Positions 1 through 64,000 of a stretch of 64,000 nucleotides of DNA are shown here, piece by piece. Every line of letters begins with the position of its first letter. Position 1 is the stretch's first letter. The notes under the pieces were generated by a model, which was given only the letters and a program-made list of their open reading frames with translations, did no database searches and was not told the DNA's origin. A program made the translations under genes and the position numbers. Origin of the DNA: Ligilactobacillus cholophilus (lineage in GTDB: Bacteria > Bacillota > Bacilli > Lactobacillales > Lactobacillaceae); NCBI RefSeq assembly GCF_030389495.1, contig NZ_CP127832.1:1488001-1552000 (forward strand), given 5' to 3'.

Positions 1-575
1 TGGTATATTCACCAATTAAGTCATTTATTCTTGGAAGTGATTCAAGATTATTACCAGAAAAGTTAACAGCATTAAATAAAAAGGGGATGCCAGCAAACGC
101 AATGTGGCTCCAAGCAACAATCGTATGTACGATTATGTTTTTCATTGCATTTGGTGGTGATGCAGCTAACCAATTCTATACAGTATTGATGGATATGATG
201 AACGTTTCTTCAGCAGCACCATACTTATTCTTAATTGGAGCATTCCCATTCTTTAAGATGAAGAAAAATATTGATCGTCCATTTGTATTTTATAAGAACA
301 AGACTTTTGCAGTCGTAGTTTCAATCATTGTGTGGTTAGTGGTTGCAACTGGAATTATCTTTACATGTATTGAACCAATTTTCTCACATGATTATTCAAC
401 AGCATTTTGGACAGCCTTTGGTCCTGTATTCTTTGGAATTGTTGGTTGGACAATTTATGCATGTTCAGAAAAGAAACTCTCAATGCCATATGTTGAAGCA
501 CGAGGGCAATTAGAAGTGGTTCCAATTGAAATTGATGAATCAGAGGAAGATTCAAAGGATTCACATGATTTATAA
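1..575 (+). CDS. APC-family amino acid permease, C-terminal part
   Basis: The frame is open from the left edge (codons begin at base 3), so this is the 3' part of a gene that starts outside the window. The visible part is about 190 residues with several hydrophobic membrane segments separated by short charged loops (KMKKNIDRP), ending in an acidic tail (EIDESEEDSKDSHDL). This is the usual end of an amino acid-polyamine-organocation transporter, which moves amino acids across the cytoplasmic membrane. The substrate cannot be told from this fragment. The gene is followed directly by a hairpin terminator. Family assignment is fairly sure; substrate is unknown. Confidence 0.8.
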   Translation, partial: VYSPIKSFILGSDSRLLPEKLTALNKKGMPANAMWLQATIVCTIMFFIAFGGDAANQFYTVLMDMMNVSSAAPYLFLIGAFPFFKMKKNIDRPFVFYKNKTFAVVVSIIVWLVVATGIIFTCIEPIFSHDYSTAFWTAFGPVFFGIVGWTIYACSEKKLSMPYVEARGQLEVVPIEIDESEEDSKDSHDL

Positions 576-592
576 TATTGAAATGTAATTTG

Positions 593-627
593 AATGAGGT
601 TATGTTTTTTCATAACCTCATTTTTAT
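593..627 (+). terminator. Rho-independent terminator after the permease
   Basis: A 12-bp stem (AATGAGGTTATG pairing with CATAACCTCATT) encloses a T-rich loop and is followed by a T run. It ends the permease transcript 18 bp after the stop codon. Confidence 0.85.
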
Positions 628-743
628 ATTCAAAAAATACCGATTATATTAAAATAGAATAAGAATATAACGGATGAGGTCGTAACAATAGTTAGGGCCT
701 CCTCTTTTGTTTATAGAATATGTTAAATGAAAGAAGGAATAAA

Positions 744-1544
744 GTGAAAGTTGGAATATATACTAATAAATTAACATCTTCACAAGTAACAAAACATAAA
801 TTAACTGAGTTGCTTTTACAAAATGGATTTGAAATTAATGATAAAGAACCAGACGTTGTGATTACTTTAGGTGGAGATGGTACATTGCTAGCTGCATTTC
901 ATCATTATATTAAGCAACTAAATCAAATTCGTTTTACTGCAGTAAATACAGGTCATTTGGGTTTTTATACGGATTGGCAAAATAGTGAAATAGAACAACT
1001 AGTTGAAAGTCTCAAAAAGGATGATGGTAAATCAGTTTCATACCCATTATTGAAAATAATAGTGCATTTTAATCAAACTAATCGTCAACCAAAAACATAT
1101 TTAGCATTGAATGAATCAATTTTACAAAAAATTACTTCAACGTTGATTGCTGATGTTTATCTTGGTGATCAGCTATTTGAACATTTTCGTGGCGAAGGGT
1201 TATGTATTTCAACGCCGACGGGATCAACAGCATATAATAAGTCCGTTGGAGGAGCAATTGTAAATTCTAGTTTGAAAATACTGCAACTAACAGAAGTAGC
1301 TTCAATTAATAATATTATGTTTCGAACATTAGGTTCACCAATGATTATTGGCCCAGAAGACAAATTAACCATTGTACCTTCAGCTAAATCTGATTACTTT
1401 TTGACTGTTGATTCGGAAAGTTATCAATGTAATCAAATTTCGCGTATTGAATTCGCCTTATGCAAACAAGATATCAGATTTGTTAAGTATCGCCATATTA
1501 ATTTTTGGAAGAGAGTACAAAAGTCATTTATTGGTGAGGTTTGA
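744..1544 (+). CDS. nadK: NAD kinase
   Basis: Predicted ATP-dependent NAD kinase, which phosphorylates NAD to NADP in the cytoplasm. The diagnostic GGDGT motif lies near residue 45 (VVITLGGDGTLLAAF), followed by the family motifs NTGHLGF and STPTGSTAYNKSVGG. Length (266 residues) is normal. I chose the GTG at 744 because an AGAAGG ribosome binding site lies 6-11 bases upstream and the product then begins MKVGIYTNK, as in other family members; the in-frame ATG at 720 has no such site and would add 8 residues. A GAGGTC/GGCCTC hairpin followed by CTCTTTTGTTT (676-711) lies just upstream and may be a weak terminator or attenuator. Function is secure; whether this is the only NAD kinase of the genome is unknown. 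Confidence 0.93.
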   Translation: MKVGIYTNKLTSSQVTKHKLTELLLQNGFEINDKEPDVVITLGGDGTLLAAFHHYIKQLNQIRFTAVNTGHLGFYTDWQNSEIEQLVESLKKDDGKSVSYPLLKIIVHFNQTNRQPKTYLALNESILQKITSTLIADVYLGDQLFEHFRGEGLCISTPTGSTAYNKSVGGAIVNSSLKILQLTEVASINNIMFRTLGSPMIIGPEDKLTIVPSAKSDYFLTVDSESYQCNQISRIEFALCKQDIRFVKYRHINFWKRVQKSFIGEV

Positions 1545-1649
1545 TTTGAAATTAATAAATAATGAAATCTTAATTTTTAAGCTTTTTACGCAATATCGTA
1601 TTTTGATATAATATAGATTGTTAAAATATATGGTGGGAAGTATTTGTTT

Positions 1650-2675
1650 ATGACTAATTATATTATTTCGTCTTTAGACTTAAGTAAAAATAATGCTGGT
1701 CCGAAAGCACGAACCGATATAGATTATTTTTTGAAACAACTTGGATTTAAAAATTTGTGTTCTTTTAATTGTCAATCAAGATTCTGGAGACATATCCAGA
1801 AACAACGCTTGATTTGGCATGATATTCCACAAGCACTTAAAAATTTAAAGGGACAAGATGCAACAGTTTTCTTTCAATATCCGATTTATTCGAAAATCCT
1901 CATGAAAAAAATTTTGAAGACTGCAAAGAAAAATGTCAGTCGTTTTTACGTGATCATTCATGATTTAGAATCGTTGCGAATTTTCAAAGATCGAATTGGT
2001 TTTCAAAAATTTGAAGTTAACTTTTTCAATCAAACAGATGGCTTGATTGTTCATAATGAGCGGATGAAGCGAGCATTAAAACAAATGGGCGTCAATGTTC
2101 CAATGATTTCCCTGGAAATATTTGATTATCAAAATGCGGTTCCATTGACTGTCCACAAGAACCACCAAGGAATTGCCTTTGCAGGAAATCTTGCGAAAGC
2201 ACCATTTTTAGAAAAATGGAATTTAAATCAACTAATTAATTTATATGGGCCTCATAAGCAATTACAATATCCCCAAAACGTATATTATCGTGGCGTTTTT
2301 CCGCCAGATCAATTATCAGCACATTTGAATGAAAGCTTTGGATTGATTTGGGATGGGAATGGACTAGATAAGTGTAATGGTATGTATGGTGAGTATCTAA
2401 AATATAATAATCCGCATAAAGCATCACTATATTTAAGTTCAGGGATGCCAATAATTGTATGGAATCAAAGTGCTTTAAGTGATTTGGTTCAAAAATATCA
2501 TGTTGGAATTGCGGTGGAAAAACTACAAGATTTAGATCAAATTTTACCGCAATTGTCAGATGAGGATTATTGTAAAATGCAGAAGAATGCGATGCAATTA
2601 GCCAATCGATTGCGTAAAGGATATTTCATAAAAAGTGCAGTTGAAAAATTACTTAAAAGTAAAAATAAAAAGTGA
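1650..2675 (+). CDS. Glycosyltransferase, galactofuranosyltransferase-like
   Basis: A 341-residue soluble protein resembling bacterial nucleotide-sugar galactofuranosyl/hexosyltransferases with two Rossmann-like halves. The N-terminus MTNYIISSLDLSKNNAGPKA and the C-terminal GMPIIVWNQSALSDLV segment are typical of this group. The start is ATG 1650: GGTGGGAAG lies 9 bases upstream, whereas the TTG at 1644 is too close to it. A UDP-galactopyranose mutase gene 12 kb downstream would supply UDP-Galf, which supports but does not prove the donor. It sits alone between the NAD kinase gene and a bidirectional terminator. Acceptor and exact linkage are unknown. Confidence 0.75.
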   Translation: MTNYIISSLDLSKNNAGPKARTDIDYFLKQLGFKNLCSFNCQSRFWRHIQKQRLIWHDIPQALKNLKGQDATVFFQYPIYSKILMKKILKTAKKNVSRFYVIIHDLESLRIFKDRIGFQKFEVNFFNQTDGLIVHNERMKRALKQMGVNVPMISLEIFDYQNAVPLTVHKNHQGIAFAGNLAKAPFLEKWNLNQLINLYGPHKQLQYPQNVYYRGVFPPDQLSAHLNESFGLIWDGNGLDKCNGMYGEYLKYNNPHKASLYLSSGMPIIVWNQSALSDLVQKYHVGIAVEKLQDLDQILPQLSDEDYCKMQKNAMQLANRLRKGYFIKSAVEKLLKSKNKK

Positions 2676-2706
2676 TAACCAATAAATTGGTTATCACTTT
2701 TTATTT
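2667..2706. terminator. Bidirectional terminator
   Basis: A perfect 10-bp stem AGTGATAACC/GGTTATCACT has A and T runs on both sides, so it can serve both the plus-strand transferase and the minus-strand LTA-synthase-like gene converging on it. Confidence 0.85.
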
Positions 2707-2707
2707 A

Positions 2708-5689
2708 TTAATCTTTTAATCCCATTTTGACAGTATATTGTTTTCCAGCACAAATATCATATTGGAATAATAAATAATCATGCCAGATTTCTTTTTGTTC
2801 ATCAGTCAAATCACTATATGGGATTATTTTCCCATCATCTGTAGTAAATTGAACTAAATCATCTTCATTATCAGAAGATGTTGTTTTTACAGAAAATGAT
2901 GGTAATTTATCGTAAACTTCAGTTAATAATGCTTGATATGGAGTAACTTTAGTATTTGTTTGTTCAGCAACCATAGCTTGAAAATCATTAGGAGTAACTA
3001 TATTAGCTTTTGTAAGACGTTTTGCACCTAAATGTTCCTGAGCATATTTATTAGAATAAATAAAATAATCAGTTTCATGAAGAGCTAAAGAATCTTTTTG
3101 CAAGTTAGCATTAGTATAGATTCCTGGTAAATGATCTCCGTAAAAGACCCAAGTAACAGGCTTTTGAATTTGATCTAATTCATTCATAAATTGTTGAACC
3201 GCATCATCTGTTTTATTAATCCCATATGCAAAATTATTTAATGAAAACTGCATATCGCTGTTTACATTTGAACCAGATGCGCCCATTTTTTCTGAATTAT
3301 TATATACTTTTTTATCATATGGCATATGATTTTGCATTGTTATCAAATTAATAAATAATCCACTCTTAGCTTTTTTTATTTGAGCTAATGCATTAGCATA
3401 TGCAGTTTCATCAGATAAGTAAGGACTGTTATCAATTTTTTTCTGATCTATAATTTTATATTTACTTCCTAAATAATAGAATCGGTCAAATCCCATTTTT
3501 TTATAGACTTCTTTTCGACTATAAAATGTACCTAAATAAGGATGTATAGCTATAGATTCAGGAAAACTTTGAATAAACGAAGGAACAACTTTTAATCGAT
3601 CTACTAACTGAGTATATGGTGTTGAAAGCATAGGTGAAAAATTACATGTAGCTAATCCTGTAAGCGTCATATACTCAATATTGGCAGTTCCTCCACCATA
3701 AGTAGAACTTAACATTAACCCAGAGGTATTATTTTTTTTAATATTTCTAATATTAGGAATAGGATCTTTACTAAAAGTAACACCTGATAATCGGGTCGGA
3801 TCAGCGAAACTTTCACTTAAATTAAAGATTACAATTTGGTCTTTAAATGAATTATTCCGTTGTTTATTAATTTCTTTTGCTTCTTGAGAATATTTAGAAT
3901 ACAACTTTTGCATCTCTTCTTTTGAATAACCATGAGGTTTATCCATTATTGTAATGCCAATATTATTTAAAAATTGAATTATAGGACCATTTTTCATAAC
4001 TCCAGTCCATTGATCCTCAAAAACAGGCTCATTACCTAAACCTTTTGAAATAATAGAAATTGGATTATTTTTTACATTTAAAAAGTTAACACTTAAAAAA
4101 AGTATGGGGATTAATAAAATCCAAAAAATTCGATTTTTTAAGCTTTTTCCTGATACCTTTTTCTTTCGTTCTAAATATATAATTGATCCAATTGCAATAA
4201 TAATACCAATCACAGTAATAATAATGAGTTTAAAATTTATCATTTTAAGTAACTCATTGATAGCAACTAACTCAGATAAATCCGATGGTATAATTGGTTC
4301 ATTTCGAGATTGGATTTTTAAATAACTAGCTATAATTCCAATAATATATATTATTCCTACTGAAATAGAGGAAATCCAAAAGCGATTTGTTAATGCAAAG
4401 ATAAATCTAAATACGCCAATTACAACTAATGTATTTAATATAACTAGCATTTGTCGTGGACCAAAAGTATATGTAAACACATTATAAAGGATTGTGAGAT
4501 TTGAGTGTACTTTAAAATTATCACTAACAGCAACAAACGAAATATATGAAAGTATATATGCACAAAGGATTCCAATTAAATACAATCGATGATTCTTAAT
4601 CCATAACTTAAAGTTTTGATATTTATTAGGACCCCATTCTTGGATATTGTATATATTACAATTATTCCAATGTTTATCAATTGTTAATGTAATTCGAGAA
4701 AGCTTTTCTAATAGATAAATTACGCATGCAATAACAAAACATCCTAAGATTATCAATAGAGTTTGCTCTAAATTAGGAATTAAAACTTTGTGAATTATTT
4801 TATTGTACGTACTATTATTATAATTTGAAATTATTCCTTTAAAGATATCAGATGTTCCGCATATGATAGTTAGTATAATGAAATAAATAACTGTATCTGA
4901 ATATTTTTTTAAATTCTTCAAAAGAGAATGACTTAAGATAGTGACAACTATACAAGCTGTTAAAATTTGAAAACCAGAATTTGAAACAGAAAAACGATCA
5001 GCAGTTGATAAATTAAAGTGCTGACTCCAAGACAATGCTGGCATAATAGTAATTATTAATTCATTAAAAATAATGATAAAAGCACCTTGAATAATATTTT
5101 TTCTATCTATTTTCTTATCTTTTAGATTATTAATTTCAATTCCCCAACAAATTAGTAATAATCCATAAACTGTAGAATTTATGTCATTTGTTCCTAAGAT
5201 TTTTTCGTTAAATACTGTAGGAAGGATTGTTAGGATTATAAGTGCAGGAAGATAAAATAAGTGGATTTTAGCAGCACATTTTTTTAATAAAGGCATTAAT
5301 ATAATTCCAAATAAAATTCCTGTAAGAATTGGGTATGTATTTCTTAAAATAGGAAAAAGTGCATTATAAAAATCAGATAGCACGAATGATTTATTAGCAA
5401 AAAGTTTAATTAAAAGTATGATTAAACTACTAAACCAAATTGTTATCCAACTCTTAATAACTGTACTTAATGAAGTATTAAAATGACTAAGATAGTATCC
5501 AAGAAGGATTACAGAAATATCAATACCTAAGTTGGATATTCCTAAAAAGAATTGCCAAATAAAATTTGTATTAACTGTATTGAGAGAAGTGGCTACATTT
5601 ACATTTTGGAAAAAGAGCACACTAAATATAAATAGGAATAAACTAGAAAAACTTATCAAAATTAAATTTATATTTTTTTTGATATTCAT
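2708..5689 (-). CDS. Large membrane protein: acyltransferase-3-like N-terminus plus LTA-synthase/sulfatase-type C-terminus
   Basis: A 993-residue protein. The N-terminal third has about ten membrane segments and a phrase (LGISNLGIDISVILLGYYL) resembling acyltransferase family 3; a second hydrophobic block follows near residues 370-560. The C-terminal ~400 residues are an alkaline-phosphatase-fold domain of the LtaS/phosphoglycerol transferase kind: GGGTANIEYMT (probable catalytic Thr near 665) and YGDHLPG (metal-binding Asp-His near 848). It probably adds phosphoglycerol or a related group to a surface polymer outside the membrane. The first membrane segment ends LFIFSVLFFQN, without the His usually seen in active acyltransferase 3. 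I chose ATG 5689 (GAGG 8 bases upstream) over an ATG 66 bases earlier. LTA synthases are normally about 600-720 residues, so the N-terminal block is extra. Substrate is not known. Confidence 0.75.
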   Translation of the reverse strand: MNIKKNINLILISFSSLFLFIFSVLFFQNVNVATSLNTVNTNFIWQFFLGISNLGIDISVILLGYYLSHFNTSLSTVIKSWITIWFSSLIILLIKLFANKSFVLSDFYNALFPILRNTYPILTGILFGIILMPLLKKCAAKIHLFYLPALIILTILPTVFNEKILGTNDINSTVYGLLLICWGIEINNLKDKKIDRKNIIQGAFIIIFNELIITIMPALSWSQHFNLSTADRFSVSNSGFQILTACIVVTILSHSLLKNLKKYSDTVIYFIILTIICGTSDIFKGIISNYNNSTYNKIIHKVLIPNLEQTLLIILGCFVIACVIYLLEKLSRITLTIDKHWNNCNIYNIQEWGPNKYQNFKLWIKNHRLYLIGILCAYILSYISFVAVSDNFKVHSNLTILYNVFTYTFGPRQMLVILNTLVVIGVFRFIFALTNRFWISSISVGIIYIIGIIASYLKIQSRNEPIIPSDLSELVAINELLKMINFKLIIITVIGIIIAIGSIIYLERKKKVSGKSLKNRIFWILLIPILFLSVNFLNVKNNPISIISKGLGNEPVFEDQWTGVMKNGPIIQFLNNIGITIMDKPHGYSKEEMQKLYSKYSQEAKEINKQRNNSFKDQIVIFNLSESFADPTRLSGVTFSKDPIPNIRNIKKNNTSGLMLSSTYGGGTANIEYMTLTGLATCNFSPMLSTPYTQLVDRLKVVPSFIQSFPESIAIHPYLGTFYSRKEVYKKMGFDRFYYLGSKYKIIDQKKIDNSPYLSDETAYANALAQIKKAKSGLFINLITMQNHMPYDKKVYNNSEKMGASGSNVNSDMQFSLNNFAYGINKTDDAVQQFMNELDQIQKPVTWVFYGDHLPGIYTNANLQKDSLALHETDYFIYSNKYAQEHLGAKRLTKANIVTPNDFQAMVAEQTNTKVTPYQALLTEVYDKLPSFSVKTTSSDNEDDLVQFTTDDGKIIPYSDLTDEQKEIWHDYLLFQYDICAGKQYTVKMGLKD

Positions 5690-5816
5690 ATAAAAGGCCT
5701 CACAAATATAAAAATTAAATATATAAATGTTATATATTAATGAATAAACAATCACGCACTATTATATCATAATTATTTATTAATTCAGACGAGATAAAAT
5801 AAAACATTATATATTT

Positions 5817-5825
5817 TGGTATAAT
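5817..5825 (+). promoter_or_regulatory. Extended -10 promoter candidate
   Basis: TGGTATAAT is a perfect -10 hexamer with an upstream TGn extension, 39 bases before the start of the split membrane protein gene. The -35 region is poor, as is allowed for extended -10 promoters. Confidence 0.45.
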
Positions 5826-5863
5826 ATATTTATGAATTTATAAATCGAAATGAGGATGTATTG

Positions 5864-7610
5864 TTGAAACAAGAAGAGCATACATTAAAAAAAACTATTT
5901 TAATTAATACTGGTATTGTTATATCATTCTTGATATTGACATTTATTTTTATGCAATCATTTATAGAAATCAATAAATTTAATATTGTTTCAGATAGTAG
6001 TTTTCATTTATCAAGAGCAAATGAAATTTATGAAAATTTGAAAAGTGGTAGTCTGTTCACATATATTGCTACACATACTTTTAGTCATAGTGGAGTGGGA
6101 ACTTTTTTATTTTATCCATCATTATTTCTATATATACTAGCATTTTTAAGATTAATATTTAATCCAATCACTTCAATATACATTTGGATTGGAATATTTA
6201 TGTTTTTAACACTAATTGTAGCATTCTATTCTATGATGAGTTTTTCTAAAAATAGAAAGAGAAGCTATATATTTTCAATTATATATACGCTTATACCATA
6301 TCATCTATATTTAGGTTTATGGAATGGAGTTTGGGGAGAGTATATTGCATATACTTTCTTGCCATTAGTTTTCTTAGGTATATATATACCATGTATTGTG
6401 GGGAGATTTCCATAAATGGCCAATTTTAGCTGTAGGAATGTCTTTATTATGCTATAGCCATATCGTTAGTGTTTATATTGCTACATTTTTATGTTTGTTT
6501 TTATTTATTTGCAAATTAATAGTTGCCAAAATCACTAAAAGTCGCTTTGTATCTCTAATAAAGAGTGGATGTTTAGCAATATTGTTAAGTGGATGGGAAT
6601 TTATTCCTTTCTTAACAGATTATCTAGGTGGTGACATTCACGCTCCTCAAGAACAATTTTGGTTTTTGAATAATTTTAGTGATTTAGTTACTAGTTCATT
6701 TCAGAATGTATGTGGTGGAGATGTTTTAAATGGGCGATCATTAGGAATTTTACTTATAATCACATTATTTGTAGGATGGTTATTTGTAAAAAATGATGCA
6801 ACAAATCTCTTAATTTATGTATTGGGAGTAACTTTAGCTCTTTGTTCTACAACATTTATTGATTGGACATCATTATCTCATAACGAATTAATAATGAATA
6901 CAATTGGAAATATACAGTTTCCATTTAGACTGGTTCCATACGCAGGATTATTTTTGTCAGTGATTGCTTCATTTGTTATTTGTAATATTATAGATGGCAT
7001 TACAAGCAATAATTATAAACAAATATTAGTAATCATTTCATTTGTCTTGATAAGTGTTTGTGGATATTTTGGAACAGTGCAACCAGCACTTGATCGAATT
7101 ACTCAAAATGTTTCTGAGAAGTATTTGAAAAAGACTGAAAGTAAACAAACCATTCCAGATGATGTGGTTATAGATAAATATAATTACAATGCTATTTTTG
7201 ATTATTTAACTCAAACGGGAGAAACAGATTATTATTCTGAAAAAGCATATAATAATGCTACATCAATTATAAATAATATTGTGTACGTAAATGGAAAAGA
7301 ATCAAAATTAATAGCAGAGTATAAACCTAATAAGATTATTTATATGATACATGCTCAAAAGGGAGATAAGATTGATTTACCAGTTATAGCGTATAAACTT
7401 ACCTCTGTAAGTGATAATGGTAAAAAAGTAAAATTCAATCAAAGTAAACGAGGAACTGTAGAAATTTTGGCAAGGACGAATGTCAATAGAATAGAAGTGA
7501 GCTATAAACCAATAGTGTTATACTATGTAATGATGTTTATTGCGTTGTTAAGTTGGTTTGGAGTTATTTTTTATCAAGTTAAGAATGTTAAAAATAGATT
7601 AATTTATTAA
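5864..7610 (+). pseudogene. Multi-pass membrane protein (GT-C-like, PTPS-related type), split by a frameshift in a TA repeat
   Basis: Two overlapping open frames (5864-6415 and 6396-7610) together encode about 580 residues of one polytopic membrane protein. The first half has the early D..FHLSR motif after membrane segment 1, as in large GT-C-like/'6-pyruvoyl-tetrahydropterin synthase-related' membrane proteins near Lactobacillus polysaccharide genes. The break is in a (TA)5 tract at 6379-6388: frame one reads FLGIY then IPCIVGRFP and stops; reading out of the tract in the other frame gives YHVLWGDFHKWPILAVGM, which continues the protein. Adding one TA or removing two restores a single frame. 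Start is TTG 5864 with GAGG 8 bases upstream. It may be a dead gene, a phase-variable gene or a sequencing error. Function would be sugar transfer or polymer handling at the membrane, by inference only. Confidence 0.75.
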
Positions 7611-7736
7611 GACCTTTTTTGAATAGTATTAAGACAATTCAAATTTTAAGTTAATTGCTAGATATTAGATATTATTTGTGTGAGAATAGATAAATATTAA
7701 AGGAATTGCTTATAGAAATTAGAAAGGTAAAAAAAA

Positions 7737-10700
7737 TTGGAACGTAAGAAAAGATATAAGATGTACAAAGCTGGAAAAAATTGGGTATTTGCACCAATTG
7801 TTTTCTTTGGTTTAACTTTTTTAGATGGTAATGCAAATGTTGTAAAAGCAGATAATGTTAATTTAGTATCAACAAGCAGTTCTGCTCAAACAGAATCTGC
7901 TACATCTGCAAGTAGTTTGCAACAACGTGAAGTTACATTATCAAGTTCAAGTCAATCAGTAAGCTCAAGTAGTCAAGATAGTTCAAGTGTAAGTAAGCAA
8001 GAAACTGCAAGTTCATCAAGCGAAGTTTCTTCATCTGTAGCTGTTTCCTCATCATCAGCTACATCATCACAAAGTGAACAAGTAAGTGATTCAAGTTCCT
8101 CAAATGCTACTAAGGAAAGTTCATCAGTTAAGGCGGCTGAAAGTAGTCAAGATAGTAGCTCTTCAAATAGTCAAGTAAGTAGTAGTTCAAGTGAAAATTC
8201 AGCTATTCAAAGTGATAAAAATGAATCACCATCTGATTCATCAAGTTTATCAAGTAGTAGTCAAAGTGCTGAATCATCAGCAACAACTTCAGATGAAAGT
8301 AGTTCAACAGAATCATCATCTTCTTCAACTGTAGATAAAGCTGATCAATCAGATACTTCATCAGAAAGCAATTCTACTGAAGAAAAAACTGATATTACAT
8401 CTGAGGTTTTAGAACAAAATAAAGAAATTTTGGAAAATAATAATGGAGTAGTTGCTGAAGATAAGGTGATGACTGCTGGTGATACTAGTCGTTCAGAAGC
8501 AACTTATGTTCCTAATCGATCAATGGGTGTTGACGTATCAAGTTATCAAGGTACAGATTTAACTAAGTATGCAAATGCTGGAGCTAAGTTTGCAATTGTT
8601 AAATTAACTGAAGGTACAAACTATACTAACCCTAATGCAAAAGGACAAATTAGTTCTGCTAAATCTCATGGAATGATGGTTCAAGGTTATCATTATGCTC
8701 ATTTTGGTGGAGATAAGTCTAAAGCAATCACAGAAGCTAATTATGCAATTAATGCCGCAAAGCAATTAGGATTACCAGCAGGATCCTATTTAGCATTAGA
8801 CTTTGAAGAAGGTTTCTGGGGTGTTAGTGCAAACACAGCAGCTGCAATTGAATTTATGCAAAGAATAAAAGATGCAGGTTATATTCCATTGTTGTATGCA
8901 TCATCATCAATGCTAACATCATATTTTAATCTTTCACAAATTATTAGTAAGTTTGGGACTTGCTTGTGGGTAGCGGCATACCCAAATGGTTCACAAGTTT
9001 CAACAGATTCTCCTAATTTTAATTACTTTCCAAGTATGGATGGTGTTTTAATGTGGCAATTTACTGATAATTGGAAAGGTATGAATGTTGATTCAAGTAT
9101 TAACGTTAAACCATTACAAACATCATACACTGGCGAAAAGCAAGTAAATGGACATTGGCAATATTATAAAAATGGAGTAGCTGTAAAGAATAGTTTTGTA
9201 AGCATTCCAGGTCAAAATAAAACATGTTACTATGATGGAAATGGAAACATGGTTTATGGTGAACAACAAATTAATGGTCATTGGTACTACTTTAATACGA
9301 CGACTGGAGCAATGGCTAAGGGAATTACAAATATTGGCTATAAAACTTGTTACTATAATAGTCAAGGCCAAATGCAGTATGGTGAACAACAAGTAAATGG
9401 TTCATGGTACTACTTTGATAAGTCTACTGGAGCAATGGCTAAGGGACTTAAAAATATTGGTTATAAAACCTGTTATTATAATAGTCAAGGTCAAATGCAA
9501 TATGGTGAACAACAAGTGAATGGTTCATGGTATTACTTTGATAAGTCTACTGGAGCAATGGTCACAGGACTTAAAAATATTGGCTATAAAACTTGCTACT
9601 ATAATAGTCAAGGCCAAATGCAATATGGTAAACAAGAAATTAATGGAAAAACATATTATTTCAATAAAACTACTGGAGCAATGCTAGTAGGACCACAAAG
9701 TATGGCACAGTTTGGAGACGATCATATTTATGGATTTGATGAAAATGGTCAAAAAGTATATGGTCAACTTCATTATAATGGGCACTGGTATTTATTTGAT
9801 AAAACTACTGGAATAATGCAAACTGGATTCCAAAATTTAAGTTCATATGGTCAAAATAAAACAGTATATTATGATCCTCAAAATGGTCAGATGCAATATG
9901 GCGAAAAGAAAATAAATAATGCATGGTACTATTTTGATAAATCTACTGGAGCAATGGCTACAGGATTGACAAATATTGGATATAAGACATGTTACTATAA
10001 TGCAAATGGTCAAATGCAATATGGTGTTCAAGAAATAGACGGGAAGAAATACTATTTCAATAGTGGTACTGGAGCAATGCAGACAGGATTAATCAAGGAT
10101 AATGGAAATATCTATTATGCAGATGCAAATGGTGTTCTTCAAAGTGGTGAAAAGAAGATCGATGGCTCATGGTATTACTTCGATAAAGGCACTAATAAAG
10201 CAGCTACAGGATTGACAAATATTGGATATAAGACATGTTACTATGATGCAAACGGTCGAATGCAATATGGTGAAAAGAAAATAAATAATGCATGGTACTA
10301 TTTTGATAAATCTACTGGAGCAATGGCCACAGGATTGACAAACATTGGATATAAGACATGTTACTATAATGCAAATGGTCAAATGCAATATGGTGTTCAA
10401 GAAATAGATGGAAAGAAATACTATTTCAATAGTAGTACTGGAGCAATGCAGACAGGATTAATCAAGGATAATGGAAATATCTATTATGCAGATGCAAATG
10501 GTGTTCTTCAAAGTGGTGAAAAGAAGATCGATGGCTCATGGTATTACTTCGATAAAGGCACTAATAAAGCAGCTACAGGATTGACAAATATTGGATATAA
10601 GACATGTTACTATGATGCAAACGGTCGAATGCAATATGGTGAAAAGAAAATAAATAATGCATGGTACTATTTTGATAAATCTACTGGAGCAATGGCCACA

Positions 10701-10826
10701 GGATTGACAAACATTGGATATAAGACATGTTACTATAATGCAAATGGTCAAATGCAATATGGTGTTCAAGAAATAGATGGAAAGACATATTATTTCAATG
10801 AACAAACTGGTGCTTTAGAAAATTAG
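7737..10826 (+). CDS. Secreted GH25 muramidase with serine-rich linker and YG-type cell-wall/glucan-binding repeats
   Basis: A 1029-residue exported lysozyme. Residues 1-40 are a KxYKxGKxW-type signal peptide (YKMYKAGKNW), cleaved near VKADNV. Residues about 45-225 are a Ser-rich, low-complexity linker. Residues about 260-455 form a GH25 domain with GVDVSSYQG and LALDFEEG carrying the catalytic Asp/Glu residues; it hydrolyses the MurNAc-GlcNAc bond of peptidoglycan. From about 460 to the end are tandem aromatic repeats (NGxWYYFDKxTGAMxxGLxNIGYKTCYY) of the choline/glucan-binding kind, which tether the protein to wall polymer. There is no LPxTG signal. Start is TTG 7737 with an AAAGG site 10 bases upstream. 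The gene stands alone with its own terminator inside the polysaccharide region, suggesting wall remodelling during polymer attachment. The repeats are conserved at DNA level (see repeat entry). Confidence 0.93.
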   Translation: MERKKRYKMYKAGKNWVFAPIVFFGLTFLDGNANVVKADNVNLVSTSSSAQTESATSASSLQQREVTLSSSSQSVSSSSQDSSSVSKQETASSSSEVSSSVAVSSSSATSSQSEQVSDSSSSNATKESSSVKAAESSQDSSSSNSQVSSSSSENSAIQSDKNESPSDSSSLSSSSQSAESSATTSDESSSTESSSSSTVDKADQSDTSSESNSTEEKTDITSEVLEQNKEILENNNGVVAEDKVMTAGDTSRSEATYVPNRSMGVDVSSYQGTDLTKYANAGAKFAIVKLTEGTNYTNPNAKGQISSAKSHGMMVQGYHYAHFGGDKSKAITEANYAINAAKQLGLPAGSYLALDFEEGFWGVSANTAAAIEFMQRIKDAGYIPLLYASSSMLTSYFNLSQIISKFGTCLWVAAYPNGSQVSTDSPNFNYFPSMDGVLMWQFTDNWKGMNVDSSINVKPLQTSYTGEKQVNGHWQYYKNGVAVKNSFVSIPGQNKTCYYDGNGNMVYGEQQINGHWYYFNTTTGAMAKGITNIGYKTCYYNSQGQMQYGEQQVNGSWYYFDKSTGAMAKGLKNIGYKTCYYNSQGQMQYGEQQVNGSWYYFDKSTGAMVTGLKNIGYKTCYYNSQGQMQYGKQEINGKTYYFNKTTGAMLVGPQSMAQFGDDHIYGFDENGQKVYGQLHYNGHWYLFDKTTGIMQTGFQNLSSYGQNKTVYYDPQNGQMQYGEKKINNAWYYFDKSTGAMATGLTNIGYKTCYYNANGQMQYGVQEIDGKKYYFNSGTGAMQTGLIKDNGNIYYADANGVLQSGEKKIDGSWYYFDKGTNKAATGLTNIGYKTCYYDANGRMQYGEKKINNAWYYFDKSTGAMATGLTNIGYKTCYYNANGQMQYGVQEIDGKKYYFNSSTGAMQTGLIKDNGNIYYADANGVLQSGEKKIDGSWYYFDKGTNKAATGLTNIGYKTCYYDANGRMQYGEKKINNAWYYFDKSTGAMATGLTNIGYKTCYYNANGQMQYGVQEIDGKTYYFNEQTGALEN
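9901..10790 (+). repeat. 369-bp in-frame tandem repeat in the GH25 gene
   Basis: Copies begin at 9901, 10270 and 10639 (the last incomplete, to about 10790). Period is exactly 369 bp, or 123 codons, and the copies differ at only a few positions. Smaller, more diverged repeats of about 60 bases lie upstream (9130-9660). The arrangement allows recombination to change repeat number without shifting frame. Confidence 0.93.
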
Positions 10827-10834
10827 TATTAAAT

Positions 10835-10866
10835 AAAAAGAGATTGTAAAAACAATCTCTTTTTTA
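10835..10866 (+). terminator. Terminator after the GH25 gene
   Basis: Stem AAAAAGAGATTGT pairs with ACAATCTCTTTTT around a short A-rich loop, followed by a T run. Confidence 0.85.
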
Positions 10867-10932
10867 TTGTAAGCAACGCATTACTATATTAAAATAAATA
10901 GAAGAAAATTTAAGTTAGGAGTGTTTTAAAGC

Positions 10933-11844
10933 ATGAAACACGCATTTTTAATTCTTACATATAAACATTATGATCAGTTAAAGGTACTTTTAAAACTTTT
11001 AGATCATGAAAATGCAGATATATTTATACATGCTGATAAAACAGATTTAGGATTTAATCCTGAAGATTATGCAGGAATTTGTAAAAAATCAAAGGTAAAA
11101 ATGATTCCTCGTGTAGATGTTGCATGGGGAGATTTTACACAAGAATTGGCAGAAATGAATCTACTTCAAGAAGCAATTAATGCAGGAGATTATGATTATT
11201 TCCACTTTATTTCAGGAATGGATTTACCAATTAAATCTATGGATTATATAATGCAATTTTTTGAAGAACATAATGGCAAAATTTTTGTTGAATGTAATGA
11301 TAAACTAAAGAACAGAAATGCTTTTCGTTTTATGCTACGTTATGATGTATATCATTTCTTTCAAAAGTATATTGGTAAAGGAAGAACTTTTATCAAAGGT
11401 AAGCGATGGCTAAAATATATTGATTTTGGTCAATGTATTTTACAACATTATGTGGGAATTTCACGTTCAAGAAAAATGCGTAAAGCTGGAAAAGAAATTA
11501 AAGGTGGATCCCAATGGTTTAGTATCCCTAAGAAATTTGCTGAATATATCAATAATGACCGCGAAAACATCTTGGATTTTTGTAAACATGGATATTGTTT
11601 AGATGAAGTTTTCATGGCAACTTGGTTATATAATTCTCCATTCTATAAAGATATTTACAGAAATGGAAAAAGTTATGTAGCATCTTTGAGAAGATATAAA
11701 TGGAAAAATGAAGATCCAACATTAGTTACAATTGAAGATATTAAAGAATATGATCAAGAACCAGACGCTATTTTTGCAAGAAAATTTGCAATAGAAGATT
11801 CGCCTGAAGCTGTTGAGTTTTTATTGAAAAGAAATAATAAATAA
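10933..11844 (+). CDS. Core-2/I-branching-type glycosyltransferase (GT14-like)
   Basis: A 303-residue cytoplasmic transferase of the beta-1,6-N-acetylglucosaminyltransferase kind: it begins MKHAFLILTYKHYDQLKVLL, then DIFIHADK, WGDFTQELAEM and YDYFHFISGMDLPIKS, the order seen in core-2/I-branching family proteins in bacterial polysaccharide loci. It would add a sugar branch to a polysaccharide or wall polymer; donor and acceptor are not visible. A clear AGGAGTG site precedes the ATG, and terminators on both sides make it a single-gene unit. Family is secure; linkage is inference. Confidence 0.85.
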   Translation: MKHAFLILTYKHYDQLKVLLKLLDHENADIFIHADKTDLGFNPEDYAGICKKSKVKMIPRVDVAWGDFTQELAEMNLLQEAINAGDYDYFHFISGMDLPIKSMDYIMQFFEEHNGKIFVECNDKLKNRNAFRFMLRYDVYHFFQKYIGKGRTFIKGKRWLKYIDFGQCILQHYVGISRSRKMRKAGKEIKGGSQWFSIPKKFAEYINNDRENILDFCKHGYCLDEVFMATWLYNSPFYKDIYRNGKSYVASLRRYKWKNEDPTLVTIEDIKEYDQEPDAIFARKFAIEDSPEAVEFLLKRNNK

Positions 11845-11846
11845 AA

Positions 11847-11890
11847 AAATAAAGAGTTATGCTTTGATAGCGTAACTCTTTATTTATTTT
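11847..11890. terminator. Bidirectional terminator
   Basis: Stem AAAGAGTTA/TAACTCTTT with A-rich and T-rich flanks lies between the convergent GT14-like and flippase genes. Confidence 0.8.
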
Positions 11891-13302
11891 TTATGAATAA
11901 AGCCAAGTATTAGATTAAGACTTGTAGGTTTTAAAAGTAATAACATGATACTATAAATGATTACACCAACTAGTACTTCTATACCTAAAGTAACAATATT
12001 AGTTGGAAGTTTAATATTCATAATAAATACAGGAATAAACATTACAATTCCAGCAATAATATATTTGAAAGTATTTTGGAATAGTTTGGAAAGTTCCATT
12101 TCTTTACGGACGCACCATACTTGGTAACCAGTAACAACTACTTCAGATAGAACAGTTGCCCACATTGCACCAGCTAATCCCCATAATTTAATAAATAGGA
12201 AGTTAGCAAATAGGTTAACAAAAGCCCCTAAGACAACTGATGTAGTGTATGGCTTGATTTGATTTGTAGGTACTAAGTATTGATCTCCAATTGTATTACT
12301 CCATGCAATTAATACAATAACAATTGATTCAATCATCATAGCAGTACCAACTGGTTCGAATCCTTTTCCATAGAAAAATGGTCCTAGATTTTTACTAATA
12401 GCAGCTACTCCAAACATCATTGCAAATGCTAAGACTGAAAGCATATCGAATGATTTATAAAGTAAATCAAAAACATTCTTCTTGTTGCCTTTAGAAAATG
12501 CAGCTGAAACATGCGGAATCATTACAGTTCCTAAAGATGTTGCTAGTGATAGTACCATTTTAACTAAATTGTCAGAATTTTGATAGAATCCAGAGAATTT
12601 AGTCCCCATCATGACCCCAAGCATTGTCTTGTTTAATTGCAAATAAATGGAAGTTGCAATTTGTGGAAGAAATAGGCTTATTGTTGGAATAAAATGATGG
12701 AATATATTTATTGATTTAAGCTTTATAGGTACTAATAAATGTTTTAGATGTGGCCATAGAGTTAGATTTCCAAAAATATTTGAAAACGCAATGATAAAAA
12801 TGTATAAGCCAACATCACTAGGCTTTTTGACTAATGTAAAAACAAGAACGACAGAAAGCAAACGTACAAAAGTGTTTTTAATTACTGTTCGTTTAAAATC
12901 TTCAAGTCCCATATAAAGCCAAGAAACATCAAGAGCAACGGCTATAATATTTATTGATTGAATCCATAAGAAGACCGTGTATCGATCATATACGTGTAAA
13001 AATATGACAAAAGCAATATATGCAATTAATGTGGTAAACGTTTTAAGAAGTTGAATTTCCCAAAACGTTTGTGTCATTTTTTTACGATCATCTCGTACAT
13101 AAGCAATTTCGCGGTTTCCATAAATTGAAATACCTAAAGTTGCAATTAATACAAAATATTGAATTATTGAGTTGGTATATGCATTATAACCAACCCCAGC
13201 AGGATGAAGGACACGACTGATATAAGGTGCCGTAATCAAAGGAACAATCAATGAAAGAATTTGATATCCTGCATTATAAAGGTAATTTTTAAGAACTTTC
13301 AT
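11884..13302 (-). CDS. wzx: Polysaccharide flippase (Wzx-type, MOP superfamily)
   Basis: A 472-residue protein with about 12-14 predicted membrane segments. The N-terminus (KVLKNYLYNAGYQILSLIVPLITAPYISRVL) is the classic start of an oligosaccharide flippase; PAGVGYNAYTNSI follows. It would move undecaprenyl-diphosphate-linked repeat units across the cytoplasmic membrane for polymerisation outside. A GGTGG ribosome binding site lies before the ATG. It is transcribed with the downstream strand partner glf (112 bp between them) on the minus strand, separate from the second flippase near 33 kb, so the two polysaccharide systems each have a flippase. Confidence 0.92.
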   Translation of the reverse strand: MKVLKNYLYNAGYQILSLIVPLITAPYISRVLHPAGVGYNAYTNSIIQYFVLIATLGISIYGNREIAYVRDDRKKMTQTFWEIQLLKTFTTLIAYIAFVIFLHVYDRYTVFLWIQSINIIAVALDVSWLYMGLEDFKRTVIKNTFVRLLSVVLVFTLVKKPSDVGLYIFIIAFSNIFGNLTLWPHLKHLLVPIKLKSINIFHHFIPTISLFLPQIATSIYLQLNKTMLGVMMGTKFSGFYQNSDNLVKMVLSLATSLGTVMIPHVSAAFSKGNKKNVFDLLYKSFDMLSVLAFAMMFGVAAISKNLGPFFYGKGFEPVGTAMMIESIVIVLIAWSNTIGDQYLVPTNQIKPYTTSVVLGAFVNLFANFLFIKLWGLAGAMWATVLSEVVVTGYQVWCVRKEMELSKLFQNTFKYIIAGIVMFIPVFIMNIKLPTNIVTLGIEVLVGVIIYSIMLLLLKPTSLNLILGFIHKK

Positions 13303-13373
13303 TTTTTACCACCATTAAATTAAATTACCAGTTTATTTTAGCATAAAATGCTTTAATTAAAACTTATAAAATA

Positions 13374-13403
13374 AAGAAGGCTGTAAAAATACCGCCTTCT
13401 TCA
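13374..13403 (-). terminator. Terminator after glf
   Basis: On the minus strand, GAAGGC pairs with GCCTTC across an A/T-rich loop and is followed by a T-rich run. It lies directly after the glf stop codon and before the flippase start. Confidence 0.7.
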
Positions 13404-13414
13404 TTTAAATAGTT

Positions 13415-14527
13415 TTAGTGAAATTCTTGATCTACTGTTACCAATGCAGCACCAATTACTTGATCCATGTTGTAGTAACGATATTGACCTAAACGACCAC
13501 CGAAAATAACGTTATCAGCTTCTTTTTGTGCTAATTCAACATATTGCTTGTATAATGAATTGTTCTTAGCATCATTAATTGGGTAATATGGTTCGTCACC
13601 ACGGTGCCATGTTGCTGGGTATTCACGTGTAATAACAGTCTTGTCTTTGTCACCTTTACCAAATTCAAAGTGTTTGTGTTCAATGATACGAGTATAAGGT
13701 GTTTCCTTATCTGTATAGTTTACAACTGCATTACCTTGATAGTTATCAACATCTAATTCTTCTGTTTCAAAACGAAGACTACGGTATTCTAATTCACCAA
13801 GTTTGTAATCAAAGAATTGATCAATCATACCTGTAAAGACTACTTTGTCATAATCTTTTAAGTATTCATCTTTCTTATCGAAGAAGTCTGTATTTGTTTC
13901 TACTGTGATATGATCATCAGCTAACATTTTTTCAACAATTTGAGTGTAACCACCAATTGGAATACCTTGGTATGTATCGTTGAAGTAGTTATTATCATAT
14001 GTAAAACGTACTGGTAAACGTTTGATAATAAATGGAGGTAATTCTTTAGCGTCACGCCCCCATTGTTTTTCTGTATATTCCTTAACTAACTTCTTGTAAA
14101 TATCTGTTCCAACTAATGAAATTGCTTGTTCTTCTAAGTTTTCTGGCTTCTTGCCATTTAAAACTGCACGTTGTTCATTAATTTTTTCTTCAGCCTCTTG
14201 TGGAGTAATTACGCCCCATAATTTGTTGAAGGTATTCATATTAAATGGCATATTGTAGATTTCGCCATGGAAGTTAGCAATTGGACTATTTGTGTAACGG
14301 TTAAATTCTGCAAATTGATTTACATAGTCCCAAATTTCTTTCTTAGATGTGTGGAAAATATGTGCACCATATTGGTGAACTTGGATACCATCTACTTCTT
14401 TAGTGTAGATATTTCCTGCAATATGATCACGCTTTTCAATGACGTGTACTTCATGACCACGTTTAGCAGCTTCATGAGCAAATGTTGCACCGAATAATCC
14501 AGCACCAACCACTAAATATTTTGTCAT
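13415..14527 (-). CDS. glf: UDP-galactopyranose mutase
   Basis: A 370-residue FAD enzyme converting UDP-galactopyranose to UDP-galactofuranose, the donor for Galf residues in surface polysaccharides. It shows the N-terminal dinucleotide fold (YLVVGAGLFGATFAHEA), QYGAHIFHTSKKEIWDYVN, KQWGRDAKELP and the C-terminal GRLGQYRYYNMDQVI. Length is typical. I chose ATG 14527, with GGAG 9 bases upstream; the longer frame to 14575 adds 16 unlikely residues. Neighbours include a galactofuranosyltransferase-like gene at 1.65 kb and several GT2 genes, so Galf is very likely part of the polymer made here. Confidence 0.96.
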   Translation of the reverse strand: MTKYLVVGAGLFGATFAHEAAKRGHEVHVIEKRDHIAGNIYTKEVDGIQVHQYGAHIFHTSKKEIWDYVNQFAEFNRYTNSPIANFHGEIYNMPFNMNTFNKLWGVITPQEAEEKINEQRAVLNGKKPENLEEQAISLVGTDIYKKLVKEYTEKQWGRDAKELPPFIIKRLPVRFTYDNNYFNDTYQGIPIGGYTQIVEKMLADDHITVETNTDFFDKKDEYLKDYDKVVFTGMIDQFFDYKLGELEYRSLRFETEELDVDNYQGNAVVNYTDKETPYTRIIEHKHFEFGKGDKDKTVITREYPATWHRGDEPYYPINDAKNNSLYKQYVELAQKEADNVIFGGRLGQYRYYNMDQVIGAALVTVDQEFH

Positions 14528-14693
14528 TATACTGATTCTCCTTAATATATTTATACTTATCCAGTATAAACCCATTTTAGTAAATATCTTATTATTAAGC
14601 TATTTTTTTTGTCAAGCAAATTAATAAACTTTAGTTAATTCTTGTTATTTAAATTAAGATTACTAGATATACGACTGATATATTAAGGAAAGT

Positions 14694-14722
14694 TTGCTAT
14701 AAATACTACAATGTATTAAAAT
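14694..14722 (+). promoter_or_regulatory. Promoter candidate for the DUF4422 glycosyltransferase operon
   Basis: TTGCTA, 17 bases, then TAAAAT, located 36 bases before the TTG start at 14759. The spacing is ideal and the position fits a plus-strand operon of 14.8-18.1 kb divergent from glf. Confidence 0.5.
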
Positions 14723-14758
14723 ATCATAGATACTATATTTAAGTAAGGAGCATTTCCT

Positions 14759-15535
14759 TTGAAAACAGAAATATATGTGGTAACTCATAAAATGGCTAGA
14801 ATGCCACAAGATAAAATGTATATTCCAGTTCAAGTTGGCTTTAATGACAAGAACTTTGAAAATTATGAGCGTGATAATACAGGAGATAATATTTCAGATA
14901 AAAATGCATCATATTGTGAATTAACAGCTCAATATTGGGCTGCTAAAAATAGAGATGCAGATGTTAAAGGATTAGTTCATTATCGGAGATTGTTTACAAA
15001 TGGACATTCTGATTTCTTTAAATCGGTAAATCAAAAATGGAAAGATGTAATGACACAAGAGACAGTTACAAAGTTAATGAATCAATATGACATGATTCTT
15101 CCTAAGAAGAGAAATTATTATATTGAAACATTATGGTCGCATTATGAACATTCTCATCATATTGAGGGCTTGGAAGTAACAAGAAATGTAATTAGCGAAC
15201 TTTATCCAGAATATTTAAAAATATTTGATAAACATATGAAAGAAAAAAAGGCTCATATGTTTAATATTTTTATTGCTAAAAGTCAATTATTTAATGACTA
15301 TACAGATTGGTTAATGGATATTTTAAATGAAGTTGAACAAAGAGTCGATATCTCAAATTATAGTAAGAGTGAACAAAGAATCTTTGGATATATTAGTGAA
15401 TTATTAATTGATGTTTGGGTTGAATATAACCAAATTAATTATACTGAAATGCCAGTTATGTTTATGGGAAATCAACATTGGATAAAGAAAATCACTAACT
15501 TTTTAGCAAGAAAGGTCAAAGGGAGAAAGAAATAG
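14759..15535 (+). CDS. DUF4422-type glycosyltransferase
   Basis: A 258-residue protein with the DUF4422 pattern: TEIYVVTHKMARMPQDKMYIP, YCELTAQYWAAKN, GLVHYRRLF, and MILPKKRNYYIETLWSHYEHSHH. These proteins occur in capsule and exopolysaccharide loci and are thought to be hexosyltransferases (some annotated as galactosyltransferase-type). Start is TTG 14759 with AAGGAG 8 bases upstream. It is the first gene of a four-gene plus-strand unit with a priming transferase, a GT2 and a second GT-A protein. Specific sugar is unknown. Confidence 0.85.
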   Translation: MKTEIYVVTHKMARMPQDKMYIPVQVGFNDKNFENYERDNTGDNISDKNASYCELTAQYWAAKNRDADVKGLVHYRRLFTNGHSDFFKSVNQKWKDVMTQETVTKLMNQYDMILPKKRNYYIETLWSHYEHSHHIEGLEVTRNVISELYPEYLKIFDKHMKEKKAHMFNIFIAKSQLFNDYTDWLMDILNEVEQRVDISNYSKSEQRIFGYISELLIDVWVEYNQINYTEMPVMFMGNQHWIKKITNFLARKVKGRKK

Positions 15536-15556
15536 TTATTTTTGAGGTAATTTCAA

Positions 15557-16210
15557 ATGGAAAAAAATGGGAAAATATTTATTAATAAGGAAAAAGTTAA
15601 TAAACAATATTTTTATCGGACTTGCAAAAGAATTTTTGATATAGTTGCGAGTTTGTTAGGTTTAATTCTTTTAAGTCCTGTTTTTCTAATTGTTGCCATT
15701 GCTATTAAGTTAGATGATGGGGGACCTGTATTTTATAATCAGAGTCGTATTGGAAAAGATGGAAAGAAATTTAAAATGTTTAAATTTCGCTCGATGAAAG
15801 TAAATGCAGATAAAGAAATTGACAAGTTGCAACAACAAAATGAAGTTAAAGGTGCAATGTTTAAAATGAAGAATGATCCTCGGATTACAAAAGTCGGAAG
15901 ATTCATTCGAAAAACAAGTATTGATGAATTTCCACAATTGCTAAATGTTTTATTAGGTGAAATGAGTATTGTTGGACCACGACCACCTTTGCCAAGAGAA
16001 GTTGCTAAATATACTGACTATGACAAACAAAGACTTTTTGTTTGTCCAGGATGCACAGGTCTATGGCAAGTTACATTGCGGAATAGTGTTGGCTTTGATG
16101 AAATGGTTAATATTGATTTGTATTATATTAAGCATCGAAGTTTATGGCTAGATTTAAAAATTATGATAAAGACTATTAAAGTTATTTTTGTGCCTAATAC
16201 TGCATATTAA
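15557..16210 (+). CDS. Undecaprenyl-phosphate sugar phosphotransferase (priming transferase)
   Basis: A 217-residue priming enzyme that transfers a sugar-1-phosphate from a UDP-sugar to undecaprenyl phosphate, starting the repeat unit. One hydrophobic re-entrant helix (about 26-50) is followed by the catalytic core with KFRSM at 76-80, SIDEFPQLLNV at 121-131 and GPRPPLP at 140-146. It is the short form, lacking the multi-pass N-terminal region of WbaP/CpsE-like enzymes. A GAGG site precedes the ATG 21 bases after the DUF4422 gene. A second priming transferase lies at 26.2 kb, so the two flanking polysaccharide systems are primed separately. Confidence 0.94.
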   Translation: MEKNGKIFINKEKVNKQYFYRTCKRIFDIVASLLGLILLSPVFLIVAIAIKLDDGGPVFYNQSRIGKDGKKFKMFKFRSMKVNADKEIDKLQQQNEVKGAMFKMKNDPRITKVGRFIRKTSIDEFPQLLNVLLGEMSIVGPRPPLPREVAKYTDYDKQRLFVCPGCTGLWQVTLRNSVGFDEMVNIDLYYIKHRSLWLDLKIMIKTIKVIFVPNTAY

Positions 16211-16230
16211 AGAGATAGGGAGATTTATTT

Positions 16231-17157
16231 ATGAACTATGCTAGTGTAATTGTTACATATAATCGGAAAAGTCTTCTACCACAGGCAATTGATAGTGTTT
16301 TAAATCAAACTGTTTCTCCTAGTAAAGTGATTGTAGTTGATAATGCATCAACTGATGGTACAGATACTTTAATGAAGGATAAGTACAGTGATGATTCCAA
16401 AGTAGAATATATCCGACTTTCAGAAAATGGTGGAGGATCAGCAGGTTTTTATTCTGGATTGCAAGCTGCAATTAAAGAAAATGTAGATTGGATTTCTGTA
16501 TCAGATGATGATGCCATTTATGAAAAAGATTATTTTGAAAAAATTGCAAAACAAATCAAAGAAAATCCAGATGTAAAGGCATTTGCAGGGACAGTTTACA
16601 ATAATGATGAAATTGAAACGTTGCATCGGAGAAGAATAAAAAATTGGAATATTATAAGTGAAGAAGAAATTTCTGTAGATGAATATCGACACAATTTTTA
16701 TTGCGATTTAGTGACATTTGTAGGTGTCGTTTTTAATAAAGATCTAATTAAAAAAGTGGGATTACCAGAGAAAGATTATTTCATTTGGTATGATGATACA
16801 GAATATTCTTTAAGAGTTAGAAAATACACAAAGATTTTGAATGTATCTGATGCCAAGATATTTCATAAGGTGAACAGTAGTAAAGTTCAAGGTTGGCAAC
16901 CTAATTGGCGTGAATATTATGGAATGCGCAATAAGATTCAAACAATTAAGAAACATGGCCATCCATATCTTTTGGCAAGAGCATATATTTATTTATTCTT
17001 TGTTAAAAAGATGGTAGGAAATACTGTTAAAAGTGAGCGCAAAGGATATCGTCGTTACATGTACCGTTCGTTTATTGATGGATTTAACGACGGAATACAT
17101 GATCGTTTAGGTAAAAATGATCGATATTTACCCTCAGTAAAAATTGAAAAAGATTAG
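16231..17157 (+). CDS. GT2 glycosyltransferase
   Basis: A 308-residue family 2 transferase: SVIVTYNRKSLLPQAIDSVL, VDNASTDGT, SVSDDDAIYEKDYF (DXD-type metal site near 90), and WYDDTEYSLRV. The shape resembles rhamnosyl- or galactofuranosyl-transferases such as the GlfT group, which fits the nearby glf, but this is inference. A GGGAG site lies before the ATG. The next gene begins 16 bases after the stop, indicating one transcript. Confidence 0.88.
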   Translation: MNYASVIVTYNRKSLLPQAIDSVLNQTVSPSKVIVVDNASTDGTDTLMKDKYSDDSKVEYIRLSENGGGSAGFYSGLQAAIKENVDWISVSDDDAIYEKDYFEKIAKQIKENPDVKAFAGTVYNNDEIETLHRRRIKNWNIISEEEISVDEYRHNFYCDLVTFVGVVFNKDLIKKVGLPEKDYFIWYDDTEYSLRVRKYTKILNVSDAKIFHKVNSSKVQGWQPNWREYYGMRNKIQTIKKHGHPYLLARAYIYLFFVKKMVGNTVKSERKGYRRYMYRSFIDGFNDGIHDRLGKNDRYLPSVKIEKD

Positions 17158-17173
17158 TATAGGAGAGTTTAAA

Positions 17174-18106
17174 TTGAGTTTAAAAACAAGTGTACAAAAT
17201 GGGCTTGATAATTTCTTCCATTTTGCTTTTAGAAGTAACCCAACTACTAAAAATTTCCAATTCAAAAATCGTGCTAAGAATTCAGATAAATTATTATTAA
17301 TTCTTGCTGGTTATAAGGAACATTTATGGAATGATGTTTTTGAGCGTATTCAAAAATTCACTCCCGAAGATTTTGATGTATGTATTATTTCTAGTGGAGT
17401 ATATAGTGATCGTTTAGATGAAATTGCAACTGAAAATAATTGGTCATATTTAAGTTGTAAACGAAATAATATTAATCTAACACAAAATACCGCTATTGAT
17501 TTATTTCCTAAAGCTAAAGTAATTGTGAAAATGGATGAAGATATCTTTTTGACTGATGGAGCAATTGAAAAAATGGTAAAACATTACAACCAATGGCAGA
17601 AAGATTCTGATTATAAGGTTGGGGTAGTTTCACCATTAATTAACGTAAATGGATATGCATATTTAAAAGTATTGAAAAAGTTTAATGCAGTTGATGAATA
17701 TGCTAAAAGATTTGGTCAGCCTAGATATTATGGGCGTTTCCAGCCAATTGAAGAATCAGCAGAAGCAGCTAAATTTATGTGGGGTGCAGAAGATATATTG
17801 CCTAAGTTAGATGAAATGAACTTAGAATTTAACAAAGATGAAGGCAAATATTCTGCAATCCCAGTACGTTTATCAATTGGATGTTTTGTAATGTCACGTG
17901 ACTATTGGAATGAAATGGGAATGTTCCCAGTTCATCGCTTATGTAGTGATTTTGCTCGTGATGAAGAAACAATCAATCAAAATGCAACTATTTTATCTGA
18001 AGCAATGATAATGGATGAGAGTACAATTGTTGGTCATTTAGGTTTTGGTAATCAAACAAAAGAAATGATGCAATTTTATGATGATCATCAAGAATATTTT
18101 AAATAA
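17174..18106 (+). CDS. Glycosyltransferase-like protein of the polysaccharide locus
   Basis: A 310-residue protein with an alternating alpha/beta GT-A-like N-terminal half (KLLLILAGYKEHLWNDVFERI) and a DXD-like KMDEDIFLTDGAIEKM segment, later MWGAEDI and a charged C-terminus. I chose TTG 17174, which has AGGAG 8 bases upstream; a longer frame from 17144 overlaps the preceding stop and has no site. It ends the four-gene unit and is followed by a strong terminator. It is probably a sugar transferase acting with its neighbours, but I do not recognise a characterised homologue. Confidence 0.7.
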   Translation: MSLKTSVQNGLDNFFHFAFRSNPTTKNFQFKNRAKNSDKLLLILAGYKEHLWNDVFERIQKFTPEDFDVCIISSGVYSDRLDEIATENNWSYLSCKRNNINLTQNTAIDLFPKAKVIVKMDEDIFLTDGAIEKMVKHYNQWQKDSDYKVGVVSPLINVNGYAYLKVLKKFNAVDEYAKRFGQPRYYGRFQPIEESAEAAKFMWGAEDILPKLDEMNLEFNKDEGKYSAIPVRLSIGCFVMSRDYWNEMGMFPVHRLCSDFARDEETINQNATILSEAMIMDESTIVGHLGFGNQTKEMMQFYDDHQEYFK

Positions 18107-18142
18107 AAAAAGAATGTGATTTAATTATCACATTCTTTTTTT
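18105..18142. terminator. Bidirectional terminator
   Basis: A perfect 10-bp stem AGAATGTGAT/ATCACATTCT with A and T runs lies between convergent genes. Confidence 0.88.
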
Positions 18143-19178
18143 ATTTAATAAGAATTTCACTAAAAACTTTATCTAAGTTGTTAAAATAGTTTTCACTGTA
18201 GAAATTACTAATTGAATTTGCAATTTTAATAGGATTACTTGTTAATTCTTTTATTTTATTAATTTGTTCAGCAAGCTTATCAGTATTTCCTTGTGGATAG
18301 CTTAATCCGTTTATGTTTTCTTTGACTACATCATCATAACCGGCAAAGTCTGCAGAAATCACTGGAATTCCACGTGAAATAGCCTCTAGAAATACCATAG
18401 GCAAACCTTCAAATTTAGAAGTTAACACAATTGCAAGTGTTTTATTTTCAATTAACGCCCAAGGGTCTTTTTGCCACCCATACCAAGTAACTCTTTCTGA
18501 TAGGCCTTCTTTAGCAATATAATCTTTAACAATTTGATCATTTTTTTCAGTTCCAATTACTGACAAATGCATATCATGGGCCTTTTTTAAACCATCAATT
18601 AACTCTTTAAGATTTTTTTGACCATTGAATTGGGTTCGACCAATATATGTAATTTCATTTGTTAATTGATCAGTATTGCGAACATGGTTACGTTCAATTG
18701 GATTATAGATTAATTTAATTTTTTCTTCTGGAGCACCAATTTGGATCAATTGTTCTTTGATTTTTGATGCAATTGCTAAATGATAATCTGCAAAAAGAAT
18801 GTTTTTAGGATCAAACATGTTTTGATCAAATAATGAATAGTGGATCCATGAAACGATTCGATATTTTTTATGGAGCACCTTTCGGATTGTAGCTGCTACC
18901 CTAATCATATTTGCCCCAAGCATTACTAAGTTTTCATCGTTTTTGGTATTAATAAATGTTTTGATGAAGAATAACCTTTTACTTAATTTATCATCATGAG
19001 AAGGAATTTTAACATTAACATTTTTATCAATTGAATTAAGCCAATTATCATTTTCCGGCTTAGTCGTTAAAGTTAAAGTTAATTCATGCTCTTGAGCATA
19101 GTGATTTAAAATTTTAGTTAAAACTGTTTCTGTGCCGCCATTACCACTTGCAGGAGGACAAATAAAATTAATTTTCAT
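18141..19178 (-). CDS. GT4 glycosyltransferase
   Basis: A 345-residue GT-B transferase of family 4: it begins MKINFICPPASGNGGTETVL (Gly-rich donor-side loop), has ITYIGRTQFNGQKNLKELI in the linker, and carries the EX7E motif in SKFEGLPMVFLEAISRGIPVIS. This resembles galactosyl/glucosyl transferases of LPS/EPS loci. I chose ATG 19178; the extension to 19238 runs inside the upstream polymerase gene. It overlaps that gene by 11 bases, so the two are translated from one minus-strand transcript. Another GT4 of similar design is at 31.7 kb. Confidence 0.9.
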   Translation of the reverse strand: MKINFICPPASGNGGTETVLTKILNHYAQEHELTLTLTTKPENDNWLNSIDKNVNVKIPSHDDKLSKRLFFIKTFINTKNDENLVMLGANMIRVAATIRKVLHKKYRIVSWIHYSLFDQNMFDPKNILFADYHLAIASKIKEQLIQIGAPEEKIKLIYNPIERNHVRNTDQLTNEITYIGRTQFNGQKNLKELIDGLKKAHDMHLSVIGTEKNDQIVKDYIAKEGLSERVTWYGWQKDPWALIENKTLAIVLTSKFEGLPMVFLEAISRGIPVISADFAGYDDVVKENINGLSYPQGNTDKLAEQINKIKELTSNPIKIANSISNFYSENYFNNLDKVFSEILIK

Positions 19179-20388
19179 TAAAAATACACTTCTCTCGTTT
19201 AATTTGATTTGCGTTTGGAACTTTAGCAAATAATGCAAGAATTATAAAGTTATAACAGCTTTCCCAGAAGTGTTGATCAATTCCACCACTGATAATGAAT
19301 AAAAGAAAACATAATTCTAAATAAAAAATTGGTTTAACATGCAAAATTTTATTTAAAGCAAATACAATTAAAATAAAAATGAATATTAATGGAATTCCAT
19401 ACATTAAAGGAATTCTAAAGTAGATGGAATCAATATAAAATAATCCAGCACCTGGTTGTGGTATATATTGACCTAAGAAAGCAAGCTTAAACTCACTAAT
19501 TGCTTCAGCTTCATATGCTAGACGGCCTGAAAGAAGTTTATTGAAAATTTGCATTATTGCATTATGAGGAATGAATTTATATAAAAATCCCAGTAGAAGA
19601 ATAATTCCAATATATCCAAAGCAAATGATATTGATTAATTTAAATGAAATTTTTTCCATTACTTTACTAATTGGTTTATAACACATTACAACCATGATTA
19701 ATAATGCCATTAAAGCTAAATCTAATCTTGTATCAGTAGAGATATATGTCCAAATAGTAATTGCAATTAAAGAAATATATTCAGGTAAATTTAATTTGAA
19801 TTTTCTTAATGCAGCATAAGCCATAATGATAGAAAGCATTCGTGCAGCAAGGTTAGTAGGATAGATTGCACCAAATGCAAATCGTATAACAGGGGAAGTA
19901 TCAGAACGAGTTCCTTTATAATTTGGAATGATGCCACCAAACGCAAGAGCCATACTTATAAATGTTCCAACAATATTAACAAATAAGAAAACTTTGATGA
20001 TTTTATCATAGTCAACGTTTTTTGCACCATAAATTAATATTCCAAAATAAAAAATATTAAAGTTTGCGGCATTTTGTCCCATAGCAAATAGCACACATTC
20101 AAGTAATGCAAAAATAATTAAGTCATTAATTGAATTATTATCAAACAGTACTATTTTAAATAACACAATCGCACTTGGAATTAAAGCAAACAAGTAAATA
20201 TCATGCTGTGAGAAAACATATTCTGGCATGTCAGTACTTTTGATAAATGTTGAAAAAATATAGACAGCTAAACAAACTAAATAAATGTTATTTATTAAGT
20301 TAGGATATTTATCTTTAACTTTTTTATTTAATTTAGAACGAATTTCTAATAAATGTTGAAGTGAAATTCGATTAGAAATTGAATCCAT
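19168..20388 (-). CDS. wzy: Polysaccharide polymerase (Wzy-type)
   Basis: A 406-residue protein with about 10-12 membrane segments and a large extracytoplasmic loop region near residues 290-340, the usual plan of an O-antigen/EPS polymerase. There is little sequence signature, as is normal for Wzy proteins; the call rests on topology and on the flanking flippase, priming enzyme and transferases. ATG 20388 has AGGAG 9 bases upstream and replaces the longer frame to 20427. It would join repeat units outside the membrane. A different polymerase (29.9 kb) serves the second operon. Confidence 0.8.
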   Translation of the reverse strand: MDSISNRISLQHLLEIRSKLNKKVKDKYPNLINNIYLVCLAVYIFSTFIKSTDMPEYVFSQHDIYLFALIPSAIVLFKIVLFDNNSINDLIIFALLECVLFAMGQNAANFNIFYFGILIYGAKNVDYDKIIKVFLFVNIVGTFISMALAFGGIIPNYKGTRSDTSPVIRFAFGAIYPTNLAARMLSIIMAYAALRKFKLNLPEYISLIAITIWTYISTDTRLDLALMALLIMVVMCYKPISKVMEKISFKLINIICFGYIGIILLLGFLYKFIPHNAIMQIFNKLLSGRLAYEAEAISEFKLAFLGQYIPQPGAGLFYIDSIYFRIPLMYGIPLIFIFILIVFALNKILHVKPIFYLELCFLLFIISGGIDQHFWESCYNFIILALFAKVPNANQIKREKCIFNEN

Positions 20389-20573
20389 AACATAATTCTC
20401 CTTGAATAAATAATAAGTTTTAAACAAACATAATAATTATATCAGAATATGCATTAAGATATTTAAAATAATTGTTAGTATAAATATAAAAGAACATTGT
20501 TGACTTTAGAATACAAATAAAGTAATTTATTTTAAAGAATTAAATGACTTTGATAATGTTAAAGGGGATTTTT

Positions 20574-21572
20574 ATGGAAGAGAAGTTAGTTAGCGTAATT
20601 GTTCCAGTATATAATGTTGAAAAATATTTAAAACGTTGTGTAGATTCAATCACTCAACAAGCATATTCTAATTTAGAAATTGTTTTGGTGGACGATGGCT
20701 CAACTGATAACTCTGGTGCAATTGCTGATGAATGTGCTCAAAATGATAATCGAATCAAGGTAATTCACCAAGAAAATCAAGGGGTTTCGGTTGCACGGAA
20801 CAAAGGTATGATTGAAACAACTGGTGAATATATCATCTTTGTTGATGGTGATGATATCCTTCTTCCAGGAATGAGTGATTTCTTACAAAACGAGCAATGT
20901 GCTGATTTGTCAGTATTAAGTTTTGAAATCGGTAAGGATGCACGTAAGGTTATGTCAGATCAACGTTTTAATGCTGATCAAGTACAACAAGCTCAAATTA
21001 TGATGCTTGAAAATCCTACACAATATATGACTGTATGGGGCAAGATTTTTAAACGTGAACTTATCAAAGAACACCATCTTCGTTTTAATTCAGAATTGCG
21101 TGTTGCAGAAGATGGCGATTTTATGTTGGGTTATATGTTAGCTTGTCAAGAAATTACTTTCTCAATGCGTGTAGGTTATCACTATTCAAATGATACTGAA
21201 TCAGTAATGACTAACTTTGATAACGATAAGGTACGTGATTATACAAACGCTATGTTGGTTTCACAGGCTAAGATTAAAGATGCACCAACGCCAATCAAAA
21301 AAGCATTTGCAGTTTATGTGCTTATGCATTTAAATGTGATGATGGTCCATCAAACATTTGCCAGTGCGAATCCATTAAAATATAGCGTAAAGATTGCAGA
21401 ATTGAAAAAAGTAGTTAAGATGCCAATTTTTAGTGAATCGTTACATGCAATCAGGTTGAGTGATTGTCATGGGATGCGGATGCTACCAATTATTTTAATT
21501 AAATGGCATGCTTATCACCTTGCTTCAATTTTATTTAAGGTACGGGCAAAACAAAATGAAAGTAAAATGTAA
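20574..21572 (+). CDS. GT2 glycosyltransferase
   Basis: A 332-residue family 2 enzyme: VSVIVPVYNVEKYLKRCVDS, VDDGSTDNS (nucleotide-binding Asp), GVSVARNKGM, and FVDGDDILLPGM (DXD). The C-terminal region VWGKIFKREL and EDGDFMLGYM complete the EpsJ/CpsI-like pattern. I chose ATG 20574 with AAGGGG 8 bases upstream. It is a single-gene unit closed by a terminator and separates the mosaic region from the next operon. Sugar specificity is unknown. Confidence 0.9.
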   Translation: MEEKLVSVIVPVYNVEKYLKRCVDSITQQAYSNLEIVLVDDGSTDNSGAIADECAQNDNRIKVIHQENQGVSVARNKGMIETTGEYIIFVDGDDILLPGMSDFLQNEQCADLSVLSFEIGKDARKVMSDQRFNADQVQQAQIMMLENPTQYMTVWGKIFKRELIKEHHLRFNSELRVAEDGDFMLGYMLACQEITFSMRVGYHYSNDTESVMTNFDNDKVRDYTNAMLVSQAKIKDAPTPIKKAFAVYVLMHLNVMMVHQTFASANPLKYSVKIAELKKVVKMPIFSESLHAIRLSDCHGMRMLPIILIKWHAYHLASILFKVRAKQNESKM

Positions 21573-21606
21573 AAAGAAGAGATCATTTTGATCTCTTCTT
21601 TTTTTA
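21573..21606 (+). terminator. Terminator between the two polysaccharide regions
   Basis: Stem AAGAAGAGATCA/TGATCTCTTCTT with a short T-rich loop and T run. Confidence 0.88.
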
Positions 21607-21727
21607 ATTAATTATAAAAAATTAATGTTTAAGCTAAAAATTGATTTATATATGCTATTATAAACAATGGCGTATATTATTGGTAATACTATTATCAATA
21701 ATCACATTCGGAAGGGAGTGCAAGTAA

Positions 21728-22825
21728 TTGCCGAGCAAAAAAGCAATTGGTTGGGTTGTAGGAACGGCATTAGTGCTGGGTGCTGGTGGATTCGTACTAG
21801 CTAAATACAACACTAATAGTATGGCACACGTGATGTATGAGAAAATCACTGGTCAACATGCACAAGCAGAAGTGTCATCTAAAACAGAACAACGACAAGT
21901 TGAGTCAACGGAAAACAAAACCGAAATAAAATCAACAAAACAAAATTCAGATCAGTTAACTAAACTATTGAAACAGGAAAACTTTAAGGGGTCATATGCA
22001 GTCATGAAGAATGGGAAGATTGCGACAACTGATTCAATGAGGAAAGGAACTGCTGATAAATATTATCAAGTTGCGGATTTGGAAAATATGTTAACCGCAG
22101 CTGCAATTTTGAAATTAGTGGATGAAGGAAAGTTGAGTCTTTCAACTCCTATTAGTAAATATTACAGTACGCTTGATAGTACTGATACGATTACGGTTAG
22201 TTCATTGTTAAAAATGACATCAGGATTAAGCAATAATGCAACTCCAAGTAGTCAATTAACAAATGTGCTTAGTTGGAACATTAGTAATGCTCAAAGTGGA
22301 ACTAACGGAGTATACAACTATGAAGAAATTAACTATGTCTTGCTAGAAGGAATTATTTCACAAGTAACTGGTGGGACATATCAAGCATATATTAAGAAAG
22401 CATTCCTTGAACCATATGATTTAGATCAAGTTAAATTTGTTTCAAGTGTGAGTGATAGCAAACTAGCAACACCATATAACGGTAGTAGCAAAGTGAGCCA
22501 AACGACTCTTGGACAAGAAATGAATGCTCAAATGGGAAGAAACCAAGTGATGGCAACACCAGCAGGTTTCTTGAAATTAACTAAGATTTTAGTGCAAAAA
22601 TATGGTGATCAAACAAGCTTTACAGCAACCACAGTAACAAACTTCACGGGTCAATTGATCAAGAGTGATGACATGTTCTATGGTTCAGGTGGAATTGTTG
22701 GTTACCGTGCATCGGTTGCAATCAGCAAAGATGGAAAAACAGGAATTATGTTAATGAGTAATCACTCAAATGGAAAAGATAATTTAACTCAGTTAGTAAA
22801 GAATTGTTATACGAAACTGAACTAA
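21728..22825 (+). CDS. Serine-hydrolase/beta-lactamase-fold protein lacking the catalytic residues
   Basis: A 365-residue protein with an N-terminal membrane anchor (about 7-25), a charged linker to about 75 and a penicillin-binding-protein-like domain from about 80. The domain is recognisable (MLTAAAILKLVDEGKLSLSTPISKYY; SSLLKMTSGLSN; INYVLLEGIISQVTG; GGIVGYRASVAISKDG), but the SxxK motif is replaced by DLEN (Asp117, Asn120) and the YSN motif by YEE (198-200). A peptidase or esterase reaction by the usual mechanism is therefore very unlikely. The likely role is binding of wall or polymer. Start is TTG 21728 with GAAGGGAG upstream. It is the first gene of the Wzx/Wzy operon, 15 bases before wzd, so it may be a regulator or assembly partner. 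Confidence 0.85.
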   Translation: MPSKKAIGWVVGTALVLGAGGFVLAKYNTNSMAHVMYEKITGQHAQAEVSSKTEQRQVESTENKTEIKSTKQNSDQLTKLLKQENFKGSYAVMKNGKIATTDSMRKGTADKYYQVADLENMLTAAAILKLVDEGKLSLSTPISKYYSTLDSTDTITVSSLLKMTSGLSNNATPSSQLTNVLSWNISNAQSGTNGVYNYEEINYVLLEGIISQVTGGTYQAYIKKAFLEPYDLDQVKFVSSVSDSKLATPYNGSSKVSQTTLGQEMNAQMGRNQVMATPAGFLKLTKILVQKYGDQTSFTATTVTNFTGQLIKSDDMFYGSGGIVGYRASVAISKDGKTGIMLMSNHSNGKDNLTQLVKNCYTKLN

Positions 22826-22840
22826 TTTAGGAGGTACATC

Positions 22841-23629
22841 ATGAACGACATTCAAAGCCAAGAAAAATCATCTAAGTTTAGTGATATTGGCGAAATTTTA
22901 GGAATTTTACGGAAACGTAAAGGCATCATTATTTGGACAACAATTATTTGTACAGTAATTGCATTGTTTACTTCAGTATTTGTGATTTCACCAAAATATA
23001 GTTCAAGTACAAATATTTTAGTAAATCAAAAAACAAGTAATAATGCTAATGATCCAAATAATGTAAATCAAGGGCAGATGCAGGCAGCTGTTCAAATGAT
23101 TAATACATATAAGGATATCATTACAAGTCCTGCTATTTTGGATGAGGTTGCCGATAAAATTCAAAATGATGGCTATACTGATAGTGCAAGTGCTATTAAA
23201 GGGATGATCAGCCTTAGCAATGAGCAAAACTCACAAGTTTTTACTGTAACCGTAAAATGTGATAATCCCAATAAAGCAGCAGTAATTGCTAATACAACTG
23301 CAAAAGTATTTAAAAAGAAAATTAAAACAATTATGAGTGTTAATAATGTATCAATATTATCACATGCACAAGTTAACCCAAATCCAATTTCACCTAATGT
23401 GTTGTTAAATACATTAATAAGTATAGTGATTGGTTTAGTATTAGGAATAGTTTTAGCATTTATTTTAAATGGGTTAGATCGGACAGTTACTGATGAATCA
23501 TTTATAACCGATGAATTAGGATTAAATGATTTAGGAATAATTAGTGAAATCCCAGCATCAAAAGTTAAAAAATTACTTTCACATAGTCGTGGTCTAGGAC
23601 GGACAGAAAGTCGTAATCGGAGGGTTTAG
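22841..23629 (+). CDS. wzd: Chain-length determinant / tyrosine kinase modulator (Wzd, EpsB)
   Basis: A 262-residue membrane protein of the polysaccharide copolymerase family. Two membrane segments (about 29-49 and 185-207) enclose an extracytoplasmic domain; the inner C-terminal tail carries LNGLDRTVTDESFITDELG. It sets polymer length and activates the partner kinase Wze, whose gene begins 2 bases after this stop. The start has an AGGAGG site. A proline-containing PNPISPN stretch before segment two is the family pattern. Assignment is secure. Confidence 0.95.
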   Translation: MNDIQSQEKSSKFSDIGEILGILRKRKGIIIWTTIICTVIALFTSVFVISPKYSSSTNILVNQKTSNNANDPNNVNQGQMQAAVQMINTYKDIITSPAILDEVADKIQNDGYTDSASAIKGMISLSNEQNSQVFTVTVKCDNPNKAAVIANTTAKVFKKKIKTIMSVNNVSILSHAQVNPNPISPNVLLNTLISIVIGLVLGIVLAFILNGLDRTVTDESFITDELGLNDLGIISEIPASKVKKLLSHSRGLGRTESRNRRV

Positions 23630-23631
23630 CA

Positions 23632-24423
23632 ATGTCATTTTTTAGCAGATTTACACACAAGAAAACTAAATTAGATGAAGATAGTATGAAATATGGGGTT
23701 GCTTTAATTACTAAAAATGATCCTCAATCAGGTATTTCAGAACAATATCGAACTATACGAACAAATTTAAAATTTTCATTTCTTGATTCTAATTTTAAAG
23801 TTTTAGCAATTATGTCAGCTCTTCCTTCAGAAGGAAAATCAATAGTTAGTGCAAACTTGGCTGTTACATGGGCTGAAGAAGGTAAAAAGACTTTATTAGT
23901 AGATGCTGATTTACGGCGGCCAACAGTTCATCAATCATTTAAAGTTTCAAATCGTTATGGCTTGTCTAATATCATTACATCATCATCAAATAGTGTAAAT
24001 ATTTCAGAAATGATTGATCATACTGATATTGATAATTTAGATGTGCTAACAAGTGGCCCAATTCCACCTAATCCAGCTGAGTTACTTGGTTCAGAACGTT
24101 TTGGTCGTTTATTAGAATTTTTAAAAGGTAGATATGATCTTATTATTTTAGATGCCCCTCCGGTTGATACTGTTACTGATGGTCAAATTGTTGCAACAAA
24201 AGCTGATGGTGTTGCTTTAGTTGTTCCACAAGGAATTGCGACTAAAGATGCTGTTTCACGAGCAGTTAAATTATTACGCCAGGTAAAGGCTAATATTTTA
24301 GGAGTTATTATGAACCGTTTCAATGCTGCTGAATCTACTAGTTATTATGGTAGTTACTATGGCGGTTATTATGGTGGAAATTATTATGGAATTGATGAAA
24401 AGAAAGAAGATAAAAAGAAGTGA
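23632..24423 (+). CDS. wze: Bacterial tyrosine autokinase (Wze, EpsC)
   Basis: A 263-residue cytoplasmic BY-kinase. It has Walker A (PSEGKS, 65-70), Walker A' (LLVDADLRRP, 88-97), Walker B (IILDAPP, 171-177) and the C-terminal tyrosine cluster at 238-252 where autophosphorylation occurs, cycling the polysaccharide machinery on and off. It works with Wzd (preceding gene) and is dephosphorylated by Wzb (next gene, whose GTG start overlaps this TGA stop). Lengths and order match the canonical Gram-positive wzd-wze-wzb set. Confidence 0.96.
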   Translation: MSFFSRFTHKKTKLDEDSMKYGVALITKNDPQSGISEQYRTIRTNLKFSFLDSNFKVLAIMSALPSEGKSIVSANLAVTWAEEGKKTLLVDADLRRPTVHQSFKVSNRYGLSNIITSSSNSVNISEMIDHTDIDNLDVLTSGPIPPNPAELLGSERFGRLLEFLKGRYDLIILDAPPVDTVTDGQIVATKADGVALVVPQGIATKDAVSRAVKLLRQVKANILGVIMNRFNAAESTSYYGSYYGGYYGGNYYGIDEKKEDKKK

Positions 24424-25205
24424 CATTAGTAGATTTACATGCACACTTGCTTCCAGGAGTTGATGATGGTTCATCGGATATTCGGACTTCATTAGAACTA
24501 GCACGTAAATCTGTTGCCGATGGAGTAACGCATATGTTATTAACACCTCATCATATGGATGGTAAGTATGTTAATCATAAGCAAGATGTGATTCGTAAAA
24601 CGCAACTATTTCAGGATGCATTAGATAAAGCAGGAATTCCACTTCGAGTTTTCCCAGGACAAGAAGTTCATTTAACTGATAAACTACTAGATGCAATTGA
24701 TAATGATGATATTTTATTTGCAGATAGTAATAATCGTTATTTGATGTTAGAATTACCACATACACATGTACCAGAATATTTTTTAAATAATGTTTTGCCA
24801 GAATTGCAATTACGTGGAATTACGCCAGTAATCGTTCACCCAGAACGTAATCAAGGAATTCAACGTGATCATCAACTTTTATATGATTTAGTGAAAGCTG
24901 GGTGTTTAACCCAATTAACCGCTAGCAGTTATTTAGGAGTCTTTGGTGAAAGAGTAGAAAATTTAACACAAAAGATTATTGATGCTAATTTAGGAACGAC
25001 CTTTTCTTCTGATGCTCATGCATTAAAGGGACGCGAAAGTCAGATGAGTAATGCCTATGAAAAATTAAGCAATCAAGATAAAACACAAGCTACAGAGTAT
25101 TGGCAAGATGCTAAAGCGATTTTAAATGGAGATAATTCTTCAATAAAAGAAATTAAAAAAATTTCTAACAGAAAGAGTTTTTGGAAAAAAATATTTGGTA
25201 AGTAG
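24420..25205 (+). CDS. wzb: Manganese-dependent tyrosine-protein phosphatase (Wzb, EpsD/CpsB)
   Basis: A 261-residue PHP-fold phosphatase that removes phosphate from Wze. The metal-binding start DLHAHLLPGVDDG is at residues 4-16; further family motifs are LTPHHMDGKY, FPGQEVHL, LELPHTHVPEY, VIVHPERN and SSDAHAL. The GTG start overlaps the wze stop codon by 4 bases, implying translational coupling; there is no separate strong ribosome binding site. Function is secure from motifs and context. Confidence 0.96.
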   Translation: MTLVDLHAHLLPGVDDGSSDIRTSLELARKSVADGVTHMLLTPHHMDGKYVNHKQDVIRKTQLFQDALDKAGIPLRVFPGQEVHLTDKLLDAIDNDDILFADSNNRYLMLELPHTHVPEYFLNNVLPELQLRGITPVIVHPERNQGIQRDHQLLYDLVKAGCLTQLTASSYLGVFGERVENLTQKIIDANLGTTFSSDAHALKGRESQMSNAYEKLSNQDKTQATEYWQDAKAILNGDNSSIKEIKKISNRKSFWKKIFGK

Positions 25206-25228
25206 TTAGAGAGAGGATGACTATTTAA

Positions 25229-26164
25229 ATGAGCAATGTATTGATTACTGGTGGAGCAGGATTTGTTGGGAGTAATCTTGCAGATCGATTAATTAAACAA
25301 GGAGATCACATTACAATTGTTGATGACTTATCAATGGGCTTGATTGAAAACATTCCTGACTCAGATCAAGTTGATTTTTTTGAAGAATCAATTACAAACA
25401 AAGCATTTATGGAAAATCTTCTTGTAAAAAATAAATTTGACTATATTTACTTATTTGCAGGGGTTGCTAGTGTAGCAGATTCAGTGGCACGTCCTTATGA
25501 AACGCATCAAGTAAATCAAGAAGCTAACATTTTTTTACTAGAAGTGATTCGCAAGAATAAATTACCAGTTAAGAAAGTATTATTTGCATCGTCAGCTGCC
25601 GTTTACGGCGACGATCCAGTTCTACCTAAAAAAGAAGTAGATTCACGTATTAAACCACTTACACCATATGCAATTGATAAATTTGCTTCTGAACGTTATA
25701 TGGTTGATTACAGAGATTTATATGGTATTCCGACAGTTGCTGTACGTTTCTTTAATATCTATGGTCCTAAACAAAATCCATCATCACCATATTCAGGAGT
25801 AATTTCAATTATTACTGAATGTATTCGTGAAAATAAGGTGTTTAATCTTTACGGAGATGGTAACCAAGTGCGTGATTTTGTATACATTGATGATGTAATT
25901 GATGCATTAATGTTATTAACACGTGATAACAATGCAAGTTATGGTGTATACAATGTCGCATCTGGATTACAAACAAGTGTGAATGACATGATTCAAGCAT
26001 ATGAAAATATTACTGGTAAAACCCTTCAAATTGACTATAAACCAGAACGAAAAGGTGATATCAAGTATTCATATGCTGATATCAGCAAATTAAGTAAGTT
26101 AGGCTATTGTCCAATCTATAATATTGAAGATGGACTTAAAAAGTATTGGGAATATGTAAATTAA
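25229..26164 (+). CDS. NAD-dependent sugar epimerase/dehydratase (UDP-hexose 4-epimerase-like)
   Basis: A 311-residue extended SDR enzyme. GGAGFVGSNL (8-17) binds NAD; the catalytic YxxxK is Y147-K151, with Ser near 121-122 (FASSAAVYG); RFFNIYGPKQNPSSPY and NLYGDGNQVRDFVYIDDV are typical of UDP-glucose/UDP-GlcNAc 4-epimerases. It makes a nucleotide sugar, probably UDP-Gal or UDP-GalNAc, for the operon. It lies between wzb and the priming transferase, suggesting it supplies the first sugar. Exact substrate is not resolved. Confidence 0.9.
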   Translation: MSNVLITGGAGFVGSNLADRLIKQGDHITIVDDLSMGLIENIPDSDQVDFFEESITNKAFMENLLVKNKFDYIYLFAGVASVADSVARPYETHQVNQEANIFLLEVIRKNKLPVKKVLFASSAAVYGDDPVLPKKEVDSRIKPLTPYAIDKFASERYMVDYRDLYGIPTVAVRFFNIYGPKQNPSSPYSGVISIITECIRENKVFNLYGDGNQVRDFVYIDDVIDALMLLTRDNNASYGVYNVASGLQTSVNDMIQAYENITGKTLQIDYKPERKGDIKYSYADISKLSKLGYCPIYNIEDGLKKYWEYVN

Positions 26165-26174
26165 GGGATATAAA

Positions 26175-26912
26175 ATGAAAAATAATAAAGTACCAAAAGC
26201 AGTTTCAAAAATTAAAAATACAAGACACATGCGTCCAATTCAACGCAAAGAAATGTTAAAAAAACAGAAACGAGTTACTCCAGTTGAACCAAAATATACT
26301 TATGAAACTAAACTAAAAGAACCTGTTAAAAATGATTACTTACCAGTGAAACGATTTTTTGATGTGGTAAGTGCAAGTGGATTAATGGTCGCAACAACAC
26401 CAGTTGTTCTATTATTTGGAATATTAGTTAAGTTAGAAACTCCAGGAAAGATGTTCTATACTCAAGAACGCGTGGGATATATGGGTAAACGGTTTAACGT
26501 TACTAAACTCCGTTCAATGTACAATGATGCAGAAAAGCAAAGTGGCGCTGTCTGGGCCTCAAAAAATGATGCACGTGTAACTAAAGTTGGTAAATTTATT
26601 CGTAAAACTCGTATTGATGAACTTCCACAATTATGGAATGTTATCAAGGGTGATATGAGTATGATTGGTCCACGTCCAGAACGTCCAGAGTTAACTGAAA
26701 AATTCAGTAAGGAAATCAAAGACTTTGAACAACGTTTACGTGTATTACCTGGATTAAGTGGATATGCTCAAGTACATGGTGGTTATGATATTTCACCAGA
26801 AGAAAAGTATGAATTAGACAAATATTATATTGATCATCTAAGTATGAAAGAAGATCTCCAAATTATTTGGGATACGATTCGAGTAGTATTAACTGGAGAT
26901 GGAGCACGGTAA
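26175..26912 (+). CDS. Undecaprenyl-phosphate sugar phosphotransferase (priming transferase of the second system)
   Basis: A 245-residue priming enzyme with a basic N-terminal extension of about 55 residues, one membrane helix (about 66-88), and the core motifs KLRSM (111-115), RIDELPQLWNV (146-156) and IGPRPERP (164-171). It starts undecaprenyl-linked repeat units by transferring a sugar phosphate. The stop TAA overlaps the next ATG by one base. The first system's enzyme (15.6 kb) lacks the N-terminal extension, so they are not recent duplicates. Confidence 0.95.
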   Translation: MKNNKVPKAVSKIKNTRHMRPIQRKEMLKKQKRVTPVEPKYTYETKLKEPVKNDYLPVKRFFDVVSASGLMVATTPVVLLFGILVKLETPGKMFYTQERVGYMGKRFNVTKLRSMYNDAEKQSGAVWASKNDARVTKVGKFIRKTRIDELPQLWNVIKGDMSMIGPRPERPELTEKFSKEIKDFEQRLRVLPGLSGYAQVHGGYDISPEEKYELDKYYIDHLSMKEDLQIIWDTIRVVLTGDGAR

Positions 26913-27649
26913 TGGAAAAAATATCTGTTATTTTACCTGTATTCAATTCTGAAAAATCTTTAAAAGAATCTATTAAGTCTGTATTGAATCAAACGTATTC
27001 TGATATCGAATTAATTATTATTGATGATGGTTCAACCGATTATTCGGTGAAATTAATTAATCAGTTTATGATTAATGATCCTAGAATTAATTTATTAATT
27101 AATAAGCGGAATATGGGAGTTAGCTTTTCGAGAAATCGTGGCATAGAAAATGCTACTGGTAGGTATATTGCTTTTATTGATGCAGATGATAAATGGGATA
27201 CAGATAAATTAGAAAATCAAATGAACTATATTATCAAAAATAAAGTTCAGTGGGTATTTTCCAATTATCGGTATATTAGCCAAAAAAAGAATTATGTTGT
27301 AAGCAGAAATTCAGGAAAATATGATTATCAAGCTATGCTTGCAAATGGAAATCCAATTGGACTATTAACTTGTTTAATTAATATTCAATTAATTGGAGAA
27401 ACTAGATTTAAGAATAAACACCACGAAGATTATATTTTTTGGTTAGAAATTGCTAAAAAGGGTTATTGTGCATTCAATACAGGAGATACTTTAGCCACGT
27501 ATTCAGCACTTATTAATGGTATTTCAAGTAATAAATTAAAGTCCTTCTTTTGGACTTTTAATGTATACCTACATGAATGTAAGAATTTAAAAGAAGCAAT
27601 CAAATTACAAATTAATTATGTGAAAAATTATTTTGTAAGAAAAGAATGA
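26912..27649 (+). CDS. GT2 glycosyltransferase
   Basis: A 245-residue family 2 transferase with VILPVFNSEKSLKESI, IDDGSTDYS, MGVSFSRNRGIENATG and FIDADDKWDTDKL (DXD). The short length is typical of EPS GT2 enzymes adding the second or third sugar. The ATG at 26912 overlaps the priming gene's stop and has GGAG 7 bases before it; the longer frame from 26867 overlaps coding sequence. Sugar specificity is not visible. Confidence 0.9.
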   Translation: MEKISVILPVFNSEKSLKESIKSVLNQTYSDIELIIIDDGSTDYSVKLINQFMINDPRINLLINKRNMGVSFSRNRGIENATGRYIAFIDADDKWDTDKLENQMNYIIKNKVQWVFSNYRYISQKKNYVVSRNSGKYDYQAMLANGNPIGLLTCLINIQLIGETRFKNKHHEDYIFWLEIAKKGYCAFNTGDTLATYSALINGISSNKLKSFFWTFNVYLHECKNLKEAIKLQINYVKNYFVRKE

Positions 27650-27656
27650 GGAAATG

Positions 27657-28748
27657 ATGATTAGAGTTTTACAATTACCTGGAAGTATTTCAAGAGAAGA
27701 TGGCAGAATGTCGGTAATTATGAATATATACCGAAATTTAGATCGAAATCAAATTCAATTTGACTTTTTAACAGCAAGTGAGGGAAAAGAATCATATAGA
27801 AAAGAAATTCAACAACTTGGTGGAAAAGTCTATTTAATAAAAGATAATTTATCTTTTAAGACAATGCGTTCATATACTGACGAAATTTTAAGTGAAAATG
27901 ATTATCAGTATATTCATTATCATGCCATTTCGCCATGGGGATGTGTTTTAGATATTGCACATAAGCACAATGTTAAAGTTATAACTCAAAGTCATGCGAC
28001 TGAATTTTCAGAGAAAAGAATTAAAAGAATTCGAAATCGAATTTTTTCAATGAATATAGTCAAGGATTCAGACAAACTGGTTGCTGTTTCGCCTGAAGCA
28101 GGGGAAAAGTTATTTGGAAAACATCCATTTGAGTATATTCCAACTTGGATTGATAAAGACAAATATAAATTTTCAGATGAAAAAAGAAAACAAATTCGAA
28201 TGTCATTAGGGTTAACGGATTGTGATATATTAATTGGCCATGTTGGTAGGTTTGATCTTCAAAAAAATCATAAGTTTTTAATTCAAACATTCGAGAAAAT
28301 GGTTAATCAAAATACAAATTATCATTTGATGCTGATTGGAAATGGAAATTTAAAAAGCAAGATAGAAAATTATATCAAGGAAAATAAAATAAGAAATGTG
28401 CATTTAATCGGTGTAACCAACAAAGTTGCTGATCATTATTCTGCAATGGATATTTTTTGGTTACCTTCTCTTTATGAAGGCTTACCAACCGTATCGTTAG
28501 AAGCACAAGCCAATGGCCTTCCAGTAATTGCAAGCAATAAAATTACGCATGAAATTAGATTAGGTAATGTATTTTTTCTTCCAATTGATAAATTTTCACA
28601 AAACAAATGGATTGAGATAACTCAAAAGAAAAATAAATTAAGAGACCAAAATATTGATCAAGAATTTGAACAGAGTGCATTTAATCGTAAAAAAGTAATT
28701 ACTCAATGGAAAAAATTGTATGGTTTAAGGAGCAAATCAGATGATTAA
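27657..28748 (+). CDS. GT4 glycosyltransferase
   Basis: A 363-residue GT-B transferase resembling EpsF-type enzymes: MIRVLQLPGSISREDGRMSVIMN, HYHAISPWGCVLDIAH, HVGRFDLQKNHKFLI, and EX7E in SLYEGLPTVSLEAQANGLPVIA. I prefer ATG 27657, as GAGG lies 5 bases upstream; ATG 27654 is too close. It overlaps the next gene by 8 bases, consistent with translational coupling. It probably transfers galactose or glucose, by analogy only. Confidence 0.9.
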   Translation: MIRVLQLPGSISREDGRMSVIMNIYRNLDRNQIQFDFLTASEGKESYRKEIQQLGGKVYLIKDNLSFKTMRSYTDEILSENDYQYIHYHAISPWGCVLDIAHKHNVKVITQSHATEFSEKRIKRIRNRIFSMNIVKDSDKLVAVSPEAGEKLFGKHPFEYIPTWIDKDKYKFSDEKRKQIRMSLGLTDCDILIGHVGRFDLQKNHKFLIQTFEKMVNQNTNYHLMLIGNGNLKSKIENYIKENKIRNVHLIGVTNKVADHYSAMDIFWLPSLYEGLPTVSLEAQANGLPVIASNKITHEIRLGNVFFLPIDKFSQNKWIEITQKKNKLRDQNIDQEFEQSAFNRKKVITQWKKLYGLRSKSDD

Positions 28749-29883
28749 TAGGGACATAAGAGATTTTGCCAAAATGTGTTTAGGATATTTTTATAAAGTT
28801 AAATACTTTTGGATGCAACGGTTTGGACATGAAATTGATTTATCAGTAGCTGAAGCAACTAAAATTGTCAGTAATTTAGATATAGAACAAAATAGTTCAA
28901 TCAAAGCTAATAATAAAATCAATAAGGTTTTTGATTTAATGATTGTTATTCCTGCATATAATTGTGAAAACTCAATTGAAAAATGTATTGATTCTGTTAT
29001 TGATCAAAAAACAACCTATAAGATTGAAACAGTTATTGTAAATGATGGATCAACTGATAATACAGCCAAAATTTTAGAAAAATACCAAAATAAAGATAAT
29101 ATAAGAATTATTACGCAATCAAATCAAGGCTTTTCTGGAGCTAGAAACACAGCACTTCAAAATATTACTGGAAAGTATATATTTTTCCTAGATTCAGATG
29201 ACTATATTCCATCCAATACTGCGATGCAAGACCTATTAGATTTGGGAATCGAAAATGATGCAGATATTGTAGAAGGTGCAGCTTTCTCATTCTATTATGA
29301 TAATGGCAAGATAAAGAAAAATCGTGATATGGTTCATGCATATGAAGGCAAAGTCCATACATCAACAGATATGATGGGATATCCTTGGGGAAAAATTTAT
29401 AAAGCAGAATTATTTAAAGATATTAAATTCCCTGATTCTTTGTGGTTTGAAGATACAATTATAAGTTTATTACTCTATCCAGAAACAACTAAAAAATTTA
29501 TTAGTAATAAGTTAGTTTATGCGTATCAAGTTAATTTTGAAGGTATTTCACATACGTTTAAAGGTAAGGAAAAAACAATTGATACATATCTGGTTACTGA
29601 TTTAATTATTAAAGAGTTATCCAAAAGAAATTTAATCAACATAGAAACGGAACGATTATTTTTAAATCAGATGGCTATGAATTATTGCAGATTAAAAGGG
29701 TTATCAAGCAAGATAAATGATGCAGTAATAGTTTTAAGTATTAATTTATATCAAAAATATTTTCAAAGGGAATCAGAAAATAAGTTATTAACTAAAAAAC
29801 AGACAGACTTAAAGAATGCAATTAAGAAGAACGACATAAAAAGAATAAATGCATTATTAAATTGTTGGAATTATCTAAGATAA
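28741..29883 (+). CDS. GT2 glycosyltransferase with N-terminal extension
   Basis: A 380-residue protein. About 60 residues precede a standard GT2 domain (MIVIPAYNCENSIEKCIDSVI; VNDGSTDNT; GFSGARNTAL; FFLDSDDYIPS, the DXD), and a C-terminal region of about 150 residues (YPWGKIYKAELF; FEDTIISLLLYP) follows as in CpsI/EpsJ-like enzymes. The start overlaps the previous gene. The basic N-terminal segment (YFYKVKYFWMQRFG) may lie on the membrane. Sugar specificity unknown. Confidence 0.88.
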   Translation: MINRDIRDFAKMCLGYFYKVKYFWMQRFGHEIDLSVAEATKIVSNLDIEQNSSIKANNKINKVFDLMIVIPAYNCENSIEKCIDSVIDQKTTYKIETVIVNDGSTDNTAKILEKYQNKDNIRIITQSNQGFSGARNTALQNITGKYIFFLDSDDYIPSNTAMQDLLDLGIENDADIVEGAAFSFYYDNGKIKKNRDMVHAYEGKVHTSTDMMGYPWGKIYKAELFKDIKFPDSLWFEDTIISLLLYPETTKKFISNKLVYAYQVNFEGISHTFKGKEKTIDTYLVTDLIIKELSKRNLINIETERLFLNQMAMNYCRLKGLSSKINDAVIVLSINLYQKYFQRESENKLLTKKQTDLKNAIKKNDIKRINALLNCWNYLR

Positions 29884-29909
29884 AAAATAATTGAATGGAG
29901 AGATAAAAG

Positions 29910-31013
29910 ATGGCAATATATTTATGGCTGATTGCTTTTATATTGGGGGCATCACCTTTACAAAAACAATATAAAAAAATATATCTGACATTATGTTTGT
30001 TTTTTATTTGGATTCTAATTGCATTTAGATCGTATTTCATTGGAAATGATACACTAACATATGTCGGATCATTTTCTGCACTTGCTAATACTTCACTTTC
30101 AACATATGGAAATAATTTTTTTTCAATTTTATTTTCAAAGAATAGATTTGAATATGGATATGTTGTTTTAAATAAAATTATATATTTTTTTTCAAAAAAT
30201 CCACGTTGGCTTTTAATTGTTTCTGCTACGATTATTGTGATTCTTTTAGGATATATATTATATAAATACTGTGAAGATTCATCTTTAGCACTTATCATAT
30301 TTGTAACCATGGGATTTATGTCTGGTTCAATGTCACAAATTCGACAATATATCGCATGGGCAATTTGTATATTTTCAATTAAATATATAATAAAGAATAA
30401 TTTTGTTAAATACTTAATAACAATTATAATAGCAATGTTATTTCATATCTCTGCAGTTATTTTTTTTCCATTGTATTGGATTTCAAAATTGAAGTTTAAT
30501 TTTCTTAAATGTTTTTCATTTTCAATAATTGTTATGCCAATATTTATATATTTTACACAATTTTCAAATTTAGTGGGTTCAATAATTAGTTCCTATGATA
30601 ATTATGATGGACAAATTGCTAATAATGGGACCACAGGTTATTTATCTATTACAATTAATTTAATCACATTTATTTTATTATTATTATTAGCAGTATATTT
30701 ATATAAAAATCAAAATATACTAAATAATCAAATAATAAACCTATCTTTATGGATGCTGTTTTGTGGATGTCTTGTTATGATATTATCATACAAATTTAGT
30801 CAATTTACTCGGTTATCAACTTATTTTACTTGTGCAATTATGTTTTTATTTCCAAATGGATTAAATCAATTAAAAAGCACAGAATTAAAAAATATAGTGA
30901 AGATTTTATTAATTTCATTTATGATTTTATATTTTGTCATCATTAACACTTTAAAACCTTTATGGACTTGCATAGTCCCATATCATTTTATGACATCATG
31001 GTGGGGGTATTAG
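29910..31013 (+). CDS. wzy: EpsG-type polysaccharide polymerase (Wzy)
   Basis: A 367-residue protein with about ten membrane segments, of the EpsG family: LIAFRSYFIGNDTLTY near residues 35-50 (the conserved RS..GNDT.Y pattern), FEYGYVVLNKIIYFFSKNPRWLLI, and MSQIRQYIAWAICIFSIKYI are diagnostic. It polymerises repeat units outside the membrane. AGAG-type ribosome binding sites precede the ATG, and the next gene begins 2 bases after the stop. The polymerase at 19-20 kb is of a different type. Confidence 0.92.
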   Translation: MAIYLWLIAFILGASPLQKQYKKIYLTLCLFFIWILIAFRSYFIGNDTLTYVGSFSALANTSLSTYGNNFFSILFSKNRFEYGYVVLNKIIYFFSKNPRWLLIVSATIIVILLGYILYKYCEDSSLALIIFVTMGFMSGSMSQIRQYIAWAICIFSIKYIIKNNFVKYLITIIIAMLFHISAVIFFPLYWISKLKFNFLKCFSFSIIVMPIFIYFTQFSNLVGSIISSYDNYDGQIANNGTTGYLSITINLITFILLLLLAVYLYKNQNILNNQIINLSLWMLFCGCLVMILSYKFSQFTRLSTYFTCAIMFLFPNGLNQLKSTELKNIVKILLISFMILYFVIINTLKPLWTCIVPYHFMTSWWGY

Positions 31014-31014
31014 A

Positions 31015-31716
31015 ATGATTCCAAAGAAAATACACTATATATGGTTAGGTAATAAAGAAAAAAGTAAATTACATCAAAGAGTTTTAAACTCATGGCGAAA
31101 TAATGCTCCAGAATATGAAATAATTGAATGGAATGAATCTAACATTGGAGAAATACGTAATCAATTTTTAGATGATGCATTAAAACATCATGCTTATGCA
31201 TTTGCTTCTGATTATATTCGATTATATGTGCTTGAAAAATATGGTGGCATTTATATGGATTTAGATATGATATTAATTAAAAATCCTGATGAAGTTTTAA
31301 AAGATTATGATTTAGTTTTTAGTATTCAAGATGAAAATGTAATTTTTCAAACTTCATTTATTGCAGCTGAAGCACATCATAAATTTATTCAATCATGTTT
31401 AAATTATTATGATACATTAAAGTTTAATTCTGAGGGAATGCAACCAAATTCTGAGTTATTAACGCCACTATTATTGGAAAACTATTCATTTAGTAATAAA
31501 GATCAAACGCAAGTGATTAATAATACATGTGCATATAACTCAGAAATATTATTACAACCATCTTTTCATTCAGTAGCAATTCATATAGGAGAAACATCTT
31601 GGAAAACAGCAACTTTACATGATAAGCTGAGAATAATGTTACGTCAACATTTAACAAATCAGTTTGAAGCTGGAATATTTAAAGCTGTTCAGGATATTGC
31701 AAGGAAAATTTTATAA
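31015..31716 (+). CDS. GT32-type capsular polysaccharide glycosyltransferase
   Basis: A 233-residue transferase with a DXD sugar-binding domain: MIPKKIHYIWLGNKEKS start, YAFASDYIRLYVLEKYGGIYMDLDM (DLD at 82-84), and a C-terminal AIHIGETSWK. Enzymes of this group (OCH1-like) add mannosyl, glucosyl or galactosyl groups in capsule pathways. A GGGGGT site overlaps the end of wzy. Family assignment is secure; donor is not known. Confidence 0.92.
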   Translation: MIPKKIHYIWLGNKEKSKLHQRVLNSWRNNAPEYEIIEWNESNIGEIRNQFLDDALKHHAYAFASDYIRLYVLEKYGGIYMDLDMILIKNPDEVLKDYDLVFSIQDENVIFQTSFIAAEAHHKFIQSCLNYYDTLKFNSEGMQPNSELLTPLLLENYSFSNKDQTQVINNTCAYNSEILLQPSFHSVAIHIGETSWKTATLHDKLRIMLRQHLTNQFEAGIFKAVQDIARKIL

Positions 31717-31726
31717 GGAGAAATTA

Positions 31727-32764
31727 ATGAAAATAATATTAACTTATCCATTTTTAACCGGTAAAGGGGGAATGGAGACTGTAATAAAAAAGGTATTACA
31801 AAATACACCTGATTCAATTAAAATGAAATTATTTTTGCCTGGTGGAAGTGAAGATGAATCATGGCTAGACGGAATTAATAATGATAATGTTGAAATAATA
31901 TTACATAATCATAAAAATCCACTAGCAATGTTTCTCGATACTTTTAAATATATAAAAGCAGAAAAACCCAATAAAGTGATTACAATGAATAATTTACAAA
32001 TTTTACCAATCTTAATGGCAAAAAAATTTGTGAAAAATATGCAAGTAATATCATGGAATCATTTCTCCTTAAAATTTACAAAAGCAAATTTCTTATTAAA
32101 AAAATGTGATTCGTTTTTAGCAATTTCATCTGGAATATGTGATGAATTAAAAGAAATGAAGATTAATCCTGAAAAAATTCATTTAATTTATAATCCAATT
32201 GATAAGCCTACTAAATTAATTCCATTAGGGAATGAAAATACTAGACGTTTCATTTATGTTGGAAGAGTGCAATACAAAAAGCAAAAAAATTTAGCAGAAA
32301 TGTTTGAAATTTTAGGTCAATTAGAGTTTGATTTTCAACTTGATATTTATGGTGATGGTACGAAAGAAGAAGTAAATAAGTTAAAAAATTTAGCAAAAAT
32401 GTTGGGAATTAATTCTAAAATTAATTGGCATGGATGGCAAAAGAACGTGTGGAATTCAATAAAAAAAACAGATTTACTTCTTTTTACATCAAAATATGAA
32501 GGTTTTCCAATGGCAATTTTAGAAGCTATTGCTCATGGTATTCCAGTAATTTCGTCTAATTGTTCTAGTGGTCCTAAAGATATAGTTACTTCTTTAAATG
32601 GAAAATTGTATCAACTAGGAAATACAAGTGAAGCGGTTAAATTGTTAAATGATTTTTATAGTGGAAATTTGAAATTTGGCTCACAGGAAGAAATTGCAAA
32701 ATCTGTTGAAAAGTTTTATACAGAGAATTATATTAAAGATTATTTTAATATAATTCAAAAATAA
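31727..32764 (+). CDS. GT4 glycosyltransferase
   Basis: A 345-residue GT-B enzyme: MKIILTYPFLTGKGGMETVIKKV, RFIYVGRVQYKKQKNLAEMF, WHGWQKNVWNSIKK, EX7E in SKYEGFPMAILEAIAHGIPVIS. It is built like the GT4 at 18.1-19.2 kb (same GxGGxETV loop, GWQK phrase and length), so both may use the same donor, perhaps UDP-galactose; this is inference. ATG 31727 has AAGGAG 8 bases upstream; the longer frame from 31664 lies inside the GT32 gene. Confidence 0.92.
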   Translation: MKIILTYPFLTGKGGMETVIKKVLQNTPDSIKMKLFLPGGSEDESWLDGINNDNVEIILHNHKNPLAMFLDTFKYIKAEKPNKVITMNNLQILPILMAKKFVKNMQVISWNHFSLKFTKANFLLKKCDSFLAISSGICDELKEMKINPEKIHLIYNPIDKPTKLIPLGNENTRRFIYVGRVQYKKQKNLAEMFEILGQLEFDFQLDIYGDGTKEEVNKLKNLAKMLGINSKINWHGWQKNVWNSIKKTDLLLFTSKYEGFPMAILEAIAHGIPVISSNCSSGPKDIVTSLNGKLYQLGNTSEAVKLLNDFYSGNLKFGSQEEIAKSVEKFYTENYIKDYFNIIQK

Positions 32765-32776
32765 TTGGAGGATATA

Positions 32777-34312
32777 ATGGGAAAAAGTAGACTAGACAAC
32801 TCCATGATAAATTCATTTATTGGAGTAGGTACACAAATTTTAAATATGTTATTAGGATTTGTGTTGCAAGCAGTATTCATAAGAACTCTTGGAGCTACAT
32901 ATCTAGGTTTAAGAGGATTATACTCAAATATATTACAGGTATTATCTTTTACAGAATTAGGCATTGGAACGGCTGTAACTTTTTCTTTATATAAACCACT
33001 ATCAAGTGGAAATGAACAAAAAATTATTCAAATAATGAATTTCTTTCGAACAGCATATACTACGATTGGAATCATTATTGGAGTAATCGGAAGTTTATTT
33101 ATTCCATTAATTCCTTTATTAACACATAGCAATGTAAAAGGTGTGTATTTATATTACATTTTATTTTTAGCAAATACTGTTGTAAGTTATTTTTTAACAT
33201 ATAAACGTACGATATTAAATGCTGATCAATTGAATTATATTAATTTAAACAATGAATTACTCTTCAAAATATTACAAACAGTTATTCAAATTATTATATT
33301 GATTGTTTTCAAAAGTTTTTTGGGATTTTGTGTAATTCAAATTGTTTGTACAGTTGTTTCTAATATTGTAATTTCAAACAAAGTAAATAAATTATATCCT
33401 TATTTAAAAGGAAAAAATTTATTTAAACACAAATTACCTTCTAATGATTTGAAAGAGATACTTCATAATACTTTAGGAACATTAGGCTCAAAACTTGGAG
33501 ATATTGCAGTAAATGGAACAAACAGTGTATTAATAACATATTTCTGTAGTCTTTATCTTTCAGGTGTATTTTCAAACTATAACGTAATAATAAATAGCTT
33601 AGTAATTGTAATTGGGCAGGCATTTTATTCGATTACATCTAGTGTAGGTAATTTAATAGTAGAAATAGAAGATAAGAAATATCAATATGATATTTTCGAA
33701 AAAATTTTTTTCATTTCATTTTTATGTACATTTATTTGTTCAGTTGGTTATATTTCAGTTATTAATCCTTTTATTTCTCTATGGGTAGGAAGTAAATATC
33801 AACTAAGTTTTATAATTGCATTTATGTTGGGAATTAATCTTATATTGAATTCTTTTAGAAAAGCATTTTCAACATTTATTGCAGCATATGGTCTGTATGT
33901 AAAAGATGGGAAACGTGCTATTGTCGAAGCAATTGTAAATATTGTAAGCTCTTTAATTTACTTAATAGTTTTTAATATGGGGATAGCAGGTGTTGTTTTG
34001 GGAAATATAACAAGTAATATTTTAGTAAACTGGTATGAGCCATATATTATTTTTAAATATGGAATGCATCAAAATGAAAAATTATTAACTGTATTCACAA
34101 ATTTTGTAATTTATATGACTACATGTATAGCTTTTATGTTTGCTATGTATAAAATTGTATCGATTTTTAACATAAATATATTATTAGTAAATATTTTAGT
34201 TAAGGGACTAGTTGCGGTTACATTATCATTAATTGGATTTTATTTACTATTTAAAAATAATGAATACTTTAAATATACATTAGTAATATTAAAGAAATAC
34301 CTTGCTAAGTAG
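32777..34312 (+). CDS. wzx: Polysaccharide flippase (Wzx-type) of the second operon
   Basis: A 511-residue protein with about 14 membrane segments; MINSFIGVGTQILNMLLGFVLQAVFIRTLGATYLGLRGLYSN is the start typical of the lipopolysaccharide-biosynthesis flippase group in Streptococcus and Lactobacillus EPS operons. It carries undecaprenyl-linked repeat units outward. GGAGG lies 7 bases before ATG 32777. It is not close in sequence to the flippase at 12-13 kb. Confidence 0.92.
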   Translation: MGKSRLDNSMINSFIGVGTQILNMLLGFVLQAVFIRTLGATYLGLRGLYSNILQVLSFTELGIGTAVTFSLYKPLSSGNEQKIIQIMNFFRTAYTTIGIIIGVIGSLFIPLIPLLTHSNVKGVYLYYILFLANTVVSYFLTYKRTILNADQLNYINLNNELLFKILQTVIQIIILIVFKSFLGFCVIQIVCTVVSNIVISNKVNKLYPYLKGKNLFKHKLPSNDLKEILHNTLGTLGSKLGDIAVNGTNSVLITYFCSLYLSGVFSNYNVIINSLVIVIGQAFYSITSSVGNLIVEIEDKKYQYDIFEKIFFISFLCTFICSVGYISVINPFISLWVGSKYQLSFIIAFMLGINLILNSFRKAFSTFIAAYGLYVKDGKRAIVEAIVNIVSSLIYLIVFNMGIAGVVLGNITSNILVNWYEPYIIFKYGMHQNEKLLTVFTNFVIYMTTCIAFMFAMYKIVSIFNINILLVNILVKGLVAVTLSLIGFYLLFKNNEYFKYTLVILKKYLAK

Positions 34313-34337
34313 TTTTTATTAAGAAAGGAATTTTTTA

Positions 34338-35369
34338 ATGAAATCAGTTGCCATTATTATTCCATATTTTAGTAAAGAGATTCCCAGGGAATTTCCAGTA
34401 TTTTTAAAAAGTTGTAGCTATAATTCAACAATTACATGGATTCTATTTACAAACTGGCAAAAAAAATATATAAAACAATATAAAGTTCCAAAGAATGTGA
34501 AAATAAAAAAGATTAATTTGAAATTTATTGAAAACAAAGTTCAAAAAATATTAAAAAATAAAAATATTCGTATATGTTCTCCGTATAAATTATGTGATTA
34601 TAAACCTATGTATGGAGAATTATTCCAAGAGTACTTGAAAGAATTTGATTATTGGGGATATTCTGATATTGATGTAATTTATGGAGATTTGAGAAAATAT
34701 ATTAGTAAACCATTAAGTGAAAATTACGATAGAATTGGTACATTGGGTCATTTTACATTATTTCGTAATTGTATAAAAGTAAATCAAAGATACAGATTAC
34801 CTTATAAAATTAAAGGAAAAGAAGAATCTTTTGAAAATAATGTTGTAACTACACAAGAAATAATGTGTTTTGATGAACGTTGTGGAATAAATTTAATTTA
34901 TGATCAAAATAATTTTTCAACATATTCAAATCCTAATTTATTAGCTGAAATTCGTTGGACGCATTTGGATTTATTAATCACTGAAAAAAAATATGCATCT
35001 AAAGATTCAGTTTGGTTGTGGGAAAACGGAAAAACAATTTATTTTTATAAAAATAAGAATAAAATTTATTCAATAGAAAAAGGATACTTTCATTTTCAAA
35101 AAAGAAAACATTTCAACCAATTTATTAATTGTAGATCGCAGTATAATAAATTTATAATTGGGACAAATGGATATCAAATTATAAAAAGTAAACTTGATGT
35201 AAGCAATTTATTTAATTATAATAAATCACCATATCTTAAAAGATTAAGATATTTTTGCAGTATTATTTTTTTAACTCCTGCAATGACTAAGAAACATATT
35301 GGTAAACTTTATTTACCAATTAGATATTTAATTAATAGAACAATTAAGGAAAGAAAGTTTGATATTTAA
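34338..35369 (+). CDS. DUF6625-like glycosyltransferase
   Basis: A 343-residue protein beginning SVAIIIPYFSKEIPREFPVFLKSC, with the DXD-containing DYWGYSDIDVIYGDLRKYI near residue 100-120 and GTLGHFTLFRN after it. Proteins like this recur in EPS and capsule operons and are thought to be sugar transferases because of their GT-A-like first half and DID motif. The A/T-rich, Lys/Asn-rich C-terminal half has no recognised domain. The next gene's ATG follows immediately after the stop. Confidence 0.75.
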   Translation: MKSVAIIIPYFSKEIPREFPVFLKSCSYNSTITWILFTNWQKKYIKQYKVPKNVKIKKINLKFIENKVQKILKNKNIRICSPYKLCDYKPMYGELFQEYLKEFDYWGYSDIDVIYGDLRKYISKPLSENYDRIGTLGHFTLFRNCIKVNQRYRLPYKIKGKEESFENNVVTTQEIMCFDERCGINLIYDQNNFSTYSNPNLLAEIRWTHLDLLITEKKYASKDSVWLWENGKTIYFYKNKNKIYSIEKGYFHFQKRKHFNQFINCRSQYNKFIIGTNGYQIIKSKLDVSNLFNYNKSPYLKRLRYFCSIIFLTPAMTKKHIGKLYLPIRYLINRTIKERKFDI

Positions 35370-36446
35370 ATGAAAATAGGATTTTTAATTGCTAATTATA
35401 ATAATGGTGGAGGTACTGAAAGAGTAACATCTGTTTTAGCGAACGAATTGAGTAATCGTGGATATAAAATTAGTATTATTAGCTTTACAGATGGATTAAA
35501 TCCAACTTATCAAACAAATAAGAATATTTCTCTTTATTCTATTTATAATGAACAAAAACATGGAATTATGAAAAAATTTCATAATTTAAGAGCTTTACAT
35601 AAAATTGTAAAAATAAGTCAAATTGATATTTTAATTGTAGTAGATGTAAGATTATACATTTACGCACATTGGATAAAGTATATCAATCATTGCAAAATTA
35701 TCTCATGGGAACAATTTAATTATTATCGACCAACAGATAAATTAGGTAAAATATCACAATATTTAGCTGCTAGGTATTCAGATTACTTGGTAACGTTAAG
35801 CAAAAATGATTTAATTAATTATCAAAAGAATGTAAAAAAATTAGTACCTGCAACATACATATATAATCCTGTTACAATAAACGAAAATGGAATAACAGAT
35901 TTGGATAATAAGAAAATTATTGCAGTGGGAAGACTTGAAGAAGAGAAGGGCTTTGATCTATTAATTAAGAGTTGGAGCAAACTTGAAAATTTATTTCCTG
36001 ATTGGAAATTAGAAATTTTTGGCAAAGGAACTCGTAAAGATGAGTTGTTAAATTTGATATCAGAGTTAGATTTAAAAAATATAAAATTAAGAGGATATAG
36101 TAACAACATAGAAGATGAATATAAAAAAGCATCTTTTTTTGTTCTTTCATCAAGATATGAAGGCTTTGGCTTAGTTTTAACTGAAGCCCAGATGTATGGG
36201 CTTCCTTGTATTAGTTATGATATTACAGGTCCTAACGAAATAGTTGAAGACAATGTTAATGGATTTTTGGTAGATAGGTTTGATATAGATGAATTTGCAA
36301 AAAAAATGTCTGAACTAATGTGTGATCCTGAAAAATTAACTGTTTTTTCTCAAAATGCAAGAAAAAATATATATAGGTATGAGTTAAATTCAATAGTAAA
36401 AAAATGGGAAAAAGTATTTAAAGATATTTCCGAAATAAAAGAGTGA
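35370..36446 (+). CDS. GT4 glycosyltransferase
   Basis: A 358-residue GT-B enzyme of the GlcNAc/galactosyl-transferase kind: MKIGFLIANYNNGGGTERVTSVLANEL, IIAVGRLEEEKGFDLLI, EIFGKGTRKDEL, and EX7E in SRYEGFGLVLTEAQMYGLPCIS. It is the last gene of the operon; a terminator stem begins inside its final codons. There is no ribosome binding site gap from the preceding gene, so it is translated by coupling. Sugar specificity is unknown. Confidence 0.92.
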   Translation: MKIGFLIANYNNGGGTERVTSVLANELSNRGYKISIISFTDGLNPTYQTNKNISLYSIYNEQKHGIMKKFHNLRALHKIVKISQIDILIVVDVRLYIYAHWIKYINHCKIISWEQFNYYRPTDKLGKISQYLAARYSDYLVTLSKNDLINYQKNVKKLVPATYIYNPVTINENGITDLDNKKIIAVGRLEEEKGFDLLIKSWSKLENLFPDWKLEIFGKGTRKDELLNLISELDLKNIKLRGYSNNIEDEYKKASFFVLSSRYEGFGLVLTEAQMYGLPCISYDITGPNEIVEDNVNGFLVDRFDIDEFAKKMSELMCDPEKLTVFSQNARKNIYRYELNSIVKKWEKVFKDISEIKE

Positions 36447-36466
36447 TACTAATCACTCTTTTATTT
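36437..36466 (+). terminator. Terminator of the second polysaccharide operon
   Basis: Stem AAAAGAGTGAT/ATCACTCTTTT with a tiny loop overlaps the stop codon of the last transferase gene and runs into a T-rich stretch. Confidence 0.85.
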
Positions 36467-36545
36467 TATATCTATAATTTTTTCATTTTATGTGATAAGA
36501 TATGTTTCAAAAAGTAAAACTAATTAAAAGTAAGGTGGAGAATTT

Positions 36546-37940
36546 ATGAGTAGCAATAATAAACAACAAGACAAACCCCAAATTAGTCTTTTTGAAGCAA
36601 TTACAATCTTAGTCATTCTTTTTTGTGTACTAGGATATTTGATTATTGCACAACAAATTTCTCCTCAAGTTCCAATTTTAGTAGTGTTAACATTATTAAT
36701 GTTCTATGGTAAATTTAGAGGCTTTTCATGGGATGATGTCATGGAAGGAATTGAAGAGGGCATCAAACCTGGAATTACCCCATTAATGATTTTTCTCATG
36801 ATTGGTGCTTTGATTGCATGTTGGATTTACTCTGGAACCATTCCTACGATTATGTATTTTGGATTTAATTTGATTTCAGCCCAATTTTTCTTACCAACAA
36901 TTTTTATTGTTTGTTCGCTAGTAGCGATTATCTGTGGTAGTTCCTTTACAACAATTTCAACGATTGGAATTGCGTTTATGGGAATTGGAACAGTTTTGCA
37001 TATCAATCCTGCATTAACAGTTGGAGCAATCGTTTCTGGAGCATTCTTTGGGGCTAATGTATCCCCATTATCTGGAACAACTAATTTAGCTGCTGGAATT
37101 GGTGGAATTGATCTATATGATCATATTAAATCACTTTTATTTACTGATATGCCTGCATTTTTAATTGTATTATTTATGTACTTTGTATGTGGGTTAGGTA
37201 CTAAAAATGTTCAGTTAACCGCTGTAGCTAAAATGATGACACAAATTCAACAACACTTTTGGATTTCATTCTGGGCAATTTTACCAATCATTTTATTATT
37301 GGTATTAGCATGGATGAAAGTTCCAGCAGTACCTTCACTAATTGCAGGGTCTGCATTAGGTGTTTTAGTTGGTTTTATTCACAATCCACATACTTCCTTA
37401 GCCACAATTGCAGATTACATTATGAATGGTTATGTAACACATACACATAATAAAATGCTTGATACGTTATTTTCAAAAGGTGGCATTTCAAGTATGCTTT
37501 CATCTGCAGCATTGATTATTCTGGCATTAGCTCTTGGAGGCCTGCTCATTAAATTTGATATTATCGGAACAATTATCAATCATTTATCCGCAACCGTTAA
37601 TCGACCAGGAAGTTTGATTTGTTTAACTGCTTTAAGTTGTATTGGAGTTAATTTTTTAGTAGGAGAGCAATATCTCTCAATTATCTTACCTGGGCAAGCA
37701 TTTGAAACTTCATACTTAAAGCAAAATCTTCCACATCAATATTTAACACGAACATTGAATGATGCTGGAGCAGCTGTTAATGCGATTGTTCCATGGGGCG
37801 TTAGTGGAACCTTTATTGCCGGAGCATTACAAATTGATGCAATGAAATATATTCCATATGCATTCTTCCCATTGCTAGTTCCAGTAATTACAATTATTAT
37901 CGGTTTCTTTATGAAGAAAAGACAATTAGAGACAGTATAA
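36546..37940 (+). CDS. nhaC: NhaC-family Na+/H+ antiporter
   Basis: A 464-residue, about 12-segment transporter. GAFFGANVSPLSGTTNLAAGIGG and FNDAGAAVNAIVPWGVSGTF-like sequence (here LNDAGAAVNAIVPWG) are NhaC-family hallmarks, together with IEEGIKPGITPLMIFLMIGALI. It exchanges external protons for internal sodium and helps pH and salt homeostasis. AAGGTGGAG precedes the ATG. It is a single gene, ended by a terminator shared with comK, and may complement the acid-resistance genes of the region. Confidence 0.92.
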   Translation: MSSNNKQQDKPQISLFEAITILVILFCVLGYLIIAQQISPQVPILVVLTLLMFYGKFRGFSWDDVMEGIEEGIKPGITPLMIFLMIGALIACWIYSGTIPTIMYFGFNLISAQFFLPTIFIVCSLVAIICGSSFTTISTIGIAFMGIGTVLHINPALTVGAIVSGAFFGANVSPLSGTTNLAAGIGGIDLYDHIKSLLFTDMPAFLIVLFMYFVCGLGTKNVQLTAVAKMMTQIQQHFWISFWAILPIILLLVLAWMKVPAVPSLIAGSALGVLVGFIHNPHTSLATIADYIMNGYVTHTHNKMLDTLFSKGGISSMLSSAALIILALALGGLLIKFDIIGTIINHLSATVNRPGSLICLTALSCIGVNFLVGEQYLSIILPGQAFETSYLKQNLPHQYLTRTLNDAGAAVNAIVPWGVSGTFIAGALQIDAMKYIPYAFFPLLVPVITIIIGFFMKKRQLETV

Positions 37941-37942
37941 AA

Positions 37943-37990
37943 AATAAGCTTTCAATTACATTATTAGTAATTTGAAAGCTTATTTTTTTA
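37943..37990. terminator. Bidirectional terminator
   Basis: A 13-bp stem AATAAGCTTTCAA/TTGAAAGCTTATT lies between the convergent nhaC and comK-like genes with A and T runs on both sides. Confidence 0.88.
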
Positions 37991-37991
37991 T

Positions 37992-38693
37992 CTACATATG
38001 TCCTTTGCTGTTATTACGTTTGAAAATCTTACCTAAAAATTTAATTTCCCGGGAAATTTCAATTTGAGAATATCCTTGATTGAGAAAAGTAAAATGTAAA
38101 ATTGTGTGGATAAAACTCTTAATCCATGAACGTGCGTCTTCTTTAAGGTGCTTACATTTATGTGAAGGAATTTCGAGTGTAAGATATTTAGTTTGTAAAT
38201 CTTTTATCAATTTATTTAAAGTATGATAAGTTGACCATGCTTTTTGGGCATTTCTTATCAGAACATAAGGATTAGTATTAAATTTTAACTTTAGCTCATT
38301 ATGTGTAACAGCTAATGCAGTTGAATCATCCAACATATGGATTTCTTTAATTTGGTTAAGAAATAAAATTGGTGAATTTGAATGATGCGAATTCCCTTGC
38401 ATGAAACAAATCAGTGTATTTTTACCAATTACAGGCATTTGAACTGTTGAATTTTCATATAACATCCATTTGATTGAATGAATAAGTACAGGTGGCAGTG
38501 TATGGTTACTGAAGTAATCATGTAGAAATTTATTCATTTTCAAGTCAGATATGTAATGCTGACCGTTATCCATAACAATTAAAGTATTTTTGTTAGGATC
38601 ATTAGATTGACAAGGTTCAACATAAACCACCTTTTTGAAATCGATTAGTGAATGATGGACCAAAATTGCATCTTTTTGCTCATCTATAAGCAT
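37992..38693 (-). CDS. comK: ComK-like competence transcription factor
   Basis: A 233-residue protein that can be aligned by eye with Bacillus ComK (192 residues): KWMLYENSTVQMPVIGKNTLICFMQ corresponds to the ComK stretch before IFLFPT, followed by SPILFLNQIKEIH (ComK GWISHVHVKEF), and the LKLKFNTNPYVLIRNAQKAWSTY segment (ComK MELPISYNSFENQVYRTAWL). The C-terminal 40 residues are extra. ComK activates late competence genes at AT boxes. I chose ATG 38693, with AAGGAG 8 bases upstream. It is divergent from the interrupted sigma factor gene. The assignment is by remembered family pattern and should be checked by profile search. Confidence 0.72.
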   Translation of the reverse strand: MLIDEQKDAILVHHSLIDFKKVVYVEPCQSNDPNKNTLIVMDNGQHYISDLKMNKFLHDYFSNHTLPPVLIHSIKWMLYENSTVQMPVIGKNTLICFMQGNSHHSNSPILFLNQIKEIHMLDDSTALAVTHNELKLKFNTNPYVLIRNAQKAWSTYHTLNKLIKDLQTKYLTLEIPSHKCKHLKEDARSWIKSFIHTILHFTFLNQGYSQIEISREIKFLGKIFKRNNSKGHM

Positions 38694-38897
38694 AAAAAAC
38701 ACTCCTTTATAAAAAATATTTAGTATTTTCCATCACTTGACCTATAAAGGAAAGTGATAGTATCAAGGGATTGAACATAGGAATTACCCCTCTATATATA
38801 AATACGCAATTTTTGCCCATTTTATAAATTAAATTTATTTTTTATGCTTTAAATATCATCTTGGCCAAGTTGAAATGATTTCAGAAAGATGATTTGA

Positions 38898-39428
38898 ATG
38901 GAAAAAATAACTAAAGAAAATGCCCAAGCAGGCTTTGCAGAACTATTAGACAATGAGGTTGTGATTTACGCTGTATTGAAAAAATTACATATTACGCGTA
39001 GCCATCCGCAATATGATGATTTTATATCAGAAGCACGATTGTTATATATAGAAGCGTATCAAAAAAATCAGCATTGCGATACCAATAATTTTAATTTTTA
39101 TTTTTCAAAGATTTATTGAGGACTATTAGATCGTTTACGTCAAAATAAGTATCACCAAGATCATCAATGCAATCCAGATGATAATGATAGTGAGTTTGAA
39201 TTTACTCTAGATAAGTTAGATTTACAGGAATTGATTGAAGAGAAAGAACTTATTGAAGAAATCCGTGAAGCGTGTAATCACAATGAGTGGTTAATTATTA
39301 AACAATATCTTGCAGGAAAGAATGTTACTGAAATTGCACGGCAATTAAATGTCTCACGAACAACGATTTATCAGCATCGCAAACGCCTTCGAAATAAGTT
39401 ATTACGAATTTTTGAAAATAAATCATAA
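38898..39428 (+). pseudogene. comX: Competence-type sigma factor (ComX/SigH-like) interrupted by in-frame TGA
   Basis: One continuous frame of 177 codons contains a single TGA at 39117-39119 (codon 74). Before it: EKITKENAQAGFAELLDNEV... NFYFSKIY; after it: GLLDRLRQNKYHQ, an acidic linker and a C-terminal sigma region 4 helix-turn-helix (NVTEIARQLNVSRTTIYQHRKRLRNKLL). In related sigma factors this place reads KIYW.LLD, so TGA replaces a TGG Trp codon. Residues before and after still look well conserved, so the change is recent, or the stop is read through, or it is a sequencing error. An intact protein of about 176 residues would direct RNA polymerase to competence promoters. The first 73 residues alone lack region 4. 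TGA serves as normal stop in neighbouring genes, so no recoded genetic code is implied. Confidence 0.82.
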
Positions 39429-39594
39429 TTTAGGTTTACACATTAAACACTAATTTCGTTTATATATTATGTAAGCTTACAAAATAGAAATTCAAAAGAA
39501 AACAAGATTTTGAAAGTGATGTAGTTAATAAATGAAGACGTTCAATTAAATTAACTAGCAGACTTTGCAAATCTTAAAATGGAGGAATTTAAAA

Positions 39595-39801
39595 ATGACA
39601 GTAGAATGGAAGAAAACATCAATTAGTGTAGTACAAGAAATGGCAAATGGGGATGAACGTAAACGCTCATTTAATGGATTGAATGAACAAGCAACGGATG
39701 ATCAAATCTCACAATTTGCAGAAGTTATCGGTAATCTTACTGGCGAACCAGTGATGCAAGTGGTTGTAAGTCGTGCTGAAACAATCAAAACAGAAGCATA
39801 A
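39595..39801 (+). CDS. DUF1659 family small protein
   Basis: A 68-residue acidic cytoplasmic protein (TVEWKKTSISVVQEMANGDERKRSFNGL...). It fits the DUF1659 pattern of short proteins usually encoded next to a DUF2922 gene, as here. Function is unknown. ATG 39595 is set by GGAGGA 8 bases upstream. It lies 166 bp after the sigma factor gene and 49 bp before its partner, the two forming a small operon. Confidence 0.8.
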   Translation: MTVEWKKTSISVVQEMANGDERKRSFNGLNEQATDDQISQFAEVIGNLTGEPVMQVVVSRAETIKTEA

Positions 39802-39850
39802 GCAGAGATAAAAGGTAAGTTAGTTATAAAATAATTGGAGGAATTAGAAT

Positions 39851-40093
39851 ATGAAAAAATTAGATTTAGGATTTCGCTCAGCAACAAAGAACACAACACA
39901 TCATTTACAATTAAAATATGTGAAAGATGAATTAGATGTTGATGTAATTAAAGAAGCAATGAATCAAATTGCAGAATTAGGAATTTTTGCAAATAAGAAC
40001 GGCGAAGCAATTTACGCTAAACCAGTTTCAGCTAGTTATGTAGATACAACTGAAGAAGTCTTATTTTCAGAAGATATGAATGAAAATGCATAG
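39851..40093 (+). CDS. DUF2922 family small protein
   Basis: An 80-residue protein (KKLDLGFRSATKNTTHHLQLKYVKDELDVDVIKEAMNQIAELGIF) with the DUF2922 layout: an early beta-strand pair, then a helix EAMNQIAELGIF, then a short C-terminal strand. Function is unknown. GGAGG precedes the ATG; a strong bidirectional terminator follows. Pairing with DUF1659 is a recurring arrangement in low-GC Gram-positives. Confidence 0.82.
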   Translation: MKKLDLGFRSATKNTTHHLQLKYVKDELDVDVIKEAMNQIAELGIFANKNGEAIYAKPVSASYVDTTEEVLFSEDMNENA

Positions 40094-40102
40094 GAAAGTA
40101 TA

Positions 40103-40140
40103 ATAAAAAGACGAGACATTTTGTCTCGTCTTTTTATTTT
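40103..40140. terminator. Bidirectional terminator
   Basis: A 14-bp stem AAAAAGACGAGACA/TGTCTCGTCTTTTT separates the DUF2922 gene from the convergent membrane protein gene. Confidence 0.9.
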
Positions 40141-41645
40141 CTTTCTAAAAGTAAATATTTATTAATATATTGGTCATTAATTTTTTGTTCATCAATTAAT
40201 CTATAGTTTTTATAAACAACCTTATTCCATTTATTTGCATTTTTATAATTTGAATCAATACAAATTACATATTTAACTTTTCTTTTTTTTATAATATTTA
40301 ATTGTGCATTAATAAAAGGCCTATATTCACCATCATGGTGCATATTCATTTTATTAAAATATTTAGTTGGAGGCATAATGCCTAAATAGTTGTACCAACC
40401 ACTATCTAACTCATTAAAATCTAAGACAGAAACATTTTTTGGATTTTTTTTCATTAAATTAGCAAATCTTACTTGATATGGAGTATAACCAAATAAATTA
40501 GAATTAAAAATACTAGGATTTTCTGTTATAATTCCTAAAAAAGTAAAAAATGATACAATTGGAATTAAAAAACTAGTTTTTATTCTATAATCTTTTAATT
40601 TTATTGCAAGCCAAGATAAAGAAAGCACTACAAAAGGAATAGCAAGTAATTGATAATAAGAATACATTATTCCAGCAATAGTTTCAACAGCCATATTGCA
40701 GAAAATCATAGATAAAAGAACTAATTTTGCGTTAGTTTGTTTTACTAGACTTGAACTGAAAATGAGTATATATGGAATTAAAATCACTAAAAGCCATATA
40801 ATTATATTTTGTCTTAAAAATGGTACTAAACTATGAGAAATAATAAAAAATAAATGTTTTAGAAAAGTTTCATTAGATAATCCGCCATATAAGTAGTTCC
40901 ATCCAAAATATCCCCAAACGAGATCGTTAAATGCATGATTAATAAGAAAATAACCAAAAACAAAAGCAGTAGGGAACATAAATCCTAAAAGACTATAATA
41001 AATCATTTTTTTAATTTCTATATAATCTTTTTGTTTTATTAAAATGAAAAAATTGCATAGATAAAATGCAAGCCAGGCACCTAAACATGTGTATTTAATC
41101 CAAAAAACAAATCCTACAGAAAATCCTAAAAATAAATATTGTTTTTTTGTTGCTTTATAATTATTATTGATAATCTTAAAAGTTAAATAAATTAAAATAA
41201 AAATAAATGAAAGGATAAATTCTTCTGCTTCTCCACCATTCATAAATGAATCATAATTTAATAAAATAAAGGGATAAATTAATGTGAGAATTAAAGACCA
41301 ATTTTTAGATTTTGAAACTAATAAAATAGTTTTATAAATAAATGTAACACTGATCCATAAAGCAATAGTTTCTAAAATAAAAATTCCAAAATAATTTGTT
41401 CCAATTTTAATTGGAGAAAAAATTGCATATAAAAAGAAAATTATAGGACCTTTGATATCCAATAAATCTTTATAAGGAATTAGTCCATGCATAATGCCTC
41501 GTCCAATTGTTAGATAAATCGAAGGATCTTCAGAAAAATTATATTTATATAACGGAGAAAAGTGTGAGCATAGTAATAATGCAAAACATGAAAAAATGTA
41601 TAAATAAATATAATGTCCATAATTTTTAAATATCTTTTTAATCAA
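40134..41645 (-). CDS. GT-C-like multi-pass membrane protein (glycosyltransferase 39-like)
   Basis: A 503-residue protein with about 11-12 membrane segments. The first extracytoplasmic loop has EDPSIYLTIGRGIMHGLIPYKDLLDIKGP, in the place where GT-C enzymes carry their catalytic acidic residue, and IGRGIMHGLIPYKD..D.KGP is seen in GT39/PMT-like bacterial proteins. It probably transfers a sugar from a polyprenyl-phosphate donor at the outer membrane face. Start is TTG 41645 with GAGGTGA upstream. The last 90 residues (VKYVICIDSNYKNANKW) are soluble. Acceptor is unknown. Confidence 0.75.
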   Translation of the reverse strand: MIKKIFKNYGHYIYLYIFSCFALLLCSHFSPLYKYNFSEDPSIYLTIGRGIMHGLIPYKDLLDIKGPIIFFLYAIFSPIKIGTNYFGIFILETIALWISVTFIYKTILLVSKSKNWSLILTLIYPFILLNYDSFMNGGEAEEFILSFIFILIYLTFKIINNNYKATKKQYLFLGFSVGFVFWIKYTCLGAWLAFYLCNFFILIKQKDYIEIKKMIYYSLLGFMFPTAFVFGYFLINHAFNDLVWGYFGWNYLYGGLSNETFLKHLFFIISHSLVPFLRQNIIIWLLVILIPYILIFSSSLVKQTNAKLVLLSMIFCNMAVETIAGIMYSYYQLLAIPFVVLSLSWLAIKLKDYRIKTSFLIPIVSFFTFLGIITENPSIFNSNLFGYTPYQVRFANLMKKNPKNVSVLDFNELDSGWYNYLGIMPPTKYFNKMNMHHDGEYRPFINAQLNIIKKRKVKYVICIDSNYKNANKWNKVVYKNYRLIDEQKINDQYINKYLLLERK

Positions 41646-41771
41646 CTAACTTCACCTCAATTTTTCAGTCAATTCCTATAATACAAAAAAATTTTAAAGT
41701 ATACTATGCTTTATTCCATATCATTAACAAATATTAAATTTAATTAGTATTGTTTCCGTGATTAATATATA

Positions 41772-41784
41772 TTGCACGATGCAA
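41772..41784. promoter_or_regulatory. Palindrome upstream of hdcP
   Basis: TTGCACGATGCAA is a 5-bp perfect inverted repeat with a 3-base centre, 7 bases before a TTGGCA that could be a -35 element. It is a candidate operator; no regulator is identified. Confidence 0.35.
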
Positions 41785-41896
41785 ATTTTCTTGGCAAAAA
41801 AGAGTATAAATTATTTTAATAAAATAAAACATTTTATAATAAAAATTGAAAGAGATATTTTGTTTTCTCCTAATTTTAGGAAAGGGAGTCATTTAA

Positions 41897-43360
41897 ATGA
41901 ATGACAAAGCAACAACTAAAAAAGATGCTGGTAAATTAGGCTTAATTGGTTTAATTGCATTAGCAGTTAGTGCAATGGTTGGTAGTGGGGTTTTTGATTT
42001 ACCAAAAAACATGTCACAGGTTGCAGGACTAGATGCCCAAGTTTTAGCATGGATCACTACAGGAATTGGAATATGGTTTATTGCTGAAATGTTTGTAATC
42101 TTAAGTGATGTTCATCCTGAATTAAAAGCCGGACTATACAAATATGGGGAAGTTGGTTTTGGTCCATTTGTTGGTTTCTTTACAGCATGGGGATATTTTG
42201 TTTGTGAATGTTTTGCTAATGTTGCTTATGCGGTATTAGTAATGAGTACACTTGACTACTTCTTCCCAGGTACATTTACCGGTGGTAGTAATTGGCCTTC
42301 AGTAATTGGAGCATCAATTATTACATGGTTAATAACTGCATTAGTTTTACGCGGAGTTGAAGTTTCAAGTACAGTACAAAAAGTTGCAACTGCAATTATG
42401 TTATCTGTTATGGTTATTTTTCTAGCAACTGTTGCTGTACATTTTAATCCACATACTTTTACTTTAAATGCTACTGCTACACATGCAGTAAGTTCTGTAA
42501 GTGATAAACCATTAGGAAGTGTCACTTCACAATTACTCAATACAATGATGATCACATTATGGCTATTTGGTGGTATTGAAGGAGCAGTTGTTATGTCTGG
42601 GAAAGCAAGAGATCCTAAACAAGTTCCAAAGGCAACAGTAATTGGATTTATTATTTGTTTAGCATTATTTGCTTTAACAGGAATTTTATCATTAGGTGCA
42701 TATTCATATGGCCAATTAGCAAATATGACATCACCATCAACAGCATATATTTTAACTTCATTATGGCATAACAATTTGGGACGTGACCTAATTACATTTG
42801 GCTTGTTAGTTGCGGTATTTTCAAGTTGGATTTCATGGGTTCAAATGTTATCAGAATTACCACAACATGCTGCTGAAGAAGATCATGCATTTCCACAAAT
42901 ATTTGCTAAAAAATCAAAAAGAAATGTCCCAATTGTATCTGTACTTGTAGCTACTGTAATTATGCAAATTATCATTATCTTTGCTCATTTTGATAATAAT
43001 GCATATCAAATGTTATTAACTATTACAGGTACAATGACGGTCGCACCATATATGGTAAGTGCAATGTACTTAATTAAAATTGGTGCTAAGAAAGATTTAT
43101 TCCCAGATAATACAAAGCATAAACGTGTTAACGGATTAATTATTGGAATTTTAGCATTTTTATATACAGTGATTATGGGGTTAGCTGCAGGAATTAAATA
43201 TATTGCAATTTCATTCATCGTATATGCTATCGGAATTCCAGTATATATTTGGGCAAGAAAAGAACAACATGAGAAAAAAATCTTTAATATTGGGGAGCTA
43301 ATATTTGCGATTATTATTGTAATCGTTGCTATAATCGGATTTTTTGTTCTAATAAAATAA
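41897..43360 (+). CDS. hdcP: Histidine/histamine antiporter
   Basis: A 487-residue APC-family transporter with about 12-13 membrane segments: LGLIGLIALAVSAMVGSGVFDLPKNMSQVAGL is the start typical of amino acid/amine exchangers; GIEGAVVMSGKARDPKQVPKAT follows in the middle. Next to a histidine decarboxylase gene it takes in histidine and expels histamine, and the exchange with decarboxylation generates proton motive force. AAAGGGAG precedes the ATG. Position, order and length match hdcP/hdcC of histamine-producing lactobacilli. Identity is by context plus family. Confidence 0.92.
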   Translation: MNDKATTKKDAGKLGLIGLIALAVSAMVGSGVFDLPKNMSQVAGLDAQVLAWITTGIGIWFIAEMFVILSDVHPELKAGLYKYGEVGFGPFVGFFTAWGYFVCECFANVAYAVLVMSTLDYFFPGTFTGGSNWPSVIGASIITWLITALVLRGVEVSSTVQKVATAIMLSVMVIFLATVAVHFNPHTFTLNATATHAVSSVSDKPLGSVTSQLLNTMMITLWLFGGIEGAVVMSGKARDPKQVPKATVIGFIICLALFALTGILSLGAYSYGQLANMTSPSTAYILTSLWHNNLGRDLITFGLLVAVFSSWISWVQMLSELPQHAAEEDHAFPQIFAKKSKRNVPIVSVLVATVIMQIIIIFAHFDNNAYQMLLTITGTMTVAPYMVSAMYLIKIGAKKDLFPDNTKHKRVNGLIIGILAFLYTVIMGLAAGIKYIAISFIVYAIGIPVYIWARKEQHEKKIFNIGELIFAIIIVIVAIIGFFVLIK

Positions 43361-43362
43361 TG

Positions 43363-43390
43363 TTGAAAACGTTTTCTTAAGGAATATAAT
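43363..43390 (+). promoter_or_regulatory. Promoter of hdcA
   Basis: TTGAAA, 16 bases, TATAAT. This near-consensus sigma-A promoter lies directly after the hdcP stop codon and 57 bases before the hdcA start, so hdcA is transcribed from its own promoter and not only by readthrough from hdcP. Confidence 0.8.
43364..43377. promoter_or_regulatory. CcpA-type cre site overlapping the hdcA -35 element
   Basis: TGAAAACGTTTTCT matches the catabolite response element consensus TGWNANCGNTNWCA at all but the last base, and contains the perfect palindrome GAAAACGTTTTC. It covers the -35 hexamer of the hdcA promoter, so CcpA-HPr(Ser-P) bound here would block transcription when sugar is plentiful. Binding is inferred from the motif. 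Confidence 0.65.
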
Positions 43391-43446
43391 ATAAGTAGGG
43401 AGAAAATAATTTATATCTTTTAATAAAAATGTGGGGGGTCTTTAAA

Positions 43447-44382
43447 ATGGCTAAAATAGATTTAACATTAAACAAACAAGGAATTGATAGAATTGCAATT
43501 AGTCCATATACAAAATATTCACGTGGATATATGGAACCTGGAAACATTGGTAATGGTTATGTAACAGGATTAAAGGTTGATGCAGGTGTACGAGACAAAT
43601 CAGGCGATGATGTCTTAGATGGAATCGTCTCATATGATCGTGCTGAAACTAAAAATGCATATATTGGTCAAATAAATATGACTACAGCTTCAAGTTTTAC
43701 AGGACCACAAGGCCATGTAATTGGATATGATATTTTAAGAAATCCAGAGGTGGATTCTGCTAAACCATTATTTACAGTTAAACAATGGGATGGTAGTAGT
43801 TTACCAATTTATGATGCAAAACCACTTCAAGATGCATTAGTAGAATATTTTGGAGTAGAAAAGGAAAGACGTCATTATCCTGCTCCAGGAAGTTTTATTG
43901 TATGTGCTAATAAAGGTGTTACAGCAGAACGTCCTAAGGAAGATCAACCATTAAAACCTGGACAAGGTTATGGAGTTTGGTCAGCAATTGCTATTTCTTT
44001 TGCTAAAGATCCAGAAAAGAATTCAAGCATGTTTATTGAAGATGCAGGAGTATGGGAAACTCCAAATGAAGATGAATTGTTAGAATTCTTAGATGGTAGA
44101 AGAAATGCCATTGCTAAATCTATTGCTGAATGTGGAGCGGATGCAGAAACTTCATTCGAAAGCTCATGGATTGGTTTTGCACATACAATGATGAAACCAG
44201 GACAAATTGGAAATGCAATAACAGTAGGACCATACTTCTCCTTACCAGTTGATTCTATTCCAAATGGTTCAATTTTGACACCAGATAAAGATATGGAAAT
44301 TATGGAACAACTATCCTTGCCTGAATGGCTTGATAAAATGCAATATGAATCACTTATAAAGAAATATAATGTTAAATATTAA
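43447..44382 (+). CDS. hdcA: Pyruvoyl-dependent histidine decarboxylase proenzyme
   Basis: A 311-residue proenzyme closely matching remembered HdcA of histamine-forming lactobacilli. It self-cleaves between Ser82 and Ser83 (TTASSFTG); the alpha chain then carries an N-terminal pyruvoyl group that decarboxylates histidine to histamine and CO2, using up a proton. Conserved stretches include YMEPGNIGNGYVTGLKVDAG, VSYDRAETKNAYIG, HYPAPGSFIVCANKG and ESSWIGFAHTM. I chose ATG 43447: the GGGGGTC site lies 9 bases upstream and the length then matches the family. Maturation needs the next gene product, HdcB. Confidence 0.98.
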   Translation: MAKIDLTLNKQGIDRIAISPYTKYSRGYMEPGNIGNGYVTGLKVDAGVRDKSGDDVLDGIVSYDRAETKNAYIGQINMTTASSFTGPQGHVIGYDILRNPEVDSAKPLFTVKQWDGSSLPIYDAKPLQDALVEYFGVEKERRHYPAPGSFIVCANKGVTAERPKEDQPLKPGQGYGVWSAIAISFAKDPEKNSSMFIEDAGVWETPNEDELLEFLDGRRNAIAKSIAECGADAETSFESSWIGFAHTMMKPGQIGNAITVGPYFSLPVDSIPNGSILTPDKDMEIMEQLSLPEWLDKMQYESLIKKYNVKY

Positions 44383-44399
44383 TTTTTGAGGTATTGTAT

Positions 44400-44858
44400 A
44401 TGAATGGTAATAGGATATTACAAGAGATACCAGATAAAATTAATCAAGTAATAGTTGATGTAGAAAATAATAAGCAAATTTTGTGTGCTATTGGTAGAAA
44501 TAAAATTTATTTAATTAAAGCTAACATCTTGCAAAATAAGAAAAGGGAACATATAGTTGATGTTGATTTTATAAGTGGTGTTCCAAATGGAAAATTAAAA
44601 ATCAAATTTGATAATGGTGAGATTTGGAATTTTACTAATATTATCAAAGGAAGAGTTTTTGATTTTAAACAAGAACTAATGCCTGGAAAAATTAATGAAG
44701 CAGGCTATGATAATACTATTCGTGGTGAATTTCCACAATTATTAGATTTGGATCATGCTGAAGAAATCGATAAATTAAGACGATATATGCAAAGTGGATT
44801 TATAAGTCATTATGAATATGATGATTGTAATCCAGTTTATCCCAAAGCAGGAAAATAA
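44400..44858 (+). CDS. hdcB: HdcB, maturation protein for histidine decarboxylase
   Basis: A 152-residue cytoplasmic protein encoded 17 bases after hdcA. HdcB converts the HdcA proenzyme to its active pyruvoyl form (established for the streptococcal system). Here the identity rests mainly on position in the hdcP-hdcA-hdcB-hisS order; the C-terminal FISHYEYDDCNP and the LMPGKINEAGYDNTIRGEFPQLLDL segment look like the family as I know it. ATG 44400 has GAGG 8 bases upstream; the TTG at 44394 is too close to it. Confidence 0.85.
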   Translation: MNGNRILQEIPDKINQVIVDVENNKQILCAIGRNKIYLIKANILQNKKREHIVDVDFISGVPNGKLKIKFDNGEIWNFTNIIKGRVFDFKQELMPGKINEAGYDNTIRGEFPQLLDLDHAEEIDKLRRYMQSGFISHYEYDDCNPVYPKAGK

Positions 44859-44884
44859 AAATAGTGAGCAAGTAAAAAGTATCT

Positions 44885-45130
44885 ATTGTAAATGACAGAG
44901 ATCCACAATTTGATGAGAAGTGGGATTTAGTACGTTACACGCTTGTGAATTGTTCAAATGAAAGTATTAAACGATTAGTTTGTTCCGCAGAGATGCGTTA
45001 TCATCTATAAGTTAGTTAGACTATCTTAATGAGGTAATAATCGTGAGGTTATTACAAAATGAGGTGGGACAGCGTTCGTTTATAACGCCCTCAAAAGTAT
45101 TTATAAATACTTTTGAGGGCGTTTTTTTAT
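44885..45130 (+). promoter_or_regulatory. T-box riboswitch (histidine) before hisS
   Basis: The 295-base gap between hdcB and hisS holds a T-box leader. The T-box core is AGGTGGGACAGCG (45062-45074); the antiterminator pairs GAGG (45061) with CCCTC (45088-45092), exclusive with a long terminator hairpin. The acceptor bulge reads UGGG, whose last base pairs with discriminator base C73, the base special to bacterial tRNA-His. A CAC (His) triplet at 44938-44940 lies in the expected specifier region. Uncharged tRNA-His would thus promote hisS transcription. Confidence 0.85.
45086..45128 (+). terminator. T-box-controlled terminator
   Basis: A 15-16 bp stem starting CGCCCTCAAAAGTATT and ending in the complementary GAGGGCG is followed by seven Ts. 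It stops transcription before hisS unless the T-box antiterminator forms. Confidence 0.92.
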
Positions 45131-45153
45131 AAATTTAGAAAGGAAGAAAAAAC

Positions 45154-46431
45154 ATGGAATATCAAAAACCAAAAGGAACTGTTGACATTTTACCTGGGCA
45201 ATCAGAAATATGGGAGAAAATTGAGCTTAATGCAAGAGAAACCTTTCATTTATATGGTTATCATGGAATTCGAACTCCAATTTTTGAAGATTATAACGTT
45301 TTTGCTAGAAATGTAGGAGATACATCAGATATTGTTACAAAAGAGATGTATGATTTTAATGATAAAGGTAATCGCCATATTGCTTTAAGGCCAGAGGGGA
45401 CGGCAGGAACTGTAAGAGCATATGTAGAAAATAAATTATATGGCCCAGAATATTCAAAACCATACAAAGTTTATTATATGGGACCAATGTTTAGATATGA
45501 GAGACCACAATCTGGAAGACAACGTCAGTTTAATCAAATTGGAGTAGAAGCTTTAAATACAGAATCACCACAAGTAGATGTAGAAGTAATTTCAATGGCA
45601 ATGAATTTATTTAAGAAGTTAGGCATTAAAAATATCAAATTAGTAATAAATTCTTTGGGCGATAGTGAATCAAGAGATAACTATCGTAAAGCATTGATTA
45701 ACTATCTTGAACCTTACTTTAATGAGCTAAGTGAAGATTCACAAAGTCGTTTATACAAAAATCCTTTGCGGGTACTAGATAGTAAAGATGAGAAGGATCA
45801 AGAAATAATAAAAAATGCGCCTTCTATACTTGACTATTTAAATGAATATTCGGCTGATTATTTTGAAAAAGTAAAAGAATTACTTACAGAACTAAATATT
45901 ACGTTTGAAGTTGATTATCGAATGGTACGAGGACTTGATTATTATACACATACTATTTTTGAAATAATGTCAGATTCTAATGCCTTCGGAAATAAATACA
46001 CTACTGTTTGTGCTGGTGGACGGTATAATGGGCTAATTTCACAATTAGGTGGTCCAGATGAAGGTGGTATTGGTTTTGGAATGGGAGTTGAACGGTTAAT
46101 TTTACTCTTAAATGAAGAAAATCCTGATTTTATAACCAATAATAAGATCGATTTATTTTTAGTATCTGCAGATAGTTTAGGTGATAATTTAGCATTCATA
46201 ATAGTAGACAAATTACGAAAAAAAGGAATTTATGCTGAAAAATCATATATAAATAGTAAAGTAAAAACTCAAATTAAAGAGGCAATTAGAAAAAATGCAA
46301 AGTATTATGCTGTAATTGGAAAAAATGAATGTGAAAGTAAAGCTATTGAAATAAAAGAATCTAATAAAGATAATGTAGAAAAAGTTAATATAGCGGAATT
46401 AGTTCAAAATCCCCATGATTTTCTGCATTAG
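45154..46431 (+). CDS. hisS: Histidyl-tRNA synthetase (hdc-linked)
   Basis: A 425-residue class II synthetase charging tRNA-His. Motif 2 is YKVYYMGPMFRYERPQSGRQ, the HisA box is RMVRGLDYYTHTIFEI, and motif 3 is GIGFGMGVERLILLL; an anticodon-binding domain ends the protein. hisS normally precedes aspS in lactobacilli; here it stands alone after hdcB, so it is probably a second, cluster-associated copy that senses or guards the histidine pool while HdcA consumes histidine. It is preceded by its own T-box. That it is a duplicate cannot be proved from this window. Confidence 0.97.
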   Translation: MEYQKPKGTVDILPGQSEIWEKIELNARETFHLYGYHGIRTPIFEDYNVFARNVGDTSDIVTKEMYDFNDKGNRHIALRPEGTAGTVRAYVENKLYGPEYSKPYKVYYMGPMFRYERPQSGRQRQFNQIGVEALNTESPQVDVEVISMAMNLFKKLGIKNIKLVINSLGDSESRDNYRKALINYLEPYFNELSEDSQSRLYKNPLRVLDSKDEKDQEIIKNAPSILDYLNEYSADYFEKVKELLTELNITFEVDYRMVRGLDYYTHTIFEIMSDSNAFGNKYTTVCAGGRYNGLISQLGGPDEGGIGFGMGVERLILLLNEENPDFITNNKIDLFLVSADSLGDNLAFIIVDKLRKKGIYAEKSYINSKVKTQIKEAIRKNAKYYAVIGKNECESKAIEIKESNKDNVEKVNIAELVQNPHDFLH

Positions 46432-46853
46432 AAAAGCCTTTTTTACAAAATGATTAAGTTTTTTACAATATTTTTAGATTTTGCAAAATCATTTTAATTT
46501 GATATCAATATTGATGCGTTATGATAGATAACATAGTCATCAAATGACTGTTTTATAAAATTTTCTTTTTTTAATGGTACCTATTGATCCTAAAAGAAGA
46601 GATAGCTCAAAAAACTACCTCTTCTTTTTTTGGCTCAAGAATAAGAAAAGTATTTATCTAAAAATAATTTAAAGATAACTATTTAAATTTAAATTAATAT
46701 AGTTCGTGATTTATTTAACTTTCTTATTATTATTTAAAAATATTTATTAAGATAAGTTTAAAAAACTTTAAATCGGATATTAATTTGGTTAAAATGGTTA
46801 CTTATCCGAGTAAAATGTAAAAGGTTGGAAATATTTATGAGGAGGATATAGAT
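46432..46853. other. 422-base gene-free interval after hisS
   Basis: This very A/T-rich stretch holds a terminator at 46592-46631 and a 7-bp hairpin TCGGATA...TATCCGA (46773-46809) just before the GGDEF-like gene. No open frame with a plausible start and ribosome binding site was found. A strong GAGGAGG site ends the interval. Confidence 0.6.
46592..46631 (+). terminator. Terminator downstream of hisS
   Basis: AAAAGAAGAG with an adjoining ATAG pairs with CTAC and CTCTTCTTTT across a 9-base loop; a T run follows. It lies 160 bases after the hisS stop. Confidence 0.75.
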
Positions 46854-47711
46854 ATGCGAAGAAAGTATCGTTTATCTTTAGAACGAGCAATTGCATTGTT
46901 AATTGCAATCATTATCTTACTTTTAGTTGGAAGCATTGATATGCCAATTAATATTTTTTACCCAATGGCAGCATTGTGTTTAGTTGGTTCAATAGTAGGA
47001 CTATTTTTACCTAGTATCCTAACTACTTGGCTAATTATTTTTTCATTTATTATTGGTGTATTTATGGTCATTATTGGATATATTTTAATACCAATTTGGG
47101 AGAGAACAATTGTAGTCATCGCACTTCCATTGATGTTGGGGTTATCATCATTGATTAAAATTCGTGCGGGTAGTATTGCAAGTGCAAAATTAAGTAAAGA
47201 CCAAATTATCAAATATTCCAATGAACGTGATGTTACTACAAACTTATGGAATACTCAAGAAGCCGAGGACTTCTATAACAAGTGTATTGATTTTTTAAAA
47301 CAAACTAAGATTCCTGCGGCTGAATTCAGTGCTACTTTGATTTACTGGTCACACAGTGAACAATATCATCAAATTGACGCTGATGAAACAGCCACAGTTT
47401 TGAAGAAAATCGGACAACAACTTCGAAATACCCGTGTTCCAAGTGAAAGAGTGTTTTATTTGGAAGAAGGATATTTCCTTGTGCTCGGTTCAATCAACTC
47501 AAAAATTGTGTTAAATAAACTAAATGAACGTAGTATGGAAACCATGGAAAAGACTGCTTTCCATACAGATGAAAGTGAAACTAAAATTCAATTCCAATGT
47601 TCAGACTTAATTATCACTAATGAAAATGTTGACAAGTACAAAGACTTTAAACAATTAACGAAAAAATTAGTGCGTGAACATGAAATGGAAATTATTCGTG
47701 AATATCAATAG
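46854..47711 (+). CDS. Membrane protein with degenerate GGDEF domain
   Basis: A 285-residue protein. Three or four membrane segments (about 10-105) precede a domain with GGDEF-like spacing: TNLWNTQEAEDFY, then DADETATVLKKIGQQLR, then the signature place (201-208) reading FYLEEGYF instead of RYGGDEF. The active-site Gly-Gly-Asp/Glu residues are gone, so it should not make cyclic di-GMP; it could bind a ligand or hold the synthase. It heads a four-gene operon with a 52-residue membrane protein, a BcsA-like transferase and a GH8 hydrolase. GAGGAGG precedes the ATG. The domain call is from pattern, not from a search. Confidence 0.7.
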   Translation: MRRKYRLSLERAIALLIAIIILLLVGSIDMPINIFYPMAALCLVGSIVGLFLPSILTTWLIIFSFIIGVFMVIIGYILIPIWERTIVVIALPLMLGLSSLIKIRAGSIASAKLSKDQIIKYSNERDVTTNLWNTQEAEDFYNKCIDFLKQTKIPAAEFSATLIYWSHSEQYHQIDADETATVLKKIGQQLRNTRVPSERVFYLEEGYFLVLGSINSKIVLNKLNERSMETMEKTAFHTDESETKIQFQCSDLIITNENVDKYKDFKQLTKKLVREHEMEIIREYQ

Positions 47712-47722
47712 GAGAAGTAGCA

Positions 47723-47881
47723 ATGCTTGTATATTTTTACTATATTTCATTATTTATTACATCGACTTTTGCAATCGTTGCCTTCATTCTAACAATCGCA
47801 ATGATTAAGATTTACGTTAATGTTCTTCGAAACTTTAGGACAACAAATAGAAAGGTGAAAACACAAAACAATGACAAGTGA
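47723..47881 (+). CDS. Small single-pass membrane protein in the polysaccharide synthase operon
   Basis: A 52-residue frame starting ATG 47723 with GGAGAAG 5 bases upstream and overlapping the next start by 11 bases. It has one long hydrophobic helix (about 4-35) and a basic tail (RNFRTTNRKVKTQNNDK). Its position between the GGDEF-like and GT2 genes, the ribosome binding site and the overlap argue that it is translated. It may be a small subunit of the synthase complex. No family is recognised. Confidence 0.7.
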   Translation: MLVYFYYISLFITSTFAIVAFILTIAMIKIYVNVLRNFRTTNRKVKTQNNDK

Positions 47882-49181
47882 AATACTAATGATCACTACT
47901 TTGATAGCGATTTGGATTTCGTTGTTCATGGCGTTGGTTGTCGTTTGTTCTGCAACACACTTTTGGTTAAAGCAAAGTAAGAAAGTTACCGAAATCAAAC
48001 CATTAAAACGATATCCTAAAGTAACTATTATTGTTCCTGCCCATAACGAAGATGTTGTTATTAAGCCAACGGTTGAAGCCATCTTAAACTTGAATTATCC
48101 AGCAGATAAAATCGAGTTGTTATTATACGCTGATAACTGTGAAGATAATACTTATCAAGTAATGCAAGAGGTTGTTGGTCAACCACAATATCAAGGCCGT
48201 GATGTCACTGTAATTAATCGTCATGGGACAGGAAGTAAGGCGGGAGTTTTAAATGAAGCTATGGCACGTGCTAAAGGTGAATACCTTTGTATATATGATG
48301 CTGATGCGATGCCAGAAGAAAATGCCTTACACTTCTTAGTTGAAAAAGCCTTAGAGAATCCGGAACGCCACGTGGCTGTCTTTGGACGTAACAAGACACG
48401 GAATGCTAAACAAAATTTCCTTACAAAATGTATCAATCAGGAAATTGTTGTTACTCAAAGAATCCAACACGTTGGTTTATGGCACTTATTCAAAATTGGC
48501 CGGATTCCAGGAACAAACTTTATTATTCAAACAAAATTTGTTAAAAGCATCGGTGGTTGGTCAAAAGGGGCGCTAACTGAAGATACAGATATTTCCTTCA
48601 AGATTATGCAAAGTGGGAAATTAATCGCGTTAGCCTTTAACTCTGAAGCCTTCCAACAAGAACCGGAAACACTCAAAGCCTATATGATGCAACGGAAACG
48701 ATGGGCTAAAGGTAACTATCAAGTAGTTATCTCAAACTTTAAGCATTTATTCGATAATAGTAACTGGCGAGTTAAATTAGAAACATTCTATTATGCATGT
48801 ACATTCTTTGCCTTTAACTTAGCAATTATTCTATCAGACTTTGTTTTCTTATCTAATATTGTCTGCATGGGCTTAGAAGCATTCATGCCAGGAATTCAAT
48901 TACCATTTACATTTGGTGAACGTAATATCTATTTAGTGCAAATCCTGTTATTTAACTGGTTATTGATGATTTTACTCTATCTTATCCAAGTTAATATTGC
49001 GATGTCGACGCAAATGGGACAAGCAACGGCACAACAAGTCTGGATTGCACTTGCTGGATATTTCACTTACTCTCAATTATTCATTATCATTTCCGTCGAT
49101 GCTTTAAGTTCAGTAATTCTAGATAAGATTTTACGAAGAGACGGAACCAAGTGGGTCAAGATGAAACGATTTAATGATTGA
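47871..49181 (+). CDS. Processive GT2 polysaccharide synthase (BcsA/IcaA-like)
   Basis: A 436-residue membrane transferase. A start helix (about 5-30) is followed by a GT2 domain with VTIIVPAHNE, YDADAMPEE (DAD 143-145), TED (236-238) and QRKRW (274-278), the D,D,D,QxxRW set of processive synthases, then three or four C-terminal helices. It would polymerise a beta-linked glycan and extrude it. It lacks a PilZ domain, so direct cyclic di-GMP control as in BcsA is not expected. The GH8 gene follows with the usual partner role. Confidence 0.92.
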   Translation: MTSEILMITTLIAIWISLFMALVVVCSATHFWLKQSKKVTEIKPLKRYPKVTIIVPAHNEDVVIKPTVEAILNLNYPADKIELLLYADNCEDNTYQVMQEVVGQPQYQGRDVTVINRHGTGSKAGVLNEAMARAKGEYLCIYDADAMPEENALHFLVEKALENPERHVAVFGRNKTRNAKQNFLTKCINQEIVVTQRIQHVGLWHLFKIGRIPGTNFIIQTKFVKSIGGWSKGALTEDTDISFKIMQSGKLIALAFNSEAFQQEPETLKAYMMQRKRWAKGNYQVVISNFKHLFDNSNWRVKLETFYYACTFFAFNLAIILSDFVFLSNIVCMGLEAFMPGIQLPFTFGERNIYLVQILLFNWLLMILLYLIQVNIAMSTQMGQATAQQVWIALAGYFTYSQLFIIISVDALSSVILDKILRRDGTKWVKMKRFND

Positions 49182-49198
49182 CATGGGAGGTTTTAGGA

Positions 49199-50305
49199 TT
49201 GAAAAAATCATACAATCGACTAATTATCCTACCATTTATTACGATAGTAGTATTAGTTTTAAGTATTTTGTATTTAAGAAGTAGTAGTCAAAGACAACTT
49301 AGTACGAGTTACTATGAACAGTGGGAACATACATACATTAAAGAAACAGATCATGGGAAGAGTGCATATATTGACTCTCAACCCAAAGCTAAACATCCAG
49401 TTTCAATTTCCGAGGGACACGGATATGGGATGTTGATATGCGCTCTTGAAGGTAAGAAGGGAAAGGTTTCGCAACAAGAATTTGAGAAACTCAACAACTA
49501 TTACCTTAATCACCGCATGGATTCAACTGCTTTAATGTCATGGAAACAAATAATTTACAAAAACAAAATCAAAGATGAAAAGAATAACGCTACTGATGGT
49601 GACATCTATATTGCTTATGCTTTGATTCAAGCAGCTAAGGCTTGGCCTGATTCAAAAGATAAATATCTCGGCGAAGCTAAAGCCATTCTAAATGATATTT
49701 TTAAATATAACTATAATGATGAATTAAAAATCCTAACCGTTGGTAACTGGGCAGGTAAAGATTCTAAGTACTATAACATGATTAGAACTTCAGATGTTAT
49801 GCCAGTTCAATTTGATGCATTCTACCACACTACACATGATAAACGTTGGTTAGAAGTAAAAGCATCAATGTTAGGTCATCTAAAACAACTTAGCGACCAA
49901 CATAAATCTGGATTAGTACCAGACTTTGCCTGGGTAACAGAAGATTCAGCTAAACCAGTTGGTCCTAATACTGTTGCTTCAAAATATGACGGTGAATATT
50001 ATTACAATGCTTGTCGTGTTCCTTATAACTTAGCACGTGCAGAAGATGAAGAATCTAAAGCTATCTTGAATAAGATGATGGATTATTTCCTTTCTAAAAA
50101 CCGTATCTATGCCGGTTATTACTTGAATGGAAAAATCATCGATCGTCATCAATCAAGAACTTTCGGTGCTCCAATCTTATTTGCTGCCATCTGCAATAAG
50201 AAACAATATGACAAACTTTTTGAACAAGAAAAATTCATCTTAATGGAACCAATTTCACGTAACAACTATTACGAAGCTGTATTAACAGTTTTAGTTGCTG
50301 TGTAA
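49199..50305 (+). CDS. Glycoside hydrolase family 8 (endoglucanase-like, BcsZ-type)
   Basis: A 368-residue enzyme anchored by an N-terminal helix (about 8-26). SEGHGYGM carries the probable acid Glu72, and ATDGDIYIAYAL the aspartates 133/135 of GH8; DSTALMSWK and NACRVPYNLAR complete the fold. GH8 members cut beta-1,4-glucans, chitosan or similar polymers; next to a processive synthase it likely trims or releases the product. TTG 49199 has GGGAGG 8 bases upstream; the frame start at 49178 is not used. Substrate unknown. Confidence 0.92.
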   Translation: MKKSYNRLIILPFITIVVLVLSILYLRSSSQRQLSTSYYEQWEHTYIKETDHGKSAYIDSQPKAKHPVSISEGHGYGMLICALEGKKGKVSQQEFEKLNNYYLNHRMDSTALMSWKQIIYKNKIKDEKNNATDGDIYIAYALIQAAKAWPDSKDKYLGEAKAILNDIFKYNYNDELKILTVGNWAGKDSKYYNMIRTSDVMPVQFDAFYHTTHDKRWLEVKASMLGHLKQLSDQHKSGLVPDFAWVTEDSAKPVGPNTVASKYDGEYYYNACRVPYNLARAEDEESKAILNKMMDYFLSKNRIYAGYYLNGKIIDRHQSRTFGAPILFAAICNKKQYDKLFEQEKFILMEPISRNNYYEAVLTVLVAV

Positions 50306-50307
50306 TT

Positions 50308-50343
50308 CAAAAAAGAGATTAGCAATTGCTAATCTCTTTTTTA
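50308..50343. terminator. Bidirectional terminator
   Basis: Stem AAAAGAGATTAGC/GCTAATCTCTTTT with an AATT loop lies between convergent genes. Confidence 0.88.
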
Positions 50344-50850
50344 TTGTGCTACATGAACAATTGTGCCATCTTCATATACACGATAAATTCCCATAGAACC
50401 AGTTTTCCCATGGAGTTTATCAGACATTGAAACTAATGAAACGGTATAGTATTGTCCATTTTGGTCAGTGCCATTATATGCAGGATCATTTCCCGGGACA
50501 ACATCACTATTATTACCATAACCAAGTTGTTGTTTTAAGTAATTTTCTGCTTCAGTTGCATTATTGATTTTAACAGCAGTTGATGAATTTGAACTTGCAG
50601 TCGTTGAACTGCTACTTTCAGTTATTGCAGTTACACTCTTTGTTGTCTCAATAGAATCAGCATCAACCGGTTCTGTATTTTGTTCAGTACTACTTTCTTC
50701 ATTAAATTGACTAGTTTTCTTTGAATGCACGCTTCTAGCACTTGAACGTTCTGTTTGAGGCTTACTGTCATGGTGTTGAGTTGTTGATTGACAACCAGTT
50801 AAACCAATTACCGCCATCCAGGTTAAAATTAATCCAATCCTTTTTTTCAT
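50341..50850 (-). CDS. Secreted lipoprotein, function unknown
   Basis: A 169-residue predicted lipoprotein: MKKRIGLILTWMAVIGLTGC gives a lipobox LTGC (Cys20), followed by a Ser/Thr-rich linker (about 25-90) and a C-terminal domain with AVKINNATEAENYLKQQLG and GIYRVYEDGTIVHVAQ. This C-terminal pattern occurs in lactobacillar lipoproteins of unknown role. ATG 50850 has AGAGGGA upstream. It is a monocistronic gene between two terminators. Confidence 0.8.
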   Translation of the reverse strand: MKKRIGLILTWMAVIGLTGCQSTTQHHDSKPQTERSSARSVHSKKTSQFNEESSTEQNTEPVDADSIETTKSVTAITESSSSTTASSNSSTAVKINNATEAENYLKQQLGYGNNSDVVPGNDPAYNGTDQNGQYYTVSLVSMSDKLHGKTGSMGIYRVYEDGTIVHVAQ

Positions 50851-50896
50851 ATCAATCCCTCTTTTATTTATATATAAAATTATACTCTTAAAAGAC

Positions 50897-50926
50897 AGCA
50901 AAAAAGCAAGTCAATTTGACTTGCTC
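50897..50926 (-). terminator. Terminator after the P-type ATPase gene
   Basis: GCAAGTCAA/TTGACTTGC stem with a T run on the minus strand follows the ATPase stop. Confidence 0.8.
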
Positions 50927-50938
50927 TTAAATATTTAA

Positions 50939-53593
50939 TTAGCCATTTTTAGCAACTGTTTTACGTTGAATTAATTTGACAATTTCAACAATTGTTACTA
51001 ATAAGATTCCAGCAATGAGAACCACAATCCATTGTTGAGCTGCTAATTGAGTAACATGGAATGTTTGGTTAAATCCTGGAATAAAGATCGTTGCAGCTAG
51101 TAATAATGCTGAAACTAGGATTGACCAGTTAAAGAACTTGTTGTTGAAAATGTTACGGTTGAAAATCGTTCCATGTAATGACTTACAGTTAAATGCATGG
51201 AAGAGTTGTAATAATCCTAACGTTACATATGCCATCGTTAACGCATCGGCATGAATTGCAGCGCTTGTGTGATGGAATGGGAAATGTAACGCATACCAGT
51301 AAACGCCAAGTGTAATCAAACCTTCAAGGATTCCTTGATAAATGATACTTGAACCAACACCGTTGGATAGGAAAGTTGAATTTTTGCCACGTGGCTTGCG
51401 TTTCATGACGCCTTTCTCACTTGGTTCAACTCCTAAAGCAATTGCAGGGAAAGTATCGGTTACTAGGTTGATCCATAAAATTTGGACTGGAGCAAAAATT
51501 GTCCATCCAAGGAATGTCATCATCGAAAGCGTTAAGACTTCACCTAAGTTAGCAGAAAGTAAGTATTGAATTGCTTTCTGGATGTTAGCAAAGACTTTAC
51601 GACCTTCCTTAACCGCTACGATGATTGTTGCAAAGTTATCATCAGCTAAGACAATATCAGATGCATTTTTAGAAACTTCAGTTCCGGTAATTCCCATTCC
51701 GACACCGATATCAGCGGTTTTAAGGGCTGGAGCATCATTGACACCGTCACCAGTCATCGCAACAATCTTCCCATGTGATTGCCAAGCTTTAACGATTCTT
51801 ACTTTATGTTCGGGTGCAACTCGTGCAAAGACAGAGTATTTAGTAATGTTTTTGCGTAACTCTTTGTCTGACATCTGATCAAGTTCATGTCCTGTGATGA
51901 CACCTTGTGTATCATCAGGAGCAATAATCCCTAAACGAATAGCGATTGCACGTGCAGTATCTTTGTGGTCTCCAGTAATCATTAATGGACGAATTCCAGC
52001 TTCTTTAGCTTCTTTGACTGCGGCAGCGACTTCTGGACGTTGTGGATCTATCATCCCTGTTAATCCTACAAAAATTAAATCTTTTTCGTAGTTTTCAGAA
52101 GTGAAATCAGCATCTACACTTGTTAATGGCCGGTAAGCATAACTTAGAACACGTAGAGCTTCACTCGCAAGTTGTTTGTTTACTGCTAAAATTTTTGCTT
52201 TATCATCTGCGGTAAATTCACGTACTTGACCATGATCTAAGATTTTAGTTACACGTTGAAGCAATTCATCAACTGCTCCTTTAGTCATTACGTAACATTG
52301 GTCATCGCGATCTTTAACGATTGCCGACATTAATTTACGTTCTGAATCAAATGGAATTGAACCCACTCGTTTGAAGTGATTCTCAACAGTAGCAACTTTA
52401 TCATGATGATCATAGAAGTATTGAATCAATGCTGTTTCAGTTGGATCACCGACAAGTCCATCTGGAGTTTGTTGGCTATCGTTAGCTAAAATCATGATTT
52501 CTGGCAATTTAGCAGTCATATCTGCTTTGAAATCTTGAGCATCAATTAACTGACCGTTTTGATAGAATTTTTCAACAGTCATTTTGTTTTGCGTCAATGT
52601 TCCTGTTTTATCAGAAGCGATGATTTCAGTAGCACCAAGAGTTTCAACTGCAGGGAGTTTCCGCACAAGTGCTTGGCGTTTAGCCATTTTTTGTGTTCCC
52701 AGTGCTAAGGTGATAGTAACAATTGCAGGTAATCCTTCTGGAATTGCGGCTACTGCAAGTGAGATTGCTGTTAGCAACATATCTAAGACTGATTCACGAC
52801 CAGTAATGATTCCAAAGACAAGAATGATAATCGCAATTACTAAAATCAATACACTTAAAACTTTACTTAAATGAGTAATGTTCTTTTGTAATGGAGTTAA
52901 GGCGTTATCCACATCGTTAAGCATTGAAGCAATGTGTCCCACTTGAGTTTTCATTCCAATTGAGGTTACAACTGCCTCTGCCGTTCCATAAGTAACACTG
53001 GTGTTCATGAAACCAAGGTTGTGTTGCTCTCCCAATGGTGGGTTATCTTCTTCAATTACTTGGGTATTTTTTTCAACAGGGACTGATTCACCTGTTAACG
53101 CGGCTTCTTCAATTTTTAGGTTTTGACTAGAGATAAAACGGACATCAGCAGGAACAATATCACCGGCTTCAAGCAAGACGATATCACCAGGAACAAGATC
53201 TTCACTTTTGATCTGAATCACTGTTCCATTGCGACGAACTCGCGAAGTTGGTGTTGTCATCTCTTGAAGGGCGTCAATCGCATTTTCTGCTTTGGCTTCT
53301 TGGAAAACGCCGAAGAGGGCATTTAATAGAATAACAACTAAGATGATCAATGCATCTGAAACTTCGCCAGCAAGCATCGCAACGATGGCAGCGACAATCA
53401 AGATGACGATCATCAAATCTTTGAATTGAGAAATGAATTTTTGCAATAAGGTTGTATGTTTTTTCGCCTGAAGTACATTTTTACCGTCTTTTTGTTGACG
53501 TTGTTGTGCTTCCTGACTTGTAAGTCCTTGGGAAGTAGTTCCTAATTGTTGCATAACTTCCTGGGCTGTCATTTGATAAAATTTCGATTTCAA
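50939..53593 (-). CDS. P-type cation ATPase (calcium-transporting type)
   Basis: An 884-residue P2-type ATPase. It has the actuator motif TGES (AALTGESVPVEKN), DKTGTLTQ with the phosphorylated Asp near residue 329, KGA in the nucleotide domain, TGDHKDTA, and MTGDGVNDAPALK, plus about ten membrane helices with IPEGLPAIVT in helix 4 (PEGL, typical of Ca2+ pumps). It exports calcium or a related cation. TTG 53593 is the start, though the GAGGAGGA site is 13 bases away, which is long. It is transcribed alone. Confidence 0.9.
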   Translation of the reverse strand: MKSKFYQMTAQEVMQQLGTTSQGLTSQEAQQRQQKDGKNVLQAKKHTTLLQKFISQFKDLMIVILIVAAIVAMLAGEVSDALIILVVILLNALFGVFQEAKAENAIDALQEMTTPTSRVRRNGTVIQIKSEDLVPGDIVLLEAGDIVPADVRFISSQNLKIEEAALTGESVPVEKNTQVIEEDNPPLGEQHNLGFMNTSVTYGTAEAVVTSIGMKTQVGHIASMLNDVDNALTPLQKNITHLSKVLSVLILVIAIIILVFGIITGRESVLDMLLTAISLAVAAIPEGLPAIVTITLALGTQKMAKRQALVRKLPAVETLGATEIIASDKTGTLTQNKMTVEKFYQNGQLIDAQDFKADMTAKLPEIMILANDSQQTPDGLVGDPTETALIQYFYDHHDKVATVENHFKRVGSIPFDSERKLMSAIVKDRDDQCYVMTKGAVDELLQRVTKILDHGQVREFTADDKAKILAVNKQLASEALRVLSYAYRPLTSVDADFTSENYEKDLIFVGLTGMIDPQRPEVAAAVKEAKEAGIRPLMITGDHKDTARAIAIRLGIIAPDDTQGVITGHELDQMSDKELRKNITKYSVFARVAPEHKVRIVKAWQSHGKIVAMTGDGVNDAPALKTADIGVGMGITGTEVSKNASDIVLADDNFATIIVAVKEGRKVFANIQKAIQYLLSANLGEVLTLSMMTFLGWTIFAPVQILWINLVTDTFPAIALGVEPSEKGVMKRKPRGKNSTFLSNGVGSSIIYQGILEGLITLGVYWYALHFPFHHTSAAIHADALTMAYVTLGLLQLFHAFNCKSLHGTIFNRNIFNNKFFNWSILVSALLLAATIFIPGFNQTFHVTQLAAQQWIVVLIAGILLVTIVEIVKLIQRKTVAKNG

Positions 53594-53697
53594 TCTATAT
53601 GAAAATCCTCCTCAAAAATAACTTTATATTATACACCTATAATTTATCATATTTGGAAATTAAAATATATAAGAAATCTAACGATATAATAATTTAT

Positions 53698-53725
53698 TTG
53701 TACAAATTTTATAAAGATATATAAT
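53698..53725 (+). promoter_or_regulatory. Promoter candidate for ahpC
   Basis: TTGTAC, 16 bases, TATAAT, about 95 bases before the ahpC start. The -10 is perfect. Confidence 0.6.
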
Positions 53726-53817
53726 ACTTTTAAAGTTTTTAATAGAGTTGGCCTTGAGAGACGATATTAGTATTAAAAAAATAATATTTCATTTATAATG
53801 AAGTCGAGGTGATTTTT

Positions 53818-54381
53818 ATGAACTATATTGGGAAAGAAATAGATGATTTTAAGGTAGATGCTCTTTACAAGAATGACACAATTACAGTTACTAAGAAAGA
53901 TATGTTAGGTCACTGGAGCATTTTACTTTTTTATCCTGCTGATTTTTCATTTATCTGTCCAACAGAACTTGAAGCTCTTGAAGGACTTTATGATAAATTC
54001 AAGGCAGCAGGTGCTGAAATTTACTCATGTTCAGAAGATACCAAATTTGTCCACAAAGCATGGAAAGATGCCTCACCTGAAATTGCTAAAATTGAATATC
54101 CAATGTTAGCTGATCCAGCAGGTAAACTTGCACGTGCCTTTGATGTATTGAATGAAGATTCAGGTCAAGCATACCGTGGAGTATTTATTATTGATCCTGA
54201 TGGCGTTATTCAATCATATACAATCAATAACATGGGAATTGGTCGTAATGCTGATGAAATGTTGAGAACACTCGAAGCTGCTCAATTCGTCCGTGAACAT
54301 GGTGATCAAGTTTGTCCTGTAAACTGGAAGCCAGGCGAAAAAACATTGAAGCCAGGTTTGGATTTAGTTGGAAAACTTTAA
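53818..54381 (+). CDS. ahpC: Alkyl hydroperoxide reductase subunit C (peroxiredoxin)
   Basis: A 187-residue typical 2-Cys peroxiredoxin that reduces hydrogen peroxide and organic peroxides. The peroxidatic Cys47 lies in FSFICPTE, the resolving Cys166 in VCPVNW, and LADPAGKLARAFDV and RGVFIIDPDGVIQ are as in AhpC. ATG 53818 has GAGGTG 8 bases upstream; a GTG at 53809 overlaps that site. No ahpF lies next to it, so the reductant must come from elsewhere. A terminator follows. Confidence 0.95.
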   Translation: MNYIGKEIDDFKVDALYKNDTITVTKKDMLGHWSILLFYPADFSFICPTELEALEGLYDKFKAAGAEIYSCSEDTKFVHKAWKDASPEIAKIEYPMLADPAGKLARAFDVLNEDSGQAYRGVFIIDPDGVIQSYTINNMGIGRNADEMLRTLEAAQFVREHGDQVCPVNWKPGEKTLKPGLDLVGKL

Positions 54382-54397
54382 TCAGAATTTGAATTAA

Positions 54398-54442
54398 AAA
54401 GCAAAGCACAAAGTCTTTTAATTTAGGCTTTGTGCTTTTTTT
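54398..54442 (+). terminator. Terminator after ahpC
   Basis: AGCACAAAG pairs with CTTTGTGCT, followed by a T run. A second hairpin, AAAAGCTTAA/TTAAGCTTTT (54451-54488), lies just after. Confidence 0.8.
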
Positions 54443-54663
54443 GCAGTTAAAAAAGCTTAAAGATCATCGAAGAAATCATTAAGCTTTTGTTAGTTTATTA
54501 GTAATTATCCTTTATAGAAACACTACGATAGCATCTAATCCCAGTAATATCAATGTGTTGGACCGCTTGTGATCAAATTGCATTGGCTTATAGATTGGTG
54601 TTAAGATAAGCCGTGCTTTTTTAATCCACTAATAAAATAAGATCGATGGGAGGAGATGGAAAG

Positions 54664-56628
54664 TTGGATAAACGTAATTTTAAATTCCATAAAATGACTT
54701 TGGTAGCAATCATGACATTGATTTGTTCTGTGTTAATTAATCCACTCTCAGCTATTGCGAATACAACCAAAGCACAAGACAGTGCAAATGTGAAAATTAC
54801 GAGCATAAGTAGTAGTGTATCAAATGTAAAGGATGGTCAACGGTTAAAAATTTCCGTCAGTTTCCAAGGAAATGGTAAAGTTCAGCCGGGTGAACAAATT
54901 GTGATGGATTTACCTGAAGCTACTGATACGACTGGTGGTTTATATGGGTTGAAAGCTAATTATGAAATTAATGCATCATTTGGCGGAAAGGTTGTTGAAA
55001 ATGCAGCAACTGCTCACGTTGAAGGGCATACAGTTACAATTACCTTTAATGAACCAATCACTCAACTAACAAGTGGTTTTTCGGGTTCTTTTAATTTCTA
55101 TGTTCAAGCTGAAAAGAGTCTTTCTGGTGAAAATGCACCAGTGAGTCCTGATTGGGGTGTTGATATTGATGGGCCTACAATCACGATTGAAGATGACCCT
55201 ACAGCAGATGATAATAGTGGAACAACTGAAGATACACAAACTAAACCAGATGTTTCTAAAGCAAAATTAACTAAGGCCGCTGTTATTGGTAAAGATGGTA
55301 ACATCAACTGGATTATTAATGGGACTGTTCCTGAAGGAGTAACAGGAAACATTGTAATTACTGATGATCCTAATCCAGCAGGGAAAGTTGATTGGAGCAG
55401 TTTCATTCTTTCAGTTACAACTTCAAGTGGATACTCTGAAAATTATACAATCAATGATTTATCACGTTTAGGAGCAACAATTGAAACGGATGATCCAGAA
55501 GAGGGTGCCTTTGTATTAACAATCCCAGAGTGGTCATTATCTGGTACAGCATGGCAAATTAACTACCGTACAATTGTAAGTGATGATGTTCAAGTCGGAT
55601 CTGTTATTAGTAATGACGTTACAATGGCATATCCAGGAAATAATATGAATGCTAGCAAAGATGTCATTATTGAATCTAATGGTTCTGGTGAAATCACTGG
55701 CTTAGAAGGTAGTACATTGACATTAATCAAACAAGATGAAACTATACATGAAGCTTTAGCAGGTGCAGGTTTTGAATTGATTAATCAAACAACTGGGACA
55801 ACCGTTACAACTAAGAGTAACGCAGATGGTGAGATTATCTTTAATAATTTAGCTGATGGAACTTATCGTTTGAAAGAAACGGTTGCTCCTGATGGTTATC
55901 AATTAAGTGATCAGGAATATCAATTTACGATTACTGATGGAACGATTACCGATTCAAATCTTCCAAGTGACAATATCATTTTGAATAAGAAAATTGCAGC
56001 TACAAGTTCTTCAAGTTCAGAGTCAAGTAGCTCATCATCAGAAAGTAGTAGTTCAAGTTCAAAAGATAGTTCAAGCTCATCAAGTTCGGTAATACCAAGT
56101 AGTTCATTAATAGAAAGTAGTAGTTCAAGTTCAAAAGATAGTTCGAGCTTATCAAGTTCAGTAATATCAAGTAGTTCATCAATGGAAAGTAGTAGCTCAA
56201 GTTCAAAAGATAGTTCGAGCTCATCAAGTTCGGTAATACCAAGTAGTTCATTAATAGAAAGTAGTAGTTCAAGTTCAAAAGATAGTTCGAGTTCATCAAG
56301 TTCGGTAATACCAAGTAGTTCATCAATGGAAAGTAGTAGTTCTAGTTCGATAAGCAAGTCTACAAGTAAGCACAGCTCAACGAGTGCAACTGTAATTAAG
56401 CAATCAACGTCAAATTCAAAGAATAATTCAATGAGTTCAGTATTATCAAGTAGTTCTGTAAGCTCTGCTAGCGAAAGTGTAACTGCAACTGAAAATAATG
56501 ATTCTAGTCAGAAAGAACAACAAAACTTACCGCAAACAGGTGAACGTCATAATGATGTGCTTTCAATGGTTGTTGGTAGTCTCCTTTTAGGAATTGCTGG
56601 TTTTGTTGTATTACGTAAAAATAATTAA
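54664..56628 (+). CDS. LPxTG-anchored surface adhesin with SpaA/Cna_B domain and Ser-rich stalk
   Basis: A 654-residue wall protein. The signal peptide (about 1-35) ends in the PLSAIANTT region. A collagen-adhesin-like N-terminal region (KDGQRLKISVSFQGNGKVQPGEQIVMDLPE...; ISNDVTMAYPG) spans roughly 45-345. A SpaA/Cna_B domain (LTLIKQDETIHEALAGAGFELI; GTYRLKETVAPDGYQL) spans about 355-440. A Ser-rich stalk of near-identical 24-residue units follows, then LPQTGE, a hydrophobic helix and a basic tail, for sortase A. TTG 54664 has GGAGGA 9 bases upstream. It probably binds host or extracellular matrix protein, though the ligand is not known. The stalk repeats may vary between strains. Confidence 0.92.
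   Translation: MDKRNFKFHKMTLVAIMTLICSVLINPLSAIANTTKAQDSANVKITSISSSVSNVKDGQRLKISVSFQGNGKVQPGEQIVMDLPEATDTTGGLYGLKANYEINASFGGKVVENAATAHVEGHTVTITFNEPITQLTSGFSGSFNFYVQAEKSLSGENAPVSPDWGVDIDGPTITIEDDPTADDNSGTTEDTQTKPDVSKAKLTKAAVIGKDGNINWIINGTVPEGVTGNIVITDDPNPAGKVDWSSFILSVTTSSGYSENYTINDLSRLGATIETDDPEEGAFVLTIPEWSLSGTAWQINYRTIVSDDVQVGSVISNDVTMAYPGNNMNASKDVIIESNGSGEITGLEGSTLTLIKQDETIHEALAGAGFELINQTTGTTVTTKSNADGEIIFNNLADGTYRLKETVAPDGYQLSDQEYQFTITDGTITDSNLPSDNIILNKKIAATSSSSSESSSSSSESSSSSSKDSSSSSSSVIPSSSLIESSSSSSKDSSSLSSSVISSSSSMESSSSSSKDSSSSSSSVIPSSSLIESSSSSSKDSSSSSSSVIPSSSSMESSSSSSISKSTSKHSSTSATVIKQSTSNSKNNSMSSVLSSSSVSSASESVTATENNDSSQKEQQNLPQTGERHNDVLSMVVGSLLLGIAGFVVLRKNN
56041..56328 (+). repeat. 72-bp in-frame tandem repeats (adhesin stalk)
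   Basis: Four copies begin at 56041, 56113, 56185 and 56257. Each encodes ESSSSSSKDSSS-type 24-residue units ending VIPSSSLI or a variant. The copies differ by single bases. Confidence 0.93.
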
Positions 56629-56636
56629 TAGTTAAA

Positions 56637-56671
56637 TTAAAAGGGATGCATTAACATCCCTTTATTTTTTT
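56637..56671 (+). terminator. Terminator after the adhesin gene
   Basis: AAAGGGATG/CATCCCTTT with loop CATTAA and a T run. Confidence 0.88.
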
Positions 56672-56674
56672 ATA

Positions 56675-56708
56675 AAAAACAGAGATTGCGTTGGAACAAT
56701 CTCTGTTT
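56675..56708 (-). terminator. Minus-strand terminator with no assigned gene
   Basis: AACAGAGATTG/CAATCTCTGTT is an 11-bp perfect stem. The T run is on the minus-strand side (toward lower coordinates), so it would end a transcript coming leftward from the 56.7-57.1 kb interval. Confidence 0.65.
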
Positions 56709-56897
56709 AATAAGGAGTTATCTGAATACTTTAATCATGTTTTGATTTACTAATGTTATTCATATATGTATCATCAACAACTGACACTAATCTTTGTAAT
56801 TTGTTCTATTTATACAAGTTAGTAATATGAGTGGATATATTTGAAATTGTGACTTTGTTATTCAAAATAATTAGTGTCAGTTTTGTTGATGTTAACG

Positions 56898-56951
56898 GGC
56901 AGTCCCATAATGACTACAATTCATTATGCTGGCTGGACTAAAGCTATTGCC
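56898..56951. ncRNA. Candidate structured RNA
   Basis: Nested pairing: GGCA with TGCC at the ends, GTCC with GGAC, then an 8-bp inner stem CATAATGA/TCATTATG with loop CTACAAT; the strands have asymmetric bulges. A plus-strand terminator starts 22 bases later. It could be transcribed from either strand. No known family is recognised. Confidence 0.35.
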
Positions 56952-56972
56952 TCCCAACCAAGAACAACATCT

Positions 56973-57008
56973 ATCAAAGAAATCTAAATTCTTTGATATT
57001 TTTATTTT
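56973..57008 (+). terminator. Plus-strand terminator in the gene-free interval
   Basis: ATCAAAGAA/TTCTTTGAT with a 7-base loop and a T-rich tail. No protein gene lies before it within 340 bases, suggesting a short non-coding transcript. Confidence 0.7.
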
Positions 57009-57169
57009 AACAAAAATCATTTTTATAAGCAACATTTTGAAATAATGTGTTGGATACAATGTAATTTATTTTGATATACTTTATTTGAAAAGAACAGTTT
57101 TCTTGGTATTCAATTCCAAAACATTATAATAAAGTTGTATCAAAAAAATTACTATAATAAGGAGATAGT

Positions 57170-57970
57170 ATGATGACGAATGAATTTCCACAGGTATTAA
57201 CTATTGCTGGATCAGATTGCGATGGTTCAGCAGGAATGCAAGCAGATATGAATACTTTTTTTGCGCGTAATGTATACGGAATGTCAGTGTTGACTGCATG
57301 TGTTGCAGGTAACTCATATGGAATTGAAGATAGCATTACTTTAGCACCAGATTTTATTGCTAAACAGTGCGAAGTATTAGCTAAAGATTTCAAAATCAGG
57401 GCAGTAAAAACAGGGATGCTTGCTGATTTAACAACTATCAAAAGTGTAATTAAGTTATTGAAAGAATATGATTTTGGCAAGTTAGTTGTTGATCCTGTAA
57501 TCATTACTAAACACGGTAATATGTTGCTTGAGGAAGAAGCTTATGATGAATTACGGACTAACTTACTTCCATTAGCGGATATTATTACTCCTAATTTTTA
57601 TGAAACAGAAAAAATCGCTGAAATTAAATTGAGTAATGAAACAGACATTATGCAAGCTGCTGAAATTTTACAAAGTGATGGGGTTAAAAATATTGTAATT
57701 AAAGGCAAGCATGATGGCCAAAGTGATGTTGTGAAAGACTATGTTCGTCTAGAAAATGGCAAGTCATTCTGGTTAAGTCATCCTTTTGTGGACACAGAAC
57801 ATATCAATGGAACTGGCGATACTTTATCAGCATGTATTGTCGCTGAATTGGCTAAGGGCTTCAATGTCGAAGATGCAATTCGCATTGCGGTTAAATACAC
57901 ATATGAATGTATTGCACATCCAATTTCAGTTGGTCATAAGTTTGGTCCAATCAATCACTGGGCAAAATAA
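57170..57970 (+). CDS. Pyridoxine/hydroxymethylpyrimidine kinase (PdxK/ThiD family)
   Basis: A 266-residue ribokinase-fold enzyme. FPQVLTIAGSDCDGSAGMQADM binds substrate, KTGML is conserved, VVDPVI and TPNFYETEKIAEI follow, and NGTGDTLSACIVAEL is the anion-hole/catalytic motif. It phosphorylates pyridoxine or hydroxymethylpyrimidine; lactobacillar members are often annotated as either. GGAG lies 5 bases before ATG 57170 (ATG 57173 is also possible). There is no thiamine operon beside it, so a pyridoxal salvage role is at least as likely. Confidence 0.85.
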   Translation: MMTNEFPQVLTIAGSDCDGSAGMQADMNTFFARNVYGMSVLTACVAGNSYGIEDSITLAPDFIAKQCEVLAKDFKIRAVKTGMLADLTTIKSVIKLLKEYDFGKLVVDPVIITKHGNMLLEEEAYDELRTNLLPLADIITPNFYETEKIAEIKLSNETDIMQAAEILQSDGVKNIVIKGKHDGQSDVVKDYVRLENGKSFWLSHPFVDTEHINGTGDTLSACIVAELAKGFNVEDAIRIAVKYTYECIAHPISVGHKFGPINHWAK

Positions 57971-58058
57971 CTTGATTGCCCATTTTTATTGCATTCAAGT
58001 TAAGGTAATTGTACCCATAGGACAATTAAAATACTCTTACCAATAAGGGAGTGATACA

Positions 58059-58856
58059 ATGACAATGACTGATTTTCAAAGAAAATATGGAAAATACGCA
58101 GTTTTATTTGGTGGTGCAAAGGGCTTAGGCAAACAAACTGCCTTGAAGTTAGCGGAAAAGGGGCTAAGCATTGTTTGCATTAATGATCGCCAAGATAATT
58201 TAGATGCATTTGAAGCTGAATTTCGGAAAACTTTCTCGGTTGATTTTATCCCCGTTCAAGTTGATTTAGGCGAAGAAAATGCTGCATTGGATGTATTTGA
58301 TGTGACTGATCGGTTAGATGTTGGTTTTGTAAGTTATATCGCTGCATTCCATAAATTTGGTAAGGTTCAAGATATTTCATGGGAAGATTATAAAAAGATG
58401 TTGAACATCAATGTAGTTAACTTTACACAGGCAATGAAACATTATATGGGGATTTTCTGTGAACAAGGTCGCGGTGGTATTTTAAATTATTCAAGTTTAA
58501 CTGCATTGACAAGTTCACCATATAACGTTGAATATGGAGCTGGAAAAGCTTATGTTAAAGCCTTTACACAAGCAATGGCTTACGAAGGCGAAAAAGAAGG
58601 TGTTGATGTGATGGTCGCTTCTTTAGGAGCAACAACCACTGAACGTGAATTAAAAGCTCAACCTCAAGGAGAGCTAGGTGCTAAGATTCAAGCAATGGCA
58701 CTTTCACCAGCAGATACAGTTGATGAAATCTTTGATAATTTTGGCAAAGTGCATTCTTATTATGTTGGGAAACATCCTCAAGAACAGGTTAAAAATTGGC
58801 GTTTGCAAAATGATGATGATTCATTAGCTGAATATATGGGTAAATTTTATGAATAA
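58059..58856 (+). CDS. Short-chain dehydrogenase/reductase
   Basis: A 265-residue classical SDR: the cofactor site is LFGGAKGLGKQTALKLAEKG, the catalytic Ser is in LNYSSLTAL and YxxxK in EYGAGKAYV. The N-terminus (YAVLFGGAKG) is of the NAD(P)-dependent oxidoreductase kind. Substrate unknown. GGGAGTG precedes the ATG. A strong bidirectional terminator follows. No cluster partner is seen apart from the upstream kinase gene, 88 bp away. Confidence 0.9.
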   Translation: MTMTDFQRKYGKYAVLFGGAKGLGKQTALKLAEKGLSIVCINDRQDNLDAFEAEFRKTFSVDFIPVQVDLGEENAALDVFDVTDRLDVGFVSYIAAFHKFGKVQDISWEDYKKMLNINVVNFTQAMKHYMGIFCEQGRGGILNYSSLTALTSSPYNVEYGAGKAYVKAFTQAMAYEGEKEGVDVMVASLGATTTERELKAQPQGELGAKIQAMALSPADTVDEIFDNFGKVHSYYVGKHPQEQVKNWRLQNDDDSLAEYMGKFYE

Positions 58857-58858
58857 AT

Positions 58859-58890
58859 AAAAAGGTATGGAATTTTCCATACCTTTTTTA
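58859..58890. terminator. Bidirectional terminator
   Basis: AAAAGGTATGGA pairs with CCATACCTTTT around an A/T loop, between convergent genes. Confidence 0.85.
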
Positions 58891-58894
58891 ATAA

Positions 58895-59830
58895 TTAGAA
58901 ACATTGTAGTAAGTTAATGATTAATTTTACAAACTTAGTACGATCAAGATTCATTAAGACTTTAGCGTTATTTTCTTTTTCGAGTAAGCCAGCAAAATCA
59001 ACGATTGTTTCTCCAGCGGTTAATTGCCCTTGAGTTTCAACATCAATGTAAGCATCATGTGTTTCAAAGATATCAGGTTGTAGTAAGTAGGCAATGGTAC
59101 ATGGGTCATGCACCGGAGTTCCAGTTAATTGGAAACGTTCTTGGCCATACCATTCACCATAGAAATTCATCTGATCATGAATTGCCTGAGCAACTGGATT
59201 ATTGATTTTACCAATTTCTGCTAAATCTTCAGGATGAATTTGTGCTTTTAAGGTAACATTTAATCCAGCCATTACTAATGGAATTCCTTCATTAATAACG
59301 ATTTTAGCGGCTTCAGGATCAACTGCCATGTTAAATTCAGTGGTTGGAAATACATTTCCTTGTCCAGCAGCTCCACCCATAAAGACAATTTGTTTAATTT
59401 TGGTTTTCAATTCTGGATGAATGCGTAAGAAAAGGGCGATGTTTGTCATTGGACCAGTTACTACTAAAGTAATTGGCTCAATTTGCGTTCGTAAAATTTC
59501 AGCAATCAATTCCACTGCTGGCAGAGGTTGTGGTTTGAAAGTTGGTTCGGGTAAATCAGCTCCATCTAAACCAGTTTCTCCGTGTACATAGTCAGCGATT
59601 TGTAACTGACGCATTAATGGGCGTTGATTACCACTTGCGACTGGAATATCAGTTGCACCTAATAGAGTTAACATGCGTAATGCATTATACAAAGTTTTAT
59701 CCGGGGTTTGGTTTCCAGCAGAAGTTGTTACTGCCAATAAATCAATTTCTGGGGATGCAACTGCCATTGTTAAGGCGAGTGCATCGTCATGTCCAGGATC
59801 ACAATCTAAAATAATTTTTTCTTTAACCAT
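58895..59830 (-). CDS. Ribonucleoside hydrolase (inosine-uridine preferring type)
   Basis: A 311-residue enzyme with the calcium-binding N-terminus IILDCDPGHDDALALTMA, GNQTPDKTLYNALRML, TGPMTNIALFLR, and HDPCTIAYLL near the end. It cleaves nucleosides to ribose and base for purine/pyrimidine salvage. ATG 59830 is preferred because GGATG-type pairing lies upstream; an earlier ATG at 59848 has no ribosome binding site. Similar to RihA/RihC/IunH; exact preference is not known. Confidence 0.93.
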   Translation of the reverse strand: MVKEKIILDCDPGHDDALALTMAVASPEIDLLAVTTSAGNQTPDKTLYNALRMLTLLGATDIPVASGNQRPLMRQLQIADYVHGETGLDGADLPEPTFKPQPLPAVELIAEILRTQIEPITLVVTGPMTNIALFLRIHPELKTKIKQIVFMGGAAGQGNVFPTTEFNMAVDPEAAKIVINEGIPLVMAGLNVTLKAQIHPEDLAEIGKINNPVAQAIHDQMNFYGEWYGQERFQLTGTPVHDPCTIAYLLQPDIFETHDAYIDVETQGQLTAGETIVDFAGLLEKENNAKVLMNLDRTKFVKLIINLLQCF

Positions 59831-59902
59831 GAGATCACATCCATTCATTTGTGAGTGAAGTTACATCGATTCTGTTTTCATTATAGCAAATGCCAGATCA
59901 AT

Positions 59903-60856
59903 CTATTGCTTTAATGAATTCCAAATTAGGTTAGCAATGCGTTCACGTTCAGTTTGACTGACTACTTGGAAATCGAGACCATCGATAACTTGGCTTTCAC
60001 CTTGAACGTAGGTACTATCAAAGTGTTGGTTTACGTTACGATATGACAAGGCTAAAATGCGTAAATCATTTAAAGTTAAGTCAGTTTTTACTTGGTCAGA
60101 AATGGAATCAAGGAAACTCTTATTAAGAACCGTGAATGGTGAGATTGATTTCTTTAATAAGGCTTCAATAACTAAGCGTTGACGTTGTTGACGACCATAG
60201 TCTCCCATTGGATCCTCATGACGCATACGAGCAAAGTTTAAAGCGGTTTTCCCATTCATATGTTGAGTTTCTCCTTGAACAAAACTCGAGCCACCATAGC
60301 TGAAAGTTAATGGAGATTTAACATCTACACCGCCAACATCATTGATGGCTTTTTCGAGTCCACCCATATTGATTAGGATATAGAAATCAATCGGAATATT
60401 GAAGTGTTGTTCAACGGTGTTAATAGCTTCTTTTACGCCACCATATGTATATGCTGAATTAATTTTGGCTGGTGAATATTGTGGATAATCTGGAAAGTTA
60501 ACTTCCATGTCACGTGGGATGCTGACAAGTGTAGTTTTCTTTGTATCAGGATTAAGAGTCATAATCATCATGGTATCAGTGCGACCAGTGTCATGGCGAC
60601 CTAAGGCACCGGTATCAGTTCCTAGAATTAATATTGAGATTGGTTTATGTTCACGTAAAAGTTTGTTTCCGTTACGTGTCATGTCCGCTCCTGACTTGGT
60701 GTACATCTTATCAGTTGTATTTTTAAGATTAAAAAAGCCTATTCCTGCGATAATCAGAATGATAGCTAAAATAATTAATAATAAACGACGCCAAAAATGG
60801 TGTTTCTTGGGTTTCTTTTCACGTGCAACACGTGAAAGAGGTTCTTCTTCATCCAT
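59903..60856 (-). CDS. LytR-CpsA-Psr (LCP) family ligase
   Basis: A 317-residue membrane-anchored protein. A basic cytoplasmic N-terminus and one helix (about 22-42) precede the LCP domain: SILILGTDTGALGRHDTGRTDTMMIMTLNPDTKK, SIPRDMEVNFP, and LNFARMRHEDPMGDYGRQQRQ, with the Arg/Asp residues that bind polyprenyl phosphate. LCP proteins attach wall teichoic acid or capsule to peptidoglycan. It is likely to serve the polysaccharide genes of this window, though it is not in their operons. AAAGAAG precedes the ATG. Confidence 0.95.
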   Translation of the reverse strand: MDEEEPLSRVAREKKPKKHHFWRRLLLIILAIILIIAGIGFFNLKNTTDKMYTKSGADMTRNGNKLLREHKPISILILGTDTGALGRHDTGRTDTMMIMTLNPDTKKTTLVSIPRDMEVNFPDYPQYSPAKINSAYTYGGVKEAINTVEQHFNIPIDFYILINMGGLEKAINDVGGVDVKSPLTFSYGGSSFVQGETQHMNGKTALNFARMRHEDPMGDYGRQQRQRLVIEALLKKSISPFTVLNKSFLDSISDQVKTDLTLNDLRILALSYRNVNQHFDSTYVQGESQVIDGLDFQVVSQTERERIANLIWNSLKQ

Positions 60857-61012
60857 ATGTTAAACTTCTTTCATAATAATATGATTTAATTATAGAACAA
60901 AAAGTTTAGATTTAATGTTTAAAAGACTTGGAAAATAAATTGCAATATATAATTGCGTCATACATATTTCTGTGTTAGTATATGTACAAATCTCTTATGT
61001 ATGCACATAAAT

Positions 61013-61048
61013 AAAAAGACTGATAGCTTTTGCTATCAGTCTTTTTAT
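61013..61048. terminator. Terminator after mleP
   Basis: A perfect 15-bp stem AAAAAGACTGATAGC/GCTATCAGTCTTTTT ends the malolactic operon on the minus strand; it can act in both directions. Confidence 0.88.
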
Positions 61049-61064
61049 TTTGTTATCTATCAAA

Positions 61065-62042
61065 TTAAATAAATTGCAAGATTCCCATTAAAATTGGAAC
61101 AACTACGATAAATAATACCGTACTCATTACAACAATATTGGTTGCATATTTAACATCACCATGTGCTTCATCAGCTAAAATAGGTAATACTGCAAGCATT
61201 GGTGTTGCTGATTGTACCACTAATGTTTGTTGCATTAAGTGTGGTAAATCAAAGTGTAAGATTGGAGCACCAAATTTGATCAATAAGATCAATACAACTG
61301 GTGATAATACAAAACGTCCCATCAATGCTAATACTGAATCACGGTCGAATTTGAAGTTGTTCAAACCAGCATCGCATAAAACAATCCCAATGTAAATCAA
61401 TGATAATGGAGTTACTAAGTTACCAACATAGCTTAATGCTTGGAAAGCAAAACTTGGTTGATCGTTTGGTAAACCAAGTAATAACCAAATAATAGCAACC
61501 ACAAAACCAACTAATGGCATTGGTAATAATTTTTGCCAGTTTAATTTACGCTTTTGCTTGTTAGCTTTATCAACAGTAGGGTCATCATTGTAAATTAAGA
61601 AAATTCCAAATGCCCATGTTGAAACAGTGTTAATCAAGTAGTAAATCAAGAAGTAAGGCATTGCCTTTGCACCGAATAAAGCGTTGTTAAGTGGCATTCC
61701 AATAAAGATTGTATTGGCGTTAACGATCGCGTTCATTAAGATTCCACGACGACCTGGACATACTTTAAGCACTTTAACAACTAAATATGCAATCAAGTAG
61801 CCAATAATAACCCCTAAAGCAGGGAAAATTAAACCTTCACCAAGACTACGTAAACTATCACGTGTTAAATGTTCTTGTACAGAAACAAAAATTGATGCAG
61901 GTAAAGCGATTTTTGTGATTAAGTTTGAAATGTTACCAGCAAATGAATCGCTGAACCAACCAAACTTACGTAAAATGAAACCAAGTGCCATGATTAAAAC
62001 AATCACGATAACACTTGAAACTGAAGTTAAAAATGTATCCAT
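61065..62042 (-). CDS. mleP: Malate permease, auxin efflux carrier family
   Basis: A 325-residue, about ten-segment transporter of the AEC family (ALGFILRKFGWFSDSFAGNISNLITKIALPASIF start; NANTIFIGMPLNNALFG; SATPMLAVLPILADEAHGD end). Next to malolactic enzyme it takes up malate, or exchanges it with lactate. AAGGAG lies before the ATG and the upstream malolactic gene ends 28 bases away, so the two form an operon. Identity of substrate comes from context. Confidence 0.9.
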   Translation of the reverse strand: MDTFLTSVSSVIVIVLIMALGFILRKFGWFSDSFAGNISNLITKIALPASIFVSVQEHLTRDSLRSLGEGLIFPALGVIIGYLIAYLVVKVLKVCPGRRGILMNAIVNANTIFIGMPLNNALFGAKAMPYFLIYYLINTVSTWAFGIFLIYNDDPTVDKANKQKRKLNWQKLLPMPLVGFVVAIIWLLLGLPNDQPSFAFQALSYVGNLVTPLSLIYIGIVLCDAGLNNFKFDRDSVLALMGRFVLSPVVLILLIKFGAPILHFDLPHLMQQTLVVQSATPMLAVLPILADEAHGDVKYATNIVVMSTVLFIVVVPILMGILQFI

Positions 62043-62070
62043 CCTATATGCTCCTTATTTCGTTAATATC

Positions 62071-63690
62071 TTAATATTTTGGTTCCCATTTCATATCAGT
62101 AACAGCTTTGTGAGCGTCTGATACAGGAGATAAACCTTGGTCAATTGCACTTTGAGCAACTGTTTCAGCTACTGTTTGAGTGAATTCTGTTAATTTAGCA
62201 ACTGGAGGAAGAACAGCAGCACCAGGTTCACTAGCGTCAACGATTCCACCTAATGCGTGAGCAGCAGCAGCTAACATTTTTTCGTTAACAATCTTAGCTT
62301 TAGCTGCGATTGAACCGAAACCAACCCCAGGGTAAACTAAAGCGTTGTTGGCTTGTCCAATTGTATATGTTACACCATTGTATTCAACAGGTGCTGATGG
62401 AATACCAGTTGCAACTAAGGCCTTACCATCTGTCCACTTGATAATATCTTCAGCTTTTGCTTCCAATAATTTTGTTGGATTTGAAATTGGGAAGATAATT
62501 GGACGTTCTGTATGTGCAGCCATTTCCTTCACGATTGTTTCAGTAAATGCACCTGGTTGTTTTGAAGTACCAATCATAACTGTTGGGTGAATTGTTTTTA
62601 CAATTGTTTCAAGATCAGTTAATTCATCAGCATTTTCAAATTCACTACGTTTACGTACAAATGGTTTTTGAGCTTGTGTCAAACCCTCTGTATCTTCGAA
62701 TAATAATCCTTGTTTGTCAACTAGGTAGAAGTGCTTCTTAGCTTCTTCACGTGATAAACCATTACGTACAAGTTCATCACACATCATGTTGGCAATTCCG
62801 CAACCAGCAGTACCAGCACCAAATGTTAAGAAGACTTGGTCTGTTAATTTTTCTTTTGAGATGTTTAAAGCACCAAGCACAGCAGCTAAGCAGATAATTC
62901 CAGTACCTTGAATATCATCGTTGAATACAGGAATTTCATCTTGGTATTTTTCTAAGATAACGTCAGCGTTTGTTCGACCAAAGTCTTCAAAGTGAATCAA
63001 GACTTCTGGGAATAACTTGCGACTTGTAGCAACAAATTTATCAACCATTGCGAAGTATTCATCACCATAAACACGTTCGTGGTGGTTTCCTAAGTACAAT
63101 GGGTCATTTAATAATTCTTCGTTGTTAGTACCAGCATCTAATGATACAGCTAAAACATTCTTAGGATCGATACCTGATGCAGCTGTATAAACCATTAATT
63201 TACCGATTGAGATGTCAACACCTTGAGTACCCCAGTCACCGATACCTAAAATAGCTTCAGCATCAGTTACAACGATTAATTTAATGTCGCGACCGTTAGC
63301 AGCATTCTTCAATGTAGCTTCAATATCATCTTGAGCATCAATTGAGATAAATGCAGCATCTTGTGGTTGCACGAATACGTGACTGTAGTTTTCAATTGAG
63401 TCAGCAATCACTGGATCATATACAACAGGCATGAATTCTACTAAGTGTTGATCCATTAAGTAGTAGAATAATGTCCGGTTAGTATTGAAAAGTTCCATTA
63501 AGAATTGGCGTTTTTCAAAATTATTTGGTTTAGCTTGATAATGATCATAAGTTTCTTTTGCTTGTTCTTCAATTGTTTGAATATTAATTGGTAAAGTTCC
63601 AACTAAGTTGTACTTTTCACGTTCTTCTTTTGTAAAAGCTGTTCCTTTATTTAAAAAAGGATCTCTTAACATGTCTAATCCATTTATCAT
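62071..63690 (-). CDS. mleS: Malolactic enzyme
   Basis: A 539-residue NAD- and Mn-dependent enzyme converting L-malate to L-lactate and CO2 without net NADH release, raising cytoplasmic pH and, with MleP, generating proton motive force. [14 protein letters not shown] start, [47 protein letters not shown], and [14 protein letters not shown] (NAD site) are as in malic/malolactic enzymes. Length and lack of a C-terminal extension fit malolactic enzyme rather than NADP malic enzyme, and the permease and LysR neighbours agree. ATG 63690 has GAGAGG 10 bases upstream. Confidence 0.94.
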
Positions 63691-63772
63691 AATCTTTACG
63701 CCTCTCTATTTTTAATAATTATATTTAAAGTTTAAAAGCTAGTGATATTTATAGTCAAATCAGTGCTATACT

Positions 63773-63787
63773 ATAAATATTGTTTAT
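63773..63787. promoter_or_regulatory. LysR-type operator candidate in the mleS-mleR interval
   Basis: ATAAATATTGTTTAT is a near-perfect inverted repeat (ATAAA...TTTAT) with T-N11-A form, placed between the divergent genes 37 bases before mleR. It is a candidate for the box where MleR acts. Confidence 0.45.
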
Positions 63788-63823
63788 ATGAGAACGATAA
63801 ATTTGATAATATAGGTGTTTAAA

Positions 63824-64000
63824 ATGAATATTAGAGATTTAGAATATTTCAATACATTGGTTGAAGTTAAAAATTTTTCGCTCGTTGCACAAAAATTTAA
63901 CGTCTCACAACCAACGATTACAATGGCGATTCGTCGTTTAGAAAAAGAATATCAAACTAAATTTTTTATTCGTAATCAAGCGCATAAAGAATTGATCGTT
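63824..64000 (+). CDS. mleR: LysR-family malolactic regulator MleR, N-terminal part
   Basis: The frame runs from ATG 63824 off the right edge (59 codons seen). MNIRDLEYFNTLVEVKNFSLVAQKFNVSQPTITMAIRRLEKEY is the winged helix-turn-helix of LysR regulators. Divergence from mleS is the classic mleR arrangement; malate-dependent activation of mleS-mleP is inferred by analogy. The effector domain is outside the window. Confidence 0.92.
   Translation, partial: MNIRDLEYFNTLVEVKNFSLVAQKFNVSQPTITMAIRRLEKEYQTKFFIRNQAHKELIV

Follow-up and report, generated by a model that had tools for sequence, protein, structure and literature searches.

The competence sigma factor gene of Ligilactobacillus cholophilus, a sigH/comX-type gene on the plus strand at positions 38898–39428 of the 64,000-nucleotide stretch of DNA analyzed here (the window; contig NZ_CP127832.1), is interrupted by a single in-frame TGA. 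From the sequence, this is most likely a young strain-level nonsense allele by which this strain would have its competence regulon switched off. The nonsense mutation would end translation after 73 residues, and the truncated product, without any of region 4 or the later part of region 2, would be unable to guide RNA polymerase to the competence promoters and is presumably inactive. The late competence regulon (pilus, uptake channel, dprA, coiA, radC and comC), which is intact in the DNA, would then be expected to be silent in this strain. The event is probably a recent and ordinary strain-level loss of a switch, likely the master switch of DNA uptake.

The sigma factor gene and its alleles

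The gene translates to 176 residues with one internal stop and no frameshifts. The stop (39117–39119) occupies codon 74, a tryptophan position according to both the homologue alignment and a same-species genome, and separates an N-terminal half of 73 residues (38898–39116) from a C-terminal half carrying the region 4 helix-turn-helix (39120–39425). Translation confirmed the description in the first-pass annotation of two intact halves in the same frame parted by this TGA alone, and no other stop or indel was found across the 176 codons either by translation or by alignment with the same-species allele. Taken alone, the C-terminal half matches helix-turn-helix families in Pfam and scores 39.2 bits (E 5e-10) with the NCBIfam sigma70-ECF model TIGR02937, just below the cut-off of 42.9 bits, which the same-species orthologue exceeds (57.3 bits). 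The N-terminal half would by position form the first part of sigma region 2; searched alone in Pfam it yielded no sigma domain, and its identity as part of a sigma factor follows from homologues that align over both halves. In the same-species orthologue sigma-70 regions 2 and 4 lie in one protein, whereas in the window's gene the stop separates them. Restart of translation at an internal TTG (39231), which would give a region-4-only protein, was rejected, as no good ribosome-binding site is visible by eye upstream and the product would not be a working sigma factor.

Searching with the protein, X standing for the stop, gave hits in 37 of 60 genomes, one of which is the window's own. Thirty loci were fetched; setting aside the window's own leaves 29, of which 24 were aligned (L024 and L028–L031 were left out). 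Codon 74 encodes tryptophan in all 24 aligned homologues, some of which are close relatives of one another, and also in the same-species genome, which bears out the earlier expectation of a tryptophan at this position. That the stop lies exactly at a tryptophan codon is nevertheless a weaker argument than it sounds. Beyond its start codon, the intact allele can be turned into a stop by 108 different single substitutions, 19 of them transitions; since four of the 19 fall at tryptophan codons (six of the 19 yield TGA), a stop at a conserved tryptophan is unremarkable. An in-frame TAG was seen in a distant homologue (20% identical) from another genus of the family, at G034:C23:67664-68134.

The window belongs to a single-contig genome of 1,587,935 bases with a completeness of 100, and the one other genome of the species compared here is a metagenome-assembled genome (MAG) of an uncultured Ligilactobacillus species (locus L032, CALVCU010000015.1). 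The same-species label is attached to genome entry G061, while L032 lies in G060; we infer that the two entries represent one assembly. The stretch L172 of G060 carries a gene identical to the sigH gene of L032. This same-species orthologue is uninterrupted and has tryptophan at codon 74. As tryptophan is found in all 24 homologues and the gene is whole in the MAG, the stop is derived and strain-level. The two alleles differ at 16 of 528 bases, with nine synonymous, six missense and one nonsense difference and no indel, and their pN/pS ratio is 0.16, a value that comes from a single pair and may mostly reflect the period preceding the stop. The TGA allele is likely to be young or recently acquired, since its two halves are free of further lesions and purifying selection is still visible between the alleles. 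A long-decayed gene was rejected in view of the single lesion and the pN/pS ratio of 0.16; many other lesions in related strains, named earlier as the mark of such decay, were not seen in sigH in the one related genome examined.

The sigH locus diverges more from the MAG than the competence loci do. In the sigH region (36.4–40.1 kb), 200-base bins differ by 0.5 to 10%, whereas the differences amount to no more than about 0.5%, counting gaps, in stretches of 5.6–5.8 kb around dprA, comF and coiA, and pS does not exceed 0.010 in any comG or comE gene compared (comGC has three missense differences in 306 bases). The species thus has two haplotypes of the sigH region, with the stop on the window's.

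In-frame stops in constrained bacterial genes tend to be short-lived (PMC7918605). The present case resembles the stops treated in that study, with one stop only and a gene that is under constraint apart from it, but the large-scale set described there required a stop in at least two species, while here a single species is concerned and just one of its two genomes has the stop. A literature search on premature stops in competence sigma genes of lactobacilli found nothing; we make no claim that the allele is unreported.

Competence genes and their promoter box

The genes comGA to comGG, comEA, comEB, comEC, comFA, comFC, coiA, dprA, a second dprA-like gene, comC and radC are all open in this genome. 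ComGA and ComGB score above the family-model cut-offs and ComGC just under (67.6 vs 75 bits); comEC, dprA, coiA and radC are backed by family models, comFA by helicase domains, comFC by a phosphoribosyltransferase domain and comC by a match to the N-terminal prepilin peptidase domain, while comGD to comGG, comEA and comEB were named by operon position. Signs of a competence system lost long ago with general decay were not seen in this genome, the examined competence genes being all open. A one-base deletion is seen in the MAG's dprA (L083, about 3076), and the T run at the 5' end of its comGG is shortened (L074, about 6650); each may be real or an assembly fault. Unless these changes are assembly faults, the two genomes seem to have breaks in different competence genes.

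A common box, TTKCGTATnTA, stands upstream of comGA, comEA, coiA, dprA and the divergent neighbour of sigH (orfK), and comFA has a variant of it; a box of this type is carried by seven competence operons, comFA with the variant. An exact-pattern scan of the genome gave 14 sites compared with 18 for the reversed-pattern control, so the count is not enriched and the evidence for the box lies only in the position of the sites, not in their number. Eight of the 14 exact sites lie upstream of comGA, comEA, dprA, coiA, comC, radC, tag and orfK, seven of them near the gene start and the orfK site about 100 bases away; the remaining six have no such gene start downstream. The comC, radC and tag sites came from the genome scan and were not in the set that defined the box. 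The sister species (G009) also has it before comGA, comEA and dprA, and with one mismatch before coiA; in L. aviarius (G003) it is present before dprA and with one mismatch before comGA, and no box was found upstream of coiA.

These positions suggest that the box is read by the sigma factor encoded at the interrupted locus. Streptococcal ComX/SigX directs the late competence genes through a short box, the Cin-box TACGAATA. The putative role of the window's sigma factor is similar, namely control of late competence genes through a short box, but TTKCGTATnTA differs from the Cin-box. A closer counterpart in domain content is SigH of Latilactobacillus sakei, likewise a small sigma factor with regions 2 and 4 whose expected regulon comprises competence genes; the window's gene differs from it by the interrupting stop (PMC3364868). 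In L. sakei, overexpression of sigH is reported to raise the expression of comFA and comFC, comEA and comEC, the comG genes and comC, and overproduction of SigH to give no detectable transformation (PMC3364868). Competence in L. cholophilus is by analogy only a potential. Given that the competence genes are open, that their boxes are in place and that L. sakei SigH offers a precedent, the strain would seem to keep its regulon while the sigma factor is interrupted. The proposal in the first-pass annotation that this strain lost competence only recently is supported as far as sequence can support it: the same-species sigH is intact, no second lesion is present, and the examined competence genes and their boxes are whole.

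The neighbourhood of sigH and other strain differences

The gene neighbourhood of sigH is conserved in the genus. Downstream on the plus strand lie a DUF1659 gene (39595–39801, PF07872) and a DUF2922 gene (39851–40093, PF11148), which adjoin sigH in eight of nine Ligilactobacillus loci (8/12 related loci overall) but not in L038. This arrangement is as in L. salivarius (L040), whose locus is a different one from that of L. sakei according to PMC3364868.

On the minus strand lies the divergent neighbour orfK (37992–38702). An ORF of similar size is found at all seven loci inspected, one of them from the same species; sequence similarity was detected by tblastn in only two of the seven (L032, and L033 at E 3e-4), and orfK is 14–22% identical to its six positional counterparts outside the species. 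It has no match to a Pfam family. Tests gave no support for its identity with ComK: a PF06338 search of seven genomes gave one match, below the cut-off and elsewhere, and hhalign returned a probability of 0.2. The AlphaFold model of orfK is poor (pLDDT 62.9), and its best match among solved structures, a LytTR DNA-binding domain (E 1e-3), hints faintly at a LytTR-like fold. A competence-type box, TTGCGTATTTA, lies on the minus strand at 38799–38809, about 100 bases before the listed start of orfK. This box is present in the MAG too; with at most one mismatch allowed, it was found in none of the six relatives outside the species. As the box is so far from the gene and missing in these relatives, the case for orfK as a putative member of the competence regulon is weak. 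A 23-residue ORF, MFNPLILSLSFIGQVMENTKYFL (38707–38778, minus strand), starts 20 bases past the box and ends just before orfK, and is possibly a short leader or peptide gene.

Beyond the DUF2922 gene, about 6.3 kb (40138–46439) are missing from the MAG at this place, adjoining the sigH locus. They contain genes for an amino acid permease, a pyruvoyl histidine decarboxylase (PF02329), HdcB and a histidyl-tRNA synthetase-like protein, and thus a histamine island. On the other side, the glycosyltransferase-rich stretch 26867–36446 has no MAG ORF that is more than 85% identical in the stretch compared and has DNA matches of 65–67% in part; the DNA to its left differs by 2–3% from the MAG, well above the competence loci.

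Twenty-four window ORFs of at least 150 amino acids closely match MAG ORFs, and two of the 24 are the two pieces of a gene that the MAG has unbroken. This split gene (5861–7610) is of membrane type and has gained four bases, TATA, relative to a single 581-aa ORF in the MAG; its first half is weakly DUF6541-like, below the cut-off, and the gain is possibly a slippage switch. In addition, comparison with the MAG shows that a 14-base duplication has cut short a YigZ-like gene beside comFA (L113:1057-1332; G000:C1, about 173.6 kb). Since such sporadic gene interruptions are normal in this species, the ordinary reading of the sigH stop as strain variation is favoured.

Other readings of the stop, and what the allele means

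The preserved regulon would also fit a partly working sigma factor, and the alternative that survives best is a leaky allele, weak instead of null: tRNA-Trp with the anticodon CCA would misread UGA at a few percent, insert the wild-type tryptophan and supply a trickle of normal sigma factor. Low-level, unprogrammed misreading of this kind is plausible from the sequence. UGA readthrough in B. subtilis is reported to be 6% (PMC6316719, citing Lovett 1991), and the situation resembles the leaky decoding described there in its UGA, its tRNA-Trp(CCA) and the lack of a cognate suppressor. The single tRNA-Trp found in this genome has the anticodon CCA and the pair U11-A24, the same state as that created in E. 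coli tRNA-Trp by the Hirsh G24A change, which promotes UGA reading (PMC13092985). Moreover, the TGA stands for a tryptophan codon, so that misreading would restore the wild-type protein, and region 4 is still intact. Against this, A24 may be usual in this group, B. subtilis tRNA-Trp having it too; the anticodon stem of the tRNA has the normal 5 bp and not 4 bp; and an intact 3' half is equally expected of a young null allele. We give a leaky, still useful allele a small chance. Less probable is its extension, in which the TGA is a natural low-output setting of competence: misreading of UGA by the A24 tRNA-Trp would let rare cells pass a sigma threshold and turn the regulon on. Translational noise would then serve to bet-hedge competence, with TGG/TGA at codon 74 as a reversible dial between strains.

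A sequencing or assembly error at one base is a slightly poorer candidate still. It would explain why a single base is affected and why the species' only other copy reads tryptophan. However, the genome is complete in one contig, indels relative to the MAG are few in the compared stretches, and where a single-base indel splits a competence gene (dprA, comGG) it is the MAG that is affected. In the 16 bases 3' of the TGA, the window departs from the MAG at three more sites, which marks the window's sequence as a divergent haplotype, although this does not prove the TGA base itself.

Programmed and selected UGA readthrough that meters the dosage of the sigma factor deserves almost no credence, even though the stop lies exactly at a tryptophan codon between two intact halves: TGA is found at codon 74 neither in the MAG of the species nor in any of the 24 homologues, no tRNA with a UCA anticodon is among the 60 tRNA genes found (150 of 184 first-look candidates were scored, and all 60 were typed with ARAGORN), and the RNA 3' of the stop folds no better than shuffled sequences (z 0.10; 90 nt and 61 nt), giving no sign of a stimulatory structure. 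Of the two interpretations put forward in the first-pass annotation, recent loss of competence has the support of the sequence, while suppression of the stop as a means of metering finds no support. A recoded genome was likewise rejected, given standard stop use in the window (6 TGA, 11 TAG and 30 TAA in 47 ORFs of at least 200 amino acids from a mechanical ORF list) and the lack of a UCA tRNA among the 60. The earlier argument for the standard code, that neighbouring genes end with TGA, was loosely put, as the next gene (DUF1659) ends in TAA and only six of the 47 ORFs in TGA, but its conclusion stands.

A young nonsense allele that silences competence in one strain would be ordinary strain variation apart from its use as a natural case. 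It offers a clean example in which the regulon is whole, its sigma factor is interrupted and an uninterrupted allele is present in the same species. This lets one ask how long the uptake machinery outlasts the loss of its switch, and whether the leakiness of UGA in low-GC Gram-positive bacteria keeps such alleles partly alive.
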